Origin: Hufsiella ginkgonis
GTDB taxonomy: Bacteria; Bacteroidota; Bacteroidia; Sphingobacteriales; Sphingobacteriaceae
Direction of reading: 5' to 3'
Length of the DNA stretch: 64,000 nt
Assembly (NCBI RefSeq): GCF_009834915.1
Contig: NZ_WVHS01000003.1
Coordinates: 310,001 to 374,000 of the forward strand
Numbering within the stretch: the stretch's first letter is position 1; each line of letters opens with the position of its first letter. Shown one piece after another: positions 1-64,000 of the stretch. The position numbers were made by a program, and so were the translations under genes. The notes beneath the pieces were generated by a model that made no database searches, was not told the DNA's origin, and saw only the letters and a list, made by a program, of their open reading frames with translations.

Positions 1-1
1 A

Positions 2-3000
2 AGGATTATTTACGTCTTCTTTATAGGAATCTTATTGCTCGACAGCTGCGCCAATAAGACGCGGACGACCAGCAGCAGCCCGGCAAAAGCCGACGCCGCC
101 AACCTCCCGGCACCCCGGAGGGCCGAGATCCTGTTCCTTGGAAATACTTCGAAACACCACGATTCCGGTAAATATGCTCCCTGGCTGGCCATCGAGCTGT
201 TTAAATCGGGCATTAACGTAACTTATACCACCGAGCTGAACGACCTGAACCCTGCTAACCTGGCTAAATACGACGGCCTGGTGATTTACGCCAACCACGA
301 TGTGATCTCGCCCTCGCAGGAAAGCGCTTTAAAAGATTTCGTGGAAGGTGGTAAGGGGCTCATCCCGTTACATTCGGCATCGGGGTGTTTCAAAAACTCG
401 GAATGGTACATAAAAGCCGTCGGCGGGCAGTTCCTCTCGCACAAAATGGGGCCGTTTACTGCGACCATTACGAATAAAAACCACCCGGTTACCCGTGATC
501 TTACCGAGTTCCAGACCACCGACGAAACGTACGTTCACCAGAAACTTAACCCTGACATGACCGTGCTGATGGAGCGCATGGAAGACGGCAAACGCGAGCC
601 CTATACCTGGGTACGCAACCAGGGGAAAGGGCGCGTGTTTTATACCGCTTACGGTCATGACGACGTGACCTGGAAAAAACTCGGCTTCTTAAAACTCGTA
701 AGCAATGGGGTGCTGTGGGCCATCGGCGACCAGGTGCGCGACCAGGTAGAACGCCTCAAGGTCCCCAACGTAAGCATTTACGCGGATACCATCGCAGACT
801 TCACTGCCCGTCACCTCGTACCCAAAGTACAGCCGGCGTTAACACCCGAAGAATCGATCAAGCTGATCCAGGTACCACCCGATTTCGAGATCAGGCTTTT
901 CGCGGCAGAGCCGGACATTACCAACCCGATCGCGATGTCGTGGGATGAGCGCGGCCGTTTATGGATCGTTGAATCGGTGGATTACCCGAACACTTTCCTG
1001 GAAACAGACGGCGCGGCCAACGACCGCATTAAGATCTGCGAAGACACCAACGGGGATGGCAAGGCCGACAAGTTTACCATCTTTGCCGATAAACTGAACA
1101 TTCCTACGAGTATGGTTTTCGCCAATGGTGGCGTGATTGTGTCTATGGCTCCCTACTTCGTTTTCCTGAAGGATACCAATGGTGATGACAAAGCCGATAT
1201 CCGTGAAAATATCCTTACCGGATGGGAAAAAGCCGACACCCATTTTGGTCCCTCGAACCTCCAGTACGGTTTTAACAATAAGATATGGGGAGTAGTGGGC
1301 TCTTCTTTTACCGGCACTGCCAAGGAAGACGGCAAACCGATCAATTTCCGCGGAGGCGTATATAACGTGAACGTGGATGGTACCGGCCTCGATTTCCTGG
1401 GTAACACCTCCAATAATACCTGGGGACTCGGTTTCTCGGAAGATAATAACGTATTTATTTCTACCGCCAATAATACTCATGCCGCTTATTACAGCATGCA
1501 CCGCAAATTTATGCAGCGTGGTTTTTCGGGTACTACGGTGTTACCCGTTCAAAAGATCGACGGGCACTATGACGCACATGCCATGACGCCAAACCTCCGG
1601 CAGGTGGATGTGGTGGGCGGGTTTACGGCCGCCGCCGGAAGCCACCTTTACACGGCACGTAATTTTCCGCGCGAGTATTGGAACCGCATCTCGCTGGTGT
1701 GCGAGCCAACCATGAGGTTGCTTCACCGCGCCGTTATCGAACCTGATGGCGCCGGTTTTACCGAAAAGGACGGCTGGAACCTGCTCGCCAGTAACGACGA
1801 GTGGGTGGGGCCCGTACAGGCTGAAGTAGGTCCTGACGGTGCGGTATGGGTTTCAGACTGGTACAACTTTATCATCCAGCACAACGTATTCGTGGAGCGG
1901 CAGGCGCCTTCGCTGATGGTACTTCCGTTCACGGAGCAGCCAAGGGGACAGGGAAATGCTTTCAGCAGCCCGCTGAGGGACATCGATTACGGCCGTATTT
2001 ACCGCATCGTGTACAAAAAAGGCAAGTCATACACCGCGCCAAAATTGTCAAAGAACGATATCCCCGGCCTGGTAAGTGCGCTTAACAACGATAACATGTT
2101 CTGGCGCATGACGGCCCAGCGGTTACTGGTAGAAGCTAAAGACCTTTCGGCGGTTACGGGGTTGATAAACATCATAGGCAATCAAAGCGTAGATTCCATC
2201 GGTCTCAACAGCCCGGCGGTACACGCGTTGTGGACCTTGCACGGCCTGGGAGCGCTTAACGGCGCCAACGCCGCGGCACTGCAGGCTGCCACTGCCGCGC
2301 TGGCGCATCCCGCCGCCGGCGTGCGTAAAGCTGCTGCCGAAGTATTGCCCAAAACACAAACCACGGAAGACATTTTCCTCAGGAATGGCTTGTTAAACGA
2401 TCCCAACCTGAATACCCGTCTTTCCGTATTCCTCGCCGTCGCAGAAATGCCGGCTTCCGAAGCGATGGGCAGAAAACTGTACGAGGCCAGCTTAAAACCC
2501 GAAAACGGGAAAGACGAATGGCTTTCGCGGGCCCTGTTTGCCGCCTCTATAGCGCATAGCGAAGGCTTTATGGCCGCGGCGCCAAAACCGCAGGGCGACA
2601 ATGTAGTGTCATCGGATGTGATGTCGTTAAGCGAGCGTATCGCTAAAGCGCTCACCAACGAAGTGTACGACCTGGGGGGAAGAAACCTGGTAATGTCGCC
2701 CAACGTGGCCAGAAAGGAGTTTACCATCAAAGCCAATATTAACAGAAGAGGTCCGGACCCCGTCCAGGGCGTGATCGCAGCACAGGGCGGTATCCTGGGC
2801 GGGTACGGCATCTACATCCAGGACGGGAAACTGTTCATGACCGTAAAACAGGATGGACGTAGCTATACCGCCGCCACCTCTGCCCCGTTGCCTGATCGGT
2901 TTGCGCTGGCCGCCAGCTTTGCCGGCAACGGGCAAATGACCGTGTTGATCGACGGTAAAGAAGCCGCTTCCGCGAAAGCGCCGTCACTGTTCACGCAACC

Positions 3001-3622
3001 GCTGGTGCAACCGCTGCGTACCACGGCAGACCTCGACGACGACAACCGGATGGGCCCTTACACCGGGCAGTTCCGCCTGAGGGGCGACATGCAGCGCGCA
3101 ACCATCGAGCTTAAAAAGCCTGTGGCCGCCGTGGTAACGCCGCCGCAAACAGCGCCGAAGAAAACGTCGCCGGCAAAAACCAAAACCCCAGCAAAACCGG
3201 CGGCCGGGACAGCGGTAACCAAGCCTGCCGCTGCGGCCACCGGGCCCGCCACCGTCACCATCCGCGTAGTGAAGGAGATGATGCAGTACGATAAAAAACT
3301 GTTTACCGTAAAGGCGGGGCAAAAAGTAACCATCAACTTCGAAAACCCAGACGGCATGCAGCATAACATGGTGATCATTAAACCCGGTACCTTACCTAAA
3401 CTGGGAGCGGCGGCGGATGCCATGCTCACCGACCCCAAAGCCTCGGCCAAGAGCTATATCCCGTCTATCCCTGAGGTGTTGTTCTCCATTAAACTGCTCG
3501 ATCCGGGCGACGATTTCCAGCTAACTTTTACCGTTCCGGCTACACCTGGCGATTACCCGTTTGTGTGTACTTTTCCCGGTCACTGGCGGGGCATGAACGG
3601 AATTATGCGGGTAGTTAAATAA
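2..3622 (+). CDS. ThuA / PVC-type dehydrogenase / cupredoxin fusion lipoprotein (5' partial)
   Basis: The reading frame is open to the window edge. The codons before position 35 encode a hydrophobic stretch ending in a lipobox (L-D-S-C), so the window starts inside a lipoprotein signal peptide and the true start lies upstream. Numbering from the codon at 35, a ThuA-like domain (about 29-240) is followed by a beta-propeller region of the PVC-type membrane-bound dehydrogenase kind (about 275-670). A helical HEAT-like stretch (about 690-860), a concanavalin-like domain (about 890-1035) and a Pro/Ala/Lys linker come next. The C-terminus is a plastocyanin-like cupredoxin with apparent type I copper ligands His1110, Cys1178, His1183 and Met1187 (pattern QHN...CTFPGHW..M). 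Known family roles suggest sugar oxidation with electrons passed to copper; the substrate is not visible. It opens an operon of sugar-modifying genes, 29 bp ahead of a second ThuA gene. The domain calls are firm, the reaction is not. Confidence 0.85.
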   Translation, partial: RIIYVFFIGILLLDSCANKTRTTSSSPAKADAANLPAPRRAEILFLGNTSKHHDSGKYAPWLAIELFKSGINVTYTTELNDLNPANLAKYDGLVIYANHDVISPSQESALKDFVEGGKGLIPLHSASGCFKNSEWYIKAVGGQFLSHKMGPFTATITNKNHPVTRDLTEFQTTDETYVHQKLNPDMTVLMERMEDGKREPYTWVRNQGKGRVFYTAYGHDDVTWKKLGFLKLVSNGVLWAIGDQVRDQVERLKVPNVSIYADTIADFTARHLVPKVQPALTPEESIKLIQVPPDFEIRLFAAEPDITNPIAMSWDERGRLWIVESVDYPNTFLETDGAANDRIKICEDTNGDGKADKFTIFADKLNIPTSMVFANGGVIVSMAPYFVFLKDTNGDDKADIRENILTGWEKADTHFGPSNLQYGFNNKIWGVVGSSFTGTAKEDGKPINFRGGVYNVNVDGTGLDFLGNTSNNTWGLGFSEDNNVFISTANNTHAAYYSMHRKFMQRGFSGTTVLPVQKIDGHYDAHAMTPNLRQVDVVGGFTAAAGSHLYTARNFPREYWNRISLVCEPTMRLLHRAVIEPDGAGFTEKDGWNLLASNDEWVGPVQAEVGPDGAVWVSDWYNFIIQHNVFVERQAPSLMVLPFTEQPRGQGNAFSSPLRDIDYGRIYRIVYKKGKSYTAPKLSKNDIPGLVSALNNDNMFWRMTAQRLLVEAKDLSAVTGLINIIGNQSVDSIGLNSPAVHALWTLHGLGALNGANAAALQAATAALAHPAAGVRKAAAEVLPKTQTTEDIFLRNGLLNDPNLNTRLSVFLAVAEMPASEAMGRKLYEASLKPENGKDEWLSRALFAASIAHSEGFMAAAPKPQGDNVVSSDVMSLSERIAKALTNEVYDLGGRNLVMSPNVARKEFTIKANINRRGPDPVQGVIAAQGGILGGYGIYIQDGKLFMTVKQDGRSYTAATSAPLPDRFALAASFAGNGQMTVLIDGKEAASAKAPSLFTQPLVQPLRTTADLDDDNRMGPYTGQFRLRGDMQRATIELKKPVAAVVTPPQTAPKKTSPAKTKTPAKPAAGTAVTKPAAAATGPATVTIRVVKEMMQYDKKLFTVKAGQKVTINFENPDGMQHNMVIIKPGTLPKLGAAADAMLTDPKASAKSYIPSIPEVLFSIKLLDPGDDFQLTFTVPATPGDYPFVCTFPGHWRGMNGIMRVVK

Positions 3623-3651
3623 ATAACCAGATCATACCAAATCATCATAAA

Positions 3652-4407
3652 ATGAAACGAAATCATTCATCTTATCCCTCATTACGGATCGGCAGGCTGC
3701 TTATCCTGGGGCTGCTCGCCATGTTCGCTTCTTCATGCGCGGTTAAATCGCCGGGCGCAAAGGGAAGTAAAGCTACGCGGGTGCTGCTGGTAGGCGGCGG
3801 CTCCTCGCATAACTTCGATCTCTGGTATAAAGGCGCCGATGCAACCACGCTGCGGCAGGCCGGCTACCTGGTTACTTATACCGCCAATACAGATTCTATC
3901 GCCGAGTACCTGAAAAGTACCGATGTGCTATACCTAAGCAACAACCAGGCGATTAAGAGCCAGGCTTCGCGCCAGGCGATTCTCGATCACATAGCGGCTG
4001 GCAAGGGATTGTTGCTTGCGCACGCCGCACTCTGGTATAACTGGAAAGATTGGCCCGAGTACAACAAGCAGATCGCCGCCGGCGGTTCTAACGGCCATGA
4101 CCGGTACGGTAGTTTCGACGTGAATTTTACCAACACCACGCACCCGGTTACCCAGGGGCAGGCGGCAAAGCTTACCTTAAAAGACGAACGCTACTATTAT
4201 ATCCCCGATCCGGCAGGCCCGGGCATTGAAGTGCTGGCGAGTAACAGCGTGGCCGGTTCCGAAAAAACGTTCCCGTCCATCTTCGTGGTTAAAAACGATA
4301 AGGCAAGGATCGTGGGAATCGCGCTGGGGCACGATGCCGAGTCGCACAACATTCCTCAATACCAGGCTATCCTTCGTAATGCGGTGAAATGGGTTTCGAA
4401 AAAATGA
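3652..4407 (+). CDS. ThuA-domain lipoprotein
   Basis: This 251-residue protein has an N-terminal signal ending in a lipobox (A-S-S-C, Cys about 29), so it is probably anchored in the envelope. The rest matches the ThuA fold, related to class I glutamine amidotransferases: a GGGSSHNF segment near the start, GKGLLLAHAALWYNW in the middle (the position of the nucleophile elbow in relatives, here without a cysteine) and the H-P-V-T motif typical of ThuA proteins. ThuA was named for trehalose utilisation, and these proteins are common beside sugar dehydrogenases and Gfo/Idh/MocA enzymes in Bacteroidota. It is a single-domain paralogue of the N-terminus of the preceding gene, and its stop overlaps the next start (ATGA). 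The biochemical role is unknown. Confidence 0.85.
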   Translation: MKRNHSSYPSLRIGRLLILGLLAMFASSCAVKSPGAKGSKATRVLLVGGGSSHNFDLWYKGADATTLRQAGYLVTYTANTDSIAEYLKSTDVLYLSNNQAIKSQASRQAILDHIAAGKGLLLAHAALWYNWKDWPEYNKQIAAGGSNGHDRYGSFDVNFTNTTHPVTQGQAAKLTLKDERYYYIPDPAGPGIEVLASNSVAGSEKTFPSIFVVKNDKARIVGIALGHDAESHNIPQYQAILRNAVKWVSKK

Positions 4408-5387
4408 GAGGCGTCCTGTTTTTCCTGTTCCTGGCCGGCGGGGTAAGCATGGCCGCATTTGCACAATCCGCCAGTCCGGCGATAGAAAAGCAGGACACGC
4501 TTTTCCTGGCAGATCCAACCATTTTCGCCGACAAAGGCACGTACTACCTGTACGGTACCGGCAGTAATAACGGGTTCCAGGTGTATACATCTGCCGATCT
4601 TAAAACATGGAGCGCTCCCGCAGGCAAGCGGAACGGGTTTGCATTGCTGAAAGGCGAGAGTTATGGCACCCGTGGTTTTTGGGCTCCCCAGATCTTTAAA
4701 TACCGCAACCTGTATTATATGGCCTATACGGCCGACGAGCATATCGCCATAGCGCAAAGCGACAGCCCGTTAGGCCCGTTCACCCAGAAAGAGATCAGGC
4801 CGCTTTCGGGCCCGGTAAAACAGATCGATCCGTTCATATTTATCGAAAACGGGAAGGCTTACCTCTACCATGTACGGCTCACCAACGGTAACCGCATTTT
4901 TGTGGCGCCGATGAAGAGCGACCTGTCTGACGTGGAGGCGGGTGAAGCAGTGGAATGCATTTCAGGCACCCAGCCATGGGAGAACACCGCTAACGCCGGT
5001 TGGCCGGTAACCGAAGGGCCTACCGTGATAAAGCATAATAAACTTTACTATTTGTTCTACAGTGCAAACGATTTCAGGAACATTGATTACGCCATGGGAT
5101 ATGCTACCTCCGCATCGCCCTTGGGGCCGTGGAAAAAATACCGGGGGAACCCGGTGATCAGCAGGAATGTATTGAATGTGAACGGCACCGGGCATGGAGA
5201 TTTCTTTACCGCGAATGACGGAACGCTCAGTTACGTGTTTCATGTTCACCGCTCGCAAACGAAAGTTTCGCCGCGCGCCACCGTGCTCATAAAAGCAAAA
5301 TTTACCAAAGAAAAAGGGCAACCTGATAAATTAACGATCGACCCGTCGAGCTTCAGCTACCTGCGCACGGGTCTTCTATCTAACTAA
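4404..5387 (+). CDS. GH43-like glycoside hydrolase, secreted
   Basis: I chose the ATG at 4404, which overlaps the previous stop as ATGA and gives a clean signal peptide (MRGVLFFLFLAGG... ending in AFAQ). An in-frame ATG at 4389 is an alternative. The mature protein is a five-bladed propeller of the GH43 type. It shows the N-terminal L-A-D-P-T-I-F motif with the presumed base Asp37, the WAPQIF..YYMAY blade, an I-D-P-F motif (the pKa-modulating Asp in the family) and T-E-G-P with the presumed acid Glu. GH43 enzymes mostly remove arabinose, xylose or galactose from plant glycans in the periplasm or outside. Specificity cannot be read from the sequence. It is the only visible hydrolase of this operon and probably releases the sugar that the following enzymes convert. 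Confidence 0.85.
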   Translation: MRGVLFFLFLAGGVSMAAFAQSASPAIEKQDTLFLADPTIFADKGTYYLYGTGSNNGFQVYTSADLKTWSAPAGKRNGFALLKGESYGTRGFWAPQIFKYRNLYYMAYTADEHIAIAQSDSPLGPFTQKEIRPLSGPVKQIDPFIFIENGKAYLYHVRLTNGNRIFVAPMKSDLSDVEAGEAVECISGTQPWENTANAGWPVTEGPTVIKHNKLYYLFYSANDFRNIDYAMGYATSASPLGPWKKYRGNPVISRNVLNVNGTGHGDFFTANDGTLSYVFHVHRSQTKVSPRATVLIKAKFTKEKGQPDKLTIDPSSFSYLRTGLLSN

Positions 5388-5410
5388 CACCTTAATGCAA
5401 ATTTAAAAAC

Positions 5411-6523
5411 ATGAAAAAAATTACTGTAGTGATCGTCGGAATGGGTTTTGGAAAGGAGTTTATTCCCATTTACCAGGCTCATCCAAATATTAAAGCGGTG
5501 GGGATCTGCACCAGGAACCAGCAAACATTGGATGAACTTGCGGCAAAATTTAACCTCGATAAAGACCTTTGCTTCCAGAACTTTGAAGATGTGCCCCTGC
5601 GGGAGGATGTAGATGCCATCCATATCGTTACCCCGGTGCCCGATCATGCCAGGATGGCGCTGGCTTCGCTGAATGCCGGCAAGCACACCGCCTGTACCAT
5701 TCCCATGGCCATGACCGTTGAAGATTGCACTGCCATTGTAGAAGCAAAGCGCAAAGCGAACAAGGTATACATGATGATGGAGACCGCGCTTTATACCCGC
5801 GAGTTCTTGTACGGGCTGAACCTTGCCGAAAGCGGTGAACTGGGTAAGATCCAGTTTGTAAGAGGCTCGCATATCCAGGACATGAGCATGGAAGGCTGGG
5901 GCGAGTATTGGAAAGGTTTCCCGCCGATGCTGAACGGCACCCATGCCATTTCGCCGCTGCTGCGCATAAACAATACGAAAGCAGAAAGCGTGGTATGCCA
6001 TGGCTCCGGCCGCTTGAGCGACGATCTCGCCAGCCGCTACAATGCGCCTTACGCGGTAGAAACGGCTACGTTTACGCTGAAAAATTCGGATGTAATTGCG
6101 GAAGCTACCCGTTCATTGTTCGACGTGGTGCGCCAGTACCGCGAAAGTTACGACGTGTACGGCACTAAAATGTCGTTCGAGTGGGAGCAGCTGCAGGATG
6201 AAAGCCACGTTATATTCGATGGTGGCGAGAATGCTGCCCGCATCGATGTGCCCGATACCGATGGCATGCTGATCGAGCCGATCAAACATTTTACCCGCCG
6301 CGAGAAGATCGATGACCCTAACCACGTATCCTTTTTACAGGGTGCCGGCCATGGCGGTTCGCATCCGCACCTGGTGCAGGAGTTCGTAGCGGCCATTGTG
6401 GAAGGCAGGAACTCGGCCGTAGACGCCGATGTCGCGGCCAACTATACCTGTGCAGGTATTTGTGCGCACGAATCGGCCATGAATGGCGGCAAAAGGATCC
6501 AAATCCCTGACTTTGAGCTTTAA
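5411..6523 (+). CDS. Gfo/Idh/MocA-family oxidoreductase
   Basis: This 370-residue cytoplasmic protein begins with a Rossmann nucleotide-binding segment (ITVVIVGMGFGKEF) and continues with the family's D-A-(I/V)-H-I-V-T-P-V-P-D-H-A pattern near residue 75-85. The usual E-K-P lysine motif is altered: the corresponding segment reads KHTACTIPMAM, so the canonical EKP lysine is absent. Family members oxidise or epimerise sugars and inositols with NAD(P). The next gene's start codon follows the stop directly, so the two are very likely co-translated. The context (ThuA, TIM-barrel epimerase, MFS transporter) suggests conversion of a free or 3-oxidised sugar. The missing EKP lysine could mean a changed reaction. 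Confidence 0.85.
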   Translation: MKKITVVIVGMGFGKEFIPIYQAHPNIKAVGICTRNQQTLDELAAKFNLDKDLCFQNFEDVPLREDVDAIHIVTPVPDHARMALASLNAGKHTACTIPMAMTVEDCTAIVEAKRKANKVYMMMETALYTREFLYGLNLAESGELGKIQFVRGSHIQDMSMEGWGEYWKGFPPMLNGTHAISPLLRINNTKAESVVCHGSGRLSDDLASRYNAPYAVETATFTLKNSDVIAEATRSLFDVVRQYRESYDVYGTKMSFEWEQLQDESHVIFDGGENAARIDVPDTDGMLIEPIKHFTRREKIDDPNHVSFLQGAGHGGSHPHLVQEFVAAIVEGRNSAVDADVAANYTCAGICAHESAMNGGKRIQIPDFEL

Positions 6524-7378
6524 ATGATGAAATTCGGAGTAAGTACGTTCCTGTGGACTTCGCCTTTTACCACAGCCTCTTTCGACCTGCTGTACAAAGT
6601 GAAGGAGATGGGTTTCGACATTATCGAGCTCGCTATAGAGCGCAAAGATGAAATGGATTGGCCGCTGTTGAAGAAGATGGTAAAAGAAACCGGCCTGGAG
6701 GTAACCGTCAGCGGCGCCATCGGGCCCGGCCGCGATATATCGAGCACCGATCCCGGTATTCGTGAACAAGGTGTTCAATATATCATAGATTGCATTAATA
6801 TTGCAAGAGAGATGGACAGCCCGGTATTTGGCGGTCCGTTGTATTCGGCGGTTGGCAAATGCAGGGTGGTTTCGCCGGAACAGAAGAAACAAGAACGGGA
6901 ATGGTGCGTAGAAAACCTGAAAAGGGTAGGGAAGGTAGCGGAATTTCACGGGGTGACATTGGGCGTAGAGCCGCTTAACCGCTTCGAAACCGACATGATC
7001 AATACCGCCGACCAGGCAATAGCGCTGATCAGGGAGGTGGGAATGGCAAGCGTGAAGCTGCAGCTCGACACTTTCCATGGTAACATCGAAGAGAAAAACA
7101 TCCCGGATACCATCCGTAAAGCGGGCGACCTGATCTGCCACATCCAGGGCAATGAAAGCGACCGGGGAACCCCAGGCACGGGCAACCTCGATTGGACCGG
7201 CATCAGGGATGCACTATACGAAATAAAATACGACGGCGCCATTGTCATCGAAACCTTCGGAGATGTGTCTGAAGAGATCGCAAAGGCTGCCAGCATATGG
7301 CGGCCGCTCGCAAACAGTTCGGATGAGCTGGCACGCGAAGGCCTCAGGTTTTATAAGGAATTATTCAAACAACCATAA
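6524..7378 (+). CDS. Sugar epimerase/isomerase, TIM barrel (D-tagatose 3-epimerase-like)
   Basis: This 284-residue protein starts immediately after the preceding stop. It is an AP-endonuclease-2-type TIM barrel of the xylose isomerase-like family. The metal site of the ketose 3-epimerases is recognisable: E-P-L-N-R-F near residue 148, L-D-T-F-H near 184, H-I-Q..E-S-D-R-G-T-P-G-T-G near 207, and I-E-T-F near 242. Known relatives epimerise ketoses at C3 or act on inositol and keto-sugar intermediates. It probably works in sequence with the oxidoreductase before it. An IolE-like dehydratase is an alternative, but the R-G-T-P-G-T-G loop favours the epimerase group. Confidence 0.85.
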   Translation: MMKFGVSTFLWTSPFTTASFDLLYKVKEMGFDIIELAIERKDEMDWPLLKKMVKETGLEVTVSGAIGPGRDISSTDPGIREQGVQYIIDCINIAREMDSPVFGGPLYSAVGKCRVVSPEQKKQEREWCVENLKRVGKVAEFHGVTLGVEPLNRFETDMINTADQAIALIREVGMASVKLQLDTFHGNIEEKNIPDTIRKAGDLICHIQGNESDRGTPGTGNLDWTGIRDALYEIKYDGAIVIETFGDVSEEIAKAASIWRPLANSSDELAREGLRFYKELFKQP

Positions 7379-7401
7379 ACCTTTACTAACCGGTTAATTA
7401 A

Positions 7402-8964
7402 ATGAATGTATCTAACAGTAATGCAGTAATGCAGGAAGACGCCCGTGCCAAAAAATTACTTTTCTGGGGATGCTTTATGGCCATTGTGGCTTCGGCATTC
7501 GGCTTCGTGTTCCGCGCTTTTATCATGGCCCAGTGGGGAACCCAGTTCGGCCTTAGTAAAACGCAGCAGGGCGAGATCTTTGGCGTGGGCTTTTGGCCGT
7601 TCGGCATCAGTATCGTGCTTTTCAGCCTCGTGATCGATAAGATCGGCTACAAAAAATCGATGATCTTCGGGTTTGTTTGCCATGTAGCCTCGGTGATCAT
7701 TACCGTGATGGCCAATGGGTACTGGGCGTTATACGTTGGTACGTTCCTGTTTGCCCTGGGCAACGGCGCGGTAGAAGCGGTGGTGAACCCCGTTGTGGCC
7801 ACCATGTACCCGAAGGAAAAAACGAAATGGCTTAATATCCTCCACGCCGCCTGGCCTGCCGGGATGGTGGCCGGCGGTTTGCTGGGCATCTTTATGATCA
7901 ACCAGCAGTTTCCCTGGAGCATCATTATCGGCTTTATTATGCTCCCGGTGGTGGTATACGGCTGGCTGATCGTAAAACGCGAGTTCCCGGTGAACGAGCG
8001 TGTGAAAGCCGGCGTTACCTACCTCGAAATGCTGAAGGAAGTAGGCATATTGGGTGCATTGGTTATCATCGCGCTAAGCATGTTCCAGCTCGGGAGCCTG
8101 TTTGGCTGGTCGACTACGGTAAGCGTGATCGGCACCTTGCTGGTTACGGGTCTTTTTGGATTTTATGTGCGTTCGCTCGGGCAGCCGGTGTTTATCCTGC
8201 TCATCCTGATCATGCTTCCCCTGGCTACCACCGAGCTGGGCACGGACAGCTGGATCACCGACCTGATGACGCCCGCTATGGCTGAAAAAGGCCTGCAGGG
8301 CGGATGGGTGCTCATCTACACATCGATCATCATGGCCTTCCTTCGGTTTTATTCCGGGCCGATCGTGCACCGGCTTTCCCCGCTTGGACTGCTGGCAACA
8401 AGCTCGTTTATCGCCGTAATTGGCCTGTTCTTTCTCTCGCAGGCTACCGGTATGATGATCATCGTGGCCGCTACCGTGTATGCGCTTGGCAAGACCTATT
8501 TCTGGCCAACCATGCTTGGACTGGTGTCTGAACAGTTCCCCAAAGGAGGCGCCCTGGCCCTGAATTTTACCGGCGCGGTAGGTATGATGGGCGTAGGTGT
8601 AGTGGGCGCAGTGGTACTCGGCTTCGTGCAGGATAAAGAGCTGGACCAGAACCTGGCGCTGTATGACAAGAATAACAACACCGCCCTGCATTCCACTTAC
8701 GTAACGCAGGAAAAAACAGGGATCTTCGGCGCCTATAAAACCATCGACGCCGAAAAGCTTGCGACCGCGCCGCTGGAAACGACCGCTATTGTGCAGGTAG
8801 TGCAAAACCAGGCGAAAAAAGACGCACTTAAAACGGTAGCAATTTTCCCCATCGTGATGTTTGCCTGTTATGTGGGCCTTATTTTATGGTTCAGGTCGCG
8901 GAAGGGCGGTTATAAACAGGTAGAGCTGGAAACGAGCGAAGCGCTGCCGCTGGCGGAATATTAA
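7402..8964 (+). CDS. MFS transporter
   Basis: This is a 520-residue integral membrane protein with about twelve hydrophobic segments and the major-facilitator signature after the second helix (L-V-I-D-K-I-G-Y-K-K-S). It carries a hydrophilic loop of roughly 60 residues before the last helix (about 405-475) and a polar C-terminal tail. It closes the operon, 23 bp after the epimerase-like gene, so it probably imports the sugar or glycoside handled by the enzymes upstream. The substrate is not predictable. The long late loop is slightly unusual for the family. Confidence 0.85.
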   Translation: MNVSNSNAVMQEDARAKKLLFWGCFMAIVASAFGFVFRAFIMAQWGTQFGLSKTQQGEIFGVGFWPFGISIVLFSLVIDKIGYKKSMIFGFVCHVASVIITVMANGYWALYVGTFLFALGNGAVEAVVNPVVATMYPKEKTKWLNILHAAWPAGMVAGGLLGIFMINQQFPWSIIIGFIMLPVVVYGWLIVKREFPVNERVKAGVTYLEMLKEVGILGALVIIALSMFQLGSLFGWSTTVSVIGTLLVTGLFGFYVRSLGQPVFILLILIMLPLATTELGTDSWITDLMTPAMAEKGLQGGWVLIYTSIIMAFLRFYSGPIVHRLSPLGLLATSSFIAVIGLFFLSQATGMMIIVAATVYALGKTYFWPTMLGLVSEQFPKGGALALNFTGAVGMMGVGVVGAVVLGFVQDKELDQNLALYDKNNNTALHSTYVTQEKTGIFGAYKTIDAEKLATAPLETTAIVQVVQNQAKKDALKTVAIFPIVMFACYVGLILWFRSRKGGYKQVELETSEALPLAEY

Positions 8965-8998
8965 GCTGGTAATTAATATTGCATTCAAAAAAAGGTTA

Positions 8999-9824
8999 AT
9001 GATTTCCATCTTCGGCCTTTTAACCAGTGCCACTTTGTACGATAAAACCCTGGTCGGCGGTTCTCCTGCAGACCAGGGTTTTATCATTGATACCCTCGCC
9101 CGCGACCTGGTAGTGCCGTGGCAGATCGTTTTTTTACCCGATAACAGCATGCTTTTTACCGAGCGTCCCGGTCGCGTACGCATCTACCGCGACGGGAAAC
9201 TGCTGCCCAAACCCGCATACCTTGTTCCTGATATACCGCTTCGCAATAAATCCGGCCTGCTGGGTATGTGTATTCACCCGGATTTTACCGCCAACCAGTT
9301 CGTTTATGTGGCAAATAACTATATACAGATCAGCCTGCGCTGGCCCAGGACCTGAAAGCGTATAACGGTAAAATCCTGCGGGTCAATGATGACGGTACCG
9401 TCCCGGCAGATAACCCCTTTTTCAAGAGCGACACCGCCCGTAAAGAGATCTGGACATACGGTCACCGCAACCCCCAGGGACTGGCTTTTGAACCGGGAAG
9501 CGGCAACTTGTTCGCCTCGGAACACGGTCCCACAGGCGGCGACGAGATTAACAGCATTAAAAAAGGCAGGAACTACGGATGGCCCGTCATTCACCACCAG
9601 GATACCTTTTTGCCGGTTGTCATGGGCATAACCTCCAGGGAACGGGCAAAACCGCCAACCTCCTCGCCGGGAAGTTCAGGTATGGCGCCGGCAAACGCGC
9701 TATCGCAACAAACATTACCAACGGAATTATCGACCAGGGAATGCCGGCGTGGGCTGGCGCCATCACGAAAGCCGATATCGATAAACTGGTAAATTACATT
9801 TACACGAAAACCCGGAAAAAGTGA
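8999..9824 (+). pseudogene. Decayed PQQ-dependent sugar dehydrogenase-cytochrome c fusion
   Basis: Three fragments in three successive frames add up to a broken gene. The first (8999-about 9330) matches the N-terminal blades of soluble aldose sugar dehydrogenases (VPWQIVFLPDN, LLGMCIHPDF, FVYVANNY). The second (about 9334-9620) resumes at PALAQDLKAYNGKILRVNDDG and runs through GHRNPQGLAF, EHGPTGGDEIN and NYGWPVI. The third (about 9610-9824) is a cytochrome c tail (AGCHGHNLQGTG, then MPAW.GAITKADIDKLVNYI) that has lost the first heme cysteine. The stretch between fragments one and two, which would hold the HNGGRL active-site region, is missing, as are the last propeller blades. Two internal deletions with frameshifts explain the layout. 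A functional copy would have oxidised aldoses in the periplasm. Confidence 0.85.
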
Positions 9825-9833
9825 ATTTGAACC

Positions 9834-10064
9834 ATGAAGAGGATCATTCCTGGTTTTTAGTACTGGCCTGTACAACACAATATGTACTTGCACAAACCAT
9901 TAAAGGTAATTTGCCATTAAAAATGTGAAACCGGTATGCTTTTGCGGATAAAAGATGCCAACCATCAACGTCGGGGAGGCACCTATCGCCTGCCGGACTA
10001 CTCAAATGTACCCGATAACGGATTTCTTCGAACAGGGGAATCGTTAAGCCCCGGTTTTAGCTAA
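9834..10064 (+). pseudogene. Possible gene remnant with signal peptide
   Basis: An ATG at 9834 begins a short frame (MKRIIPG) that stops, while the adjacent frame continues as FLVLACTTQYVLAQTIKGNLPL and stops at 9927. Joined by one frameshift this reads as a typical Bacteroidota signal peptide and a mature start of the kind seen in DUF4369/thioredoxin-like proteins. A further open stretch to 10064 (ending YRLPDYSNVPDNG...SPGFS) could be the C-terminus of the same or another lost gene. No intact gene is present in this 266-bp gap. The family guess is weak. Confidence 0.3.
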
Positions 10065-10090
10065 ATTTATCGCGATAACCGCCAACCATC

Positions 10091-10780
10091 ATGAAAACTA
10101 TCCTTATTACCGGCGCCGACGGAAACCTGGGCACCACCGTTACCCAAACGTTCCTAGAAGTAGGCTATCAAGTACTTGCCACGGTGGTGAACGAAGCTGC
10201 AAAGAATAACCTCGCCCCGCATCCCAGCCTCGAAGTACAGGCGGTTAACCTTACGGACGAAACCGAAACCGGCCGGTTTATCGCATCCGCCCTTGCGAAA
10301 TACCAGCACATAGACGCGGCGCTGCTGTTAGTCGGCGGGTTTGCCATGGGCGATATTGCGGCTACCACCGGCGCGGAGCTGAAAAAAATGTACTCCCTGA
10401 ATTTCGAAACGGCTTATTATACGGCCCGCCCGCTTTTTGCGCACATGAAGGACTCGGGCAGCGGACGATTGGTATTCGTAGGCGCACGTCCGGCGCTTCA
10501 GCCCGCCGACGGCAAAGCGATGATCGCCTATGCGCTGAGTAAATCGCTCCTGTTCAACCTGGCCGCCTGCCTGAACGAAGAGGCCAAAGGCATCGATGTG
10601 GTAGCTACGGTAGTGGTGCCCAGTACGCTTGATACACCAGTGAACCGGAAGGCGATGCCCGACGTGGATCCCGCCAAATGGGTTAAACCCCAGCAGCTTG
10701 CAGATATCATGAAGTTTATTTGCAGCGATACGGCCGCTGCGCTCAGAGAGCCGGTTATTAAGGTTTACAACAACGCATAG
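10091..10780 (+). CDS. Short-chain dehydrogenase/reductase (SDR)
   Basis: This 229-residue cytoplasmic protein has the SDR cofactor motif near the N-terminus (TGADGNLGTT, the variant of TGxxxGxG). The NNAG position is replaced by LLVGG, the catalytic Ser sits in the blade before Y-A-L-S-K (the Tyr-x-x-x-Lys pair, about residue 150-154), and the C-terminus is short. SDRs reduce or oxidise alcohols and ketones with NAD(P). It is convergent with the TetR gene, with one base between the two stops. The substrate is unknown. Confidence 0.85.
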   Translation: MKTILITGADGNLGTTVTQTFLEVGYQVLATVVNEAAKNNLAPHPSLEVQAVNLTDETETGRFIASALAKYQHIDAALLLVGGFAMGDIAATTGAELKKMYSLNFETAYYTARPLFAHMKDSGSGRLVFVGARPALQPADGKAMIAYALSKSLLFNLAACLNEEAKGIDVVATVVVPSTLDTPVNRKAMPDVDPAKWVKPQQLADIMKFICSDTAAALREPVIKVYNNA

Positions 10781-10781
10781 G

Positions 10782-11393
10782 CTACTGCGTTGCGACTTTT
10801 ACCTGCGCGATCAGCAGATTTACGGTGTTTAGCACCTGGTCCATATAACCGGGCGCTCCCTGCACGCGCGCGATCATCATGGCGCCCTCGATCAGCGCAA
10901 TGATCGACAGGGATAACTGCTCCACCGGCGTGTCGGCAATAAACTCACCGGCACTAATCCCTTGGCGGAGCAGCCTGGAAAGGTGCCGGTGCCAGCTGGT
11001 GACGGCGGCTGATGCGCGCGCTTTGAGGGCCGCGTTCGTGTCGTCGGCCTCGATGGCGGTGTTTAGTATGGGACATCCCCCGCGGTCGTTCACCTCACCG
11101 GCTATCCGGCGGTAAACTTCGGCGTAAGCTTTTAACTTATCGTGATAGGTAACGGCCTTATCCACTTCCGCTTTTATAATGCGTGCAATGGTGGCGTAGT
11201 TGTAGTCGAACGCCGCAAGCGCCACCTCTTCTTTGTTTTCGAAGTTGCCGTAAATGCTCCCCTTGGTCAGGCCGGTTGCCCCGGTGAGGTCTGACAATGA
11301 AGTGCCCGCATATCCTTTCCTGTTAAAGATCTCTGCCGTACGCCCGATTATAAAAGCGCGTGTACGTTCTGGTTTGCTGCGTGGTTTATCCAT
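10782..11393 (-). CDS. TetR/AcrR-family transcriptional regulator
   Basis: This 203-residue protein has an N-terminal TetR helix-turn-helix (about residues 10-56; GYAGTSLSDLTGATGLTKGSIYGNFENKEE) and an all-helical ligand-binding domain with the GGCPILN segment seen in TetR regulators of reductases and efflux systems. It is convergent with the SDR gene. An inverted repeat lies just upstream of its start (11406-11419), consistent with autoregulation. The ligand is unknown. Confidence 0.9.
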   Translation of the reverse strand: MDKPRSKPERTRAFIIGRTAEIFNRKGYAGTSLSDLTGATGLTKGSIYGNFENKEEVALAAFDYNYATIARIIKAEVDKAVTYHDKLKAYAEVYRRIAGEVNDRGGCPILNTAIEADDTNAALKARASAAVTSWHRHLSRLLRQGISAGEFIADTPVEQLSLSIIALIEGAMMIARVQGAPGYMDQVLNTVNLLIAQVKVATQ

Positions 11394-11405
11394 AACGCCG
11401 CTAAT

Positions 11406-11419
11406 ATACCGGTTGGTAT
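11406..11419. promoter_or_regulatory. Candidate TetR operator
   Basis: A perfect inverted repeat ATACC-GGTT-GGTAT lies 12 bp upstream of the tetR-like start codon. Its short arms and small spacer fit a TetR dimer site, and its position would let the protein repress its own promoter. No second copy was seen in front of the neighbouring SDR gene. Confidence 0.5.
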
Positions 11420-11579
11420 TTAAATTACAGTTGTTAAAGGATATTATGATAGGTTGGTGTTACGGTTTAGGCTGTGTACGGCAGCAGGTAGCTTGCTGAT
11501 TCCTGGTCATGCCAGGCTGGATAATGCCGTTCCGGGCCAAATATACCCGGGTTAATAACGGGTTGCCGTATCCCGGAGG

Positions 11580-12806
11580 TTATTTCACACGGGAAAACTT
11601 TGCTGCGAAGAAAAAGATGATCGCGTAGCAAATGATGGGCAGGTAATACGCTTTTGCAACATCGTGATTGGCGACCTGCCCCATGATCAGCGGAAAGAAC
11701 GCGCCGCCAACCACGCCCATGGAAATGAACGAAGATGCCTGCTGCGTACGCGGACCGAGGTTTTTAATTCCCAGGCTGAAAATGGTGGGAAACATGATGC
11801 TGAAAAAGAAATTGATCATCAGCAAGGCGATGTATGAGGGCCAGCCCAGGCATTGTGTAACGATGAGGCACATCAGGATATTACCCGCAGCAAATGCAGC
11901 CAGTAACTTGTTGGGCGCTATATAACGCATGAGCAGCGTGCCTAAAAAACGGCCGGTAAGCATCATTCCCATAAATACGCTCATGTAATTGGTGGCCACG
12001 GTATCACTGAATTTCATCACTTCATGTCCATAATTAATAAAGAAGGCCCAGGTGCCGGCCTGCGCGGCGACATTAAAGAATTGCGCGATAACCGCCCATA
12101 CGAAGTGCCGGTGCGCTGCCAGCGATTTGCCGGGGGCGGTGTCTTTATTTATAGCTTCGTTCTTGCTTACCGCATGCGGATCTGTGATGGGAGGAACCTG
12201 TACAAATGAAAAGGCGATAGCTACGGCAGTGATGACCACCGCAATACCGAGGTACAATAATTTTACCGAAGTGAGGTCGGTGCTGCCCGAAATATGACGG
12301 CTGAACAGGAAATAGGAGCCAAGCAACGGTCCTGCAATGGCGCCAACTGCATTAAATGCCTGGGCAAAATTAATGCGCTGGTCGCTGGTACGCTGATCGC
12401 CAAGTGAGGCCACAAACGGGTGCGCCACTGTTTCGAGGGTAGACAAACCGCAGCCCACAATAAACAATGCGACCCCGAAGAAGCCGAAAGAAGCCGTATT
12501 GGCGGCAGGCACAAACAGGAAAGCGCCTGCTGCAAACAGCGATAACCCCAGCAACACGCCGCGCTTGTACCCGAAACGTTTCATAAAAAGCCCGGCGGGT
12601 ACCCCCATTACAAAGTACGCCCCGAAAACCGCAAACTGCACAAATCCCGATTGCGATTTCGAGAGACTAAGCACACTTTGGAAGTGTTTATTTAACACGT
12701 CGGCCATGGTGATGGCGATGCCCCAGAACATAAACAGGGAGGTAACGAACACCAGGGTAAGGATAAAACGTTTCTCGGTGAAGGCAGGTTTGGTTGCGTG
12801 GTTCAT
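11580..12806 (-). CDS. FucP-like sugar MFS permease
   Basis: This 408-residue protein has twelve predicted membrane helices and the FucP/GluP group signatures: an N-terminal FVTSLFMFWGIA.TMADVLNKHFQ segment, FMKRFGYKRGVL after helix two and GCGLSTLETVAHPFV in helix four. Known members are proton symporters for L-fucose, glucose or galactose in the inner membrane. It lies 24 bp downstream of the GH88 gene on the same strand, so both are probably driven from the box at 14089-14117. It is the likely importer of monosaccharides released by the locus. Confidence 0.9.
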   Translation of the reverse strand: MNHATKPAFTEKRFILTLVFVTSLFMFWGIAITMADVLNKHFQSVLSLSKSQSGFVQFAVFGAYFVMGVPAGLFMKRFGYKRGVLLGLSLFAAGAFLFVPAANTASFGFFGVALFIVGCGLSTLETVAHPFVASLGDQRTSDQRINFAQAFNAVGAIAGPLLGSYFLFSRHISGSTDLTSVKLLYLGIAVVITAVAIAFSFVQVPPITDPHAVSKNEAINKDTAPGKSLAAHRHFVWAVIAQFFNVAAQAGTWAFFINYGHEVMKFSDTVATNYMSVFMGMMLTGRFLGTLLMRYIAPNKLLAAFAAGNILMCLIVTQCLGWPSYIALLMINFFFSIMFPTIFSLGIKNLGPRTQQASSFISMGVVGGAFFPLIMGQVANHDVAKAYYLPIICYAIIFFFAAKFSRVK

Positions 12807-12830
12807 AGCGGGGGCTAATGGATTTACGGT

Positions 12831-14036
12831 CTATAACGGGGCCGGTAGCGGTTTGCCGGCATCCAGCTTTTTAAGACGCAGCAGTGCCTCGATAAAGTAA
12901 TAGTCGGCATAGTTGATCGAGGCATCTATTTCCGTTCCGTTTGGTTTGTGGCCGGTGGAATGCAGGAGAAATGCCGAATTCTCCCCGTTGCTCAGGTACC
13001 GGCTAGACGATAGCTCAGCAAGCATCCGTGTGGCTTTCTTCCGGTAATTTTTCGCTTTTGCCGGATCGGTCACATACGTTGAAAGCTCGAGCAGGGCGGA
13101 GGCTGTGATGGCCGCCGCGGAAGCATCCCTGGGTTCATTGGGGATACCGGGTGCATTGAAATCCCAGTAAGGGACCAGGTCTGCGGGGAGGCGGTCGAGA
13201 TAAACATCGGCGACCTTTTGTACGAAGTCGAGGAATTCCGGTTTGCGTGTTTCGCGATAGCACATCGTAAAACCATAGATGGCCCACGATTGCCCGCGCG
13301 CCCACATCGAGTCGTCGGCATACCCCTGGTGGGTTACGGCTTTGATCTTTTTGCCGCTGTTCCGGTCGTACACCACCACGTGGTACGAGGTGTAATCGGG
13401 CCGGAAATGGTTCTTCATGGTGGTTTCCGCATGACTTACCGCGATATCGTATAACCGTTTGCTGCCGCCGTTTTTCGATGCCCAAAACAACAGCTCCAGG
13501 TTGATCATGTTGTCCATTATGGTATTGTGCTGCGGCCATTCCATGTTGGGTACGGGCCGCGGCCAGGAGAGGATGGTCCCTACCGCCGGGTTAAACAGCG
13601 TGGCCAGGGTATCCGCTGTGCGGAGGATGGTGGCTTTATATTCCGGGTCGCCGGTTAGCCGGTAACCGTTGCCGTAGCTGTTAAACACCTGGAAGCCCAG
13701 GTCGTGGTCGATGGCTTTCATACGTGAAAGAGGCGCCAGTTGCGACGTGAACCGCTCCGCCGCTGCTTTCCATTGCGGGTTGCCGGTGGCCTCGAAAAGG
13801 TACCAGAGCGTGCCTGGCCAGAAACCGCTGGTCCAGTCCCTAAAATCGACGAAGCGCCATTTATCGGTGCCTTTGTTTACATTCCTCGGCAGATCCGCCA
13901 CGCCGGCGGGAATTACCTGCATCGTTTTGAGCGCCTGTTTTTCGAGGTAGGTTGTTGATGCCGTTTTGCCGGCGCTGCATCCTTCCAGGATAATTACTGC
14001 CCAGGCAAGAAAATTGAAGTATCGGTTATTAGACAC
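12831..14036 (-). CDS. GH88 unsaturated glucuronyl hydrolase, lipoprotein
   Basis: This 401-residue protein has a lipoprotein signal (I-L-E-G-C, Cys20) and an (alpha/alpha)6 barrel. Family landmarks are WTSGFWPGTLW (about 69-78), the Asp in A-I-D-H-D-L-G-F-Q (Asp112) and the Asp in N-T-I-M-D-N-M-I-N-L (Asp175); their spacing matches the two catalytic aspartates of characterised GH88 enzymes. These enzymes hydrate the unsaturated uronic acid that a polysaccharide lyase leaves at the non-reducing end. Its presence implies that at least one lyase in the locus is active, and the two alginate-lyase-fold proteins at 25908 and 28670 are the obvious partners. FucP follows in the same operon. Confidence 0.92.
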   Translation of the reverse strand: MSNNRYFNFLAWAVIILEGCSAGKTASTTYLEKQALKTMQVIPAGVADLPRNVNKGTDKWRFVDFRDWTSGFWPGTLWYLFEATGNPQWKAAAERFTSQLAPLSRMKAIDHDLGFQVFNSYGNGYRLTGDPEYKATILRTADTLATLFNPAVGTILSWPRPVPNMEWPQHNTIMDNMINLELLFWASKNGGSKRLYDIAVSHAETTMKNHFRPDYTSYHVVVYDRNSGKKIKAVTHQGYADDSMWARGQSWAIYGFTMCYRETRKPEFLDFVQKVADVYLDRLPADLVPYWDFNAPGIPNEPRDASAAAITASALLELSTYVTDPAKAKNYRKKATRMLAELSSSRYLSNGENSAFLLHSTGHKPNGTEIDASINYADYYFIEALLRLKKLDAGKPLPAPL

Positions 14037-14088
14037 GGGAGATGATGATAAATTGCGTAAAAACGGATGGCAGCATTTTTAGTTACGA

Positions 14089-14117
14089 AGAGACAAGCCG
14101 GTTATGTTTTTATACTC
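14089..14117 (-). promoter_or_regulatory. GAGTATAAA-N12-TTGTCTCT box upstream of GH88-fucP
   Basis: On the minus strand GAGTATAAA is followed after exactly 12 bases by TTGTCTCT, 52 bp before the GH88 start codon. It is one of seven copies in the locus. The layout resembles an ECF sigma-factor promoter (-35 GAGTAT, about 17 bp, -10 GTC), although an activator site cannot be excluded. Confidence 0.75.
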
Positions 14118-14161
14118 TATGTATTTAAAATGTTTGTGTTTTAAGGTCGTCGTCCCGCTGA

Positions 14162-15160
14162 TTACGGGATATAAGGGGCGCCCAGTACCAGTTTATCGCC
14201 AGACACGTCGGCGTTAAACAGGTGAGGAACGCGGTGGTACCTGCCATTAATCTCTTCGTGGCTATGCAGGACCATTAGCAACCGTCCGTCTAACGTGTTA
14301 AACAACATGCCGTGCCCGAAATTAGGCGGCGTGATAGGTTCTTTTTCGTGGATCCACGGACCGTCAAGCTTCCCGCCGGCTGAATATGCCACGCCCTGGG
14401 TGTACACGTTATACACCCAGCTTGTCCAGATCATGCCCAGGCGGCCTGTTTTTGTACGGAACAGGAAAGGCCCATCCGTTACTTTATTGAAAATAATGTT
14501 CCCGTTTTTGTCTTTCTCTTTGCTCCAGGGCGAGTCGCTGGCCCGAAAGAGCACTTTACCTTCGCCGATGGTGCCGCTCAGGTCGGGCTTTAATTCGATC
14601 TTTTCGACGGTGCCGTTCCAGTTCTGCAGCCATTCATGGCAGTAAACCAGGTAGGGTTTTTTGTCGGTATCTATCCAGAAAGTGCCGTCGAGCGTTGGCT
14701 TTCCTGGCGGGAGGTAAGTGCTGTCTTTCATGGGCACATACGGCCCCCCCGGCGCATCGCTTACCAGGACATGGCTTGCGCGGCGATCGATCACGTTTCC
14801 CTGCACCGTGTCAATTTTAATGCTGGTGTTGGTAAACGTGCCGAAATAATAGTATTTTCCCTGGTATTGGTGCAATTCTGCAGCCCAGATCCTTGGTCGC
14901 GGGCCCATCCAGGAACCCGGATCAGTTTTCGTAACGGCATAAGGACCCTCCCATGTTTTTAAATTGCGGCTTTTCCAAAGCATGCCGCCGGTGCCGGTCA
15001 TGTAGTACGTCGCGGTGTTCTTGTCGGCCAGGATAAAAGGGTCGCTCAGTACGATCGAGTCGAGTGGCACATCTTTCCTCACCGTCGTCCTGGGGCTTTG
15101 TGCAAGGAGCGTTACGGGCAGCAATATGCATATCCATAAAGTAATAGTCACTTTTTTCAT
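14162..15160 (-). CDS. GH43-like glycoside hydrolase, secreted
   Basis: This 332-residue protein has a signal peptide ending in LLAQ (residue 21) followed by a five-bladed propeller. The S-D-P-F-I-L motif places the presumed base at Asp40. Blade motifs RIWAAELHQYQGKYYYFG and LDGTFWIDTDKKPYLVYCHEW follow, with the second supplying an Asp, and the F-N-K-V-T-D-G-P segment sits where the family normally has E-G-P, here with Asp in place of Glu. It is divergent from the ROK-HTCS operon and has its own box 23 bp upstream. Probable role is removal of arabinosyl, xylosyl or galactosyl side units in the periplasm. The Glu-to-Asp change at the acid position is worth noting. Confidence 0.85.
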   Translation of the reverse strand: MKKVTITLWICILLPVTLLAQSPRTTVRKDVPLDSIVLSDPFILADKNTATYYMTGTGGMLWKSRNLKTWEGPYAVTKTDPGSWMGPRPRIWAAELHQYQGKYYYFGTFTNTSIKIDTVQGNVIDRRASHVLVSDAPGGPYVPMKDSTYLPPGKPTLDGTFWIDTDKKPYLVYCHEWLQNWNGTVEKIELKPDLSGTIGEGKVLFRASDSPWSKEKDKNGNIIFNKVTDGPFLFRTKTGRLGMIWTSWVYNVYTQGVAYSAGGKLDGPWIHEKEPITPPNFGHGMLFNTLDGRLLMVLHSHEEINGRYHRVPHLFNADVSGDKLVLGAPYIP

Positions 15161-15183
15161 GTTGGTTTAACAGGTTTAACTGC

Positions 15184-15212
15184 GTTAACAGTTCCCGGGG
15201 CCGTTTATACTC
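15184..15212 (-). promoter_or_regulatory. GAGTATAAA-N12-CTGTTAAC box upstream of GH43
   Basis: This is the minus-strand copy of the box, 23 bp before the GH43 start at 15160. The second half diverges most here (CTGTTAAC instead of CTGTCTCT), but the first nine bases and the 12-base spacer are kept. Confidence 0.65.
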
Positions 15213-15262
15213 CGGCGCCGGGTTGATGAACGATGAAGATACCACAAACAATTTCAATTTGC

Positions 15263-15291
15263 GAGTATAAAACGGGGCGGTAACTGTCACT
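15263..15291 (+). promoter_or_regulatory. GAGTATAAA-N12-CTGTCACT box upstream of ROK-HTCS
   Basis: This plus-strand copy lies 24 bp before the ATG of the ROK gene, divergent from the copy at 15184-15212. So little room remains before the start codon that a complete Bacteroidota housekeeping promoter (TTTG-N19-TAnnTTTG) cannot fit downstream of it. This favours the box being the promoter itself. Confidence 0.75.
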
Positions 15292-15315
15292 GTATAAAAA
15301 CCGCATTTCGTGCTT

Positions 15316-16200
15316 ATGACCAGTTCACCTGATACTTACCTGTTAACAGCCGATATTGGCGGTTCTCATATTACCACGGGCATTTGCAGCCTGCATGGTT
15401 CCACGGTGCTCAAACAAAGCATAAGTCGTGTAGAAGTGCTGAGCAACGGTTCCGCCAGCCATATTCTGCGGTCATGGGCGCGGTGTATGGAGCAATCCAT
15501 GGTGGCCGCCGACGGGCCGGTCATAGCGCTCGGCGTTGCCATGCCCGGACCGTTTGACTATGAAAATGGCGTTTCCCTAATTAAAGGACTTAATAAATAC
15601 GAGGCTCTTTACGGTATGAACATCAAGTCTTATTTCGCCGGGATCACCGGGCTGCCGCCCGAACGCATCCGGTTCCGGAACGATGCCGAAGCAACCATCG
15701 CGGGTGAAGTGTTCGCCGGCGCCGGCCGCGGGTTTAAAAACGTGTTGGGCATCACCCTGGGTACCGGCTTCGGCTCCGCGCACCTGGTAAATGGACAGGC
15801 GCTGGACCTAAACCTGGGTAGTGAGCGTTTCAGGACCGGCATCGCCGACGACCACTTGTCCACCCGCTGGTTTATGAAGCGTTACGCGGACCTCACCGGC
15901 TTTTCACTGCAAGGGGTTAAGGAGCTGGCCGAACTTGCCGCAACCAATAGAATAGCCAAAAAGCTATTCTATGAATTTGCTGCCAATATGAGCGAATTTC
16001 TTACCCCGGTCATTCAAAAGCTCGATCCCGAGGTCCTGCTCATTTGCGGCAATATCGCCAAAGCAAACCGGCACTTCCTTTTACCGCTTACCCATTCGCT
16101 AAGCCCGCTGGAAATCCGCATAGCGGAAATGGGGGAAATCGCCGCTATGATCGGGGCGACCGGGCTGTTTAAAGCGCAAGAAATTGCGGATCGCGTTTAA
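15316..16200 (+). CDS. ROK-family protein (sugar kinase or sensor)
   Basis: I chose the ATG at 15316 over a GTG at 15310. The 294-residue protein has the phosphate-binding T-A-D-I-G-G-S-H motif (Asp13), the A-M-P-G-P-F segment, the catalytic Asp in F-R-N-D-A-E-A (Asp123) and a G-I-T-L-G-T-G-F-G adenosine-site loop. The cysteine-rich zinc motif (CxCGxxGCxE) of most ROK kinases is absent; the region reads LGSERFRTGIADDHL. There is no N-terminal helix-turn-helix, so it is not a ROK repressor. It is transcribed with the HTCS gene, 32 bp apart. It may phosphorylate a released sugar or act as a sugar-sensing partner. Confidence 0.8.
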   Translation: MTSSPDTYLLTADIGGSHITTGICSLHGSTVLKQSISRVEVLSNGSASHILRSWARCMEQSMVAADGPVIALGVAMPGPFDYENGVSLIKGLNKYEALYGMNIKSYFAGITGLPPERIRFRNDAEATIAGEVFAGAGRGFKNVLGITLGTGFGSAHLVNGQALDLNLGSERFRTGIADDHLSTRWFMKRYADLTGFSLQGVKELAELAATNRIAKKLFYEFAANMSEFLTPVIQKLDPEVLLICGNIAKANRHFLLPLTHSLSPLEIRIAEMGEIAAMIGATGLFKAQEIADRV

Positions 16201-16232
16201 GTGGTATTTTATAGCATATTTGCAGGTAACCA

Positions 16233-19200
16233 ATGATCCTTTTGATGCGTGCCGGGAAGCATAACGTACTGCTGATTGTCGTCCTGTTCTGTTCCCTTGC
16301 TGCGGGGGCGCAAAAGAACCATGTGATCGGTTACCTCGGCACTGAAACCGGGCTTTCCAGCAGTTCCGTACGATGCATTTACCAGGACCACAGCGGTTTT
16401 TTATGGTTCGGCACCTATGACGGGCTGAACCGTTATGACGGCTCTGATTTTAAGATCTTTCGAAACCGGTATGGCGATACCACCTCGTTGCCGCATAACT
16501 GGATCAACGCCATCGCAGAAGACAGCGCCCACCTCTTATGGATCGGTACCCGGCAGGGTGCCGGTATTTTAAACAGCGTAACCGGGAAATTCACGGCCGC
16601 CTGGTATACCGGCAACGGGAGCGGAGCCCGTAAAAAGCTTACCGGGTTTATCAAAAGCATCCTGGCCGACAAAGCAGGAAATGTATACGTTGCAGCCGAA
16701 GACCTGGGCCTGGTGGTATTTCGCAAAGGAAGCGCAACCGGCATGCTCATCTCCGCCGGAAGCCAGCCCTACAACGTATCCGGCTTCACCCTGGATGGCA
16801 ATGGCGGGTTATGGCTCGCCGTAAGCGGGAAAGGATTGCTGCAATACCATGTCTCCAATAACAGGTTTACATTGGTGAACAACCATGTACAGTTCGTCTC
16901 TTGCATTCAATATGACCACGACGCCTTGTGGATCGGTACGCTGAGCGGCGTTTACAGGTACGTTATCCGTTCAAACCAATACCTGTTTATGGGCGGTAAA
17001 ACCACCGGGATGCTCGCTTCATCCCGTATCACCAGCTTCCTGCGCGCGGGGGCGGACGAGCTTTGGATAGGTACCGACGGGGGAGGAATAACCATTTATA
17101 CCATTTCGGCCGGCAGGTCCAGGATGCTGAACAGCCAGGACCGCGATTCCCCTATTTCCAGCGATGCCGTGCATGCGCTTTACCTCGACCACGAATCGCG
17201 GACGTGGATCGGGACCCTGCGCGGCGGTATCAACGTGATCGATCCGCGGCGGGCACGGTTTCAAACCATCAGCCACGATCCTTCCATGCCCAATAGCCTG
17301 GCTTCCAATTTCATATTATCGCTTTTTGAAGAAACGCCCCACAAGCTGTGGATCGGTACTGATGGCGGTGGATTGAGCATATGGAACCGGAAGAACGCAA
17401 CGTTTAAGAACCTTCGGGCCGGTTCAGGTAATTCCTCCGCCCCCGGCGGAAATTTTATTACCAGCATAAAGAGAGATTACCTGGGCAATACCTGGCTGGC
17501 CACGTACGAGGCCGGGATCAGCCGCTATATCCCGTCGGGCGATAAGTTTAAGCAATACTACGGCTATAGCGCCCAGGATAATTCCGTGAACTCCACGTTC
17601 TGGCTGATCTATGAGGACCGCGACCACCGTCTTTGGGCGGGCGGGCTCCAGAACGGCATCTACCTGTACAACCGGGCAGCCGATCGTTTCGAGTTGTTCG
17701 ACCGGACGCTCCGCGACCTGCTGGTGCTCACCGAAGACCGTTCGGCAAAACTATGGGGCGGTGCGTTTTCCAAGCTGGTGCAGGTCGACCCCGAAACAAA
17801 GCGCCACCAGTGGTATGAAATAGATAAGCCCGTGCGGGCGATCGTGGAAGACCGGTACGGCAATTTCTGGCTGGGCACCGAAGGCGGGCTCATGCTGTTC
17901 GACAGGAAGCTGAAACGGGTGGTAAAAAGATACACCACCGCCGACGGGCTGGGGAGCAACTACATCCTTACCATGCAGGAAGACCAGGCAGGTTTTTTAT
18001 GGATGAGCACCTATAACGGCTTGTCGCGATTTGATCCGCGCACGCGGAAGTTCAACGTTTTTTCCAGGAGCGATGGGGTGCAGAAAGAGTTCAATTACAA
18101 TGCCTCTCTTAAATTAACCTCCGGCGAGCTTGCCTTCGGCGGAATAAGAGGGCTAACCTTGTTCTCTCCCACAAGCATCTCGGGATCGGTTACCGATCCC
18201 AGCATCGTTTTTACGGGCCTTAAGATCAATAACCTGCCCACCGAACAGGTTTCAGGCTACCTGGCAGTCCTGGATAACGACAGGATCAGCGAGATCCGGG
18301 TGCCCTATAATGAAGCCATCTTTTCGTTCGACTTTACCGCCATCCAATACCCATCTGCCGAACAGATCAGCTATCGCTATAAAATGGAAGGGTGGGACCG
18401 TGGCTGGATCAATGCAGGCAACCTGCGAAGCGCCATTTATACGCACCTCGACCCGGGCAGTTATACCTTCCGGGTGAACAGCACCAACCCGGAAGGCGTT
18501 TGGACCAACCGCGAGATCTCAATGACCGTGATCGTGCTGCCGCCCTGGTACCGTACCTGGTGGGCGTACACGCTATATGTGTTATTCGCCGCGGGGTGTA
18601 TCTACGGCTACTTCCGCTACCGGTTCAGGCAAAAACTGCTGGAGTTCGAAGTGGCGCTCGCCCGGGTGAATGCCGAAAAGCAATCTGCCGTGCACGAGAA
18701 GCGGCTGGAGTTCTTTACCAGCATCTCGCATGAATTCCGCACGCCGCTTTCGCTGATCATTAACCCCATTAACGATCTGCTGAGCCGTTCGGCGCCACAG
18801 GATGCCGGCGACCTGCACATCATTTACCGGAACGCACGGCGGTTGCTGAGCCTGGTCGACCAGCTGTTGCTGTTCAGGAAAGCAGACTCAGGCATTTCCG
18901 GGCTCAAAGTGGTAGCGATTAACCTCAACCAGCTTTGCCGCGAAGTGTTTTTATGCTTCTCGCAGCAGGCGAAATCGGCTGCGATACACTACGAACTCGA
19001 GACTACCGCCCATGATTTCCAGGTATTTGCCGACCGGGAAAAGCTGGAGATCATCCTGTTTAACCTGCTGTCGAACGCCATTAAGTTCACGCCGCCGCAT
19101 GGCCGGGTAACGATCCGGGTCGTAGAGGAGCAGGAGCATATCAGGGTGTACGTGAGCGATTCAGGTATCGGTATCCCCGCAGAGGTCGGAAACAGGCTGT

Positions 19201-20300
19201 TCGAAAAATTCTACCAGTCGAAATCATCGGTGCGGCAGCTAAAGGCGGGCTTCGGTATCGGGCTTTACCTGGCCAGCCAGTTTGCCGCCGATCACTACGG
19301 TGGGTTAACCTACACCAGCGAACAAGGGCGTGGCACAACCTTCGTGCTAAGCCTGCTGAAGGGGCATGCGCATTTCCCCGCGGACTTGGTGAGCATGGAC
19401 GACTCCCCCGGCCCGGTTTTCCTCGAAGAGCTCTCGGAGGAGGTGCTGCCAGCCGGCCCCGAAAGCCAAACCGTGGAAGATGGTTTTAAGATCGACGACA
19501 TCTTTTCAGAAAATAAAGTGATCCTGGTGGTCGATGATGACTCGGAGATGCGAAACTACATCAAAGCGGTTTTTAGCGCCGGCTACCTCGTTTACGAAGC
19601 CCCGGAAGCCGAAACAGCCATGTTGCTGGTAAAGGAAAAGATGCCCGACCTGGTGATCTGCGACGTGGTGATGCCCGGGATGAACGGCATAGAATGGTGC
19701 GCGTGGCTAAAACAGGACCCGGCGCTGAGCTATATCCCCGTAATACTGCTTACGGCAAGCGCCTCCTCAGAAAGCAAGCTGAAAGGACTGGGATGCGGCG
19801 CCGACGATTACATCAGCAAGCCTTTTGAACGCGACCTGCTGGTGGCCCGCGTAGCCAATCTCGTAAAAACAAGGAACAACCTCCGTAACTACTTTTATAA
19901 CGAGATCACGCTGCAGTCGAACAACATCGCGATCTCGGAGGAATACAAGGACTTTTTGAAGAAATGTATCCTGGTGGTAGAAAAACACCTCACAGACCAG
20001 CACTTTAATGTGAATAGCCTGATCTCTGAACTAGGCATGAGCCGGTCGACCCTCTACCGTAAGGTAAAGTCCATGTCAGGTTTTAATATCAATAACTTCA
20101 TCCGGTTTATCCGTTTACGTAAGGCCGCCGAGCTGCTTATTAACACCCAATATAATGTAAACGAGGTGGCCACCGCTACCGGGTTCAGCAACATGAAGTA
20201 TTTCCGCACACAGTTCTCAAAGCTGTTCGGCGTAAACCCCTCCGATTTTATGAAGCGCAACCGCCCGGTATTTATCAAGCGCTTTAACGTAAAGAACTAA
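16233..20300 (+). CDS. Hybrid two-component system regulator (HTCS)
   Basis: This 1355-residue one-protein signalling system has a signal peptide, then about fourteen two-component-propeller repeats (W-I-G-T / L-W-x-G-T motifs, residues about 30-670) and a Y_Y_Y domain (about 690-765). One membrane helix (about 773-795) leads to a HisKA domain with the phospho-acceptor in S-I-S-H-E-F (His833), a HATPase domain (N-L-L-S-N-A-I-K, D-S-G-I-G-I-P, G-F-G-I-G-L-Y), a receiver with D-V-V-M-P (Asp1144) and a C-terminal AraC helix-turn-helix pair (about 1250-1350). Family knowledge: the propeller binds an oligosaccharide in the periplasm and the AraC end activates the locus. It should respond to a breakdown product of the target glycan. 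The upstream box suggests its own operon is part of the regulon. Confidence 0.95.
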   Translation: MILLMRAGKHNVLLIVVLFCSLAAGAQKNHVIGYLGTETGLSSSSVRCIYQDHSGFLWFGTYDGLNRYDGSDFKIFRNRYGDTTSLPHNWINAIAEDSAHLLWIGTRQGAGILNSVTGKFTAAWYTGNGSGARKKLTGFIKSILADKAGNVYVAAEDLGLVVFRKGSATGMLISAGSQPYNVSGFTLDGNGGLWLAVSGKGLLQYHVSNNRFTLVNNHVQFVSCIQYDHDALWIGTLSGVYRYVIRSNQYLFMGGKTTGMLASSRITSFLRAGADELWIGTDGGGITIYTISAGRSRMLNSQDRDSPISSDAVHALYLDHESRTWIGTLRGGINVIDPRRARFQTISHDPSMPNSLASNFILSLFEETPHKLWIGTDGGGLSIWNRKNATFKNLRAGSGNSSAPGGNFITSIKRDYLGNTWLATYEAGISRYIPSGDKFKQYYGYSAQDNSVNSTFWLIYEDRDHRLWAGGLQNGIYLYNRAADRFELFDRTLRDLLVLTEDRSAKLWGGAFSKLVQVDPETKRHQWYEIDKPVRAIVEDRYGNFWLGTEGGLMLFDRKLKRVVKRYTTADGLGSNYILTMQEDQAGFLWMSTYNGLSRFDPRTRKFNVFSRSDGVQKEFNYNASLKLTSGELAFGGIRGLTLFSPTSISGSVTDPSIVFTGLKINNLPTEQVSGYLAVLDNDRISEIRVPYNEAIFSFDFTAIQYPSAEQISYRYKMEGWDRGWINAGNLRSAIYTHLDPGSYTFRVNSTNPEGVWTNREISMTVIVLPPWYRTWWAYTLYVLFAAGCIYGYFRYRFRQKLLEFEVALARVNAEKQSAVHEKRLEFFTSISHEFRTPLSLIINPINDLLSRSAPQDAGDLHIIYRNARRLLSLVDQLLLFRKADSGISGLKVVAINLNQLCREVFLCFSQQAKSAAIHYELETTAHDFQVFADREKLEIILFNLLSNAIKFTPPHGRVTIRVVEEQEHIRVYVSDSGIGIPAEVGNRLFEKFYQSKSSVRQLKAGFGIGLYLASQFAADHYGGLTYTSEQGRGTTFVLSLLKGHAHFPADLVSMDDSPGPVFLEELSEEVLPAGPESQTVEDGFKIDDIFSENKVILVVDDDSEMRNYIKAVFSAGYLVYEAPEAETAMLLVKEKMPDLVICDVVMPGMNGIEWCAWLKQDPALSYIPVILLTASASSESKLKGLGCGADDYISKPFERDLLVARVANLVKTRNNLRNYFYNEITLQSNNIAISEEYKDFLKKCILVVEKHLTDQHFNVNSLISELGMSRSTLYRKVKSMSGFNINNFIRFIRLRKAAELLINTQYNVNEVATATGFSNMKYFRTQFSKLFGVNPSDFMKRNRPVFIKRFNVKN

Positions 20301-20308
20301 TCAACCCG

Positions 20309-20432
20309 ACTAAACCGCTTTAAAAGCTCAATTTCAGCGTTTTTGAACAAAAATTGACCTTAAAATGGTCGATTTGTATCCCTTTCGTTAACTGTTTACC
20401 GGCCATTTTAGCATTCGTTAATCAACGTTAAC
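20309..20432 (+). promoter_or_regulatory. 124-bp conserved module, copy A (upstream of ECF sigma gene)
   Basis: Three blocks, ACTAAACCGCTTTAAA (20309-20324), GATTTGTATCCC (20371-20382) and CGTTAATCAACGTTAAC (20416-20432), recur with identical 46- and 33-base spacing at 30729-30852. By hand the two copies agree at about 64% of positions without gaps. The third block holds CGTTAA twice with a 10-base period, as expected for a protein reading one helical turn twice, such as an AraC-type HTCS output domain. The module ends 47 bp before the ECF gene. Its first block can form a weak hairpin followed by Ts and may end HTCS transcription. Nothing else is seen in this 179-bp gap. Confidence 0.7.
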
Positions 20433-20479
20433 GCATCGGCCGCAAGCCGGAAATATTTACCGACTAATCTTATAAACCA

Positions 20480-21070
20480 TTGAAAAAAGCTTTACCATTA
20501 GCGGGCTTATGGGCGGCCTCGCGCCAGGGCGATATCGAATCGTTCTCCATGATCTACAAAAGGCTTCGCGCCGAGCTCTACGGATACCTCCTGAGTATAG
20601 TGAAAGATGACATGGCGGCCAAAGACCTGCTGCAGGACCTTTTTATTCGCCTGTGGGAGAAGAAAGAGGGCATCGGGTACATCGAAAACGTGGAAGGCTA
20701 TTTCTTCCGGTCGGCGCGCTCGCTCGCTATCAACTACCTTAAAAAGTTCAGGAACACCCGCTTCGTGATCTTAGAGCAGCCGGCGCAATTCGCGGCAACT
20801 GACCATTCGCCGGAAGACCTGCTGGTAGAGAAAGAGAACAACCTGCAGATGACGAGAAATTTTAACAAAGCATTTAGCAGCCTGCCCAAACGCCAGCGCG
20901 AAATGCTGCAGATGAAATTCAGCGAAGGCCGCAATTACTCGGAGATCGCCGGGCTCACGGGCATCCGCTACCAATCGGTAGTTAATCATTTTCACCGGGC
21001 AATGCTGCACCTGCGTACCGAGCTTGCCGGTGGCCAGCAGCCCGAACGGTCGTTTAACGTAGCGATATGA
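20480..21070 (+). CDS. Orphan ECF-type RNA polymerase sigma factor
   Basis: This 196-residue protein has a sigma-70 region 2 (about 15-95, with D-L-L-Q-D-L-F-I-R-L-W and Y-F-F-R-S-A-R-S-L-A-I-N-Y) and a region 4 helix-turn-helix (about 130-185, LPKRQREMLQMKF...YSEIAGLTGI). The start must be the TTG at 20480: an in-frame stop lies 13 bases upstream and the first ATG would remove part of region 2. No FecR-type anti-sigma gene follows; instead a LacI gene lies 21 bp downstream. In Bacteroidota loci, ECF factors usually pair with an anti-sigma and a SusC with an N-terminal signalling domain. Here an HTCS precedes it and the 124-bp module sits upstream, suggesting transcriptional control. I propose it recognises the seven GAGTATAAA boxes. 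Confidence 0.9.
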   Translation: MKKALPLAGLWAASRQGDIESFSMIYKRLRAELYGYLLSIVKDDMAAKDLLQDLFIRLWEKKEGIGYIENVEGYFFRSARSLAINYLKKFRNTRFVILEQPAQFAATDHSPEDLLVEKENNLQMTRNFNKAFSSLPKRQREMLQMKFSEGRNYSEIAGLTGIRYQSVVNHFHRAMLHLRTELAGGQQPERSFNVAI

Positions 21071-21091
21071 GGTCTTTTTTGTGCTTATGTA

Positions 21092-22108
21092 ATGGGTAAA
21101 ATTACCGCGCGGGATGTTGCCAGGGCCTTTGGCATCTCTAAAACTACGATCTCGTTTATCGTAAACGGCAAGTCGGCCGAAAAAGGTATCAGCCCGGTGC
21201 TTACCGAAAAAGTGCTGGGCTACATGAAAGAGCATGGTTATCGCCCTAACCACTTTGCCAAAAGCCTGAGTACCGGTAAATCCATGACGATCGGGCTCAT
21301 GGTGGAAAAAATTTCCGACTACTTTTTTTCGCAGCTCGTATATCACCTCGAAGAACTGGCGAACCGGCATGGCTACCAGATCATTTTCTGCAGCACGGAG
21401 AACAACGGTGCGCGTACGCGCGAGCTCATCCGGCTTTTCCGAAACCAGGGGGTCGACGGTTTTATTATTACCCCTCCGGAGGGCATACAGGCAGAGATCA
21501 GGTCGTTGCAGGACGACCAGTTGCCCTTTGTGCTTTTCGACCGGTACCTGCCTGGTATCGATGCGGACCATGTGGTGCTCGATAACCTGGAAAGCACGCG
21601 TCACGCAGTGCAGTACCTGGTTGAGCGCGGGGCACGGCACATCGGTTACGTGGAGCTTGATTCTGAACAAAGCCAGATGCGCGACCGCAAAGCGGGTTAC
21701 CTGCAGGCGCTCGGTGCGATTGCCGGAAATCCCCGCATCATGCGGGTGCCTTTTAACAACGGGCACGACGATACCGTAACCAAGATCGCCGCCTTTATTA
21801 AGCATAACCCGGAGCTGGATGCGCTGTTTTTTGCAACAAACTACCTCGCCATGAGCGGGATGAAAGCGATGTTCGGGCTGGGGATCCGCATCCCGCAGGA
21901 TATGGCCGTGGTCTCGTTCGACGATCATATCGTGTTCGACACCTACCTGCCTACCATTACCGCCGTTGCGCAGCCTATTGCCGTGATGGCCGAAAACCTG
22001 TTCGGGATCCTGATCAGTAAAATTAAGCAAGGACCGGGACAGCCGCCCACCAGGTGCGTGATCCCGGCCAGGCTGGTTATCAGGGATTCTACCGGGCCGC
22101 CGGTTTAG
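21092..22108 (+). CDS. LacI-family transcriptional regulator
   Basis: This 338-residue protein has an N-terminal LacI helix-turn-helix (ITARDVARAFGISKTTISFIVNGK) and hinge, then a periplasmic-binding-protein-like sensor domain (I-G-L-M-V-E-K-I near 63; F-D-D-H near 275). It is read with the ECF gene, 21 bp apart, and is convergent with the GH28-like gene. It could repress or activate part of the locus in response to a mono- or oligosaccharide. Its operator is not clear: GTTAAC-rich sequence occurs in both 124-bp modules and before the GH43 gene at 15160, but a clean LacI palindrome was not found. Confidence 0.9.
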   Translation: MGKITARDVARAFGISKTTISFIVNGKSAEKGISPVLTEKVLGYMKEHGYRPNHFAKSLSTGKSMTIGLMVEKISDYFFSQLVYHLEELANRHGYQIIFCSTENNGARTRELIRLFRNQGVDGFIITPPEGIQAEIRSLQDDQLPFVLFDRYLPGIDADHVVLDNLESTRHAVQYLVERGARHIGYVELDSEQSQMRDRKAGYLQALGAIAGNPRIMRVPFNNGHDDTVTKIAAFIKHNPELDALFFATNYLAMSGMKAMFGLGIRIPQDMAVVSFDDHIVFDTYLPTITAVAQPIAVMAENLFGILISKIKQGPGQPPTRCVIPARLVIRDSTGPPV

Positions 22109-22116
22109 TGCCGGTG

Positions 22117-23637
22117 CTAATTCCCGGTGCCGCTTTTGGCTTCCGCAGCGCCGTCAACCCTAAGGAACTTAATGCCTTTTACGTGCTCGCCGATAAAGAA
22201 ATTAGCCATATCGCCCGTTTTGTACCAGGCCGGTTTTCCCGTCATGTTATCATAGATCACGCGGCCGTTGATCACCAGGTTTTCGAACGTTACGTTCCTG
22301 ATCTCCCTGCCCTGGTCATAACCCGCAATGATCGAGAGGTTCGCCCGGCTGCCATTGTAAGAAATGTTCTTAAAATGCACATTTTCAATTCCCCGCCCGG
22401 CGGAAGTGTTGTACTTGGAATTAAACATGATGCGCAGGTTAACCAGCTGGCCTTTCCGGATATCGTCGATGCGGATGTCTTCGAAGGAAACGTCCCTGAT
22501 AAAGTTGCTGTCGCCGGCATTCAGCGAAAGGCATCCCTGGTAATCGACCTGGTTTTCGAACTGGTCGAGAATATCGATGTTATGGAACCGGATGTTGCTC
22601 AGGGTATCCGGGTTCCGCGAATCGCCATGCGTGCCGATCAGCACCGGGTGCGCCACGTCCGCCCAAAGGATAGAGTTCGTTACCGTAAGGTTCGTTAGGT
22701 TTCCGTAGTAGCCCCACCGGTGGCCGTAGATGGCGATGCAGTCGTCCGCATTGCGCATAAAAACCCGGTCTATGACCACATCCGTGCTGCTAAAAATGTC
22801 GAGCCCATCGGCGTTCCCGCCCGCACTAAACGATTTGAAATTCCGGATGGTAACGCCCGCCGACTGGCCCACCAGCACACTGTACTTGTCGGGTACCACT
22901 ATCAGCCCTTCGATCTCCACGTTTTTTGAGTATTGAACGGTGATCTCATCACTCCGGTCGTTTCCCGGTAAGCCCGGGTCGCGGGGAAGCGGCTTACCGG
23001 ATGATTCCTGGACGATAGCAACCTGCGTAAGGATGCCACGCCCCCGGATCTTTACGTTTTGGGCCCGGTTAACTACGAAACTGCCCTGCACGATGGCGCC
23101 TCCCGCCAGGTAAACCGTTTTATTGGAGGGAACCAGCTTTTTCCCCGCGTAGTGAATGCCCGGGCCGTAATAGATCACGCTGGTGTCTTGCGCCGAAGGC
23201 GGGGAAACGTCGGGTGGGCTGGCAAATAAGTTCAGGTTGTGGAAAAGGTCGCCATTTACCTCGATGGAAAGATTTTTCGGTTCCGTGAGGAAAAAGGAGA
23301 TCGTATTACCCTTCACGCCCGGGTTTATCCCTTCACGAAGCGGCCGTACCCTCGCTGCATGCACCGCGCCTTTGTTATACGTAACAGAAATCTCTACCTT
23401 CCCCGAAAAATCGAAGTAAGCAAAGGAGGTTTGCTGTATCACGCTTTTACTGTTGATCACTTCCGCTACATGCGCCGGGTAAACAGGAAGCGGCTGCCAG
23501 CTCTTGCCGGCTTCCCGCACTTTTACGGTAAAGTAAGTACTCAAAATACTTCCCTTTGGTGCGGGATAAGCAGCCAGCTGCGCGGTTGCCGGTTGACCGA
23601 CGCAAATGGCGAATGCCAGGAGTACGATTCGTTTCAT
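22117..23637 (-). CDS. GH28-like parallel beta-helix glycoside hydrolase, secreted
   Basis: I chose the ATG at 23637, which gives a good signal peptide (MKRIVLLAFAICVG...ATAQ). The frame is open further upstream, to 23688, but that would run into the regulatory box. The 506-residue protein has an N-terminal beta-sandwich-like region (about 20-150) and a right-handed beta-helix. GH28-type motifs are G-G-N-A-D-G-L-D-I-F (variant of NTDGxD) and R-N-A-D-D-C-I-A-I-Y (variant of the DD motif), followed by GHRWGYYG. GH28 enzymes hydrolyse galacturonan or rhamnogalacturonan; the variant motifs and the N-terminal domain leave room for a related family such as GH49. It faces the GH97 gene, each with its own box. 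Confidence 0.8.
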   Translation of the reverse strand: MKRIVLLAFAICVGQPATAQLAAYPAPKGSILSTYFTVKVREAGKSWQPLPVYPAHVAEVINSKSVIQQTSFAYFDFSGKVEISVTYNKGAVHAARVRPLREGINPGVKGNTISFFLTEPKNLSIEVNGDLFHNLNLFASPPDVSPPSAQDTSVIYYGPGIHYAGKKLVPSNKTVYLAGGAIVQGSFVVNRAQNVKIRGRGILTQVAIVQESSGKPLPRDPGLPGNDRSDEITVQYSKNVEIEGLIVVPDKYSVLVGQSAGVTIRNFKSFSAGGNADGLDIFSSTDVVIDRVFMRNADDCIAIYGHRWGYYGNLTNLTVTNSILWADVAHPVLIGTHGDSRNPDTLSNIRFHNIDILDQFENQVDYQGCLSLNAGDSNFIRDVSFEDIRIDDIRKGQLVNLRIMFNSKYNTSAGRGIENVHFKNISYNGSRANLSIIAGYDQGREIRNVTFENLVINGRVIYDNMTGKPAWYKTGDMANFFIGEHVKGIKFLRVDGAAEAKSGTGN

Positions 23638-23675
23638 ACCCGAAAGGATCTGTGGATGTGTCATGCTATTGCAGG

Positions 23676-23704
23676 AGAGACAGTACAACGCCTGGTTTAT
23701 ACTC
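23676..23704 (-). promoter_or_regulatory. GAGTATAAA-N12-CTGTCTCT box upstream of GH28
   Basis: This minus-strand copy with both consensus halves lies 38 bp before the chosen GH28 start at 23637. Its position inside the longest open frame argues that translation starts at 23637 and not at 23664 or 23688. Confidence 0.8.
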
Positions 23705-23781
23705 TGCTGATCGCCAGTTTAGGGCGATAAACCGGCTTTGTAACAAAGTAATTGCCGTAGCCGGATCCCTGCACGACCGGT

Positions 23782-23810
23782 GAGTATAAAACGGCCGGGA
23801 TCCTGTCTCT
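23782..23810 (+). promoter_or_regulatory. GAGTATAAA-N12-CTGTCTCT box upstream of GH97
   Basis: This plus-strand copy with both consensus halves lies 24 bp before the GH97 start, divergent from the GH28 copy. The 197-bp gap between the two genes holds these two boxes and no further feature I can support. Confidence 0.8.
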
Positions 23811-23834
23811 TTGTTATATTATAGCGCATAATTT

Positions 23835-25730
23835 ATGGAAGTAAGTTTTTTAAGAACCGGCAGGGTGCTGTTACTGACCTTGTTCATTGCCGCCAGCATT
23901 GCGGACAGGGGATTTGCCCAGGACAAAAAGGTCGCCAGCCAGGTATCGCCCGACCATCATACGGTGGTCGATTTCAGCCTCGGCAAACAGGGTCAGCTGT
24001 TTTACCGGATGCAGTATAAAAAGAGGCAGGTAACCGGCTGGTCGAGACTGGGCCTTAAAACCGACGGTCCCGAACTTGCGAATGGCATTACTATCCGGAA
24101 AGTGACCAGGCGCAACCGCGACGAAAGTTTTGACTGGGCGCTCGGCGAAGATGCGCGGATAGACAACCGCTACGGCGAGCTGGTGCTAACCTGCGAAACC
24201 GCTAATACAGCGTTTAGCCTCATCACACGCGTATATAACGGCAGCTTTGCGTTCAGGTACGTGTGCAGGCAAACAGGCGCCGCGCCCGTAAAGCTGCAGC
24301 GGGAGCTTACCTCATTTAACCTGGCCGACACTTACAAGATCTACCAGTACCACGAAGAATCGGTGTTCCGGCCTATGCCGCTCGATTCGATGGCGGGCAG
24401 CGCCGATCTGCCGGCAACTCTTGTTTCGCGCAACGGCCTGTATCTTAGCATCGGCGAAGCAGAAAACCGCAACTATACCAAATGCGTAGCAATTAAAGGA
24501 GACGAAGCCAACAGCGTCGCTTTAGACTTTTACAGGGATACCCTCTACCGCGACGGGAAGATCGCCTCCGTAAAGAGAGATACCAGCGTTTACTTTCGCG
24601 ATAGCCTGGTCACGCCCTGGCGCACCATCAGCTGCGCGGAAAATGCGGTCGGGCTGCATGCCTTCAGCCAGCTGAACCTGAAACTTACCACGCCGCTCAC
24701 ACGCGAAAACCCGGTGCACATCCTGCCAGGTAAGGTTTTTCGTGTCCCCATCAGCACCGAAGGGGGGATCCAGGGGGCCGATTTTGCCGCTAAGATGAAG
24801 TTCCAGTACATCATGCTCGATGCCGGGTGGTACGGCGCTGAGTTTCGCACCAACTCCGACCCAACCAAATGGATCCCGGAGATCGACCTGCCGAAGATCA
24901 TCAGTCACGCAAAAGAGCAAGGTATCGGCGTGATCCTTTACGTTAACTATGTGGGACTTAGGCAATACCTGGATACCATCCTGCCGCTTTATAAGAAGTG
25001 GGGCGTGAGCGGCATGAAGTTCGGCTTTGTAGACGGCGGCACGCAGCAGGGGCTTACCTGGCTGGATAACGCCATGAAGAAGGTAAATGACTACGGGTTC
25101 GTGCTCAATGTGCACGATCATTACAAGCCCACCGGGTTGAGCAGGCGCTATCCTTACAACCTCAGCCAGGAAGGCATCCGCGGAGACGAAAACAGTCCCG
25201 ATGCTTTTCATAATATGGTGCTGCCTTTTACCCGTTACCTGGCCGGGCCGGCCGATTTTACCTTCTGTTACCCCAATAAGAATAACTCGTTCAGCAAAAA
25301 TCTGAAGGTAAGCAAAGGCCAGCAACTGGCGCTCACGGTGGTTTATTTCGACCCCCTGCAAGCCATTTTCTGGTACGGGAAATCCCAGGATTATGATCCC
25401 GGCGATGCCGACCTCGGCTTTTTCAGGCAGGTTCCTACGGTTTGGGACGAAAGCCGTTACCTGCAGGGAGCCATCGGCGAATCGGTGAGCGTGGCCCGCA
25501 GGAAAGGCGATACCTGGTTTATGGGAAGCGCCGCCGGGTTAAACCCGTGGAAAACAACTATTTCTCTCAGCTTTCTTAAAAAAGGAAAAACCTACGTGGC
25601 ATCGGTTTATGATGATGATGGCTCGGGAGGGATCGCTGTTCGTACGCTGCGCGTGAAATGCGGAGAGCAGTTCCCGGTAAACCTCGCGGAAAAAGGCGGC
25701 CAGGCGGTTGTTTTCCGCATAGCGGAATAA
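23835..25730 (+). CDS. GH97 glycoside hydrolase, secreted
   Basis: This 631-residue protein has a signal peptide ending near FAQ (residue 29), an N-terminal beta-super-sandwich (about 35-290) and a TIM barrel (about 300-545) with GH97 landmarks: STEGGIQGADFAAKM, YIMLDAGWYG, GVILYVNYVG, GMKFGFVDGG, NVHDHYKPTGLSRRYP and EGIRGDEN. It ends in a small beta-domain. GH97 contains calcium-dependent alpha-glucosidases and alpha-galactosidases, both inverting and retaining; the GxD pattern in F-G-F-V-D would suit a retaining nucleophile, but I cannot decide safely. It probably removes terminal alpha-linked sugars from oligosaccharides in the periplasm. Confidence 0.9.
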   Translation: MEVSFLRTGRVLLLTLFIAASIADRGFAQDKKVASQVSPDHHTVVDFSLGKQGQLFYRMQYKKRQVTGWSRLGLKTDGPELANGITIRKVTRRNRDESFDWALGEDARIDNRYGELVLTCETANTAFSLITRVYNGSFAFRYVCRQTGAAPVKLQRELTSFNLADTYKIYQYHEESVFRPMPLDSMAGSADLPATLVSRNGLYLSIGEAENRNYTKCVAIKGDEANSVALDFYRDTLYRDGKIASVKRDTSVYFRDSLVTPWRTISCAENAVGLHAFSQLNLKLTTPLTRENPVHILPGKVFRVPISTEGGIQGADFAAKMKFQYIMLDAGWYGAEFRTNSDPTKWIPEIDLPKIISHAKEQGIGVILYVNYVGLRQYLDTILPLYKKWGVSGMKFGFVDGGTQQGLTWLDNAMKKVNDYGFVLNVHDHYKPTGLSRRYPYNLSQEGIRGDENSPDAFHNMVLPFTRYLAGPADFTFCYPNKNNSFSKNLKVSKGQQLALTVVYFDPLQAIFWYGKSQDYDPGDADLGFFRQVPTVWDESRYLQGAIGESVSVARRKGDTWFMGSAAGLNPWKTTISLSFLKKGKTYVASVYDDDGSGGIAVRTLRVKCGEQFPVNLAEKGGQAVVFRIAE

Positions 25731-25755
25731 TTTTAATGATAAATAATAATTAGAA

Positions 25756-25784
25756 GAGTATAAACTATTTCCCTCCCTGTCTTA
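25756..25784 (+). promoter_or_regulatory. GAGTATAAA-N12-CTGTCTTA box upstream of lyase operon
   Basis: This plus-strand copy starts 26 bp after the GH97 stop and ends 123 bp before the lyase-like gene at 25908. It is the only copy far from its gene; the extra distance forms a leader with a strong hairpin (25849-25869). Confidence 0.75.
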
Positions 25785-25848
25785 CCGGCGCGGAACCGCC
25801 TGAACCCTGGAAACTAAGCCGAACCATCTGCCGCACAATGTATTATGG

Positions 25849-25869
25849 CGCGATCCGCTTCGGATCGCG
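25849..25869 (+). other. Hairpin in the 5' leader of the lyase operon
   Basis: A perfect 9-bp stem (CGCGATCCG / CGGATCGCG) with a CTT loop lies between the box at 25756 and the start codon at 25908. No T-tract follows, so it is not a simple terminator. It could stabilise the message, bind a protein, or be a stray palindrome. Confidence 0.6.
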
Positions 25870-25907
25870 GGTGCTAACTAACTATTATAAACTAATCCAT
25901 TTACAAA

Positions 25908-27563
25908 ATGAAAACACAAAAAAAGGCAATGGTAGTATGTCTCTTCTTACTCTCATTGGGATGCAAAAAAGAGATCCGGACAGTTGACCCGGGAGAAAAC
26001 AAAAACGTGTTAAACGCAAAAAACGGCAACGCTAAAATCGCGGCGATCAGCCACATCGGTGGTCTGCTGCATACGGAAGCCGATTTTGAGCGTATGCGGG
26101 TAAAGGTGAATGCCAACGCGCAGCCGTGGAAAGGCAGTTACGACCTCCTGGCAGCATCGGAGTATTCGGCGTCTACGTGGACATCACACGCTACCTCCAT
26201 CATTATCCGCGGGGGCACCGGCGACAACGTGGCAACTTTATACCGCGACGTTGCCGCCGCCTACCAGAATGCCCTGCTCTGGAAGATCACCGGCAATACG
26301 GCGCATGGAGATGCCGCGCGCGACATCCTGAACGGCTGGGGGAGCACGCTGACACAGATCAACGGCAATGCCGACCGATTTTTAGCGGCAGGCATTTTCG
26401 GCTACCAGCTGGCCAATACCGCTGAAATGATGCGGGGCTACAGCGGCTTTAACGTTGCGGCATTTCAAACGATGCTGCTCAACGTTTTTTACGTGAGAAA
26501 TAATGATTTCCTGGTGAACCACAACACTGCCTGCATCACCAATTACTGGGCAAACTGGGATCTTTGCAACATGGCATCGATCCTGGCGATCGGCGTTTTT
26601 TGCGACGACCAGGCAAAAGTCGATCAGGCCATCAACTATTTCAAAACGGGCGCAGGAAATGGCGCGATCATGAACGCCGTTCCTTTCCTGCACGCGGGCG
26701 GGTTGGGGCAGTGGCAGGAGAGCGGCCGCGACCAGGGACATTGCCTGCTGGGCGTAGGCCTGATGGGATCGTTCTGCGAAATGGCCTGGAACCAGGGCCT
26801 GGATATGTACGGCTATAGTAGCAGCCGTTTTATGCAGGGCGCAGAATATGTGGCCAGCTATAACAATGGCAATACCGTGCCTTTTACCACCTATAACTGG
26901 GGCAGTGGCACTAACTGCGCGCCGATGTCGCAAACCGTAATTTCTGCCGCCGGGCGGGGAGAGCTCAGGCCGATCTACGAGATGATCTATAACCATTACG
27001 CCAACCGGATGGGGCAGCCTGTTCCCAACAGCTCGGCGCGTGCCGCACTGCACCGGCCAGAAGGCGGTCCGGGCGGGCATGCTACTACGTTTGACCAGCC
27101 AGGCTATGGCTCGCTCACTTTTTACCGGGACGCAAGCACGCGTCCCATTGCCAATGGCACTTACAGCCTTAAAAGTCGTGCAACCGGCAAAATGCTCGAT
27201 AACCTGGGCGCCACCACCAATGGTGCTGTAATGGGACAGTGGGCAGACGGTACCAGCAACAACCAGAAATGGGTAGTTACCTACGCTAACGGTTACTATA
27301 AGCTAAGCTGTGTTACCGGCGGGAGATACCTCGATAGCGGGGGCAACACGACCAACGGCTCTACCGTGGTGCAATGGGCAAGCGGCAGCAGCATCAACCA
27401 GCAATGGAGCATCGTAGACGTGGGCGGTGGTTATTACAAGATATTTAACCGGGCCAATGGCAAATGCCTCGACACCGGCGGCGGCACTACAGACGGGTCG
27501 CAAATGAAATTTTACCCCACCAGTACCAGCAACAACCTGCAATGGAGCTTTGTGGCACCTTAA
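25908..27563 (+). CDS. Alginate-lyase-fold lipoprotein with ricin-type (CBM13-like) domain
   Basis: This 551-residue protein has a lipoprotein signal (L-S-L-G-C). An (alpha/alpha)-toroid domain of the alginate lyase type (PF05426-like, about 45-400) includes the conserved Q-E-S-G-R-D-Q-G-H segment, the N-H-N-T-A-C-I-T-N-Y-W-A-N-W-D stretch and Y-N-N-G-N-T-V-P-F. A C-terminal beta-trefoil (about 415-551) shows three Q-x-W-type repeats (NNQKW, INQQW, NLQW) of the ricin/CBM13 kind and should bind carbohydrate. Families with this fold (PL5, PL38 and unclassified) cleave alginate, glucuronan or other uronans by elimination. Together with GH88 it implies a uronate-containing substrate. It heads a three-gene operon. 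Lyase activity is inferred. Confidence 0.85.
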   Translation: MKTQKKAMVVCLFLLSLGCKKEIRTVDPGENKNVLNAKNGNAKIAAISHIGGLLHTEADFERMRVKVNANAQPWKGSYDLLAASEYSASTWTSHATSIIIRGGTGDNVATLYRDVAAAYQNALLWKITGNTAHGDAARDILNGWGSTLTQINGNADRFLAAGIFGYQLANTAEMMRGYSGFNVAAFQTMLLNVFYVRNNDFLVNHNTACITNYWANWDLCNMASILAIGVFCDDQAKVDQAINYFKTGAGNGAIMNAVPFLHAGGLGQWQESGRDQGHCLLGVGLMGSFCEMAWNQGLDMYGYSSSRFMQGAEYVASYNNGNTVPFTTYNWGSGTNCAPMSQTVISAAGRGELRPIYEMIYNHYANRMGQPVPNSSARAALHRPEGGPGGHATTFDQPGYGSLTFYRDASTRPIANGTYSLKSRATGKMLDNLGATTNGAVMGQWADGTSNNQKWVVTYANGYYKLSCVTGGRYLDSGGNTTNGSTVVQWASGSSINQQWSIVDVGGGYYKIFNRANGKCLDTGGGTTDGSQMKFYPTSTSNNLQWSFVAP

Positions 27564-27632
27564 ATACCTAGCGGGAGCGAGTTTGCCACATAAAATCAGC
27601 AATTTAGGGTGTCCGATTATAAATACAGACCA

Positions 27633-28658
27633 ATGATTAACATGACCACTACTTTTCACCGGCTGCTCCTGGTTGTTTCCTGGCTTTTTATAGGGCAAAC
27701 CGCTTTCGCGCAAAAGCCCGCTGCCATTTACCCTGGCGAACTTTGGCCCGATAGCGAAGGCAACCACATACAGGCACATGGCGGCGGCATCCTCAAGATC
27801 AAAAAAACCTATTACTGGTATGGTGAAGAACGCCGGAAAGGCCTCGACCCCGATTTCAGGTACGTTAGCTGTTATGCATCTGACGACCTGGTGCACTGGA
27901 AATTTAAAGGCGATGCGCTCAAGCTCTCCGAACCCGACAGTGCCGGCAAAACCTGGGTGCTCGAACGTCCCAAAGTATTTTACAACGGCAAAACGAAGAA
28001 GTTCGTGATGTACTTCCACCTCGACGGACCCGGCCCGGAAGGAGGGCGGTCATCATACAAGCTTGCACGGGTAGGTACCGCCATCAGCGATAAGCCGGAA
28101 GGTCCGTTCACATATGTGAGGAGCTTCCGGCCTCTCGGCCTCGAAAGCCGGGATATCGGGCAGTTTGTAGACGATGACGGCTCGGCCTACCTGGTGTTCG
28201 AGAGCAGGCCCTCGAAAGGCTTCTACATTGCCAGTCTGTCTGCAGATTACCTGAACGTGGAAAAAGAAGTGAGCTTTATCAGATCGCCGTTGGAGGGAGG
28301 CGCCATCGTGCATTATGAAGGGCTGTATTATGCCATCGGCTCTGCATTAACGGGCTGGCGCGCCAATCCCAATAAATACGCTACCGCCACCTCGCTGGCA
28401 GGGCCCTGGTCTGAATTTACAGACATTGCGCCGCCGGAAGCCAATACCTACGGATCCCAATCGACCATGATGGTGAAGGTGACGGGTACCAAAACCACTA
28501 CTGTGATCTTCCTGGCGGATATCTGGAAACCCGCTACCCAATGGGATTCCCGCTACCTGTGGATGCCGTTGGAGATCGGCGGCGGCAAACTGCGGCTGCC
28601 CGCACCCCGCCCATGGACGCTGAATATTAAAACCGGCGAAGCAGCCATTATTCCCTGA
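27633..28658 (+). CDS. GH43_24-like glycoside hydrolase, secreted
   Basis: I chose the ATG at 27633; a GTG at 27609 and an ATG at 27642 are alternatives. A signal peptide ends in AFAQ. The propeller lacks the usual N-terminal D-P-x-x-F catalytic motif. Instead it has Q-A-H-G-G-G-I-L-K-I-K-K-T-Y-Y-W-Y-G-E, as in GH43 subfamily 24 exo-beta-1,3-galactanases, in which the standard base is known to be missing. W-V-L-E-R-P-K and S-R-D-I-G-Q-F-V-D-D-D-G segments follow the same pattern. The subfamily trims beta-1,3-galactan backbones of arabinogalactan. It sits between two lyase-fold genes and starts 69 bp after the first. Confidence 0.8.
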   Translation: MINMTTTFHRLLLVVSWLFIGQTAFAQKPAAIYPGELWPDSEGNHIQAHGGGILKIKKTYYWYGEERRKGLDPDFRYVSCYASDDLVHWKFKGDALKLSEPDSAGKTWVLERPKVFYNGKTKKFVMYFHLDGPGPEGGRSSYKLARVGTAISDKPEGPFTYVRSFRPLGLESRDIGQFVDDDGSAYLVFESRPSKGFYIASLSADYLNVEKEVSFIRSPLEGGAIVHYEGLYYAIGSALTGWRANPNKYATATSLAGPWSEFTDIAPPEANTYGSQSTMMVKVTGTKTTTVIFLADIWKPATQWDSRYLWMPLEIGGGKLRLPAPRPWTLNIKTGEAAIIP

Positions 28659-28669
28659 GAATACCACGT

Positions 28670-30682
28670 ATGAAATTAAAGAATCCCCTGCTCGCCCTTT
28701 TTATATTGTTGTACGGCTATTTTTCTGCCGCGGCACAGGAGCAGGTTTTTGTTCATCCTGGCTTGCTTCACGCGAAGGAGGACCTCGAACGTATGAGAAA
28801 CGCCGTAGCGGAGAAGGAGGAACCCGTTTTTTCAGGGTTCATGGTCTTTAAGCAGAATGCGGTTTCGCAGTTTACCTACCAGCTGAAAGGCCCCCTGCCG
28901 GTGGTCGGCCGCAATCCGACAGTGGGTCAGGGCGATTATGATGCGGACGCCAACGCCGCTCATCAGAATGCGCTGATGTGGGCGATCACCGGTGATAAGC
29001 GATACGCCGCCAAGGCCATCGAGATCCTGGATGCGTGGTCGTCTGTACTCAAGTCTGTCACCGGGCGCGATGCGGTATTGATGGCAGGGTTAGGCCCCTT
29101 TAAAATGGTGAATGCAGCCGAGCTCATCCGGTACACCAATGCAGGGTGGTCGCAGGCGGGGATATTGCAGGCAGAGAAACATTTTAAAGAGGTGATTTAC
29201 CCGGTCGTTAAAGATTTTGCGCCTTTTGCCAATGGGAACTGGGACGCTGCCGCCATCAAAACGGTGATGTCGATCGGCGTTTTCTGTAACGATAGGGCTC
29301 TCTTCGAGCGGGCGCTGCGGTATTATGTAAACGGATGGGGCAACGGTATGCTCACCAATTACGTGATAAACGAAGCCGGCCAGGTGCAGGAAAGCGGCCG
29401 CGACCAGGCGCATACCCAACTCGGCATCGCCCTGCTGGGCGATTGCTCAGAAATTGCATGGCACCAGGGCCTGGACCTGTACGCTTACGCGGGCAACCGG
29501 CTGTTGAAAGGATTCGAGTACACTGCCCGTTATAACCTGGGTAACGAGGTGCCTTTTGAGCATACACTGGACAGGACCGGAAAATACGAGCATTTTAAGC
29601 CCTCAACCCAGGCCCGGGGCAACCTGCGCGCCGTTTATGAACAGATCTATAATCACTACGTAAGGCGGAAAGGAATGGCGGCGCCCTTTACCGGGCAGGC
29701 GGCAGCGAAGCTTCGCCCCGAAGGCCCGGGCAATCCCGGTGCGGACCATCCCGGCTACGGAACCCTGTTCTATAGCCGTCCCGCTGAACATTCAGCGGAT
29801 AAACCCGTTTTAACGCCGGCGGCTCCGGGGGCATTATTTGCCGAAGGATCGGCGGAGCACGTTAAGTTATCCTGGGTCGCTTCCATCGGCGCAACAAGCT
29901 ATACCATAAAAAGAGCAGTAAAGGCTGCGGGCCCTTTTACGGTTATCGCAAAAAACATTGCCGGTGAGGGCTATACGGACAAACAGGTGAAGTCTTCAAC
30001 CACCTATTATTACCGGGTATCGGCGTCGGCCGACGGCCGGAACAGTGCGGATTCTTATCCGGCAGGTGCTTCGGCAGGGTTGCCGTCGCCCTGGAAAACC
30101 GCGCCGGTAGGCGCCGGCCTTTTTGCGGGTACCGCGCAGTATGATGGCGCTGTCTTCAGCCTTTCGGGATGGGGAGCGGGTGCCGACAGCTTGAAAGATG
30201 CTTTTCAGTTCACCTGGTTCGACCTCGCCGGCGACGGCAGTCTGACCGTAAGATACGTTCCCCAGCTTAGCTCTCAATTTACCCGCTTTGGCATCATGAT
30301 GCGGGAATCGCTGCATGACAATGCCCCGCAAGCGTCGTTGTGGGTATACCCCGGGAAAACAGACCAGTTAGAAGCGCCCGCCTGGCATACACGCCTGCTA
30401 AGCAGGGAAGCAACGGGTGGCGTGGCGAAAATAATTGGGCAAACCGGGCCATTGTCTGCGCCTGCCGTAACCTATGGACGTTTAACGGGATACTACTGGC
30501 TCCGGCTGGTAAGAAAAGGTGCCCTGATCACCGCATTTATCTCTTATAATGGCACGAAATGGCGCGAAGCCGGCCGGTTCACAACCCATTTGAGCGGCAG
30601 CCTGCTGGCCGGACCAGCCATCGCTTCGGGCATGAAAAACAGCACCACGGTGAGGTTCGACCAGGTAACGATCGAAAAGTAA
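28670..30682 (+). CDS. Alginate-lyase-fold protein with Fn3-like and concanavalin-like domains
   Basis: This 670-residue secreted protein has a signal peptide ending in AAAQ. Its N-terminal (alpha/alpha)-toroid domain (about 25-360) is a clear paralogue of the one at 25908: Q-E-S-G-R-D-Q-A-H aligns with Q-E-S-G-R-D-Q-G-H, and Y-N-L-G-N-E-V-P-F with Y-N-N-G-N-T-V-P-F. The N-H-N-T-A-C stretch is replaced by F-A-N-G-N-W-D, so the active sites differ. A fibronectin type III-like domain (about 380-465, YTIKRA...TTYYYRVSA) and a C-terminal concanavalin-like domain (about 480-670) follow in place of the ricin domain. It starts 11 bp after the GH43_24-like gene. Probable role: second lyase or substrate-capturing protein. 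Confidence 0.85.
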   Translation: MKLKNPLLALFILLYGYFSAAAQEQVFVHPGLLHAKEDLERMRNAVAEKEEPVFSGFMVFKQNAVSQFTYQLKGPLPVVGRNPTVGQGDYDADANAAHQNALMWAITGDKRYAAKAIEILDAWSSVLKSVTGRDAVLMAGLGPFKMVNAAELIRYTNAGWSQAGILQAEKHFKEVIYPVVKDFAPFANGNWDAAAIKTVMSIGVFCNDRALFERALRYYVNGWGNGMLTNYVINEAGQVQESGRDQAHTQLGIALLGDCSEIAWHQGLDLYAYAGNRLLKGFEYTARYNLGNEVPFEHTLDRTGKYEHFKPSTQARGNLRAVYEQIYNHYVRRKGMAAPFTGQAAAKLRPEGPGNPGADHPGYGTLFYSRPAEHSADKPVLTPAAPGALFAEGSAEHVKLSWVASIGATSYTIKRAVKAAGPFTVIAKNIAGEGYTDKQVKSSTTYYYRVSASADGRNSADSYPAGASAGLPSPWKTAPVGAGLFAGTAQYDGAVFSLSGWGAGADSLKDAFQFTWFDLAGDGSLTVRYVPQLSSQFTRFGIMMRESLHDNAPQASLWVYPGKTDQLEAPAWHTRLLSREATGGVAKIIGQTGPLSAPAVTYGRLTGYYWLRLVRKGALITAFISYNGTKWREAGRFTTHLSGSLLAGPAIASGMKNSTTVRFDQVTIEK

Positions 30683-30728
30683 TGCCATAGCTTTCGCGCT
30701 GCTATCCTGTATGATCTTCTTAAATTCT

Positions 30729-30852
30729 ACTAAACCGCTTTAAATTAAAAATAAGGCGGTTTTTGGCTGAAATGAGCCCTTTAATTGGATGATTTGTATC
30801 CCACGCTACCGCTAAATATCCTTCAAATTAGCCCTCGTTAACCCACGTTAAC
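30729..30852 (+). promoter_or_regulatory. 124-bp conserved module, copy B (upstream of susC)
   Basis: This is the second copy of the three-block module, with the same 46- and 33-base spacings as at 20309-20432. Blocks are at 30729-30744, 30791-30802 and 30836-30852; the third reads CGTTAA-ccca-CGTTAAC with the same 10-base period. It lies 160 bp before the first susC, with a GAGTATAAA box in between. A binding region of the HTCS output domain plus a promoter is the simplest reading. The 330-bp gap 30683-31012 is therefore accounted for by a terminator, this module and the box. Confidence 0.7.
30732..30764 (+). terminator. Terminator-like hairpin after the lyase operon
   Basis: AAACCGC (30732-30738) pairs with GCGGTTT (30756-30762), followed by more Ts. 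The loop is long (17 bases) and A/T-rich, which weakens the case. It overlaps the first block of the 124-bp module. Confidence 0.45.
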
Positions 30853-30943
30853 AACAGCGTTTTGCCGCATAAACCAGCAACTAACCGGGCGGACCGCTGC
30901 ATGAAGGAGACATGTTCCACCAGCTGTTTTTTTCGTGCACGGT

Positions 30944-30972
30944 GAGTATAAAATGCGGCACAACCTGTCTTT
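30944..30972 (+). promoter_or_regulatory. GAGTATAAA-N12-CTGTCTTT box upstream of susC
   Basis: This plus-strand copy lies 40 bp before the susC start and 91 bp after the 124-bp module. It is the only transcription unit with both elements in tandem, suggesting two layers of control for the transport operon. Confidence 0.8.
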
Positions 30973-31012
30973 ACCATCATAAATCACTAACCAAAATTAA
31001 CCGTGTAAACAA

Positions 31013-34000
31013 ATGAGTCAATTTTACAAAAAATGTATCCTGGCTGTTTTCCTGGTCGCGCTGATCACCGGCAATACAACCCGGTCGTCGGCCCAAACAC
31101 CCGGCCGGGCGGTAGCAGATTCGGTGAGGGGAACGGTTGTGGACGACAACGGCAAACCACTGAGGGATGTTAAGATCACCAACCCCGCCACCGGCTCTTC
31201 TGCGCAAACAAACGAAGCCGGCATTTACGCCATCAGGGCAAATGCGGGGCAAACGCTTATTGCTGAGCTCCCGGGATTTTACCTGCAGGAGATCCGCATA
31301 AAGCAGGGAGGCAGTACCGTGGCGCAGCTCACCAAACGTTATTTAACCTCCTCGCTGGTCCCGGCAAATGCCGGAGGCAAGGCTAGTGTGGATGAGCGCG
31401 ACGGTTATGTAGAAGTACTGCACGGCCGCCAGCTGAAGAAAAACCTGCTCCAATCTGTAAGCACGGTAAGTACCAACCAGCTGGTTACTTCACCTTCGGC
31501 GCAGTTCCTGGCTGCGTTGCCGGGCCGGCTTATGGGGCTGAATATTGGGTTTACCAACGGTTCGCCGGGGCTCGACGGCAGCGGCCTGAGCTACAACGTG
31601 AGAACGGCCCGTGGCGCCAATATTATCCTGATTGACGGGGTACAACGCGGATACCTTTCCATAGACCCCGACCAGATCGAGTCTGTTTCAGTATTGAAAG
31701 ATGCGCTATCGACCGTGATGTTCGGGCAACGGTCGTCAAACGGTATCATTTCTATCGTTACTAAAAAGGGCGACCGGGGCACGCCCAGGCTTTCCTTTAA
31801 CGTACAATCGGCGTTTCAGCGCCCGTTGGCGCTGCCGAAACCGCTTAGCGCCGACCAATACGCCACCCTTTACAACGAGGCCCAGCAAAATGATGCGGGT
31901 GCGGCCGCCGTAACCCCCCGGTACTCGCAGGCAGATATCGACGCCTACCGCAATGGAACGGATCCTTACAACCGCCCGAATGTAGATTGGTACAATACCG
32001 TACTTAACGAGCAGTCCATGCTTACGCGGTACAATTTTAACGTGCAGGGGAGTGGTAAAGGATTCAGGTATTTTGTCGACCTGGACAACCTGAAAGAAAC
32101 CGGCCTGCTGAAAACCACTGACGCAAACGTATACAATACCAACGCGCAGGCAGACCGCTACATTGTAAGGACCAACCTCGGGGTCGACGTTACGCCAACT
32201 ACCCAGGTACAGCTGAACCTGTTCGGCAGGATCGGCAAGAATAACCAGCCTGGCGGCGGGACCTCCGGCATCCTGGCGTCGCTGGTAAATACGCCCCGCA
32301 ATGCGTACCCGGTGTTTAACGCCGACGGCTCCCTCGCAGGTACCAGTGCGTACGGGCAGAATGTGAATATCTATGGACAATCCGTAAGTCGCGGTTACCA
32401 GTTCCAAGACGTGCGTGACATGGCGGTCGACCTCCAGGTTACGCAAAAGCTTGATTTTGCTTTGCCCGGTTTATACCTGAGGGCCCAGGGAACGTATAAC
32501 AACTCCACGGTTTATAATACCACCCGGGCTAAAGATTTCGCGGTATTCCAACTGCAAACCAACGGCACTTATAATAAAATAGGCAACACCTCCGAACAGG
32601 GTAACTCCGGTTCGGCAGGCGACCGCACCATGGTCTCGTACCTGGAAGCGGCGTTGGGGTATGAGCATGCCTTCGGGAAGCACAACCTTAACGCCTTGGT
32701 ACTCGCCGACAGGCAAAGCACGCTGCCATATGCATCGGGTAACCTGCCGGAAAATTATACCGACCTGGCGGCGAGGATCACTTACAACTGGGACGATAAA
32801 TACATGGCCGAAGCAGCCGGAAGCTATGCGGGGTATAACTACTTCGCGCCGGATAAACGATGGTTCCCTTTTGGCGCCGTGGGACTTGGCTGGAATGTTC
32901 ACCGGGAAGCGTTTATGCAGGAGCATGCAGCGTTTATCAGTAACCTGAAGCTGCGCGCGACCTACGGGCTTACCGGGCAGGCGAACGCCGGTTACTTCAC
33001 CTACATCCAGACGTATTGGACACCCAGCAGCAATACCAATAATAATGATGGCTATTATTTCGGCAGCACCGGCGTGGGCGTAGAACGATCCACCGGTCAG
33101 AACGCCCTCACTAACCCCGCGCTCGAGCCTGAAAAGGCTAAAAAAGCGAATGCAGGCATCGATCTCGGGCTGTTCGGTAATAAGTTCACGCTGACCGCGG
33201 AATATTTTAAGAACAAATTTTTCGACCTGGTGGGGTCTCCCGGCACCCAAACTACCCTGCTGGGAACAGGATTCCCTTCTAAGAACATCCAGAAATTCGA
33301 TTATTGGGGGCACGAGCTTTCTGCTGCCTGGCAAAGCAAGGTGCGGAGCTTTAACTACTTTGTTACCGGCAATTTCTCCTATGTGCAGTCGAAGGTGGTG
33401 TTTAACGACGAAGTGCCCAAAGCCTACGAGTACCAGCGGGGCACGGGCAAACAGGTGAACCTCCTGTACGGATACGTGGCCACCGGGCTGTTCCAGAGCT
33501 ACGCGGAGATCAATGACCCTAAAACGGCCGTGTTCTCCTCCACGCCGCGGTCCACACTTCGCCCCGGCGATATCCGTTACAAAGACCTTAATGGCGATGG
33601 CGTGATAGACAATAACGACAACGGCGCCATCGGCAGCGGGAAACCCACCGTCTATTTCGGCGGCACGGCGGGCTTTAGTTACAAAGGGTTTGATGTAAGC
33701 GTGCTGGTACAGGGTACAGCGAACAGGCAGCTGGCGCTCGGCGGGCCTGCCGGTCAGAACGGCGACTTCTTTAACGGGTTCGGGAACGGCGGCAATAATA
33801 ACGCTTACGAGTACAACCTGGGCCGCTGGACCCCGCAAACCGCAGCTACCGCCACCGCTCCGCGTTTATGGTTGGGCAACAACGTGAACAACCAGCAGGT
33901 ATCCACATACTGGTTGCGGAACGCGGATTTCGTGAGATTAAAAAACGCGGAAATAGGGTATACTTTCCCGGTATACTTTAGCCGGAAGATCGGCATTCCC

Positions 34001-34144
34001 TCCCTGCGTGTCTTTTCCAATGGCTTAAACCTGGTCACCTGGTCTGAGCTGTTCGATATCCGCAAAGACATCGACCCGGAAGCCATGGGCGCAGCCTATC
34101 CCACCATGCGTGTTTTCAATTTTGGTGTAAACGCTAAGTTTTAA
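31013..34144 (+). CDS. SusC/RagA-family TonB-dependent receptor
   Basis: This 1043-residue outer-membrane receptor has a signal peptide, a carboxypeptidase-regulatory-like domain (about 38-100, VRGTVVDDNGKPLRDVKITN), a plug with I-I-L-I-D-G-V-Q-R-G and I-E-S-V-S-V-L-K-D-A motifs (about 200-235), then a 22-stranded barrel ending in F-N-F-G-V-N-A-K-F. The plug motif F-G-Q-R-S-S-N-G-I-I replaces the more usual Y-G-x-R-(A/G)-A-N-G. It lacks the extra N-terminal signalling domain that partners with anti-sigma factors, which fits the absence of a FecR gene. It imports oligosaccharides with the SusD that follows 11 bp downstream. It is the first gene of a SusC-SusD-SusC-SusD-CHRD operon. Confidence 0.95.
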   Translation: MSQFYKKCILAVFLVALITGNTTRSSAQTPGRAVADSVRGTVVDDNGKPLRDVKITNPATGSSAQTNEAGIYAIRANAGQTLIAELPGFYLQEIRIKQGGSTVAQLTKRYLTSSLVPANAGGKASVDERDGYVEVLHGRQLKKNLLQSVSTVSTNQLVTSPSAQFLAALPGRLMGLNIGFTNGSPGLDGSGLSYNVRTARGANIILIDGVQRGYLSIDPDQIESVSVLKDALSTVMFGQRSSNGIISIVTKKGDRGTPRLSFNVQSAFQRPLALPKPLSADQYATLYNEAQQNDAGAAAVTPRYSQADIDAYRNGTDPYNRPNVDWYNTVLNEQSMLTRYNFNVQGSGKGFRYFVDLDNLKETGLLKTTDANVYNTNAQADRYIVRTNLGVDVTPTTQVQLNLFGRIGKNNQPGGGTSGILASLVNTPRNAYPVFNADGSLAGTSAYGQNVNIYGQSVSRGYQFQDVRDMAVDLQVTQKLDFALPGLYLRAQGTYNNSTVYNTTRAKDFAVFQLQTNGTYNKIGNTSEQGNSGSAGDRTMVSYLEAALGYEHAFGKHNLNALVLADRQSTLPYASGNLPENYTDLAARITYNWDDKYMAEAAGSYAGYNYFAPDKRWFPFGAVGLGWNVHREAFMQEHAAFISNLKLRATYGLTGQANAGYFTYIQTYWTPSSNTNNNDGYYFGSTGVGVERSTGQNALTNPALEPEKAKKANAGIDLGLFGNKFTLTAEYFKNKFFDLVGSPGTQTTLLGTGFPSKNIQKFDYWGHELSAAWQSKVRSFNYFVTGNFSYVQSKVVFNDEVPKAYEYQRGTGKQVNLLYGYVATGLFQSYAEINDPKTAVFSSTPRSTLRPGDIRYKDLNGDGVIDNNDNGAIGSGKPTVYFGGTAGFSYKGFDVSVLVQGTANRQLALGGPAGQNGDFFNGFGNGGNNNAYEYNLGRWTPQTAATATAPRLWLGNNVNNQQVSTYWLRNADFVRLKNAEIGYTFPVYFSRKIGIPSLRVFSNGLNLVTWSELFDIRKDIDPEAMGAAYPTMRVFNFGVNAKF

Positions 34145-34155
34145 TCTCTTAAATC

Positions 34156-35916
34156 ATGAACAAAATCATAAATCTTGCGCTGCTGGTTGTTGCCGTACTG
34201 GCCTTTACTTCCTGCAGGAAAACCTTCGAAGATCACCCGCTTACCTTTACCTCCGAGGATTATATCTGGGATAATACCGACGTTACCGGCACTTATGCCC
34301 GCGTATTCCTCACCAAGGTTTACTCGCAGCTGCCTACCGGGTACGTACGAATAAACGGCGTGATACTTGAATGCGCGTCAGACGATGCGGTGCCGAGCAA
34401 TACCACCAACGCCACCTGGAACATCGTTAACGGCGGGTATTCACCAATGTCTACGTTCGACGATAACTGGAGCAATTCTTACTCCGCCATCCGAAAAGTG
34501 AACCTGTTCCTGGCCAACTATAAACGCGTGCCATGGGCCGACCCGCTCGTTCCCCAGTACCTCGGCGCAGAAGCGCGTGTGCTTCGGGCGTTCTTTTATT
34601 ACGACATGATGAAACGGTATGGGGGCGTACCCTTACTGGGCAACACGGTGTTCGATTCGAACGACCCCGAACTCTTTAAAATGAAAAGAAGCAGCTTCGA
34701 TGCTTGTGTAAAATATGTGCTCGGCGAGCTTGACGCAGTTAAAGACAGCCTCCGCCCGGACCAGACCCTGGCAAACCGGGGCAGCGGCAACGGCACTGCC
34801 GAAGGTACCGACAATGAGGCCGGGCGCATGCGGAAAAGTATCGCCCTGGCCATCAAAGCTAAAGTGTTGCTCCTGGCAGCCAGCCCGTTATTTAACCCTT
34901 CGGCTACGCCTGAAAAAGATTATACCGGTTATCCTGCTTTCGATAAAGAACGCTGGAAAGCTGCCGCTGACGCCGCGAAAGCGGTAATGGACCTCAACCT
35001 GTTTGCCCTCGAACCGAACCGGTATACGCTGAGCACCACGCATGTGAACAAAGAGTTTATCCTGATGCGGTTCGGCGCCAGTTACCAGACCACGTGGGGG
35101 AATATCATGTCGCCGGTAGGATATACTGTCGGTACTACGGTAAGTAACGGCCTGATCAGCCCCACGCAGGAACTGGTAGACGCATTCCCGATGAAGAACG
35201 GCAAGCCGATCTCGGATCCGACCTCGGGTTATGTGGCGGCCACGCCTTACGCTAACCGCGATCCGCGACTGGACCAGACGGTGTTTTACAACGGCGCAAC
35301 CTGGCTCACCCGGGCAGGTGCGCCTACGGTAGAAACCTGGGAAGGCGGTAAAGACAAGCCTAATAACAGTTCCGTAAACGGCGGCGTGCAAACGCAAACC
35401 GGCTATTACCTCAAGAAATTCCTGGCGAACGACGCCAATAAAACGGCTTTTACACCGGTAATGTACCACTCTTCGGTAACGCCCACCTTTTGCCTTATCC
35501 GCTATGCCGATATCCTGCTGATGTACGCAGAAGCTCAAAATGAGTATTCCGGGCCTGATGCTTCGGTATATAGCGCGGTAGAAGCGGTCCGGCAGCGGGC
35601 AGGGCTGGTGCCGTACACGCTGCCCCAGGGGCTTTTGCAGCTGCCTATGCGTGAGGCCATCCGGAACGAACTGCGCGTGGAATTTGCCTTCGAGGAACAC
35701 CGGTTTTACGATATCCGCAGGTGGAAGATCGCTAAAAGCGTGTACGGTGTACCGCTGCACGGCGTAACCATCGTGAAAAACACCAACGGCACGTTCACCT
35801 ATACGCCAAAAACCGTGGCGACGCCTTATTTCAACGAAGCGAATATGTTCCTGCTGCCGATCGCCAACAACGAGGTGCTCGTGAACCCCTCCATGCAGCA
35901 GAACCCTAATTATTAA
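34156..35916 (+). CDS. SusD/RagB-family glycan-binding lipoprotein
   Basis: This 586-residue surface lipoprotein has a lipobox (F-T-S-C) and the tetratricopeptide-like SusD fold. Typical segments include EARVLRAFFYYDMMKRYGGVPLL near 135-160, LLLAASPLFN near 235, CLIRYADILLMYAEAQNEY near 450 and the C-terminal NELRVEFAFEEHRFYDIRRWK and NPSMQQNPNY. It caps the SusC barrel and binds the oligosaccharide. The stop is 30 bp from the next susC start. Confidence 0.95.
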   Translation: MNKIINLALLVVAVLAFTSCRKTFEDHPLTFTSEDYIWDNTDVTGTYARVFLTKVYSQLPTGYVRINGVILECASDDAVPSNTTNATWNIVNGGYSPMSTFDDNWSNSYSAIRKVNLFLANYKRVPWADPLVPQYLGAEARVLRAFFYYDMMKRYGGVPLLGNTVFDSNDPELFKMKRSSFDACVKYVLGELDAVKDSLRPDQTLANRGSGNGTAEGTDNEAGRMRKSIALAIKAKVLLLAASPLFNPSATPEKDYTGYPAFDKERWKAAADAAKAVMDLNLFALEPNRYTLSTTHVNKEFILMRFGASYQTTWGNIMSPVGYTVGTTVSNGLISPTQELVDAFPMKNGKPISDPTSGYVAATPYANRDPRLDQTVFYNGATWLTRAGAPTVETWEGGKDKPNNSSVNGGVQTQTGYYLKKFLANDANKTAFTPVMYHSSVTPTFCLIRYADILLMYAEAQNEYSGPDASVYSAVEAVRQRAGLVPYTLPQGLLQLPMREAIRNELRVEFAFEEHRFYDIRRWKIAKSVYGVPLHGVTIVKNTNGTFTYTPKTVATPYFNEANMFLLPIANNEVLVNPSMQQNPNY

Positions 35917-35946
35917 TTGTCCGGATTAAAAAACAAGCGACTTAAG

Positions 35947-38900
35947 ATGAAAATATTAAAATTGATCCTGGTGGTCTTCCTGTTACTTGGCGGCGGCGTA
36001 TTATATGCCCAGGTCCGCGTAGTGAACGGCCATGTACTGGACGAAAATAACGAAGCGCTGCCCGGCGTCACTGTCGCCGAGGCGGGGAACGTAAAGAACG
36101 CGGTATCGACCGACGAAAAAGGGAATTTCAGGCTTACCCTCAAAGACAAGAATTCGGCCCTGAGATTTACCGCCATCGGTTACTTGCCTAAAACCGCCGA
36201 TGCAAAGGACGGCGTGCTCCTCACCGTAACGATGGAGCCCGATGTGAAAGGGCTGGAAGATGTGGTGATCGTTGGTTACTCGCGGCAAAAGAAGATCACC
36301 AATACCGGCTCTGTCAGCTCTATCAAAGCCGAAGAGATTAAGAGCGTACCTACTTCCAGCCTGCAAAACGCGCTGGTGGGACGGCTGCCGGGCTTCTTTT
36401 CACAGCAGCGCAGCGGTCAGCCGGGTTCGGACGCTGCCGCATTTTATATCCGCGGCGTAAACTCCCTGAATGGCGATAGTCAGCCGCTTATCGTGGTAGA
36501 TGACATTGAATATACCTATGAGCAGGTTGCGCAGATGAACGTGAACGAGATCGAAACCATTACTATACTGAAAGATGCGGCGACCACCGCGATCTACGGG
36601 TTGAAAGGCGCGAACGGCGTACTGGTGATCACCACCAAGCGGGGCAAGATCGGGAAGCCCCGGATCAACCTGGCTACGGAAACCGGGTTAAACAAAGTGA
36701 TCCGCTTACCCTCGTATATGGATGCGTATACCACCGCGATGCTGCAGAATGAGGCCTATGTAAACGATAGCTATGGCCTTTCAACGCCCTTGGCACTTCC
36801 GTGGAGCGCGTCTGACCTGCAAAAGTTCAAGGATGGATCTGATCCATACGGACATCCGAATGTGAACTGGAACGAACTGATCCTCAATAAATCCTCCATG
36901 CAAAGCCGTACCAACCTCGACATCAGCGGCGGTAACGGTATCGTAAAATATTTCACCTCGCTGGGCTATTTTACCCAGGATGGCATCCTCAAAGATTTTG
37001 AACCGGCCAATCCCAGCGATAACGTGGTGGCCAACTATTTCTATAACCGGATCAATTTCAGGTCGAATATCGATATCACGCCCATTAAAAGCCTCAACAT
37101 CCACTTTAACGGGAACGGCAGGTTCGAAACCATTAACAACCCGGGCGGTGTGCTCGATGGCGACGGCCTGTTCCAGGAGCTGCAAACCTTCCGGGGACTT
37201 TCGCCTTTCGCCATGCCGGCTATAAACCCCAACGGTACCTACGGTTATGCCAACCAGGCCTGGGGCAACGGGAACCCGAATCCGATTACCCGGCTCGCCA
37301 ATGGTGGATACCGGCGGAACTTTAACAATAACTTCAACATCGACCTCGGGGCCGATCAGAAGCTTGATTTTATCACCACCGGCCTGGCTGCGCGGGTTAC
37401 CGTTTCTTATGCTGCCAATACCAATGAGAACAGGGCCATTACCCGCCTTGCCGGCGAGCTGCCCGTTTATTACTATAACGCTGCGGCTAACACGTATACC
37501 ATCCGCAATTCAGCCCAGTACCGGTTCCCGATCTTTAACTCGAATATTTCTAACGGCGCTTTCAACAACCGCACGATCCTCCAGGGATCGTTAAGCTATG
37601 ACCGTGCTTTTGGCGTTCACCACATCTATAGCCTGGCGCTGGTTAACCAGAACAGCTATGTAAACGGCGGTAACGTTCCCCAGAATTACCGCGGGCTTAC
37701 CGGCAAGCTGGGCTATGATTTCAAGCGGAAATACCTGCTGGAGTTCAACATCATCCGCAACGGGAACGACCTTTTCCGAAAAGAACAGCGTTATGGCGTT
37801 TTCCCGGTCGTTTCGGCGGGCTGGAACCTTTCGGAAGAAGGATTCTTTAAAAAGACCCTGCCCGTGTTCGACCTGTTTAAGATAAAAGGCTCTTACGGGC
37901 TGGTTGGCAGCGACAAAAGCTACCCGGGCACGATCTTAAACGCCATCCAGTACAACGTGTCGGGTGGTTCTACCTATTTCGGGAACGGCGTTTCGGAAGG
38001 CGCACTGGTTAACCCGGCGATCACCTGGGAGAAAGAGCGCAAGACCAATATCGCATTAGAGACTGTGCTGTTTAACGGGAAACTAACCTTTAATGCCGAT
38101 TACTTCTATGCCTACCGTTACGACCAGCTGATCGCGCAGGGCGACGTGCCGACGCTCATCGGCCAGGCGCTGCCACAGAAGAATATCGGTATAACCGATA
38201 ACCGGGGCTTTGAGCTGGAAACGTCATTTAAGCATAAGATAGGAAAGGTGAGTTATTCGGTCGGCGGAAACGTGTCGTACGCAAAAAATAAGATCGTTTA
38301 CTTCAGCGAAGCGCCCGATTACCCCTACCTGGCCCGCACGGGTACGCAGATCGGGCTCACCCAGGGATACCGCAGCATAGGCTTTTACCAGCTTTCGGAT
38401 TTCGAAGCCAACGGCGCCGTAAAAGCCGGGATCCCCAAGCCGTTATGGAGCACGATCCAACCGGGAGACCTTAAATATGCCGATTTAAACGGCGATGGTG
38501 TGATCACTACCGCAGACCAGACGCTGCTCTCCAAGCCTAACCTGCCCACCACCAATTTCGGCACCAATCTCTCCCTGAGCTACAAGGGCATTACCCTGAA
38601 CACGCTGGTGCAGGGCGCCTTTGGCTATGCCGTACAAATTAATGCGCAGGGCAGCGATGCGTTTAACAGCAATATCCGGCCGTGGCACCTGGAAAGATGG
38701 ACGCCCGAAACTGCCGCTACCGCCACTTACCCGCGGCTGGGCTTTAATGCCACTACTAACATCAATAACCTCTCGGATAAAACTACCTCCGATTTCTGGT
38801 TCGTTAACGCCAGTTACGTGCGCCTTAAATCGGTGGAGCTGGGCTACCAGGTCCCCGGTAAGTGGCTCAGCAAAGTGGGGTTCATAAACAGCTGCCGCGT

Positions 38901-39036
38901 ATACACTGCCGGCTACGACCTCCTGACCATCAGGAACGTGGGAAAGTTTGACGTCGACCCCGAGATCGCTTCCGGCAGGGCCAACGCTTACCCGCTTACC
39001 GCCAATTTCACGCTGGGCCTGAACGTAGGATTTTAA
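35947..39036 (+). CDS. SusC/RagA-family TonB-dependent receptor (second)
   Basis: I chose the ATG at 35947, which begins a clear signal peptide (MKILKLILVVFLLLGGG...YAQ); a TTG directly after the SusD stop (35917) is unlikely. The 1029-residue protein has a carboxypeptidase-regulatory-like domain (VNGHVLDENNEALPGVTV), a plug with D-V-V-I-V-G-Y-S-R-Q, L-I-V-V-D-D-I-E-Y and I-T-I-L-K-D-A-A-T-T-A-I-Y-G-L-K-G-A-N-G, and a barrel ending F-T-L-G-L-N-V-G-F. It diverges from the first SusC in plug and barrel, so the pair probably takes up different fragments of one glycan. Confidence 0.95.
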   Translation: MKILKLILVVFLLLGGGVLYAQVRVVNGHVLDENNEALPGVTVAEAGNVKNAVSTDEKGNFRLTLKDKNSALRFTAIGYLPKTADAKDGVLLTVTMEPDVKGLEDVVIVGYSRQKKITNTGSVSSIKAEEIKSVPTSSLQNALVGRLPGFFSQQRSGQPGSDAAAFYIRGVNSLNGDSQPLIVVDDIEYTYEQVAQMNVNEIETITILKDAATTAIYGLKGANGVLVITTKRGKIGKPRINLATETGLNKVIRLPSYMDAYTTAMLQNEAYVNDSYGLSTPLALPWSASDLQKFKDGSDPYGHPNVNWNELILNKSSMQSRTNLDISGGNGIVKYFTSLGYFTQDGILKDFEPANPSDNVVANYFYNRINFRSNIDITPIKSLNIHFNGNGRFETINNPGGVLDGDGLFQELQTFRGLSPFAMPAINPNGTYGYANQAWGNGNPNPITRLANGGYRRNFNNNFNIDLGADQKLDFITTGLAARVTVSYAANTNENRAITRLAGELPVYYYNAAANTYTIRNSAQYRFPIFNSNISNGAFNNRTILQGSLSYDRAFGVHHIYSLALVNQNSYVNGGNVPQNYRGLTGKLGYDFKRKYLLEFNIIRNGNDLFRKEQRYGVFPVVSAGWNLSEEGFFKKTLPVFDLFKIKGSYGLVGSDKSYPGTILNAIQYNVSGGSTYFGNGVSEGALVNPAITWEKERKTNIALETVLFNGKLTFNADYFYAYRYDQLIAQGDVPTLIGQALPQKNIGITDNRGFELETSFKHKIGKVSYSVGGNVSYAKNKIVYFSEAPDYPYLARTGTQIGLTQGYRSIGFYQLSDFEANGAVKAGIPKPLWSTIQPGDLKYADLNGDGVITTADQTLLSKPNLPTTNFGTNLSLSYKGITLNTLVQGAFGYAVQINAQGSDAFNSNIRPWHLERWTPETAATATYPRLGFNATTNINNLSDKTTSDFWFVNASYVRLKSVELGYQVPGKWLSKVGFINSCRVYTAGYDLLTIRNVGKFDVDPEIASGRANAYPLTANFTLGLNVGF

Positions 39037-39053
39037 CGCTTAAAAACACATGT

Positions 39054-40856
39054 ATGAAAATAGATAAGAACAACGCGGTCCGAGCCTCCAGGATGCTCCT
39101 GGCGTTCGTTGGAATGCTGATCATCTCAGGGTCGTGTAAAAAAGATTTTCTCGATCAAAAAACGCTGTCCGTTTTAGGAGAGTCGGCGATCTTTTCCGAC
39201 AGCACCTATGCGCTTCAATTTGTAAACAACCGGTATGTGAATGCCACGTACTCCTGGGAACCGAACCGCTTCAGCGCAGTGGGCGGGCTGGAGTCGGCTT
39301 GTGATGAAGCCGAGCCCGCCCCCAGCGTAACAGATTATCACTCGCTGATCTCTTCGGGCGCAGCTAACCCGAGCAACACCCATAAGGTGCTGTATAATAC
39401 CACCTATGCACAAGTACGTGCGGTGAACATTTTCCTCAAAAATTTAAATATCGTCCCGGTAACTGCCGCCACCAAAAAGGTATGGGAAGGGCAGGTGCGG
39501 TTTATGCGGGCCTGGTACCTGGCGGCCATGATAAAACATTACGGGGGCATTCAGCTGGTAGGCAACACCGTATTTGAAGAGCAGGATGAGATAAACCTGC
39601 CCCGGAGCACCTACGAGGAGAGCGTAAATTACGTGGTTTCGGAATGCGATGCGGTAGCAAGCCTGCTGCCCGTCAGTTATGTAAATGCCATCGATTACGG
39701 CCGTGCTACCAAAGGCGCTGCGCTTGCGCTTAAAGCGAGGGTGTTGCTGTATGCCGCCAGTCCGCTTACCAATGACAACCGGACGGATGATCCCGGCCAC
39801 CTGGTTTCTTACGGCAATGCCGATCCCAACCGCTGGAAAAAAGCGGCTGATGCAGCCCAGGCGGTGATCGATATGAACTATTACAGCTTATACCGCGCGT
39901 CCGCGCCGGCTTTTTACCAGAATTTCCTCGTAGGACTTACGGCGCCCAACCTCGAGCATATATTCGCATTTATGCCGCCCACCACCACACCCAATAACAT
40001 GTACCGCGAAACTATTATGAACCCGCCCAGCCGCGGGACCCGCTATACGGCTACGATCAGCTGTTTCCCGCTGCAGGAAATGGTTGATGCGTTCGGTATG
40101 GCCAACGGGCTTCCGATTTCGGATCCCGCTTCAGGCTACCCGGGAATTGGCGATAACATGTACCTCAACCGTGATCCGCGCCTTGCCCAGTCGGTTTCGT
40201 ATAATGGTGCATTGCGCGCTTTTAGCGGCATTACCGGCGACCAGCCCGTACGTACCTATACCGGCGCCTTGCCTGCCGGGTCGCAGGGAAACCCGAACCT
40301 GAGCAGTGCACAGTTAGACGGGATCTACAAATCGAACGCCACCCGCACAGGCTATTACTGCTATAAGATGCTGAGCAACAACGTGATCAATGGCGGCGCG
40401 GAATTGAATCGCCCGCGGGTGCTTATCCGCTACGCGGAGGTGTTGCTAAATGCGGCAGAGGCTGTGAACGAAACGAGCGGCCCTACGGCGCAAGTATATA
40501 CCTGGCTGCGCGATATCCGCAGCAGGGCAGGTATCACCGCCGGAACAGGTGCCACGTTCGGCATAAAAAACGGCCTTTTAAAAGACGAGATGCGCGAGGT
40601 GATCCGCAATGAACGGCGTGTGGAGCTTGCCTACGAGGAACATCGCTTCTGGGATGTCCGCCGTTGGAAAATCGCACCGCAAACGGAGAACAAAGAAATG
40701 CACGGCCTGGAGATCACCCGGGCCGAGAACGGCGTATTCTCCTACCGGCTTATCGTGGTGAGTAAGCATGTGTTCCGGGAAAATATGTATTTCTGGCCCA
40801 TTCCGCAAAGCGAGATCACCAAATCGCCGGCATTAAAACAAAACCCCGGATACTAA
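39054..40856 (+). CDS. SusD/RagB-family glycan-binding lipoprotein (second)
   Basis: This 600-residue lipoprotein has a lipobox (S-G-S-C) and the SusD landmarks: RFMRAWYLAAMIKHYGGIQLVG near 145-170, ARVLLYAASPLTND near 225, RVLIRYAEVLLNAAEAVNE near 460 and NERRVELAYEEHRFWDVRRWK with a final P-A-L-K-Q-N-P-G-Y. It is the partner of the SusC 17 bp upstream. Confidence 0.95.
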   Translation: MKIDKNNAVRASRMLLAFVGMLIISGSCKKDFLDQKTLSVLGESAIFSDSTYALQFVNNRYVNATYSWEPNRFSAVGGLESACDEAEPAPSVTDYHSLISSGAANPSNTHKVLYNTTYAQVRAVNIFLKNLNIVPVTAATKKVWEGQVRFMRAWYLAAMIKHYGGIQLVGNTVFEEQDEINLPRSTYEESVNYVVSECDAVASLLPVSYVNAIDYGRATKGAALALKARVLLYAASPLTNDNRTDDPGHLVSYGNADPNRWKKAADAAQAVIDMNYYSLYRASAPAFYQNFLVGLTAPNLEHIFAFMPPTTTPNNMYRETIMNPPSRGTRYTATISCFPLQEMVDAFGMANGLPISDPASGYPGIGDNMYLNRDPRLAQSVSYNGALRAFSGITGDQPVRTYTGALPAGSQGNPNLSSAQLDGIYKSNATRTGYYCYKMLSNNVINGGAELNRPRVLIRYAEVLLNAAEAVNETSGPTAQVYTWLRDIRSRAGITAGTGATFGIKNGLLKDEMREVIRNERRVELAYEEHRFWDVRRWKIAPQTENKEMHGLEITRAENGVFSYRLIVVSKHVFRENMYFWPIPQSEITKSPALKQNPGY

Positions 40857-40875
40857 CCCTAACCTGATTCTTTGT

Positions 40876-41370
40876 ATGAAACGAAACATGATCTTCACCT
40901 TGTTCCTGTTGACCGGGATGCTGTGCGCCTGCACCAAAGGCGGCGACATCGACTCGCTTGCAGGCGATAATTACACCATCCAGGGCGCCGCCGACACCAA
41001 GCAGCTGGTGCCCGCCGCAAACGGAACGGCGGCAGCCACCTTCTCCGGTATTTACAGCACCGATGCCAACGTGCTGACCTTTACCCTCGGCTGGACCGGC
41101 CTGTGGACGACCGCAGCTACCGACGTCATTACCGGTATCAGTTTTTATGGACCAGCTGCCGCCGGAACAAATGGCACCCTGGCCCGCACTATCAGCTACG
41201 TGAACAGCACCAGTTTCACCGGCACGGTAAGCCTCTCGCTCTCCGGTAACAATGGCCTTACGGCCGCACAGCGCGAAGACCTCCTGGCCGGGAAATGGTA
41301 CTACCTGGTTTGCACGCAGAAATTCCCCGGCGGGATCGTAAGGGGGCAGTTAGGCGTGTTAAAGCAATAG
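40876..41370 (+). CDS. CHRD-domain lipoprotein
   Basis: This 164-residue lipoprotein (lipobox L-C-A-C) consists of a single CHRD-like beta-domain: ATFSGIYSTDANVLTFTLGWTGL, then ITGISFYGPA and the C-terminal G-K-W-Y-Y-L-V-C-T..F-P-G-G-I-V-R-G-Q-L. CHRD domains were first described in chordin; in bacteria their function is unclear. It lies 19 bp after the second SusD, at the end of the transport operon, so it is probably a surface accessory protein that may contact the glycan. The link to binding is inferred from position only. Confidence 0.85.
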   Translation: MKRNMIFTLFLLTGMLCACTKGGDIDSLAGDNYTIQGAADTKQLVPAANGTAAATFSGIYSTDANVLTFTLGWTGLWTTAATDVITGISFYGPAAAGTNGTLARTISYVNSTSFTGTVSLSLSGNNGLTAAQREDLLAGKWYYLVCTQKFPGGIVRGQLGVLKQ

Positions 41371-41372
41371 AA

Positions 41373-41508
41373 GTAGTCACTTCGGAGGGCTCAGGAATGA
41401 CACGCTAACCTGCGGGAAATCGAAGCTGGTTCGCCGGTCTCCGGCAAACCCATATTAATGCCCGGATCCTATCAGTTTGTCATCCTGGGCTTGCCGAAAG
41501 ACATCTCA
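41373..41508. repeat. Pair of inverted dispersed repeat units
   Basis: The unit TGTCATcCTGgGC...CCGAAaGAC appears at 41478-41508 and, in reverse orientation, at 41373-41403. Such imperfect intergenic units are common in Bacteroidota genomes. The inverted pair can fold into a long hairpin and may end the SusCDCD transcript. It fills most of the 288-bp gap before the GH92 gene. Confidence 0.6.
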
Positions 41509-41556
41509 CCCAGTCGAAGGGGAATCCGGCTTCCCGATGGAACCGGTTGATATTCT

Positions 41557-41628
41557 TTTTCGTCACTATGAAAATACATTTTTTCGTCACCCACTAAAAC
41601 AATTTAGCATTCTTATTTCATAGATTTG
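41557..41628 (+). promoter_or_regulatory. Direct repeats and -7 box upstream of GH92
   Basis: TTTTCGTCAC occurs at 41557-41566 and 41581-41590, 24 bp apart. A match to the Bacteroidota -7 element (TAnnTTTG: TAGATTTG) lies at 41621-41628, without a good TTTG at -33. The repeats upstream of a promoter lacking its -33 box suggest an activator-dependent promoter. It also shows that the ATG at 41659 is the likely start. Confidence 0.5.
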
Positions 41629-41658
41629 GGTCAGCTAACAAACCTAACTTTAATCAAA

Positions 41659-43806
41659 ATGAGAATGCTGAATAAAAGTCTCTTCGCTTTAATGGTGGTG
41701 GTGCTGCTTGCACCGGTAGCAGGCAGGGGGCAAACCACCGCTTACACAAAATATGTAAACACTTTTGTGGGCACGGCGCCGCTTACCGACCCGAAGATCC
41801 TGGGTTACGAGCTTCCAAAAGGCTGGCGGTCGTGGGCGGGGTTAACTTTCCCGGGCAGTTCCTTGCCAAATGCCATGGTACAGTTAAGCCCGATGACGGA
41901 ATACCGCTCAGGTGCCGGGTATGAATACGAAGATTCGGTGATCCTCGCATTTACCCATACCAATAAGGGGCACTGGAACCTGTGTAATATCCCGGTGCTG
42001 CCGTTGTCAAATCCCGGGGCAGCATTCGGCTCGCGTTTCTCACATAAAAAAGAAAGCGCTTCGCCTGGCTTTTACCAGGTGTACCTGGATGATTACCAGG
42101 TGAATGTAAGCCTCACGTCGACGTTAAGGGCCGGTTATCATAAATACGAGTATAAAAACAACAGTGACCGGCAGATCCTGTTCGACCTCGCCAAAGCGAA
42201 CAGCCGTGTTTCTACCTGGAAGATCGAGCAGGCAGGCACGCATGCGGTGCAGGGTTTCCAGGGCGGGGAGAACGTATATTTCTACGCCACGCTGAATACC
42301 CCGATAAAAAACCTCGACAAGAAGGACGAAGGCACCAGCAGCGGTTTTGCCGTTGTTCACCTTGCCGACGGGGGGAATAGCCCGGTTGAACTTAAGATCG
42401 GGTTGTCATTCGTGAGCATGGAGAACGCCAGGGAAAACCTCGCCAGGGAGATCGGCAGTAAAACCTTCGATGTAGTGCGTAAAGAAGCGAACCAGGCCTG
42501 GGAATCGCTGCTGTCGTCCATCCAGGTAAAAGGAGGAACAGGCAAGCAGCGGGAAATGTTCTACTCGTGTCTCTATCGGTCGTTTCTTTGGCCGGCGCTG
42601 CGCAGCGATGTGAACGGCCAGTTTACGGATGCCAAAAAAGGCGTGGTAAAAGCTGATTTTAACTATTACACAGAGCCGTCCCTTTGGGATACCTATCGCA
42701 ACAAAGATGTGTTGCTGGGATTGGTGACACCTAAAACTACGCTCGACGTGATCAAATCCATGAAAGACGTGGGCGACAAAACAGGCTTTATCCCGACATT
42801 TTTTCACGGGGACCATGGCGCTTCTTCCATCGCCGGCGCTTACCTGCGGGGCATCGACGATTTCGACGTCAAAGGAACCTACCAGATCCTGTTAAGGAAC
42901 GCTAACGTACCCGGTCGCGCCCGTCCTTTTATCGCGGAATACATCGAAAAAGGCTATATCTCCGATCCAGATATCGCCGACCCGAAAGTGGAGACCAAAG
43001 CGAAAGCCGGCGTTTCCAAAACGCTGGAGTATTCGTACGACGACTATTCCGTTGCCCAGATCGCCAAAAAATTAGGCGATACGGCCAACTACCGGATCCT
43101 GATGGCTAGATCGAAAAACTATAAAAACATGTTCGATCCCGCCACCCGGTTTATGCGGGGCAGGCTGGACGACGGCAGCTGGATCAAAAACTTTAACCCT
43201 GAATTCCCATACTACGAATACATGTACCGTGAAGCCAACGCCTGGCAGGTGTCGTTTTTTGCGCCGCATGATATGCCGGGACTGATCGCCCTGTATGGAG
43301 GGCCGAAAGGATTTGAATCCAAGCTCGATTCGTTCTTTACCAAGCCTTGGAACCCCCGATACATCGCCCGAAACGTAGAGACCATGGTGGGGCAGTATTG
43401 CCAGGGTAACCAGCCCGACCACGAGGCGCCGTTTGCCTATACCTTTATCGGGAAGCCGGAGAAGACACAAAAAATTCTTGACCATATCATGAACAACTTG
43501 TACGGCATTGGCGACGGGATCACCCTTTCGGGGATGGATGATGCCGGCGAAATGTCGGCCTGGTACGTGTTCAGTGCGCTAGGGCTTTACACGTTTTCGG
43601 CAACTGACCCGCAATATCTCGTAACCGTTCCGCTTTTCGACGAAGTAAAATGGAAAACGAGTACCGGCAAGCTGCTTACCATTACCAAGCCGGGGGCAGG
43701 AAGGGCGCTCACCTCCATTAAGGTGAATGGCAAAGAAAACAAGGGTTATTTTGTGCCGCATGACCTTTTCCTGAACGGTGGCAAGATCGAGATCAGTACC
43801 AGGTAA
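41659..43806 (+). CDS. GH92 glycoside hydrolase (alpha-mannosidase family), secreted
   Basis: This 715-residue protein starts at the ATG at 41659 and has a signal peptide ending near AGRGQ. GH92 landmarks are present from end to end: Y-V-N-T-F-V-G-T near the start, SLWDTYRNKDVLL and GFIPTFFHGDHGASSIAGAYLRG in the middle, and the catalytic region Q-G-N-Q-P-D-H-E-A-P-F-A-Y and S-G-M-D-D-A-G-E-M-S-A-W-Y-V-F-S. GH92 enzymes are calcium-dependent inverting exo-alpha-mannosidases; the G-N-D-D-A-G consensus reads G-M-D-D-A-G here. It stands alone, with its own promoter and no GAGTATAAA box, so it is probably outside the main regulon. Confidence 0.92.
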   Translation: MRMLNKSLFALMVVVLLAPVAGRGQTTAYTKYVNTFVGTAPLTDPKILGYELPKGWRSWAGLTFPGSSLPNAMVQLSPMTEYRSGAGYEYEDSVILAFTHTNKGHWNLCNIPVLPLSNPGAAFGSRFSHKKESASPGFYQVYLDDYQVNVSLTSTLRAGYHKYEYKNNSDRQILFDLAKANSRVSTWKIEQAGTHAVQGFQGGENVYFYATLNTPIKNLDKKDEGTSSGFAVVHLADGGNSPVELKIGLSFVSMENARENLAREIGSKTFDVVRKEANQAWESLLSSIQVKGGTGKQREMFYSCLYRSFLWPALRSDVNGQFTDAKKGVVKADFNYYTEPSLWDTYRNKDVLLGLVTPKTTLDVIKSMKDVGDKTGFIPTFFHGDHGASSIAGAYLRGIDDFDVKGTYQILLRNANVPGRARPFIAEYIEKGYISDPDIADPKVETKAKAGVSKTLEYSYDDYSVAQIAKKLGDTANYRILMARSKNYKNMFDPATRFMRGRLDDGSWIKNFNPEFPYYEYMYREANAWQVSFFAPHDMPGLIALYGGPKGFESKLDSFFTKPWNPRYIARNVETMVGQYCQGNQPDHEAPFAYTFIGKPEKTQKILDHIMNNLYGIGDGITLSGMDDAGEMSAWYVFSALGLYTFSATDPQYLVTVPLFDEVKWKTSTGKLLTITKPGAGRALTSIKVNGKENKGYFVPHDLFLNGGKIEISTR

Positions 43807-43865
43807 CTGGCGATGTAACGTGGGGCGGGAAAATTCACAGGGAAAAATACCAGGTCAGCCATGGC

Positions 43866-44897
43866 TTAGCCTGGAGAAACAGGGGAGCTACCCGTAGATT
43901 CCCGTTTAACAAGCGCTGATTTTATCACGATCACTTCCTCATCGATGGTTTTCGACGCCCGTTTTAATGCCCGGAACAGCGCAGCAGCGGCTGTTTTACC
44001 GATCTCGAACGCCGGCTGGCTGACCGTGGTGAGCGGCGGACTCATAAACTGCGCGGTTTTCAGGTTGGTAAAGGCGATAACTTTCAGCGCGTCCGGTATA
44101 CAGATCCGCAGTTCTGCGCAAAGCTGGTATACGTATGTTACATGTTTTTCAACACATACCAGCATACCATCAGGTGGCCGGGGCTGCGAGAGCGCCGCCC
44201 GCAGCAGGTCCATGTTTTCCGCTTCGTTTTTACCGAAGATCAACACCTCGTCTTTGTGTCGCGGCAGGCCAAGGTCGGCAAGTGCTTTTTCAAAGCCCTT
44301 CAGCCGGTTCATACTGATGGAAAGGTTGGTTGGCGTAGCCAGGAACGTGGGCTGCCGGCAGCCCGATGCCGCCAGGTGTACCACGGCCCGGTAGCTGCTT
44401 TCAAAATCGTCGGTGATCACGCAGGCGGTGCCCGGCCCGTCGCATACCCGGTCGAAAAATACCACCGGCGTACCCGAATCCAGCACGCGCCTGATGTGCT
44501 CGCCTGAACCTGTTTCTTCCGAAACGGACACCAGGACGCCATCTACGCGTCCGCTTTTAAACTCTTCCATAATGGCTTGTTCCCGGGCCAGGTGTTCGTG
44601 CGTAAGGTAAATAAGCACATGGTAGCCTTCCTGCAGGGCCACTGACTCGATGCCGTTGATCGCCTCCGAAAAAAAACTATCGGCCACTTCGGGCAGCACC
44701 ACCGCGATGGTTTTGCTGGCACGCTTGCGCAGGCTGCTGGCATACGGGTTGCCTACATACCCCAGCTCGCGGGCGCCTTCAATCACCAGGGTTTTGGTCG
44801 ATTGCCTGATCTCGTGACTGTCGGCTAACGCTTTAGATACCGTTGCCACCGAAAGCGACAAATGTTTAGCAAGCATTTTAAGGGTAACGGCGCTCAT
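43866..44897 (-). CDS. LacI-family transcriptional regulator
   Basis: This 343-residue protein has an N-terminal LacI helix-turn-helix (VTLKMLAKHLSLSVATVSKALADS) and a sensor domain (I-A-V-V-L-P-E-V near 63; F-F-D-R-V near 145). It is divergent from the myo-inositol oxygenase gene. A LacI-type palindrome lies in the shared 158-bp intergenic region, so it probably controls both directions and may respond to inositol or a glucuronate-related ligand. Confidence 0.92.
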   Translation of the reverse strand: MSAVTLKMLAKHLSLSVATVSKALADSHEIRQSTKTLVIEGARELGYVGNPYASSLRKRASKTIAVVLPEVADSFFSEAINGIESVALQEGYHVLIYLTHEHLAREQAIMEEFKSGRVDGVLVSVSEETGSGEHIRRVLDSGTPVVFFDRVCDGPGTACVITDDFESSYRAVVHLAASGCRQPTFLATPTNLSISMNRLKGFEKALADLGLPRHKDEVLIFGKNEAENMDLLRAALSQPRPPDGMLVCVEKHVTYVYQLCAELRICIPDALKVIAFTNLKTAQFMSPPLTTVSQPAFEIGKTAAAALFRALKRASKTIDEEVIVIKSALVKRESTGSSPVSPG

Positions 44898-44949
44898 CGT
44901 ACGGTGGAGGAATTGCCAATTTAACTAATTTGAAGCGAGAACGGCGTTT

Positions 44950-44963
44950 CGAAAACGGTTTCG
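44950..44963. promoter_or_regulatory. Candidate LacI operator
   Basis: CGAAAACGGTTTCG is a near-perfect palindrome with the central CG typical of LacI-family sites. It lies 52 bp before the lacI-like start on one side and 92 bp before the inositol oxygenase start on the other. Confidence 0.6.
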
Positions 44964-45055
44964 TAAATAAATACGAACAAATCCGTTACAATGAGCATTA
45001 AAGATTTCCATTTTTGAGCTGCATCATACGATCATTTAACTAACCAATAAAGCAT

Positions 45056-45934
45056 ATGAGCAATTTTGATAAGCCTCAATTAAACCCGCTGGGCAGCCTC
45101 GACGAGTGGGAAGACGACGTATTACTGCGCTACCCGGAGCCCGGCGCCATCGCCGCTGCAAAAACCACCGAAGAGTACCGCAACTACGATGATCCCGCGC
45201 GCGACACCGTAAGGGAGTTCTATCGCCTGAATCATACCTTCCAAACCTACGACTTCGTGCAGCAAAAACGGGCCGAGTACCTGGCTTTTACCCGTGGCGA
45301 AAAAACGGTGTGGGAGGCCTTCGGGTTCCTGAACCAGTTGGTGGATGACTCGGACCCGGATACCGATCTCGACCAGTTTCAGCACCTGCTGCAAACAGCG
45401 GAAGCGATCCGGGCAGACGGTCACCCGGATTGGATGGTGCTCACGGGGCTTATGCACGACATGGGCAAGGTGCTTTGCCTGTTCGGCGAACCGCAATGGG
45501 CCGTGGTGGGCGACACCTTCCCGGTAGGATGCGCTTATTCCGATAAGATCGTTTATCCCGAATTTTTCTCCGCCAACCCTGATTTCGATGATCCCCGGTT
45601 CAATACCAGGCTCGGGATATACCAGGAGGGCTGTGGTTTACGGAACGTAACCATGTCATGGGGACATGATGAGTACGTATACCAGATGCTTAAAGACCAC
45701 CTTCCCGAAGAAGGCCTGTATATGCTGCGCTACCACTCGTTTTACGCCTGGCACCGCGAAGGGGAATACGGGTACCTGCTGGACGACCATGACCGCAAAA
45801 TGCTCAGGTGGGTGAACCTGTTCAATCCTTACGACCTGTATTCTAAAAACCCGGTGGCGCCGAACTGGAACGAGCTACGTCCTTATTATGAAGCCCTTGT
45901 GGAAAAATACCTGCCAGCGAGGTTAAAGTTTTAG
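45056..45934 (+). CDS. Myo-inositol oxygenase (MIOX)
   Basis: This 292-residue cytoplasmic enzyme matches the mammalian and plant MIOX family over its full length. It converts myo-inositol and oxygen to D-glucuronate at a mixed-valent di-iron site. The six expected ligands are present: His110 (D-Q-F-Q-H), His134 and Asp135 (G-L-M-H-D-M-G-K), His204 (W-G-H-D-E-Y), His227 (R-Y-H-S-F-Y) and Asp260 (N-P-Y-D-L-Y). Their spacing is very close to the mouse enzyme. MIOX is rare in bacteria. A LacI regulator is divergent and a SusCD pair follows 171 bp downstream, suggesting uptake and oxidation of inositol or an inositol conjugate, giving a glucuronate that could join uronate catabolism. Confidence 0.95.
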   Translation: MSNFDKPQLNPLGSLDEWEDDVLLRYPEPGAIAAAKTTEEYRNYDDPARDTVREFYRLNHTFQTYDFVQQKRAEYLAFTRGEKTVWEAFGFLNQLVDDSDPDTDLDQFQHLLQTAEAIRADGHPDWMVLTGLMHDMGKVLCLFGEPQWAVVGDTFPVGCAYSDKIVYPEFFSANPDFDDPRFNTRLGIYQEGCGLRNVTMSWGHDEYVYQMLKDHLPEEGLYMLRYHSFYAWHREGEYGYLLDDHDRKMLRWVNLFNPYDLYSKNPVAPNWNELRPYYEALVEKYLPARLKF

Positions 45935-46023
45935 CGTATTTTCGACCTTTTATTAACGCAGCCCGGCCGGTGAATTAACAATTAAATAATTCGCCGGTCA
46001 TAATCTCGTTGCATTTCCTGTCC

Positions 46024-46031
46024 TATCTTCG
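46024..46031 (+). promoter_or_regulatory. Possible -7 promoter element before the third susC
   Basis: TATCTTCG matches TAnnTTTG with one change and lies 74 bp before the susC start. No convincing -33 TTTG is at the right distance. Confidence 0.3.
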
Positions 46032-46105
46032 CGCCGTTATTTAACAGCATGGTTGCGTAACGGCATCGCGTTGATATTTGCGCAACCACCTATAAATTTA
46101 ATCAT

Positions 46106-49105
46106 ATGAGTAAACAAATTACCCATTATTTAAAACGAATGACGGCGACCGGTTACCTGCTGGCGCTGATCATCTTTTCAGGCGGGGCCGCAAGTGCCCG
46201 GCAAACTCCACTGGTAAGTGGCACGGTTAAAGACTCCAGGGGAGTAACATTACCCGGCGTTACCGTACAGGCAAACAATGCGGATGGCAAAATGAGCGGC
46301 AGAACGTCTACCAATGCCGATGGTGTTTTTTCATTCGCCGCTTTGCCAACAGGTACTTACAGCTTTACCTTCAGCTTCGTAGGTTTCGAAAATACGGTAC
46401 TTACCGGGTTCGCCGTCGATGGTTCGGCACGGGTTACCGTAGACGCCGTGCTGAAAGAAAGCACCACCACGCTTAACCAGGTAGTGGTAACCGGTTACGG
46501 CAGCTCTTCCAAAAGCAGGATCACGGGTGCGGTAACTTCGGTTTCGGCCGAAGAGCTGAACCGTGGCGTGCTTACCTCACCCGCGCAATTGCTGCAGGGT
46601 AAGGTGCCGGGTCTCAACATCACGCGCAGCGGTGATCCGAACTCGAAAGGCGCGACCATTCTCCGCGGCCCTTCAACGTTGCGTGAAGGCGCACAGGAAC
46701 CGTTTTACGTGATTGACGGCGTGCCGGGCGCATCCATCGACCTGCTGGCGCCGGATGATATCGCGAGCATCGACGTGCTGAAAGACGCATCTTCTACCGC
46801 CATCTACGGATCGCGCGCTGCCAACGGGGTGATAATGGTAACCACCAAGAAGGCAAAACCCGGCCAGTCGCGCATATCTTACAGTGCATACGCCGCCACG
46901 GAAGAAGTTTCTAACCGGATCGAGATGCTTACCGGCAACGAGCTGAGGGCGTACCTTACCGCTAACGGCAAAAACCTCAATCTTTCTGATAACAATCCAG
47001 GCGCCAATACCGATTGGCAGAAGCAAGTGAGCCGCACCGGTTTTTCGCAAAATCATAACCTCTCGTTTAACGGGAATACCAACAATACCTCCTATGCGGC
47101 CAGTATCAACTATATGGATAACGAAGGGATCATTAAAACCTCCTCGCTTGACAGGCTGATCCTTCGCGCCAGCATCGAACAGAAAGCGCTGAACGACCGC
47201 CTCAAGATCACACTGACGGGCACTAACAGCTTATCGAACCTGCAAACTGTGGCAAGCGACGTATTTCCAAACATGCTGAAATACCTGCCTACGGTAAATG
47301 TTCGCCAGGCGGATGGCAGCTACACCGAAAACTTCTCCCGCGGAAGCTACCTTAATCCCGTTTCGCTGATCGAAAGCAACACCTTCAAGGGAAAAGTAAA
47401 AACGTTTTTAGGTCATGGCATGGCCGAAGCAAGCCTGTTCACCGGGTTGAAATATACGCTGAGCCTCTCGCTGCAGGACGAACAGTTATCTAACGACCAA
47501 TACCTGAACCGTTACTCGGGCCTCGCGGTAGGCGCCGGCGGACGCGGGATCCGAAATACTTACAACAACCGCAAAAAAGTGCTCGAAACTTACTTCAATT
47601 ATGATAAATCCTTTGGTGATCTGCACGACATTAAACTGCTTGCAGGATATTCATGGCAGGAAGACCGCAACGGCGACGGCTTCCAGTCAAGCAACCAGGG
47701 TTTCGTATCTGATGAGCTGAGCTATAGCAACCTCGGTTTGGGTAACTTCGGCATGATACCTAACGGCTACGGCTCGATCGGCATCTCCACACAACGCGTG
47801 ATCTCGTTTTACGGGAGAGCGGATTACCAGTTCGACAACAAATATACCTTACAGGCTTCCCTTCGCCGTGATGGCTCTTCGAACTTCGGTATTAACAACC
47901 AGTGGGGATTATTTCCCGCCGTTTCCGCCGGATGGCGTATCGGCCAGGAAAGCTTTATGAAAGACCTTACCTACCTTAACGAGCTGAAGCTGCGTGCAGG
48001 CTACGGGGTCTCCGGTAACTCCCAGGGCTTCGACGCGTTTACGAGGCTGCTCATCTACGGTTCAGGCCCAACCGCCAAATTCTACTATAACGGGCAGTAT
48101 ATCAATGCCATCGGCCCATCGCAGAACGAAAATCCCGACCTGAAATGGGAACGTACCGCTATGACGAACGTAGGCTTAGACATCGCCGTGTTTAACAACC
48201 GGTTAAGCGCCTCTATCGACGTATACGACAAAAAAACGTCTGACCTGATCTGGGTTTACCCGGTGTCTACCACCCAGTATTTCGTAAATACGCTCACCGC
48301 AAATGCAGGCGAGATCAGCAACAAAGGAGTGGAGATAGGGATTAACGCTACGCCTTTCCGGACGGATAAGTTCCGCTGGTCTACCTCCGTTAACTTTGCA
48401 CATAATAAGAACAATGTAGAATCGCTTTCTAACGACAAATTTACGCTGACCAGTATTCCTACCGCTTACCTTGGCGGGAAAGGTCAGTCGGGCAATACTT
48501 CGCAGGTGGTGACAGAAGGCATGCCGATCGGCTCTTTTAACACCTGGAGATATGCCGGTAAGGACTCGAAAGGCGTGACCCAGATCTATAAGAAGGACGG
48601 ATCGTTAACTACTGCGCCAACCTCTGCCGATTTTGTGGCTACCGGAAGCGCGCAGCCTAAACTCATCTATGGATGGAATAACTCTTTCAGCTATCGTAAC
48701 CTGGACCTTAACTTCTTTGTACGCGGTGTGTACGGTAATAAAGTATTGAACGCTACGCTCGCTGCGCTGAACGCCCCGCTTGATGCCACTACCCTGAATA
48801 TTCCCAGGTTTACGCTGGGCGAATCGGTTGCCGACAATAACGCCTACCTGATTTCCGACCGTTTTATCGAAAGCGGTTCATACCTGCGTTTAGATAACGC
48901 GACATTGGGTTATACCATCAATACGAAGCTGAAATCCATTAGCAGGCTGCGGGTGTACACCTCGGCCAACAACCTGTTTACCATCACCGATTATCGCGGG
49001 ATCGATCCGGAGATCAATATCGGAGGCCTTACGCCAGGTATAGACAACAATAACTACTACCCAAAAACACGTTCTTATATCTTCGGGTTAAACGTGATCT
49101 TTTAA
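46106..49105 (+). CDS. SusC/RagA-family TonB-dependent receptor (third)
   Basis: This 999-residue outer-membrane receptor has a signal peptide, a carboxypeptidase-regulatory-like domain (VSGTVKDSRGVTLPGVTVQ), a TonB-box-like N-Q-V-V-V-T-G-Y-G segment, a plug with F-Y-V-I-D-G-V-P-G and I-D-V-L-K-D-A-S-S-T-A-I-Y-G-S-R-A-A-N-G, and a barrel ending I-F-G-L-N-V-I-F. It shows the canonical SusC motifs, unlike the first SusC of the large locus. It pairs with the SusD 20 bp downstream. Its neighbourhood (MIOX, LacI) suggests a cyclitol-containing or uronate-linked ligand, but no hydrolase is encoded next to it. Confidence 0.95.
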   Translation: MSKQITHYLKRMTATGYLLALIIFSGGAASARQTPLVSGTVKDSRGVTLPGVTVQANNADGKMSGRTSTNADGVFSFAALPTGTYSFTFSFVGFENTVLTGFAVDGSARVTVDAVLKESTTTLNQVVVTGYGSSSKSRITGAVTSVSAEELNRGVLTSPAQLLQGKVPGLNITRSGDPNSKGATILRGPSTLREGAQEPFYVIDGVPGASIDLLAPDDIASIDVLKDASSTAIYGSRAANGVIMVTTKKAKPGQSRISYSAYAATEEVSNRIEMLTGNELRAYLTANGKNLNLSDNNPGANTDWQKQVSRTGFSQNHNLSFNGNTNNTSYAASINYMDNEGIIKTSSLDRLILRASIEQKALNDRLKITLTGTNSLSNLQTVASDVFPNMLKYLPTVNVRQADGSYTENFSRGSYLNPVSLIESNTFKGKVKTFLGHGMAEASLFTGLKYTLSLSLQDEQLSNDQYLNRYSGLAVGAGGRGIRNTYNNRKKVLETYFNYDKSFGDLHDIKLLAGYSWQEDRNGDGFQSSNQGFVSDELSYSNLGLGNFGMIPNGYGSIGISTQRVISFYGRADYQFDNKYTLQASLRRDGSSNFGINNQWGLFPAVSAGWRIGQESFMKDLTYLNELKLRAGYGVSGNSQGFDAFTRLLIYGSGPTAKFYYNGQYINAIGPSQNENPDLKWERTAMTNVGLDIAVFNNRLSASIDVYDKKTSDLIWVYPVSTTQYFVNTLTANAGEISNKGVEIGINATPFRTDKFRWSTSVNFAHNKNNVESLSNDKFTLTSIPTAYLGGKGQSGNTSQVVTEGMPIGSFNTWRYAGKDSKGVTQIYKKDGSLTTAPTSADFVATGSAQPKLIYGWNNSFSYRNLDLNFFVRGVYGNKVLNATLAALNAPLDATTLNIPRFTLGESVADNNAYLISDRFIESGSYLRLDNATLGYTINTKLKSISRLRVYTSANNLFTITDYRGIDPEINIGGLTPGIDNNNYYPKTRSYIFGLNVIF

Positions 49106-49125
49106 CAGTATATAAACGAAAAGAT

Positions 49126-50724
49126 ATGAAGAAGTTCATCCACCTATTTATCCTCACGGGACTGATGACCGCTGCGGGATGTACTAAGCTCGATGTTGAC
49201 GTAGAATCTCAATATACACCGGATAATTTTCCCACCACCCCAGAGGCGTTTATCGCGGCAAGCGGACCGATTTACACCAATTTGCGTTCCATTTATGCCG
49301 TAGAATACTGGCGCATGCAGGAGCTCTCGACGGATGAAGCCATCATCCCGGCGAGGGACGGCAACTACGACGACGGCGGGCAATACCGTTTCCTGCACCT
49401 GCATACCTGGAGCCCCGACCATCCCAATGTGAAGTCGAACTGGGAATGGGGTTTCGGCGGTATTAATACCTGTAACCGCATCCTGAAGCTGTTTGAAGCT
49501 GCGCCTGAAAGTGCCACCAAAGCATCGTACCTGGCCGAGATCCGCACCATGCGCGCGCTGTATTATTTCTTTATGATGGACCTTTACGGGAACGTGCCGA
49601 TCACCACCACCTTTGGAACCACCGAACCGCCAAAAACCGCTAAACGCGCCGAGGTGTTCGCCTTCATAGAAAGCGAGCTGAAGGCGGTATATCCTAAGCT
49701 TACCACTACCGTAAATATGACCACCTACGGAAGAGCGACCAAGTGGCTGGCCTTCGCACTGTTAGAAAAATTGTACCTGAACGCCGAGTATTATACCGGC
49801 ACACCAAAGTATAGCGAAACCGTTGCCTTTGCAGACAGTATCCTGAACGGTGCCAAAAGCATCTATTCGCTGGATGCAGATTACCTGACCGTTTTTGCCC
49901 CCGAAAATGGCCCGCAGATTAAGGAAACCATCTTCGCTATTCCTTACGACCCGAACCTGGCGGAAGGAAACCAGTTTAGCCGCTTCGGCCTTCATACCTC
50001 CATTCAAACCAAGTACAGCCTGCCGTTCCGTCCAAGTATCGCGCTAAGCACCATCGCTTCGTTCTACCAGAAATTTAACCTGGCAAACGACGTTCGTAAT
50101 ACCACCTGGCTGGCCGGCAAACAATTCGAATTTAACGGCACGCCGATCACGATCGCTACCACCAAGAAAGGGCTGGATGCTTCTTATACCGGCACCGATG
50201 GCGGAGCGGCGATTGTATGGCAACTGGACTTTACGCCTGAAATGCCGTTGGTAAAGGTTGCAACAATGGACGTTGGTAACGATGAGCTTGGGAAAGCACG
50301 CGGCGTACGTTCCATTAAATACTATCCCGATAAAAATTCCAACCCAAGCACCCGTCACCAGGGTAATGACGTGCCTGTTTTCCGGCTTGCCGACGTGATG
50401 ATGATGAAAGCCGAGGCCATTCTGCGCGGCGCCGCTGCCACAACGGTAAACGGCGAACTGCAAACACCGGTGGTGCTGGTAAACAAGATCCGTACCCGTG
50501 CGAAAGCCCCCGTAGTAGCCGCTATTACCCTTCCGGAGCTCCTGGAAGAACGGGCCCGTGAATTTGCCTGGGAAGCCTGGAGAAGGAACGACCTGATCCG
50601 TTTCGGGCAGTTCGAGGCAGCCTGGGGTTTCAAAACAAATACAGAAACGTTCAGGAGGATCTACCCGGTACCTACCAGCGAACGCGCACTAAACCCGAAC
50701 CTGGAACAGAATACGGGGTATTAG
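49126..50724 (+). CDS. SusD/RagB-family glycan-binding lipoprotein (third)
   Basis: This 532-residue lipoprotein has a lipobox (T-A-A-G-C) and the SusD fold: IRTMRALYYFFMMDLYGNVPI near 145-165, TKWLAFALLEKLYLNAEYY near 205, VFRLADVMMMKAEAILRG near 420 and LLEERAREFAWEAWRRNDLIRFG near 470, ending L-N-P-N-L-E-Q-N-T-G-Y. It is the partner of the preceding SusC. Confidence 0.95.
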   Translation: MKKFIHLFILTGLMTAAGCTKLDVDVESQYTPDNFPTTPEAFIAASGPIYTNLRSIYAVEYWRMQELSTDEAIIPARDGNYDDGGQYRFLHLHTWSPDHPNVKSNWEWGFGGINTCNRILKLFEAAPESATKASYLAEIRTMRALYYFFMMDLYGNVPITTTFGTTEPPKTAKRAEVFAFIESELKAVYPKLTTTVNMTTYGRATKWLAFALLEKLYLNAEYYTGTPKYSETVAFADSILNGAKSIYSLDADYLTVFAPENGPQIKETIFAIPYDPNLAEGNQFSRFGLHTSIQTKYSLPFRPSIALSTIASFYQKFNLANDVRNTTWLAGKQFEFNGTPITIATTKKGLDASYTGTDGGAAIVWQLDFTPEMPLVKVATMDVGNDELGKARGVRSIKYYPDKNSNPSTRHQGNDVPVFRLADVMMMKAEAILRGAAATTVNGELQTPVVLVNKIRTRAKAPVVAAITLPELLEERAREFAWEAWRRNDLIRFGQFEAAWGFKTNTETFRRIYPVPTSERALNPNLEQNTGY

Positions 50725-50734
50725 GTATTAGCCT

Positions 50735-50811
50735 TCAGCTATCAGCTATCAGCTGTCAGCCTTCAGCTATCAGCTGTCAGCCGTCAGGTATCAGCTATCA
50801 GCCACCAGCTC
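50735..50811 (+). repeat. Tandem heptanucleotide repeat, 11 units (cluster 1)
   Basis: Seventy-seven bases divide into eleven 7-base units of consensus TCAGCTA (variants TCAGCTG, TCAGCCT, TCAGCCG, TCAGGTA, TCAGCCA). It lies just after the SusD stop. Related clusters occur at 52809, 53951 and 54211. Unequal units argue for an old or repeatedly edited array. Confidence 0.85.
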
Positions 50812-50893
50812 TTTATCCTGCGATAAATGTGCTGGTGGCTGGGCTGTTTATGGGATTGGGAATTGGATCGCGTTTTTTCTTATTTTGCCTTCC

Positions 50894-52084
50894 ATGCAGC
50901 CACTCATCTTTTCGCGATCGCAGGCCAGGAGGATTATTTTGCAGGCGTCCGGGCTCGCCCGTTACGGGCAATTTGGAACGGGTATAGATGCGGTATACCA
51001 GGTGATCGATCACCTCGGATTCGTTCAGATCGACACCAATTATGTGGTCGAACGCGCCCATCACCACACCATCGCCGCGCGGGTGCCTGGATATCGACCG
51101 GAATGGCTGGGGGAATTAGAAGCTGATGGCCGCGTATTTGAGTTCTTTACTTCCGACGCCGGCTACCTGCCGATGAACGATTTTCGATTCTCCCTCCCTG
51201 TTAAAGAGGGTTTTGCCACCAATAGAAAACCCCTCACTTCCGCCGAAAGCCGGTTGATGAGCCAGGTGCTCGACCGCGTAGAACGCGAAGGCCCGCTGAT
51301 GGTAAGCGACTTTGAGAACGACCGGGTAGAAGCCGGTTCGGGTTGGTGGGACTGGCGGCCTTCGAAGGTGGCGCTCGAGCGCTTGTATGTCGACGGCAGG
51401 CTGATGATCACCCGCAGGAAAGATTTCCGCAAGGTTTACGACCTGCCGGCAAACCTGGTCCCCGACGACATCGACCTTACCATGCCTGCGCCGGCAGAAT
51501 TTGCGCGGTTCATCATCCGGCGTACCTTAAGGGCCCTCGGCATGGCCTGTGTAAAGGAAATGGCCTGGCGGGCTCGTCGCGTAAAAGGCAACCTGGTAAA
51601 AACGGAACTGGAGAAAATGGTGGCCGAAGGCGAAGTACGCACCGTTACCGTAGAGGGCTTAAAAAGTGCACCGCTCTACATGCTCGCCAGCCAAAATACA
51701 GAAGCTGAGCTCTCCGGCGACGCTTTTATTCTTTCCCCGTTTGATGTGCTGAATGTTTTTCGTCACCGCTTGCGCGACTTTTTTAATTTCGACTATCAAA
51801 TTGAATGCTTCGTGCCCCAGCCGAAGCGGAAATATGGCTATTTCTCACTGCCCATATTGGTGGGCGATACTTTTGTTGCGCGGATGGACGCCAAAGCCGA
51901 CCGTAAAGCAAAGGTATTGATCGTACATAACCTGCACTTCGAGGCGGTAATGCTTAACGACGATGCGACCGAAAAGATTATTGCAGCCCTCAAATCATTC
52001 ATCCTGTTTAACCAATGCCGCGACCTGGTTATTAAAAGATCGAACCGGGAAGATTACGTTAAAAAGGTGATGGCTGGTTTCTGA
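50894..52084 (+). CDS. YcaQ-like winged-helix DNA glycosylase
   Basis: I chose the ATG at 50894 over a TTG at 50885. The 396-residue protein matches the HTH_42/YcaQ family of tandem winged-helix proteins. The catalytic motif of this subgroup, Q-phi-D, is visible as V-Q-I-D-T-N (Gln45-Ile-Asp47), followed by E-R-A-H-H-H; relatives with Q-phi-Q are AlkZ-type. Known enzymes of the family unhook interstrand DNA crosslinks and remove bulky alkylated bases. It is probably a housekeeping repair gene unrelated to the sugar loci. The family is firm, the exact lesion is not. Confidence 0.88.
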   Translation: MQPLIFSRSQARRIILQASGLARYGQFGTGIDAVYQVIDHLGFVQIDTNYVVERAHHHTIAARVPGYRPEWLGELEADGRVFEFFTSDAGYLPMNDFRFSLPVKEGFATNRKPLTSAESRLMSQVLDRVEREGPLMVSDFENDRVEAGSGWWDWRPSKVALERLYVDGRLMITRRKDFRKVYDLPANLVPDDIDLTMPAPAEFARFIIRRTLRALGMACVKEMAWRARRVKGNLVKTELEKMVAEGEVRTVTVEGLKSAPLYMLASQNTEAELSGDAFILSPFDVLNVFRHRLRDFFNFDYQIECFVPQPKRKYGYFSLPILVGDTFVARMDAKADRKAKVLIVHNLHFEAVMLNDDATEKIIAALKSFILFNQCRDLVIKRSNREDYVKKVMAGF

Positions 52085-52152
52085 CGAAGCGATCGTCGGC
52101 CCGCACGGCGCCAGGCCATACGGGAAGATAGTCTTCCTGCGGTTACAGGTAG

Positions 52153-52620
52153 TTATTTCGGCATTCCGCCGAAAGCGGATAAAAACGCCGACAGGATATT
52201 CAATGCGACGATAACGATCACCAGGATGCCGCAGAATTTAAAATATGACTTGAGTTTGGAAAAGGCCGTGTTGAGCTGCTCTTCTGTGCTGAAGTTGATG
52301 CCTTCCTTCGCATTTTTGGCGAATAAAAACAGGTGTACAGACGGGATAAGGCACATAAAAGCCATCAGCAGGTAAAAGAACCCGAGCACCTGCGGACCAG
52401 ATATCACCTGCGACAGGGCAGGATTGGACTTGCTCATGACCTCGAAAGCCTGGCCGGATGCCAGCGACGACAAGATCATGATCACCGACACCAGGAACCC
52501 GAAAATAGCCAGCACCCTGGCCCATTTCGCAGCTTCGTATACATAATACTGCATTTCTTCGGTAAACTTTACCGGCGGATATTCCGTTTCCGCCTCTTCC
52601 TGCCCGTTATTTTCGTCCAT
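52153..52620 (-). CDS. Small membrane protein (DUF5362-like)
   Basis: This 155-residue protein has a polar acidic N-terminus, E-A-A-K-W-A-R-V-L-A-I-F-G-F leading into a first membrane helix (about 33-53), a second (about 77-100) and a third (about 128-150). Similar proteins are annotated DUF5362 in Bacteroidota. The function is unknown. It is transcribed away from the YchF gene and convergent with the YcaQ-like gene. Confidence 0.75.
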   Translation of the reverse strand: MDENNGQEEAETEYPPVKFTEEMQYYVYEAAKWARVLAIFGFLVSVIMILSSLASGQAFEVMSKSNPALSQVISGPQVLGFFYLLMAFMCLIPSVHLFLFAKNAKEGINFSTEEQLNTAFSKLKSYFKFCGILVIVIVALNILSAFLSAFGGMPK

Positions 52621-52673
52621 ATTGGCTTCAAATTTATTTTTTAAAGTTATAAAAACTACTGCATATTGAATTT

Positions 52674-52681
52674 TATCTTTG
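52674..52681 (+). promoter_or_regulatory. Possible -7 promoter element upstream of YchF
   Basis: TATCTTTG is an exact match to the Bacteroidota -7 consensus TAnnTTTG, 171 bp before the ychF start. No TTTG is at the -33 distance, so support is moderate. Apart from this and the heptamer cluster at 52809, I see nothing in the 232-bp gap. Confidence 0.35.
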
Positions 52682-52808
52682 CCGGCGACATGACTGGCGG
52701 CTATTGGCCGATAGCAGAGGGACGTGCATATTCCGCTGAATTGTGACGGAATATGTGTATTAGACCACCGCTAAGGTCCATAGGTAACAGCATTACAAAC
52801 TACTAACA

Positions 52809-52843
52809 AGCTATTAGCCAGCAGCTACCGGCCAAGAGCTATA
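52809..52843 (+). repeat. Heptanucleotide repeat, 5 units (cluster 2)
   Basis: Five 7-base units (AGCTATT, AGCCAGC, AGCTACC, GGCCAAG, AGCTATA) end 9 bp before the ychF start codon, so the repeat forms the end of its leader. The register matches cluster 1. Confidence 0.65.
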
Positions 52844-52852
52844 AAAAGAATC

Positions 52853-53953
52853 ATGGGATTACAATGCGGAATAGTTGGTTTGCCCAACGTGGGAAAATCG
52901 ACACTTTTTAACTGTTTATCGAATGCAAAGGCGCAGGCGGCTAATTTTCCGTTTTGCACCATCGAGCCGAACGTAGGCGTGATCACCGTGCCGGACGACC
53001 GGCTGAATAAACTGACCGAACTGGTAAAGCCCAGGAACGTAGTACCGAATACCATCGAGATCGTTGATATTGCCGGGTTGGTTAAAGGCGCCAGTAAGGG
53101 CGAGGGTCTTGGCAACCAGTTCCTGGGGAATATTCGTGCCACTAACGCCATTATCCACGTGCTGCGTTGTTTTGATGATGGAAATGTGATCCACGTTGAC
53201 GGCTCTGTGGACCCGATCCGCGACAAAGAGATCATCGATACCGAGCTCCAGCTAAAAGACCTGGATACCGTAGATAAACGGATCCAGAAGGTGGAGAAAA
53301 TGGCCAAGACCGGCGGCGACAAAGCGGCTAAACGTACATTTGATATTTTAACCGTAGTAAAAGCGCACCTGGAAGCGGGTAAATCGGTGCGAAGCGCTCC
53401 CATTTCTCCCGGGGATTTTGAATTTATCGCCGAGCTGAGCCTGCTCACCGCCAAGCCAGTATTATATGTTTGTAACGTAGACGAAGCTTCGGTAAATACC
53501 GGCAACGCTTACGTAGAACAGGTAAGAGCCCTGGCGAAGGAAGAAAACGCCGAGGTATTGGTGATCTCTGCCAGGATCGAGTCTGAAATTGCGGAGCTGG
53601 AAAGTTATGAAGAGCGCCAGATGTTCCTTGATGACCTCGGCCTGGAAGAATCGGGCGTAAATAAGCTCATCATAGCGGCTTACAAGATCCTCGATCTGTA
53701 TACTTACTTTACCGCCGGCGTGCAGGAAGTGCGTGCATGGACGATCACCAGGGGATTTACCGCACCACAGGCGGCTGGTGTGATCCACACGGATTTCGAA
53801 AAAGGATTTATCCGCGCGGAGGTGATCAAGTATGAGGATTTCGTCAGGCTTGGCTCAGAAGCAGCATGCAAAGAAGCCGGGAAGCTGAGTGTAGAAGGAA
53901 AAACCTATGTAGTAGAAGACGGCGATATTATGCATTTCAGGTTTAACGTGTAG
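52853..53953 (+). CDS. ychF: Redox-regulated ATPase YchF (OLA1-type)
   Basis: This 366-residue cytoplasmic Obg-related P-loop protein has a G1 motif G-L-P-N-V-G-K-S-T (residues 8-16), G3 D-I-A-G-L-V-K-G-A-S-K-G-E-G-L-G-N-Q-F-L (about 66-85) and the altered G4 N-V-D-E (about 206) that gives ATP rather than GTP preference in this family. A helical middle and a C-terminal TGS domain follow (FTAGVQEVRAWTI...). It is widely conserved, binds ribosomes and is linked to stress and redox responses. Length is normal for the family. A terminator-like structure follows. Confidence 0.97.
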   Translation: MGLQCGIVGLPNVGKSTLFNCLSNAKAQAANFPFCTIEPNVGVITVPDDRLNKLTELVKPRNVVPNTIEIVDIAGLVKGASKGEGLGNQFLGNIRATNAIIHVLRCFDDGNVIHVDGSVDPIRDKEIIDTELQLKDLDTVDKRIQKVEKMAKTGGDKAAKRTFDILTVVKAHLEAGKSVRSAPISPGDFEFIAELSLLTAKPVLYVCNVDEASVNTGNAYVEQVRALAKEENAEVLVISARIESEIAELESYEERQMFLDDLGLEESGVNKLIIAAYKILDLYTYFTAGVQEVRAWTITRGFTAPQAAGVIHTDFEKGFIRAEVIKYEDFVRLGSEAACKEAGKLSVEGKTYVVEDGDIMHFRFNV

Positions 53954-53968
53954 CTATCAGTGTAGTTG

Positions 53969-54010
53969 AAAAAAAGCTGAAGCGATAGCTGATAGCTGAC
54001 AGCTTTTTAT
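53969..54010 (+). terminator. Terminator after ychF, built from the heptamer repeat (cluster 3)
   Basis: AAAAAGCTG (53971-53979) pairs with CAGCTTTTT (54000-54008). The loop contains AGCTATC-type heptamers in the reverse orientation, and TAGCTATCAG just upstream (53951-53960) can pair with CTGATAGCT inside it. A mobile-looking repeat thus provides the likely end of the ychF transcript. Confidence 0.6.
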
Positions 54011-54029
54011 TAAGTTTGCCACATCCAAT

Positions 54030-54101
54030 GCACCCGTAGTTCAACGGATAGAATTATGGTTTCCGGTACCATCGATAGGGGTTCGAATCCCTTCGGGTGC
54101 A
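54030..54101 (+). tRNA. tRNA-Arg (anticodon CCG)
   Basis: A full cloverleaf can be drawn: acceptor GCACCCG / CGGGTGC, D-stem GTTC / GAAT, anticodon stem ATGGT / ACCAT with loop TTCCGGT (anticodon CCG) and a T-arm with TTCGAAT loop. The discriminator is A and CCA is not encoded. It reads Arg CGG codons. Confidence 0.95.
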
Positions 54102-54106
54102 CCCCA

Positions 54107-54150
54107 AAGGGACATCACCTTTTTTGGAAGGTTTTTGTCCCTTATTTTTT
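54107..54150 (+). terminator. Rho-independent terminator after tRNA-Arg
   Basis: AAGGGACA (54107-54114) pairs with TGTCCCTT (54136-54143), extended inside by ACCTT / AAGGT, and is followed by ATTTTTT. Confidence 0.85.
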
Positions 54151-54210
54151 GCAAAAAACGATCCCCGTAATATTAAACAGGATAAGTCCGATCGAGCTGA
54201 ATTGCTGGGG

Positions 54211-54245
54211 AGCTATTAGCTTTCAGCTATCAGCAATCAGCTTTG
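54211..54245 (+). repeat. Heptanucleotide repeat, 5 units (cluster 4)
   Basis: Units AGCTATT, AGCTTTC, AGCTATC, AGCAATC and AGCTTTG follow a strict 7-base period, downstream of the tRNA terminator. Confidence 0.7.
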
Positions 54246-54424
54246 ATTACACTGTCAAACCTGGAATACTACTCAGGAAGAGCTCAACATCAATTATTTA
54301 TCTTATCAGGTATACTTTACAGGCTGAATGCTGATAGTGACAGCCAAATCTACTCCCCAGAATTCAGCTTGATCCGAGACGATAATTATCCTTTCTTCCC
54401 TGCGGGAGGAGACAGGATTTCATT

Positions 54425-54520
54425 ACAAATAAGTAACTTGTTTTTATTAAGTTACTTCAGTAAGACAGGGATTTTATCCTCCTTGGGAGGAGGTGCCGAA
54501 GGCGGAGGAGGACAACATAT
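54425..54520. repeat. Palindromic dispersed-repeat region
   Basis: AAGTAACTT (from 54430) and AAGTTACTT (from 54452) flank a T-rich centre, and 54477-54513 reads TCCTCCTTGGGAGGAGG followed by GCCGAAGGCGGAGGAGG, a G-rich unit common between Bacteroidota genes. The open frame across 54243-54656 has no ATG near its start and crosses this repeat, so I do not call a gene in the 551-bp stretch 54151-54701. Confidence 0.45.
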
Positions 54521-54701
54521 CCCGATCCCCAATTATTTTGCCTGGTTTATTGCGGCCGGAACATCTTCAGTGGCATTGTATGTCGGCGGCAAATTCTATT
54601 GGGATGGCTTAACGAGTACCAAGTATTATCTTAACATTAACATAATATTTACCTAAGCTGCAAGCGGTAACTTAGCTCTCTGAACTTAGAACTGGTCTTA
54701 A

Positions 54702-55532
54702 ATGAGAATAAGCATTTTATGCATTTTAATCACCCTGTGCAGCGGGCATGCTATTGCGCAAATGCCGTCTTCCTCAAGGTTATCAGAAACAGCCGCCGGT
54801 TCGCCGCAGCCGTTTTTATTTTCAGTAACTACTCTTTCAGAAAGCGGGAGAGTATGGAGCTTAGCTTACTCCGGCAGCTATGGCGAACGCACGTTCGGAC
54901 CGTTTGGATATGATGGATTGGGGCAGCAGCTTGCAATTAAAGGATATCTCGGTAAACGGTTCACTCTTTGGGCCAGCGTGGCAGCAGGATTTCCACATTC
55001 CGGAAAAATAACGAGTGCACAACAGGCAGAAATCATACGCGATTTGGTTGGAGGTAAAAAACAGTCGGGCCCAAGATTGGGATTGAGTTTTGGAGTGAGC
55101 CGTGACTGGGAGAACGTTAAATCCGTGTCAAGCAGGATAACGGCCTCTTTTGATGCGGCCAAATGGCGGTTCGGCGGAAATATGCGTTTTGAAAAGTCAT
55201 TTAATGCCTCGCGCGACAAAATTGATTTTACTACCAGCGCCGGTTTCCATCACAGTATCGGGAAAACGGTATACGGTGGAATTGAGGCAGTTGGCCAGGA
55301 CCTCGAAGGCTTTTGGGAGGAAGATGAAGCGGAAGGAGGGGCCAGGCTTTTTATCGGCCCATCTGTCAATATCGTCCCCGGAAGTTCGCGATTCGGATTC
55401 TCAGCGTGCGGCGGCCCGGTCTTTTATGCAACACGCAGCAACGCGGTCCCTTCACAGGCATTGAGGGACTTAAGTTTAAAGAACGGCTACACTGTAAGAG
55501 CGATGGTCTCTTTCAACCTGCAGGGAAATTAA
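54702..55532 (+). CDS. Hypothetical secreted beta-barrel-like protein
   Basis: This 276-residue protein has a signal peptide (MRISILCILITLCSGHAIAQ). The mature part alternates polar and hydrophobic residues with many aromatic strand ends (WSLAYSGSYG, LGLSFGVSRDW, FTTSAGFHHS, YTVRAMVSFNLQGN), as in small outer-membrane beta-barrels. I do not recognise a named family. It lies 14 bp upstream of the phosphoesterase gene and is probably co-transcribed. The function is unknown. Confidence 0.7.
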   Translation: MRISILCILITLCSGHAIAQMPSSSRLSETAAGSPQPFLFSVTTLSESGRVWSLAYSGSYGERTFGPFGYDGLGQQLAIKGYLGKRFTLWASVAAGFPHSGKITSAQQAEIIRDLVGGKKQSGPRLGLSFGVSRDWENVKSVSSRITASFDAAKWRFGGNMRFEKSFNASRDKIDFTTSAGFHHSIGKTVYGGIEAVGQDLEGFWEEDEAEGGARLFIGPSVNIVPGSSRFGFSACGGPVFYATRSNAVPSQALRDLSLKNGYTVRAMVSFNLQGN

Positions 55533-55546
55533 TAAAGTTATACGAT

Positions 55547-58000
55547 ATGAAAAACAGTTGGAAGCTTTACATAGTTGCCGTACTAGCCGGGTTAACCGGC
55601 GGGGCAGTGGCACAAACTCCGGGAAAAATAAAGGAAACCGGGCAGGTTATTCTTCCAAACGGTTGGAAAATAAGTCCCGCCGGCCGTTCGCTACCACTTG
55701 GCGACCTTCCTTTAAATATGCAATTGAGCGCATCGGGCACGTTGCTTGCCGTAACCAACAACGGGCAGAGCACACAATCGCTGCAACTGATAGATCCGCG
55801 AAGTGAAAAACTGTTAGATGAGAGAGAACTGGGTAAGTCATGGTACGGCCTGGCCTTCAGCAGGGATGAAAAAGACCTGTACGTTTCCGGAGGCAACGAC
55901 AACTGGATACTCGATTTTTCTATACAATCCGGCAAGATCGGAAAGGCTGATACCATAAAACTGGGAGCCCCGTGGCCGAAAAGCAAGATCTGCCCGACCG
56001 GCATTGCAGTAAACAGGGCTAACACCCGGTTATTTGCAGTGACTAAGGAAGATAGTGCCCTGTATATTATAAACCCTTCTACTAAACAGGTGCTGAATAA
56101 AGTCGCGCTGCCGTCAATAGCTTACTCATGTTTACTCTCTCCTGATGAAAAGATCCTTTACATATCCCTCTGGGATGGCCGTAAAGTAGCGCTTGTAAAT
56201 ACAGCGACAGCAACAATTGTGAAAACAATAGCTACGGGCGACCATCCGAACGAACTCTTGCTGAACAAAAAAGGCACGTGGCTTTTTATCGCCAACGCCA
56301 ATGACAACACCGTTTCCGTGGTGAACACCACAACCCATAAAGTGATAGAAACGGTTACTACAACCCTTTACCCAACTACATTAACCGGGTCGACTACAAA
56401 TGGCCTGGCACTTTCTGCCGACGAAAAGACCTTGTATATCGCTAATGCCGACAATAACTGCCTGGCGGTTTTTGACGTTTCGAAGCCCGGCAGCAGCCAG
56501 AGCCGCGGGTTTATCCCGGTTGGATGGTATCCTACCAATGTAAAAACCCTGTTGGGAAAGATACTGGTCACTAACGGCAAGGGCCTCACCTCACTTGCCA
56601 ATCCGCTCGGCCCGCAACCCGTACTCAAAAGCGATGATACCGGCATCCATGTCGGCGCCACGGTGAACAGCAGGCTCCAGTATATTGGCGGGCTGTTTAA
56701 AGGATCGATGTCTTTTATCGATACTCCCAGGCCGGAGGAAATGAAGGTTTACACAAATCAGGTGTATGCGAATACCCCGTTCACCACGAAAAGGACCCTG
56801 CAGGCCGATGGCGAACCCGGGAACCCGGTACCCAGAAAACCGGGAGAGAAATCACCTATAAAGCACGTATTTTATATAATCAAGGAGAACCGCACGTATG
56901 ACCAGGTGCTGGGCGACATCCCGGAAGGGAACGGTGATACTTCACTCTGTATTTTCGGTGAAAAAGTAACGCCAAACCAACATGCGCTGGCTAAAAGCTT
57001 TATTTTATTAGACAATTTTTACGTAGATGCCGAAGTAAGCGCCGACGGCCACAACTGGAGCATGGCAGCCTATGCCACGGACGTGATCGAAAAAACATGG
57101 CCCTCTACCTATAGCAGCCGCGGCGGGTCCACCAGTTATGAAGGAGGGAGGCCGGCCACTTATCCCAAGGGAGGCTTCATATGGGATTATTGCAAGCGTG
57201 CAGGGATCACCTACCGCAGTTATGGCGAGTTCGGACAGATGGGCAAAGCCAATATAAAATCGCTCGAAGGGCATATGGCGCCGCATTCGCCCGGGTTTAA
57301 TATGGATATTTTGGACCAGGTACGCGCCGATGCCTGGATCCATGATTTCGATTCCCTGCTGGCTATTAACCAGGTGCCCCAATTCAGCACTATCCGCATT
57401 TCAAACGATCATACCAGCGGTCAGGCGAAGGGAAAGTATTCACCCATCGCTTCAGTTGCCGATAACGACCTTGCCGTGGGCCGTATGATAGAGCATCTTT
57501 CCAAAAGCTCCCTGTGGGGCACTTCCGTTGTATTTATCCTCGAAGACGATGCCCAAAACGGCCCTGATCATGTGGATGCGCATCGGTCACCCGCTTACGT
57601 GGTTGGCCCGTATGTGAAGCGAAACGCCGTGATCCATGAAATGTATTCCACTTCTGGTTTCCTGCGTACCATGGAGCTTATCCTGGGCCTCCCGCCCATG
57701 AGCCAGTATGATGCAGGCGCATTGCCCTTATTTGAATGCTTTACCTCTAAACCCGATCTCGCGCCTTTTATCGCCACGCCGGCACTTGTAGACATTAACC
57801 AGCGTAACGTGGCCGTTAATAAAAGCAGTATGCGCTCAGATCTGTTCAACTTTGCCAAGGAAGACGATGTTCCCGACCTGGAGCTGAATGAAGTGGTTTG
57901 GAAATCGGTAAAAGGTGAAAACTCGGCTATGCCGGCGCCCCGACGGGCCGCATTCGTGATCCTGGAGAAAAAAAAGAAAAAGGATGCGGACGACGATTAA
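55547..58000 (+). CDS. YVTN beta-propeller / phosphoesterase bifunctional protein, secreted
   Basis: I chose the ATG at 55547, which begins a signal peptide (MKNSWKLYIVAVLAG...AVAQ); the frame is open earlier but overlaps the previous gene. The 817-residue protein has an N-terminal seven-bladed YVTN-type propeller (about 40-400; blades such as LYIANADNNCLAVFD and LFIANANDNTVSVVN). An alkaline-phosphatase-superfamily phosphoesterase domain (about 450-780) follows with K-H-V-F-Y-I-I-K-E-N-R-T-Y-D-Q, S-A-D-G-H-N-W and E-D-D-A-Q-N-G-P-D-H-V-D-A-H-R metal-site motifs. The C-terminus is lysine- and aspartate-rich. It may hydrolyse a phosphate ester or phospholipid outside the cell; the substrate is unknown. 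Confidence 0.9.
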   Translation: MKNSWKLYIVAVLAGLTGGAVAQTPGKIKETGQVILPNGWKISPAGRSLPLGDLPLNMQLSASGTLLAVTNNGQSTQSLQLIDPRSEKLLDERELGKSWYGLAFSRDEKDLYVSGGNDNWILDFSIQSGKIGKADTIKLGAPWPKSKICPTGIAVNRANTRLFAVTKEDSALYIINPSTKQVLNKVALPSIAYSCLLSPDEKILYISLWDGRKVALVNTATATIVKTIATGDHPNELLLNKKGTWLFIANANDNTVSVVNTTTHKVIETVTTTLYPTTLTGSTTNGLALSADEKTLYIANADNNCLAVFDVSKPGSSQSRGFIPVGWYPTNVKTLLGKILVTNGKGLTSLANPLGPQPVLKSDDTGIHVGATVNSRLQYIGGLFKGSMSFIDTPRPEEMKVYTNQVYANTPFTTKRTLQADGEPGNPVPRKPGEKSPIKHVFYIIKENRTYDQVLGDIPEGNGDTSLCIFGEKVTPNQHALAKSFILLDNFYVDAEVSADGHNWSMAAYATDVIEKTWPSTYSSRGGSTSYEGGRPATYPKGGFIWDYCKRAGITYRSYGEFGQMGKANIKSLEGHMAPHSPGFNMDILDQVRADAWIHDFDSLLAINQVPQFSTIRISNDHTSGQAKGKYSPIASVADNDLAVGRMIEHLSKSSLWGTSVVFILEDDAQNGPDHVDAHRSPAYVVGPYVKRNAVIHEMYSTSGFLRTMELILGLPPMSQYDAGALPLFECFTSKPDLAPFIATPALVDINQRNVAVNKSSMRSDLFNFAKEDDVPDLELNEVVWKSVKGENSAMPAPRRAAFVILEKKKKKDADDD

Positions 58001-58172
58001 AAGAGTAACTCATCAAAGTGAAGACCTTCCGGCGAACATTCATTTCGGAACAAAAGATGATAAATTACCGGATCGGCAACATTACCGGGCCGGGTGGTCA
58101 TTGTGAGCATGGGATATCCGCGGGCGACCTTTCTGCGAACGGGCGACATTTGAAACCGAATTTTTTGCCGGT

Positions 58173-58844
58173 TTATTCCTTGATACACCTGACTGAAAAA
58201 CCATAGGTATAGTAGCTTTTATCGCGGTCCACATCCGCAAATGACCCGAAGATCCTTGGGCTCCACGCAAAAAGCTCGAAGCTTCGTGTAGCCGCCCACC
58301 AGTAACCATTGCTTTTCAACGTATGGAAAGACCCGTCGATGCCTGAGCGGTAGCCGCCCGGCAGCGCGTCGAAACCACTGTCGCCACTGGCGTTAGAGCC
58401 CGCATCAATCCAATGTGCCGCGCCTGCTTCCTTCAGTCCCGACGCGGCTATGGTATCGCCTTTTAGGTAAGTAATGAGTTCTGCAATATCTTCCTGGGAA
58501 GGAACTCGCCAGCCTGCCGGCGCAATGCCGCGTACGTCGTTCACAGCGAGCCAATTATAAAGATGCCCGTAAGTTTTACCGTTTTCCCGTTCATTAAAAT
58601 AATCGCACCATGCACCGTCTTCCGCCTTGCGCCATGCCTCATTAGCCGGAAGCTGGAGTATCGCGCTGCCGTCCCGGTAATGGGTCACCCGTAGGTTTTC
58701 AGCCATCCAAAGCTGGTTTCCGATCCGAACCGTGCGATAGGTATTCCCGTCGACATCCGATACCGTATTTGCGGGCCTGCAGGAGAAAAAGAACATCGTT
58801 GCAATGCCAGTGACGATTAGCAGTATGCGCGTTATTAAGAACAT
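58173..58844 (-). CDS. FISUMP-domain lipoprotein
   Basis: I chose the ATG at 58844, which gives a lipoprotein signal (MFLITRILLIVTGIATMFFFSC) and a 16-bp gap to the upstream gene; a start at 58883 would overlap it. The 223-residue protein carries the Fibrobacter succinogenes major-paralogous (FISUMP) domain: the D-G-N-T-Y-R-T-V-R-I-G-N-Q-L-W-M-A-E-N-L-R opening, GHLYNWLAV, G-W-R-V-P-S-Q-E-D, ALPGGYR and the final F-S-V-R-C-I. Such proteins are abundant secreted or surface proteins of unknown role. The 172-bp stretch downstream to 58000 shows nothing I can support. Confidence 0.88.
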   Translation of the reverse strand: MFLITRILLIVTGIATMFFFSCRPANTVSDVDGNTYRTVRIGNQLWMAENLRVTHYRDGSAILQLPANEAWRKAEDGAWCDYFNERENGKTYGHLYNWLAVNDVRGIAPAGWRVPSQEDIAELITYLKGDTIAASGLKEAGAAHWIDAGSNASGDSGFDALPGGYRSGIDGSFHTLKSNGYWWAATRSFELFAWSPRIFGSFADVDRDKSYYTYGFSVRCIKE

Positions 58845-58860
58845 ATTAATGGTTTGCAGA

Positions 58861-59418
58861 TCAATGTGTATCAAATACTTCAAATGAACCGTTTTTAGAA
58901 TAGTAAATGCGCACGCGGTTCTCGAAATCGTAGAGGTTCACGGCGTTAGACCGGAGTATCAGCGACCGGATAGCCGGCCTTACAATATCGATCCTGCCTG
59001 GCGGCTCAACAGATAAACCCACATGAAGATTAGCCGTCCCGTTGGCGACCGGTCCCGGAGCCACCCAATGGCTTAACTTGTTGCCCTGCATGGAGATGAT
59101 CACCAGGTTAATTTTATCGCCGTTCTTTAACAAAAGGGCGTAATCGGCCAAACCGTCGTCGTTAAAATCGGCAATCGCCTGATAGGGAATCTCGTCCCGG
59201 TCATAGAACGACCACCAGCTGACCGCATATTCCGCAGTGTCAACTAATGCCGATCCAGGCAATTGCCCGTGGATGTAAAACAATATATCATTGGGTAAAG
59301 TATGGCGTCGCCGATGAATGATCGAATCTCCGGCGCCGTTTTGATTCAACTGGTCCGCTCTTTGGCAGGATGCCATAAATATTAACAGTAGCCATACCGC
59401 AAGTTCTGGTCCGCGCAC
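58861..59418 (-). CDS. Hypothetical lipoprotein
   Basis: I chose the GTG at 59418, which gives a short lipoprotein signal (..LAVWLLLIFMASC). The ATG at 59508 would add 30 residues translated across a strong terminator hairpin. The 185-residue protein has A-D-F-N-D-D-G-L-A-D-Y-A-L-L-L near its middle, a Ca-binding-like D-x-N-x-D-G-x-x-D loop of the FG-GAP/dockerin style used to read out quantities in envelope proteins. No family is recognised. It is 16 bp upstream of the FISUMP gene on the same strand, so the two probably act together. Confidence 0.65.
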   Translation of the reverse strand: MRGPELAVWLLLIFMASCQRADQLNQNGAGDSIIHRRRHTLPNDILFYIHGQLPGSALVDTAEYAVSWWSFYDRDEIPYQAIADFNDDGLADYALLLKNGDKINLVIISMQGNKLSHWVAPGPVANGTANLHVGLSVEPPGRIDIVRPAIRSLILRSNAVNLYDFENRVRIYYSKNGSFEVFDTH

Positions 59419-59436
59419 GGTTAACCGATTAAAATA

Positions 59437-59484
59437 AAGCCGCCGGTAGCCGGTCGCCTGCTGGTGACCGGCTACCGGCGGTTT
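59437..59484 (-). terminator. Strong Rho-independent terminator (minus strand)
   Basis: A stem of about 19 bp (CCGCCGGTAGCCGGTC paired with GACCGGCTACCGGCGG plus flanking pairs) with a 4-base loop is followed on the minus strand by TTTATTTT. It ends the beta-helix lipoprotein gene and separates it from the small lipoprotein genes. Confidence 0.85.
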
Positions 59485-59530
59485 ATGCCAACTGTCAATT
59501 ATCCACATGTTTTTAATTAATCAGTTAATA

Positions 59531-60634
59531 TTACCATGAGCCGTTGGCAGCGGTATAGGTCTGCCCGTTTACTTTAGTAGTGCACGACGCCGTGCGTACA
59601 TGCTGTACGTTGGGATGTGAACCGGATACGGTTCCCCCGTTGACTTTCGTGTTGGTGGCATCCTCCAGGAAGATCCCGTGGCTGGTGTTGTTGGCTATAT
59701 CGACCGTTGTGACCGTGGTACCGTTGCTTCCTGATACGCTAAAAAAGCCCCGGCCACTGTTGCGGGAATAAACCTTCGCACAAGTAACATTCGGACCATT
59801 GTTGTTTGCCACCCTGAAAGTAGCGTAACCCCCGCCGTTGCAATTATAGTTGCCTGTCACTGTTCCCACCGAACCATTTTTAGACTGGTTAAGCAACACG
59901 CCGCAACCGAAATTATTACTTGAGGTAACGTTACCGATACTGAATCCGTCGAGTCCGTAGGTCTCTATTGACATATCGCCGCCGGTAATATTGATCGTTC
60001 CGCTGATCGTGAGATTACTGGTTGCAGCGGTGCTGTGGTCTACCCGAATCCCCAAACCATATTGGCCTGACCCGTTGGTAAGGTTCATAGTGATGTTACT
60101 GATGGCCATATTGGTACATCCTTTGAACCAGATTCCATACCTTGGATTGCCTGACACCTGGAGGTTCTTTACCTCGATCTGGGTTTTCCTGTCAGCCTGC
60201 ACCGGTACAATCAGCAGGTCGTTACTATTACAGGTAAATGTAGTATTGCTGAAATCGATGCCGGTATAGCTCGGCAGGTTTACAGCTTTAACCGAGCCCC
60301 CGGAATTGCCGGAGCTTCCCGAGTTTTTCACCACCACCCACTCTTTGGCGGTCCTGCCGGAAGTGAGGTTATTACAGGCGGCCTGGATAGCTGCAATATA
60401 ATCGGTACCGGTATACTTTGTTACGCCGTTCACTTTGGCGATGTAATTGCTGCCGGATTTAGTTACCTCCGCAGACGAGGCAGAAATAGTCCCGGTCCCT
60501 TTCCGGGAAGACACTGTTTCTCCGGATGATCCGGGTGGCGGAAGGTTTTCCTTTTTGCAGCTTTGCACAATTACCAGGGAGATAAGCATCGCGATTGCAG
60601 TCGCTATGCCTTTAAAGAATGTTAGTTTTTTCAT
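59531..60634 (-). CDS. Right-handed beta-helix lipoprotein
   Basis: This 367-residue lipoprotein (lipobox V-Q-S-C near residue 26) has a Ser/Gly-rich linker and a right-handed parallel beta-helix (about 75-355) with repeating short strands and Asn-ladder positions (ISNITMNLTNGSG, FSIGNVTSSNNFGCGVLLN, VTTVDIANNTSHGIFLEDA). Proteins of this fold include pectate lyases and other surface glycan-active enzymes, but the catalytic lysine/arginine and calcium-site aspartates of PL1 are not obvious. It stands alone between a terminator and a gene-free region. It may bind or cleave a polysaccharide; function is uncertain. Confidence 0.75.
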   Translation of the reverse strand: MKKLTFFKGIATAIAMLISLVIVQSCKKENLPPPGSSGETVSSRKGTGTISASSAEVTKSGSNYIAKVNGVTKYTGTDYIAAIQAACNNLTSGRTAKEWVVVKNSGSSGNSGGSVKAVNLPSYTGIDFSNTTFTCNSNDLLIVPVQADRKTQIEVKNLQVSGNPRYGIWFKGCTNMAISNITMNLTNGSGQYGLGIRVDHSTAATSNLTISGTINITGGDMSIETYGLDGFSIGNVTSSNNFGCGVLLNQSKNGSVGTVTGNYNCNGGGYATFRVANNNGPNVTCAKVYSRNSGRGFFSVSGSNGTTVTTVDIANNTSHGIFLEDATNTKVNGGTVSGSHPNVQHVRTASCTTKVNGQTYTAANGSW

Positions 60635-61023
60635 CCTTCTTAAGTTTAAGGGTTAATAATTGACGTTAGTTAGTAATTGTACGATTGACACGTATTAAAG
60701 TTTCCACAATATTAAGAACGGCCTGTCTGCGCTGCAAAATATCCCTGGCTGATGCTCGTACACGGTATTCACCCGTTTTACGGCAGCTGAAAAGGGTGTG
60801 CTCTAATAATATGGTGGCTTTATCGTGCGGTCACCCGGTTCACCCTGGTCACGCATTATGTGACCTGCCAGGTATGCTCAGCGCGGCCCGGACACCAAAG
60901 CGAGGCAGAATTCCCCGTGCACACAGGGCAGGTTGCACAGGCTGGACCAGGCTTCAACTATTCTTCATTTTTTTAAACATAATGAACCGGCTGTTGTTAC
61001 TAAATATATTAGCATAAACTATT
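60635..61023. other. Gene-free region with an inverted repeat
   Basis: Between the beta-helix lipoprotein and the DUF3072 gene I see no convincing gene. A perfect 6-bp inverted repeat GGTCAC-N7-GTGACC (60847-60865) could be a protein-binding site. A 110-codon plus-strand frame here is rich in Arg, Cys and His with no family match and is not called. Confidence 0.4.
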
Positions 61024-61290
61024 ATGAAAAGTAACGACCAGGAAGAAAAACTTTTTCAGCGAGATGAAACCGGTATGGGTTCGACCGAAATTAAAGGCTC
61101 AAATACGATTAAAGATCCCGACGACTGGACGACCGGCGACGAACGGATGACGGGGGCCCAGCATTCATATCTCACCACATTATGTGCCGAGGCCGGGGAA
61201 GAGTTCGATGAGAATCTTACAAAAGCGGAGGCATCAAAAAGGATCGATGAATTACAGCATAAAACCGGGCGAGGATTGGAAAACGGATAA
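61024..61290 (+). CDS. DUF3072 family protein
   Basis: This 88-residue protein ends in the DUF3072 signature: K-D-P-D-D-W-T-T-G-D-E-R-M-T-G-A-Q-H-S-Y-L-T-T-L, then F-D-E-N-L-T-K-A-E-A-S-K-R-I-D-E-L-Q and T-G-R-G. It is acidic, soluble and without a signal peptide. The first 30 residues are polar and probably disordered. The family's function is unknown. It is convergent with the outer-membrane receptor gene, 18 bp apart. Confidence 0.88.
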   Translation: MKSNDQEEKLFQRDETGMGSTEIKGSNTIKDPDDWTTGDERMTGAQHSYLTTLCAEAGEEFDENLTKAEASKRIDELQHKTGRGLENG

Positions 61291-61308
61291 CATTTGCCAT
61301 GCCAAAAG

Positions 61309-63738
61309 CTAATTTCCCGTCCGCTCGTTCTCCTTATCGAGCGCCGACTCACGTTTTTTCTGGCCGTCCACTTTACCGCTGGCAAACTTATAGGTAAAAT
61401 TTAAACGGAGCTGCCGGCTTTCGTAATAACCGTAGTTGCTGTATTTGAAACCTGAGAAGTTTTGCGTCGACAATGTCCGGGTTCCTTTATAAAGATCGCT
61501 GATCGCCAATCGTAACAATGCGTTTTTACTGAGCGGCCGCTGAAGTCCTAAATCCAGGCGGCCATTGGCGCGGCTGATGGTATTTGCTCCGCCAAGACGA
61601 CGGGTATTGTACGCGCCGGAAATTTCGCCGGTTAGTTTCCAGGGAAACCTGAGTGTTGCCGAGCCGTTAAGACGTGCCGCCCAGCGGCTAAGGTTCAAAT
61701 TGGCGAAATCTGCGGGGGAAATGTCGTTATGCAGGTAGTAACCAAGTCCGTTTAAGGAAACATCGAGCCAGGAAACAGGATGGATGTTCTGCGCGATATT
61801 GAGCGACAGGTTATCCTGTATCCCCAGGTTTTTAGTGACCATTACAATTTTATTCAGGCCGAGCGTGTCCGTCACGTTTGCGCTGAACCTGTTTGTACGG
61901 CTCACCGCGAAGGTGACGAACGTTGCGCTCCGGAACCCGTATTGCAGTGATAAGCGATGCGTAGATTGCGGTTTCAGGAACGGGTTTCCTTGCCAGAATG
62001 ACAATTCATCCAACAAGTATACGAAGGGATTAAGTTCCTGGTAAGCAGGCCGGCTTATGCGTTTGTTATAGCTGATCGACCAGCTATGGCCTTTTGCCGG
62101 GGCGAACGAGAAACTTAAAAATGGAAAGAAATTGCTATAGTCCTGTTTAATAGCCTGCCGGGACCCGGAGCCGTTGTTTATGAAACTGAGAACGCCGTCA
62201 GAATTGGTATTTTCAAATCGTACGCCCGCATCGACCGACAATTTACCGAGTTTTTTTCCATAGTTGAGGTAGGCGGCGGCGATCCGTTCCTTAAACGTAA
62301 AATAATTGGAGCGCTGTTCATCTAAACTATCCGCTGCCGCCATTAAGATGTGGTAGAAACGGCCATCATTACCGGAATTAACCTGCGAATATTTACCGCC
62401 AAGCTCCAGTTTGCCTTTCCACAAATTGTCTCCGTAGTCGGCCTTTACGCCAAATAAACGGATATCGATCGCATTTAGCGTGCGATACCGGTTTTGAGCG
62501 GTGATCGTATTTTGGTTGTCGAGGTACCTGTTATCCTGCAGGTTGCCATTTGATTTTTTAAAGCATCCGTGGTCGGCGTCGATGCTAAAGGATCGGCCGG
62601 ATTTGCCCTCGAAACGGTAGTTCACGTTGTTGTTATAGCGCCGGGTCTTTTGGGAATAATAATCGTTAAGCGCTAAAAGGGTCTGTCTTAAATTGGCGGA
62701 AACGGGATCCGTGACCTGCGTTCGCGTATCCGTGATACCGCCACCGAGAATAAAATTTGCTGTAGTTAAAAAGCCGATCGTGTTTTTAGCGTTAAGCTGA
62801 ACGTCGGCGCCAAGGCGTCCATTCATTCTTTGCCTCTTATCAATATCTTCTGTATAGCTATTGAAGCGCGTGCCGGATTGGAGCCTGTCTGACCCATATT
62901 CATAATTATAATTGCCGAGATTTTGATTGTAGCCCCCGTAAACGGTCACTTTCTCTTTACGGTAGGTAATGTTCCCGTCCGCCTGGTGTTTAACGGATAT
63001 TCCGTAAGAGAGCCCGGTGGATAGGGTTGCGGTTAAGCCTTTCTGCAGATTTTTATTCGTGCGCAGGTTAATGATGCCGGCCGAGCCTTCGGCATCGTAC
63101 CGGGCGCCGGGTGTGGTGATCAGCTCAACCGTTTTTAACTGCGATGACGGCATAGATCGCAGCAGGTCGATCACTTCCTTGGCAGACAGGTAGGTAGGCT
63201 TACCGTCGAGGTAAATTAACGCACCCTGTTTTCCGTTAAGGCTGATGCTGGTTTCATTATCCACGTCAACACCTGGCATTTTTTTTAGCAGTTCAAGCGC
63301 TGTCATGCCCTGGGAAGTGATGTTCTTATCGACATTAAAGATCAGGTTGCCGCCTTTTATTTCAAGCGCGTCCTGTTTGGCGCGAACCGAAATTTCTTTG
63401 AGGTTCTTTGTGGCCGGTTTTAACTGGATAATACCGGGGTCGTAATCGGATGCCTTAAAAAATCCGGATCGGTATGAATGATAATTGAGGAACTCGATTA
63501 GTACGCTTAACTGTCCTGAACCACCTGCATCGAGCGAAAAAAGGCCGGTGCTGTCGGTCACCGTTTTTTGTAAAATCTTTTTCTCTAAATTGATGAGGGA
63601 TACGGTGGCAAGATATAATGGCTGGCCGTGCTCGTCGACGACCTTACCTGCTATTTTACTCTTCGTGGGTTGTGCGGATGCAAATCGGAAAAGAAAAACC
63701 GGCAAAATAATGAGCAGCAGGTATTTAGTCATCCGCAT
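61309..63738 (-). CDS. Outer-membrane beta-barrel TonB-dependent receptor-like protein
   Basis: I chose the ATG at 63738 (a second at 63732), giving a signal peptide (MRMTKYLLLIILPVFLF...SAQ); the frame is open to 63801 but without a signal-like start. The 809-residue protein has a carboxypeptidase-regulatory-like domain (KIAGKVVDEHGQPLYLATVSL), a plug (I-S-V-R-A-K, KKMPGVDVDNETSISLNGKQGALIYLDGKPTYLS, V-E-L-I-T-T-P-G-A-R-Y-D-A-E-G-S-A-G-I-I-N) and a barrel of the OMP_b-brl_3 type. This group is shorter than SusC, has no SusD partner, and is common in Bacteroidota with unknown, often peptide or metal-related, substrates. No regulator is adjacent. Confidence 0.9.
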   Translation of the reverse strand: MRMTKYLLLIILPVFLFRFASAQPTKSKIAGKVVDEHGQPLYLATVSLINLEKKILQKTVTDSTGLFSLDAGGSGQLSVLIEFLNYHSYRSGFFKASDYDPGIIQLKPATKNLKEISVRAKQDALEIKGGNLIFNVDKNITSQGMTALELLKKMPGVDVDNETSISLNGKQGALIYLDGKPTYLSAKEVIDLLRSMPSSQLKTVELITTPGARYDAEGSAGIINLRTNKNLQKGLTATLSTGLSYGISVKHQADGNITYRKEKVTVYGGYNQNLGNYNYEYGSDRLQSGTRFNSYTEDIDKRQRMNGRLGADVQLNAKNTIGFLTTANFILGGGITDTRTQVTDPVSANLRQTLLALNDYYSQKTRRYNNNVNYRFEGKSGRSFSIDADHGCFKKSNGNLQDNRYLDNQNTITAQNRYRTLNAIDIRLFGVKADYGDNLWKGKLELGGKYSQVNSGNDGRFYHILMAAADSLDEQRSNYFTFKERIAAAYLNYGKKLGKLSVDAGVRFENTNSDGVLSFINNGSGSRQAIKQDYSNFFPFLSFSFAPAKGHSWSISYNKRISRPAYQELNPFVYLLDELSFWQGNPFLKPQSTHRLSLQYGFRSATFVTFAVSRTNRFSANVTDTLGLNKIVMVTKNLGIQDNLSLNIAQNIHPVSWLDVSLNGLGYYLHNDISPADFANLNLSRWAARLNGSATLRFPWKLTGEISGAYNTRRLGGANTISRANGRLDLGLQRPLSKNALLRLAISDLYKGTRTLSTQNFSGFKYSNYGYYESRQLRLNFTYKFASGKVDGQKKRESALDKENERTGN

Positions 63739-63834
63739 AAACGTAAGGTATAAAGCTAGTAAAATTAAATGACTGCGAAATTTTACGGGGTGCGTGGACA
63801 TGCCCGGTGCAAGGCAGTTTTACACATGGGCTCA

Positions 63835-63863
63835 TAAAAAAACCATCCTTTATGGGGATGGTT
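63835..63863 (-). terminator. Rho-independent terminator (minus strand)
   Basis: AACCATCC (63841-63848) pairs with GGATGGTT (63856-63863), and on the minus strand the stem is followed by a run of Ts. It ends the gene that enters from the right edge. Confidence 0.85.
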
Positions 63864-63888
63864 CCTTACTACCAGTAACAGGTTTTTA

Positions 63889-64000
63889 TTAAATATCGAA
63901 AGAGAAGTCGTCGGCAATGGATTTTGCGGTAACTTCAGCGTGGTTATCCGTGTATTCGTACCGCTTTTCTACAACTTCCTGGTGTGCCTTAATGTAATCA
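63889..64000 (-). CDS. C-terminal end of an unidentified protein (partial)
   Basis: The minus-strand frame entering from the right edge ends at a TAA (63889-63891). The visible last 36 residues end ...TAKSIADDFSFDI. They are polar and helical in appearance, with no motif I recognise. The terminator 25 bp downstream supports it being a real gene end. Confidence 0.6.
   Translation of the reverse strand, partial: DYIKAHQEVVEKRYEYTDNHAEVTAKSIADDFSFDI

Follow-up and report, generated by a model that had tools for sequence, protein, structure and literature searches.

A candidate HTCS-to-ECF sigma factor circuit in a polysaccharide locus of a Sphingobacteriaceae-type genome and in related soil bacteria

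The window, by which we mean the whole stretch of 64,000 nucleotides that was analysed, comes from a Sphingobacteriaceae-type genome of 5.2 Mb, assembled in 25 contigs, and contains a polysaccharide locus with genes for a ROK-family protein, an HTCS, an ECF sigma factor and a LacI-family regulator (Table 1). GH88-family and GH43 genes (minus strand) are followed in order by ROK-HTCS, ECF-LacI, GH28 (minus strand), GH97, two alginate-lyase-family proteins, GH43, two susC/susD pairs and GH92; for the two proteins matching the alginate-lyase family, PDB matches cover accessory domains only. Pfam domains and a genome-wide check of FecR genes confirmed the starting point of a first-pass annotation, namely that ROK, HTCS, LacI and an ECF lacking an anti-sigma partner lie together in one locus. 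The HTCS combines a periplasmic propeller, HisKA/HATPase domains, a receiver and an AraC-type HTH in one protein, with a membrane segment at about residues 776-794 and the phosphoacceptor H within SHEFRTPL (motif start at residue 832); its gene begins 32 bp after that of the ROK protein. The ECF contains sigma regions 2 and 4 only. LacI is probably co-transcribed with ECF, because only 21 bp separate the two genes. Beyond GH92, where the locus ends, lies a second LacI-family gene on the minus strand (43866-44897), and tandem copies of a 7-nt TATCAGC-like unit occur at window positions 50719-50809, as well as at 52805 and 54207.

Table 1. Genes and candidate regulatory elements of the locus, in positions of the window.
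Feature	Position	Strand	Evidence or downstream genes
ROK-family protein (sugar kinase-like)	15310-16200	+	Pfam ROK 5e-13; first gene of ROK-HTCS unit
HTCS	16233-20300	+	Pfam Reg_prop, Y_Y_Y, HisKA, HATPase_c, Response_reg, HTH_18
ECF sigma factor, 196 aa	20480-21070	+	Pfam Sigma70_r2, Sigma70_r4_2; PDB matches are ECF sigma factors
LacI-family regulator	21092-22108	+	Pfam LacI, Peripla_BP_3
Candidate HTCS-dependent promoter module of ECF	20310-20432	+	Alignments, nhmmer, genome-wide model search
CTAAACCGCTTTAAA of ECF module	20310-20324		
Direct repeats of ECF module	begin at 20344 and 20365		
-7-like box CATTTTAGC of ECF module	20404-20412		
CGTTAATCAACGTTAAC / CGTTAAYCMACGTTAAC element of ECF module	20416-20432		
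Second module copy, upstream of susC	30730-30852	+	nhmmer E 3.7e-4 (held out of model); 23.0 bits genome-wide
CTAAACCGCTTTAAA of susC module	30730-30744		
Other copy of CGTTAATCAACGTTAAC / CGTTAAYCMACGTTAAC element, susC module	30836-30852		
Candidate ECF promoter box	14091-14117	-	GH88/GH105-family hydrolase gene 12831-14036
Candidate ECF promoter box, TGTT variant	15186-15212	-	GH43 gene 14162-15160
Candidate ECF promoter box	15263-15289	+	ROK-HTCS unit (candidate positive feedback)
Candidate ECF promoter box	23678-23704	-	GH28 gene 22117-23688
Candidate ECF promoter box	23782-23808	+	GH97 gene 23835-25730
Candidate ECF promoter box	25756-25782	+	Lyase/ricin-lectin, GH43 and lyase genes 25908-30682
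Candidate ECF promoter box	30944-30970	+	susC/susD operon, 31013 on

Two kinds of cis-element accompany these genes. A seven-copy box had been reported before the enzyme genes, susC and the ROK-HTCS unit, and the pattern GAGTATAAA-N12-YTGTY indeed has exactly seven exact matches in the whole 5.2-Mb genome, all within this locus and each directed towards a gene. When one mismatch was allowed, three further sites appeared genome-wide, versus nine for the reversed control. Divergent pairs of boxes occupy two of the intergenic regions. Each box consists of two short blocks with a fixed spacer, in a single orientation and with a start codon close by, which is the shape of an ECF promoter, that is, a two-part -35/-10-type element with a spacer of about 16 nt before the target genes (GAGTAT-N16-TGTC). 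The long exact form GAGTATAAA was rejected as a family-wide motif, since it is too strict; the common core is GAGTAT-N16-TGTC.

The other element is a module located before ECF and susC. Both placements given by the first-pass annotation hold; its length is 123 bp at both sites, rather than 124 bp as claimed. The two copies contain the same sub-elements in the same order. CTAAACCGCTTTAAA, which does not differ between them, comes first and is followed by a pair of imperfect direct repeats spaced about 21 nt, by the -7-like CAnnTTAGC and by CGTTAAYCMACGTTAAC. Several relatives likewise have CTAAAnnnnTTTAG-like sequences, comparable to CTAAACCGCTTTAAA, ahead of the operator. An operator model built from the ECF-upstream regions of 14 loci, with the susC copy left out, finds only two sites in the genome, at ECF (43.8 bits) and, more weakly, at susC (23.0 bits), with the next match at 13.2 bits. 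Two repeats of about 16 nt with a period of about 21-22 nt precede ECF in 22 loci, and the module has, by comparison of sequences, the character of a direct-repeat operator of the HTCS type and includes a -7-like box. In B. thetaiotaomicron, predicted HTCS sites are likewise direct repeats, such as 16-bp sites with a 5-bp spacer, and share the form of the operator found here (PMC3878776).

The 17-bp element CGTTAAYCMACGTTAAC, which includes a 10-bp direct repeat, has only two copies in the genome, each directly after the -7-like box of a module. It is a candidate repressor site, perhaps for LacI, and LacI may act there. Relatives of LacI are encoded in 13 of 29 related loci, in none of them adjoining ECF, and LacI as a conserved tier of regulation was therefore ruled out. 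The first-pass annotation had counted LacI in the cascade; its gene does lie in the locus and is likely to be co-transcribed with ECF, but nothing links it to the cascade.

When 400 genomes of the family were searched with the ECF protein, 31 proved positive, and a comparison was made of 29 related loci, each about 40 kb long. The HTCS gene, in one case a fragment, adjoins ECF in 23 of the 29, so that of the order HTCS-ECF-LacI with its boxes, which had been put forward as something to look for elsewhere, the HTCS-ECF adjacency and the boxes recur and LacI beside ECF does not. When each locus was searched alone and de novo, the best upstream dyad was GAGTAT-N16-TGTC or a register shift of it in 14 of the 29 related loci and in the window. 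The 30 loci hold 104 boxes, of which 102 precede an ORF on their own strand and none falls inside an ORF; the reversed pattern matched once, inside an ORF. Genome-wide, ECF-positive genomes carry a mean of 9.3 boxes versus 2.8 in 80 ECF-negative genomes from the first 120 in the list (p 7e-14), statistics that rest on genomes picked by ECF similarity and in part closely related; reversed-control counts were similar (5.8 and 5.1, respectively). Genes linked to boxes across loci include GH97, GH28, GH88/105, lyases, susC, LacI, ROK and the HTCS unit. The HTCS unit has a box ahead of it in 11 relatives as well as in the window, and the positive feedback onto the sensor that had been proposed from one locus would thus be a recurrent feature.

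The operator is conserved in a narrower place. The HTCS-ECF gaps align with one another, showing two repeats, about 24 nt and then CATnTT(A/C)G, and in 22 loci nhmmer placed the operator before ECF, with hardly any other match in these loci; eight of them were not used for the model, some held-out loci being closely related to those used for training. Named genomes that have a clade ECF (defined below) were retrieved separately, several of them being the same strains, and in most of them the operator was again located shortly before ECF. Second copies in relatives are rare and weak, namely G081 (upstream of susC, E 0.04) and G269 (partial, E 1.3e-4). The ECF of G081 groups with that of the window in the tree (80% support); no recognisable box was found in the G081 locus despite this grouping. 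Because the operator stands before ECF in the relatives and has the form of predicted B. thetaiotaomicron HTCS sites, the ECF gene appears to be the conserved HTCS target and the susC copy an addition in the window's genome, to which direct HTCS input to susC would be mostly peculiar. The feed-forward loop proposed earlier can accordingly be retained as a possible description of susC in this genome, where that gene carries both box and operator; as a general design it was rejected, since the relatives do not share a second complete operator and nearly all of them have the operator only before ECF. Comparison across about 30 genomes strongly supports the two assignments on which the proposal was built, the module as a predicted HTCS target and the box as a predicted ECF promoter. 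The same two-step circuit appears to be present in more than 20 related soil bacteria of Mucilaginibacter, Pedobacter and related genera.

The question of what reads the box was addressed by comparing clade ECFs, defined as those scoring at least 230 bits against the clade model, with outgroups. Clade ECF genes have no directly adjoining FecR gene and have boxes in almost all their loci, whereas more distant ECF genes mostly have fecR directly after them, no adjacent HTCS and almost no boxes. In Chitinophagaceae ECF-fecR loci without a nearby HTCS, a box stands immediately upstream of full-length fecR in L112 (10712, exact), L122 (10929, exact) and L114 (4143, one mismatch), and ECF sequences of this type join the clade in the tree (SH-aLRT 96), within FecR-linked ECFs. 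Because these loci carry the box before fecR and have no HTCS nearby, the box appears to follow ECF and not HTCS, and this placement suggests the ancestral arrangement. The boxes might alternatively be binding sites of the HTCS or another activator in an ordinary HTCS-controlled locus, with ECF incidental: HTCS and boxes share loci, and loci of this kind are usually regulated by an HTCS (PMC10766802). We consider this very unlikely, however, given the asymmetric two-part form of the box, its fixed spacing, single orientation and short distance to start codons, its position before fecR where there is no HTCS, its occurrence beside ECF genes without an adjacent HTCS in G316 and G033, and the existence of a separate element of HTCS-type form reserved for the ECF promoter. 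It is also very unlikely that the boxes are read by another ECF. Some 30 TIGR02985-like ECF genes in the genome could supply such a reader, but all exact boxes lie in this locus, their number tracks this ECF clade across genomes, and the best-scoring paralogue in the genome is only 29% identical to the local ECF.

Whether ECF is further restrained after its synthesis depends on anti-sigma factors. The first-pass annotation had let its cascade stand or fall with an anti-sigma factor encoded elsewhere, and a genome-wide search revealed none for this ECF: no cognate membrane FecR was found nearby or elsewhere, all six FecR genes of the genome adjoin other ECF genes, and the FecR-tail homologue of the relatives described below was not found in it, so that a hidden anti-sigma factor in the window was rejected. 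The genome holds about 30 ECF-type (TIGR02985-like) genes and six FecR genes; because most of its ECFs are without FecR, other modes of control are common for them. Most relatives encode a small protein of about 50 residues (46-65 aa) with the motif ELPFxFxxKxVSxExIxxHWxxIxxxI, located between box and HTCS, often just before HTCS, or elsewhere in the locus (for example, L099 at about 5310, L106 at about 10675 and L105 at about 2174). Among 46,687 reading frames, a profile of 19 such proteins, from which FecR was left out, picked up the FecR proteins of L114 (E 2.3e-4) and L122 (E 5.7e-4), in both cases at the N-terminal tail just before the membrane segment. Of 400 genomes, 25 have strong matches, and all 25 are ECF-positive; for 19 of the 25, a box is found no more than 450 nt away. 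These observations suggest that FecR was reduced to a free tail of about 50 residues in most relatives and lost in the window's genome; the earlier description of an orphan ECF is thus true of this genome and would represent a derived state. The tail of E. coli FecR, which is cytoplasmic and comprises about 50 residues, is freed by proteolysis, binds sigma region 4 and activates FecI, whereas FpvR has a tail that inhibits its sigma factors (PMC9249621); by analogy, either an activating or an inhibiting role is possible for the small protein, and in relatives that encode it the synthesis of ECF may not be the sole control. In a gated version of the circuit, the HTCS would control ECF and susC, and either an unrecognised anti-sigma factor would restrain ECF after synthesis or LacI would gate the ECF promoter at CGTTAAYCMACGTTAAC. 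The tail-like protein of most relatives, the two placements of CGTTAAYCMACGTTAAC directly after -7-like boxes and the LacI relatives in related loci make this version possible, but we regard it as rather unlikely: the genome has neither a FecR nor a tail homologue for this ECF, and CGTTAAYCMACGTTAAC is at most a candidate LacI operator.

The best-supported reading, which we hold to be highly probable, is a conserved plan in which HTCS activates ECF, ECF activates the locus, and ECF feeds back onto HTCS; the genes, boxes and operators, their restriction to this locus within the genome and their conservation can be read from the sequences directly, and from these we infer which protein pairs with which element, in which direction regulation runs and that ECF is active without a partner. 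The HTCS would sense an oligosaccharide in the periplasm and phosphorylate its own receiver domain, and its AraC-type domain would bind the two direct repeats of about 16 nt upstream of the -7-like box, which would turn on the transcript of ECF and LacI. ECF is probably controlled by its own synthesis, because the genome has no anti-sigma factor for it. It would direct RNA polymerase to the seven TGAGTATAAA-N-TTGTC promoters of five enzyme units, the susC/susD operon and the ROK-HTCS unit, and transcription of the last would close a positive feedback loop. The operator copy at susC would provide a second, direct promoter, i.e., a feed-forward arm. As for its origin, comparison with relatives and outgroups points to a FecI/FecR-type system in which the ECF passed to HTCS control and FecR underwent reduction. 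We think it reasonably likely that a Sphingobacteriaceae clade rebuilt FecI/FecR-type surface signalling in this manner, with HTCS sensing and a sigma gene switch, and with FecR cut to a separate tail of about 50 residues that kept its sigma-dependent promoter and would either brake the sigma factor as a soluble anti-sigma or help to activate it as a pro-sigma; the window's genome would have gone furthest, having lost the tail and added direct HTCS input to susC.

HTCS and ECF are usually treated as alternative controls of such loci, and here they are proposed to form one circuit, each tier of which has genome-exclusive cis-elements. Prediction of ECF promoters is a challenging task (PMC3878776), and for one group of Bacteroidota ECFs the boxes offer a concrete promoter consensus. 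The feedback predicts amplification and possibly switch-like induction. The probable course of evolution, in which proteolytic surface signalling gave way to a transcriptional cascade, is testable in cultivable strains that have such a locus, for example Mucilaginibacter rivuli HMF5004 or Pedobacter panaciterrae LMG 23400.

Several known systems resemble parts of this circuit. Bacteroides HTCS loci, such as those of HTCS_Man and HTCS_Rgu in B. thetaiotaomicron, share the HTCS domain order, the direct-repeat operators and the place of the gene within the locus; their operators stand before transport and enzyme operons, whereas here the operator is almost confined to the ECF gene (PMC3878776). 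Bacteroidota ECF-sigma/FecR-type loci have a TIGR02985-like ECF, and the outgroup members have the order ECF-fecR-susCD with the same box (PMC3878776, PMC10766802); in the circuit described here, by contrast, there is no membrane anti-sigma factor, the HTCS would do the sensing, and FecR is absent (window) or represented by its tail only (relatives). With E. coli FecI/FecR (PMC9249621) the likeness lies in the tail of about 50 residues, since the window's relatives encode a protein of similar size that is homologous to the FecR tails of the nearest outgroup; proteolysis frees the tail in E. coli, whereas a separate gene encodes it in relatives and none does so in the window's genome. The first-pass annotation knew of no system wired in this way, and we found no description of HTCS-over-ECF control in polysaccharide loci in the literature searched, which takes in few subscription journals; control of an ECF gene by a two-component system is, however, already known from Streptomyces coelicolor SigE/CseBC and SigQ/AfsQ1Q2 (PMC8999054). 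As is proposed here, a sensor kinase pathway there turns on an ECF gene without an anti-sigma factor, but the sigma factors are actinobacterial ECF39 members, kinase and regulator are separate proteins, and the regulons concern the cell envelope and antibiotics, in contrast to the one-protein hybrid and single-locus catabolic regulon proposed here. The proposed circuit would therefore belong to an already known kind, a two-component system acting on an ECF gene, and would be set apart by its use of an HTCS, its single-locus catabolic regulon, its feedback and its FecR remnant.
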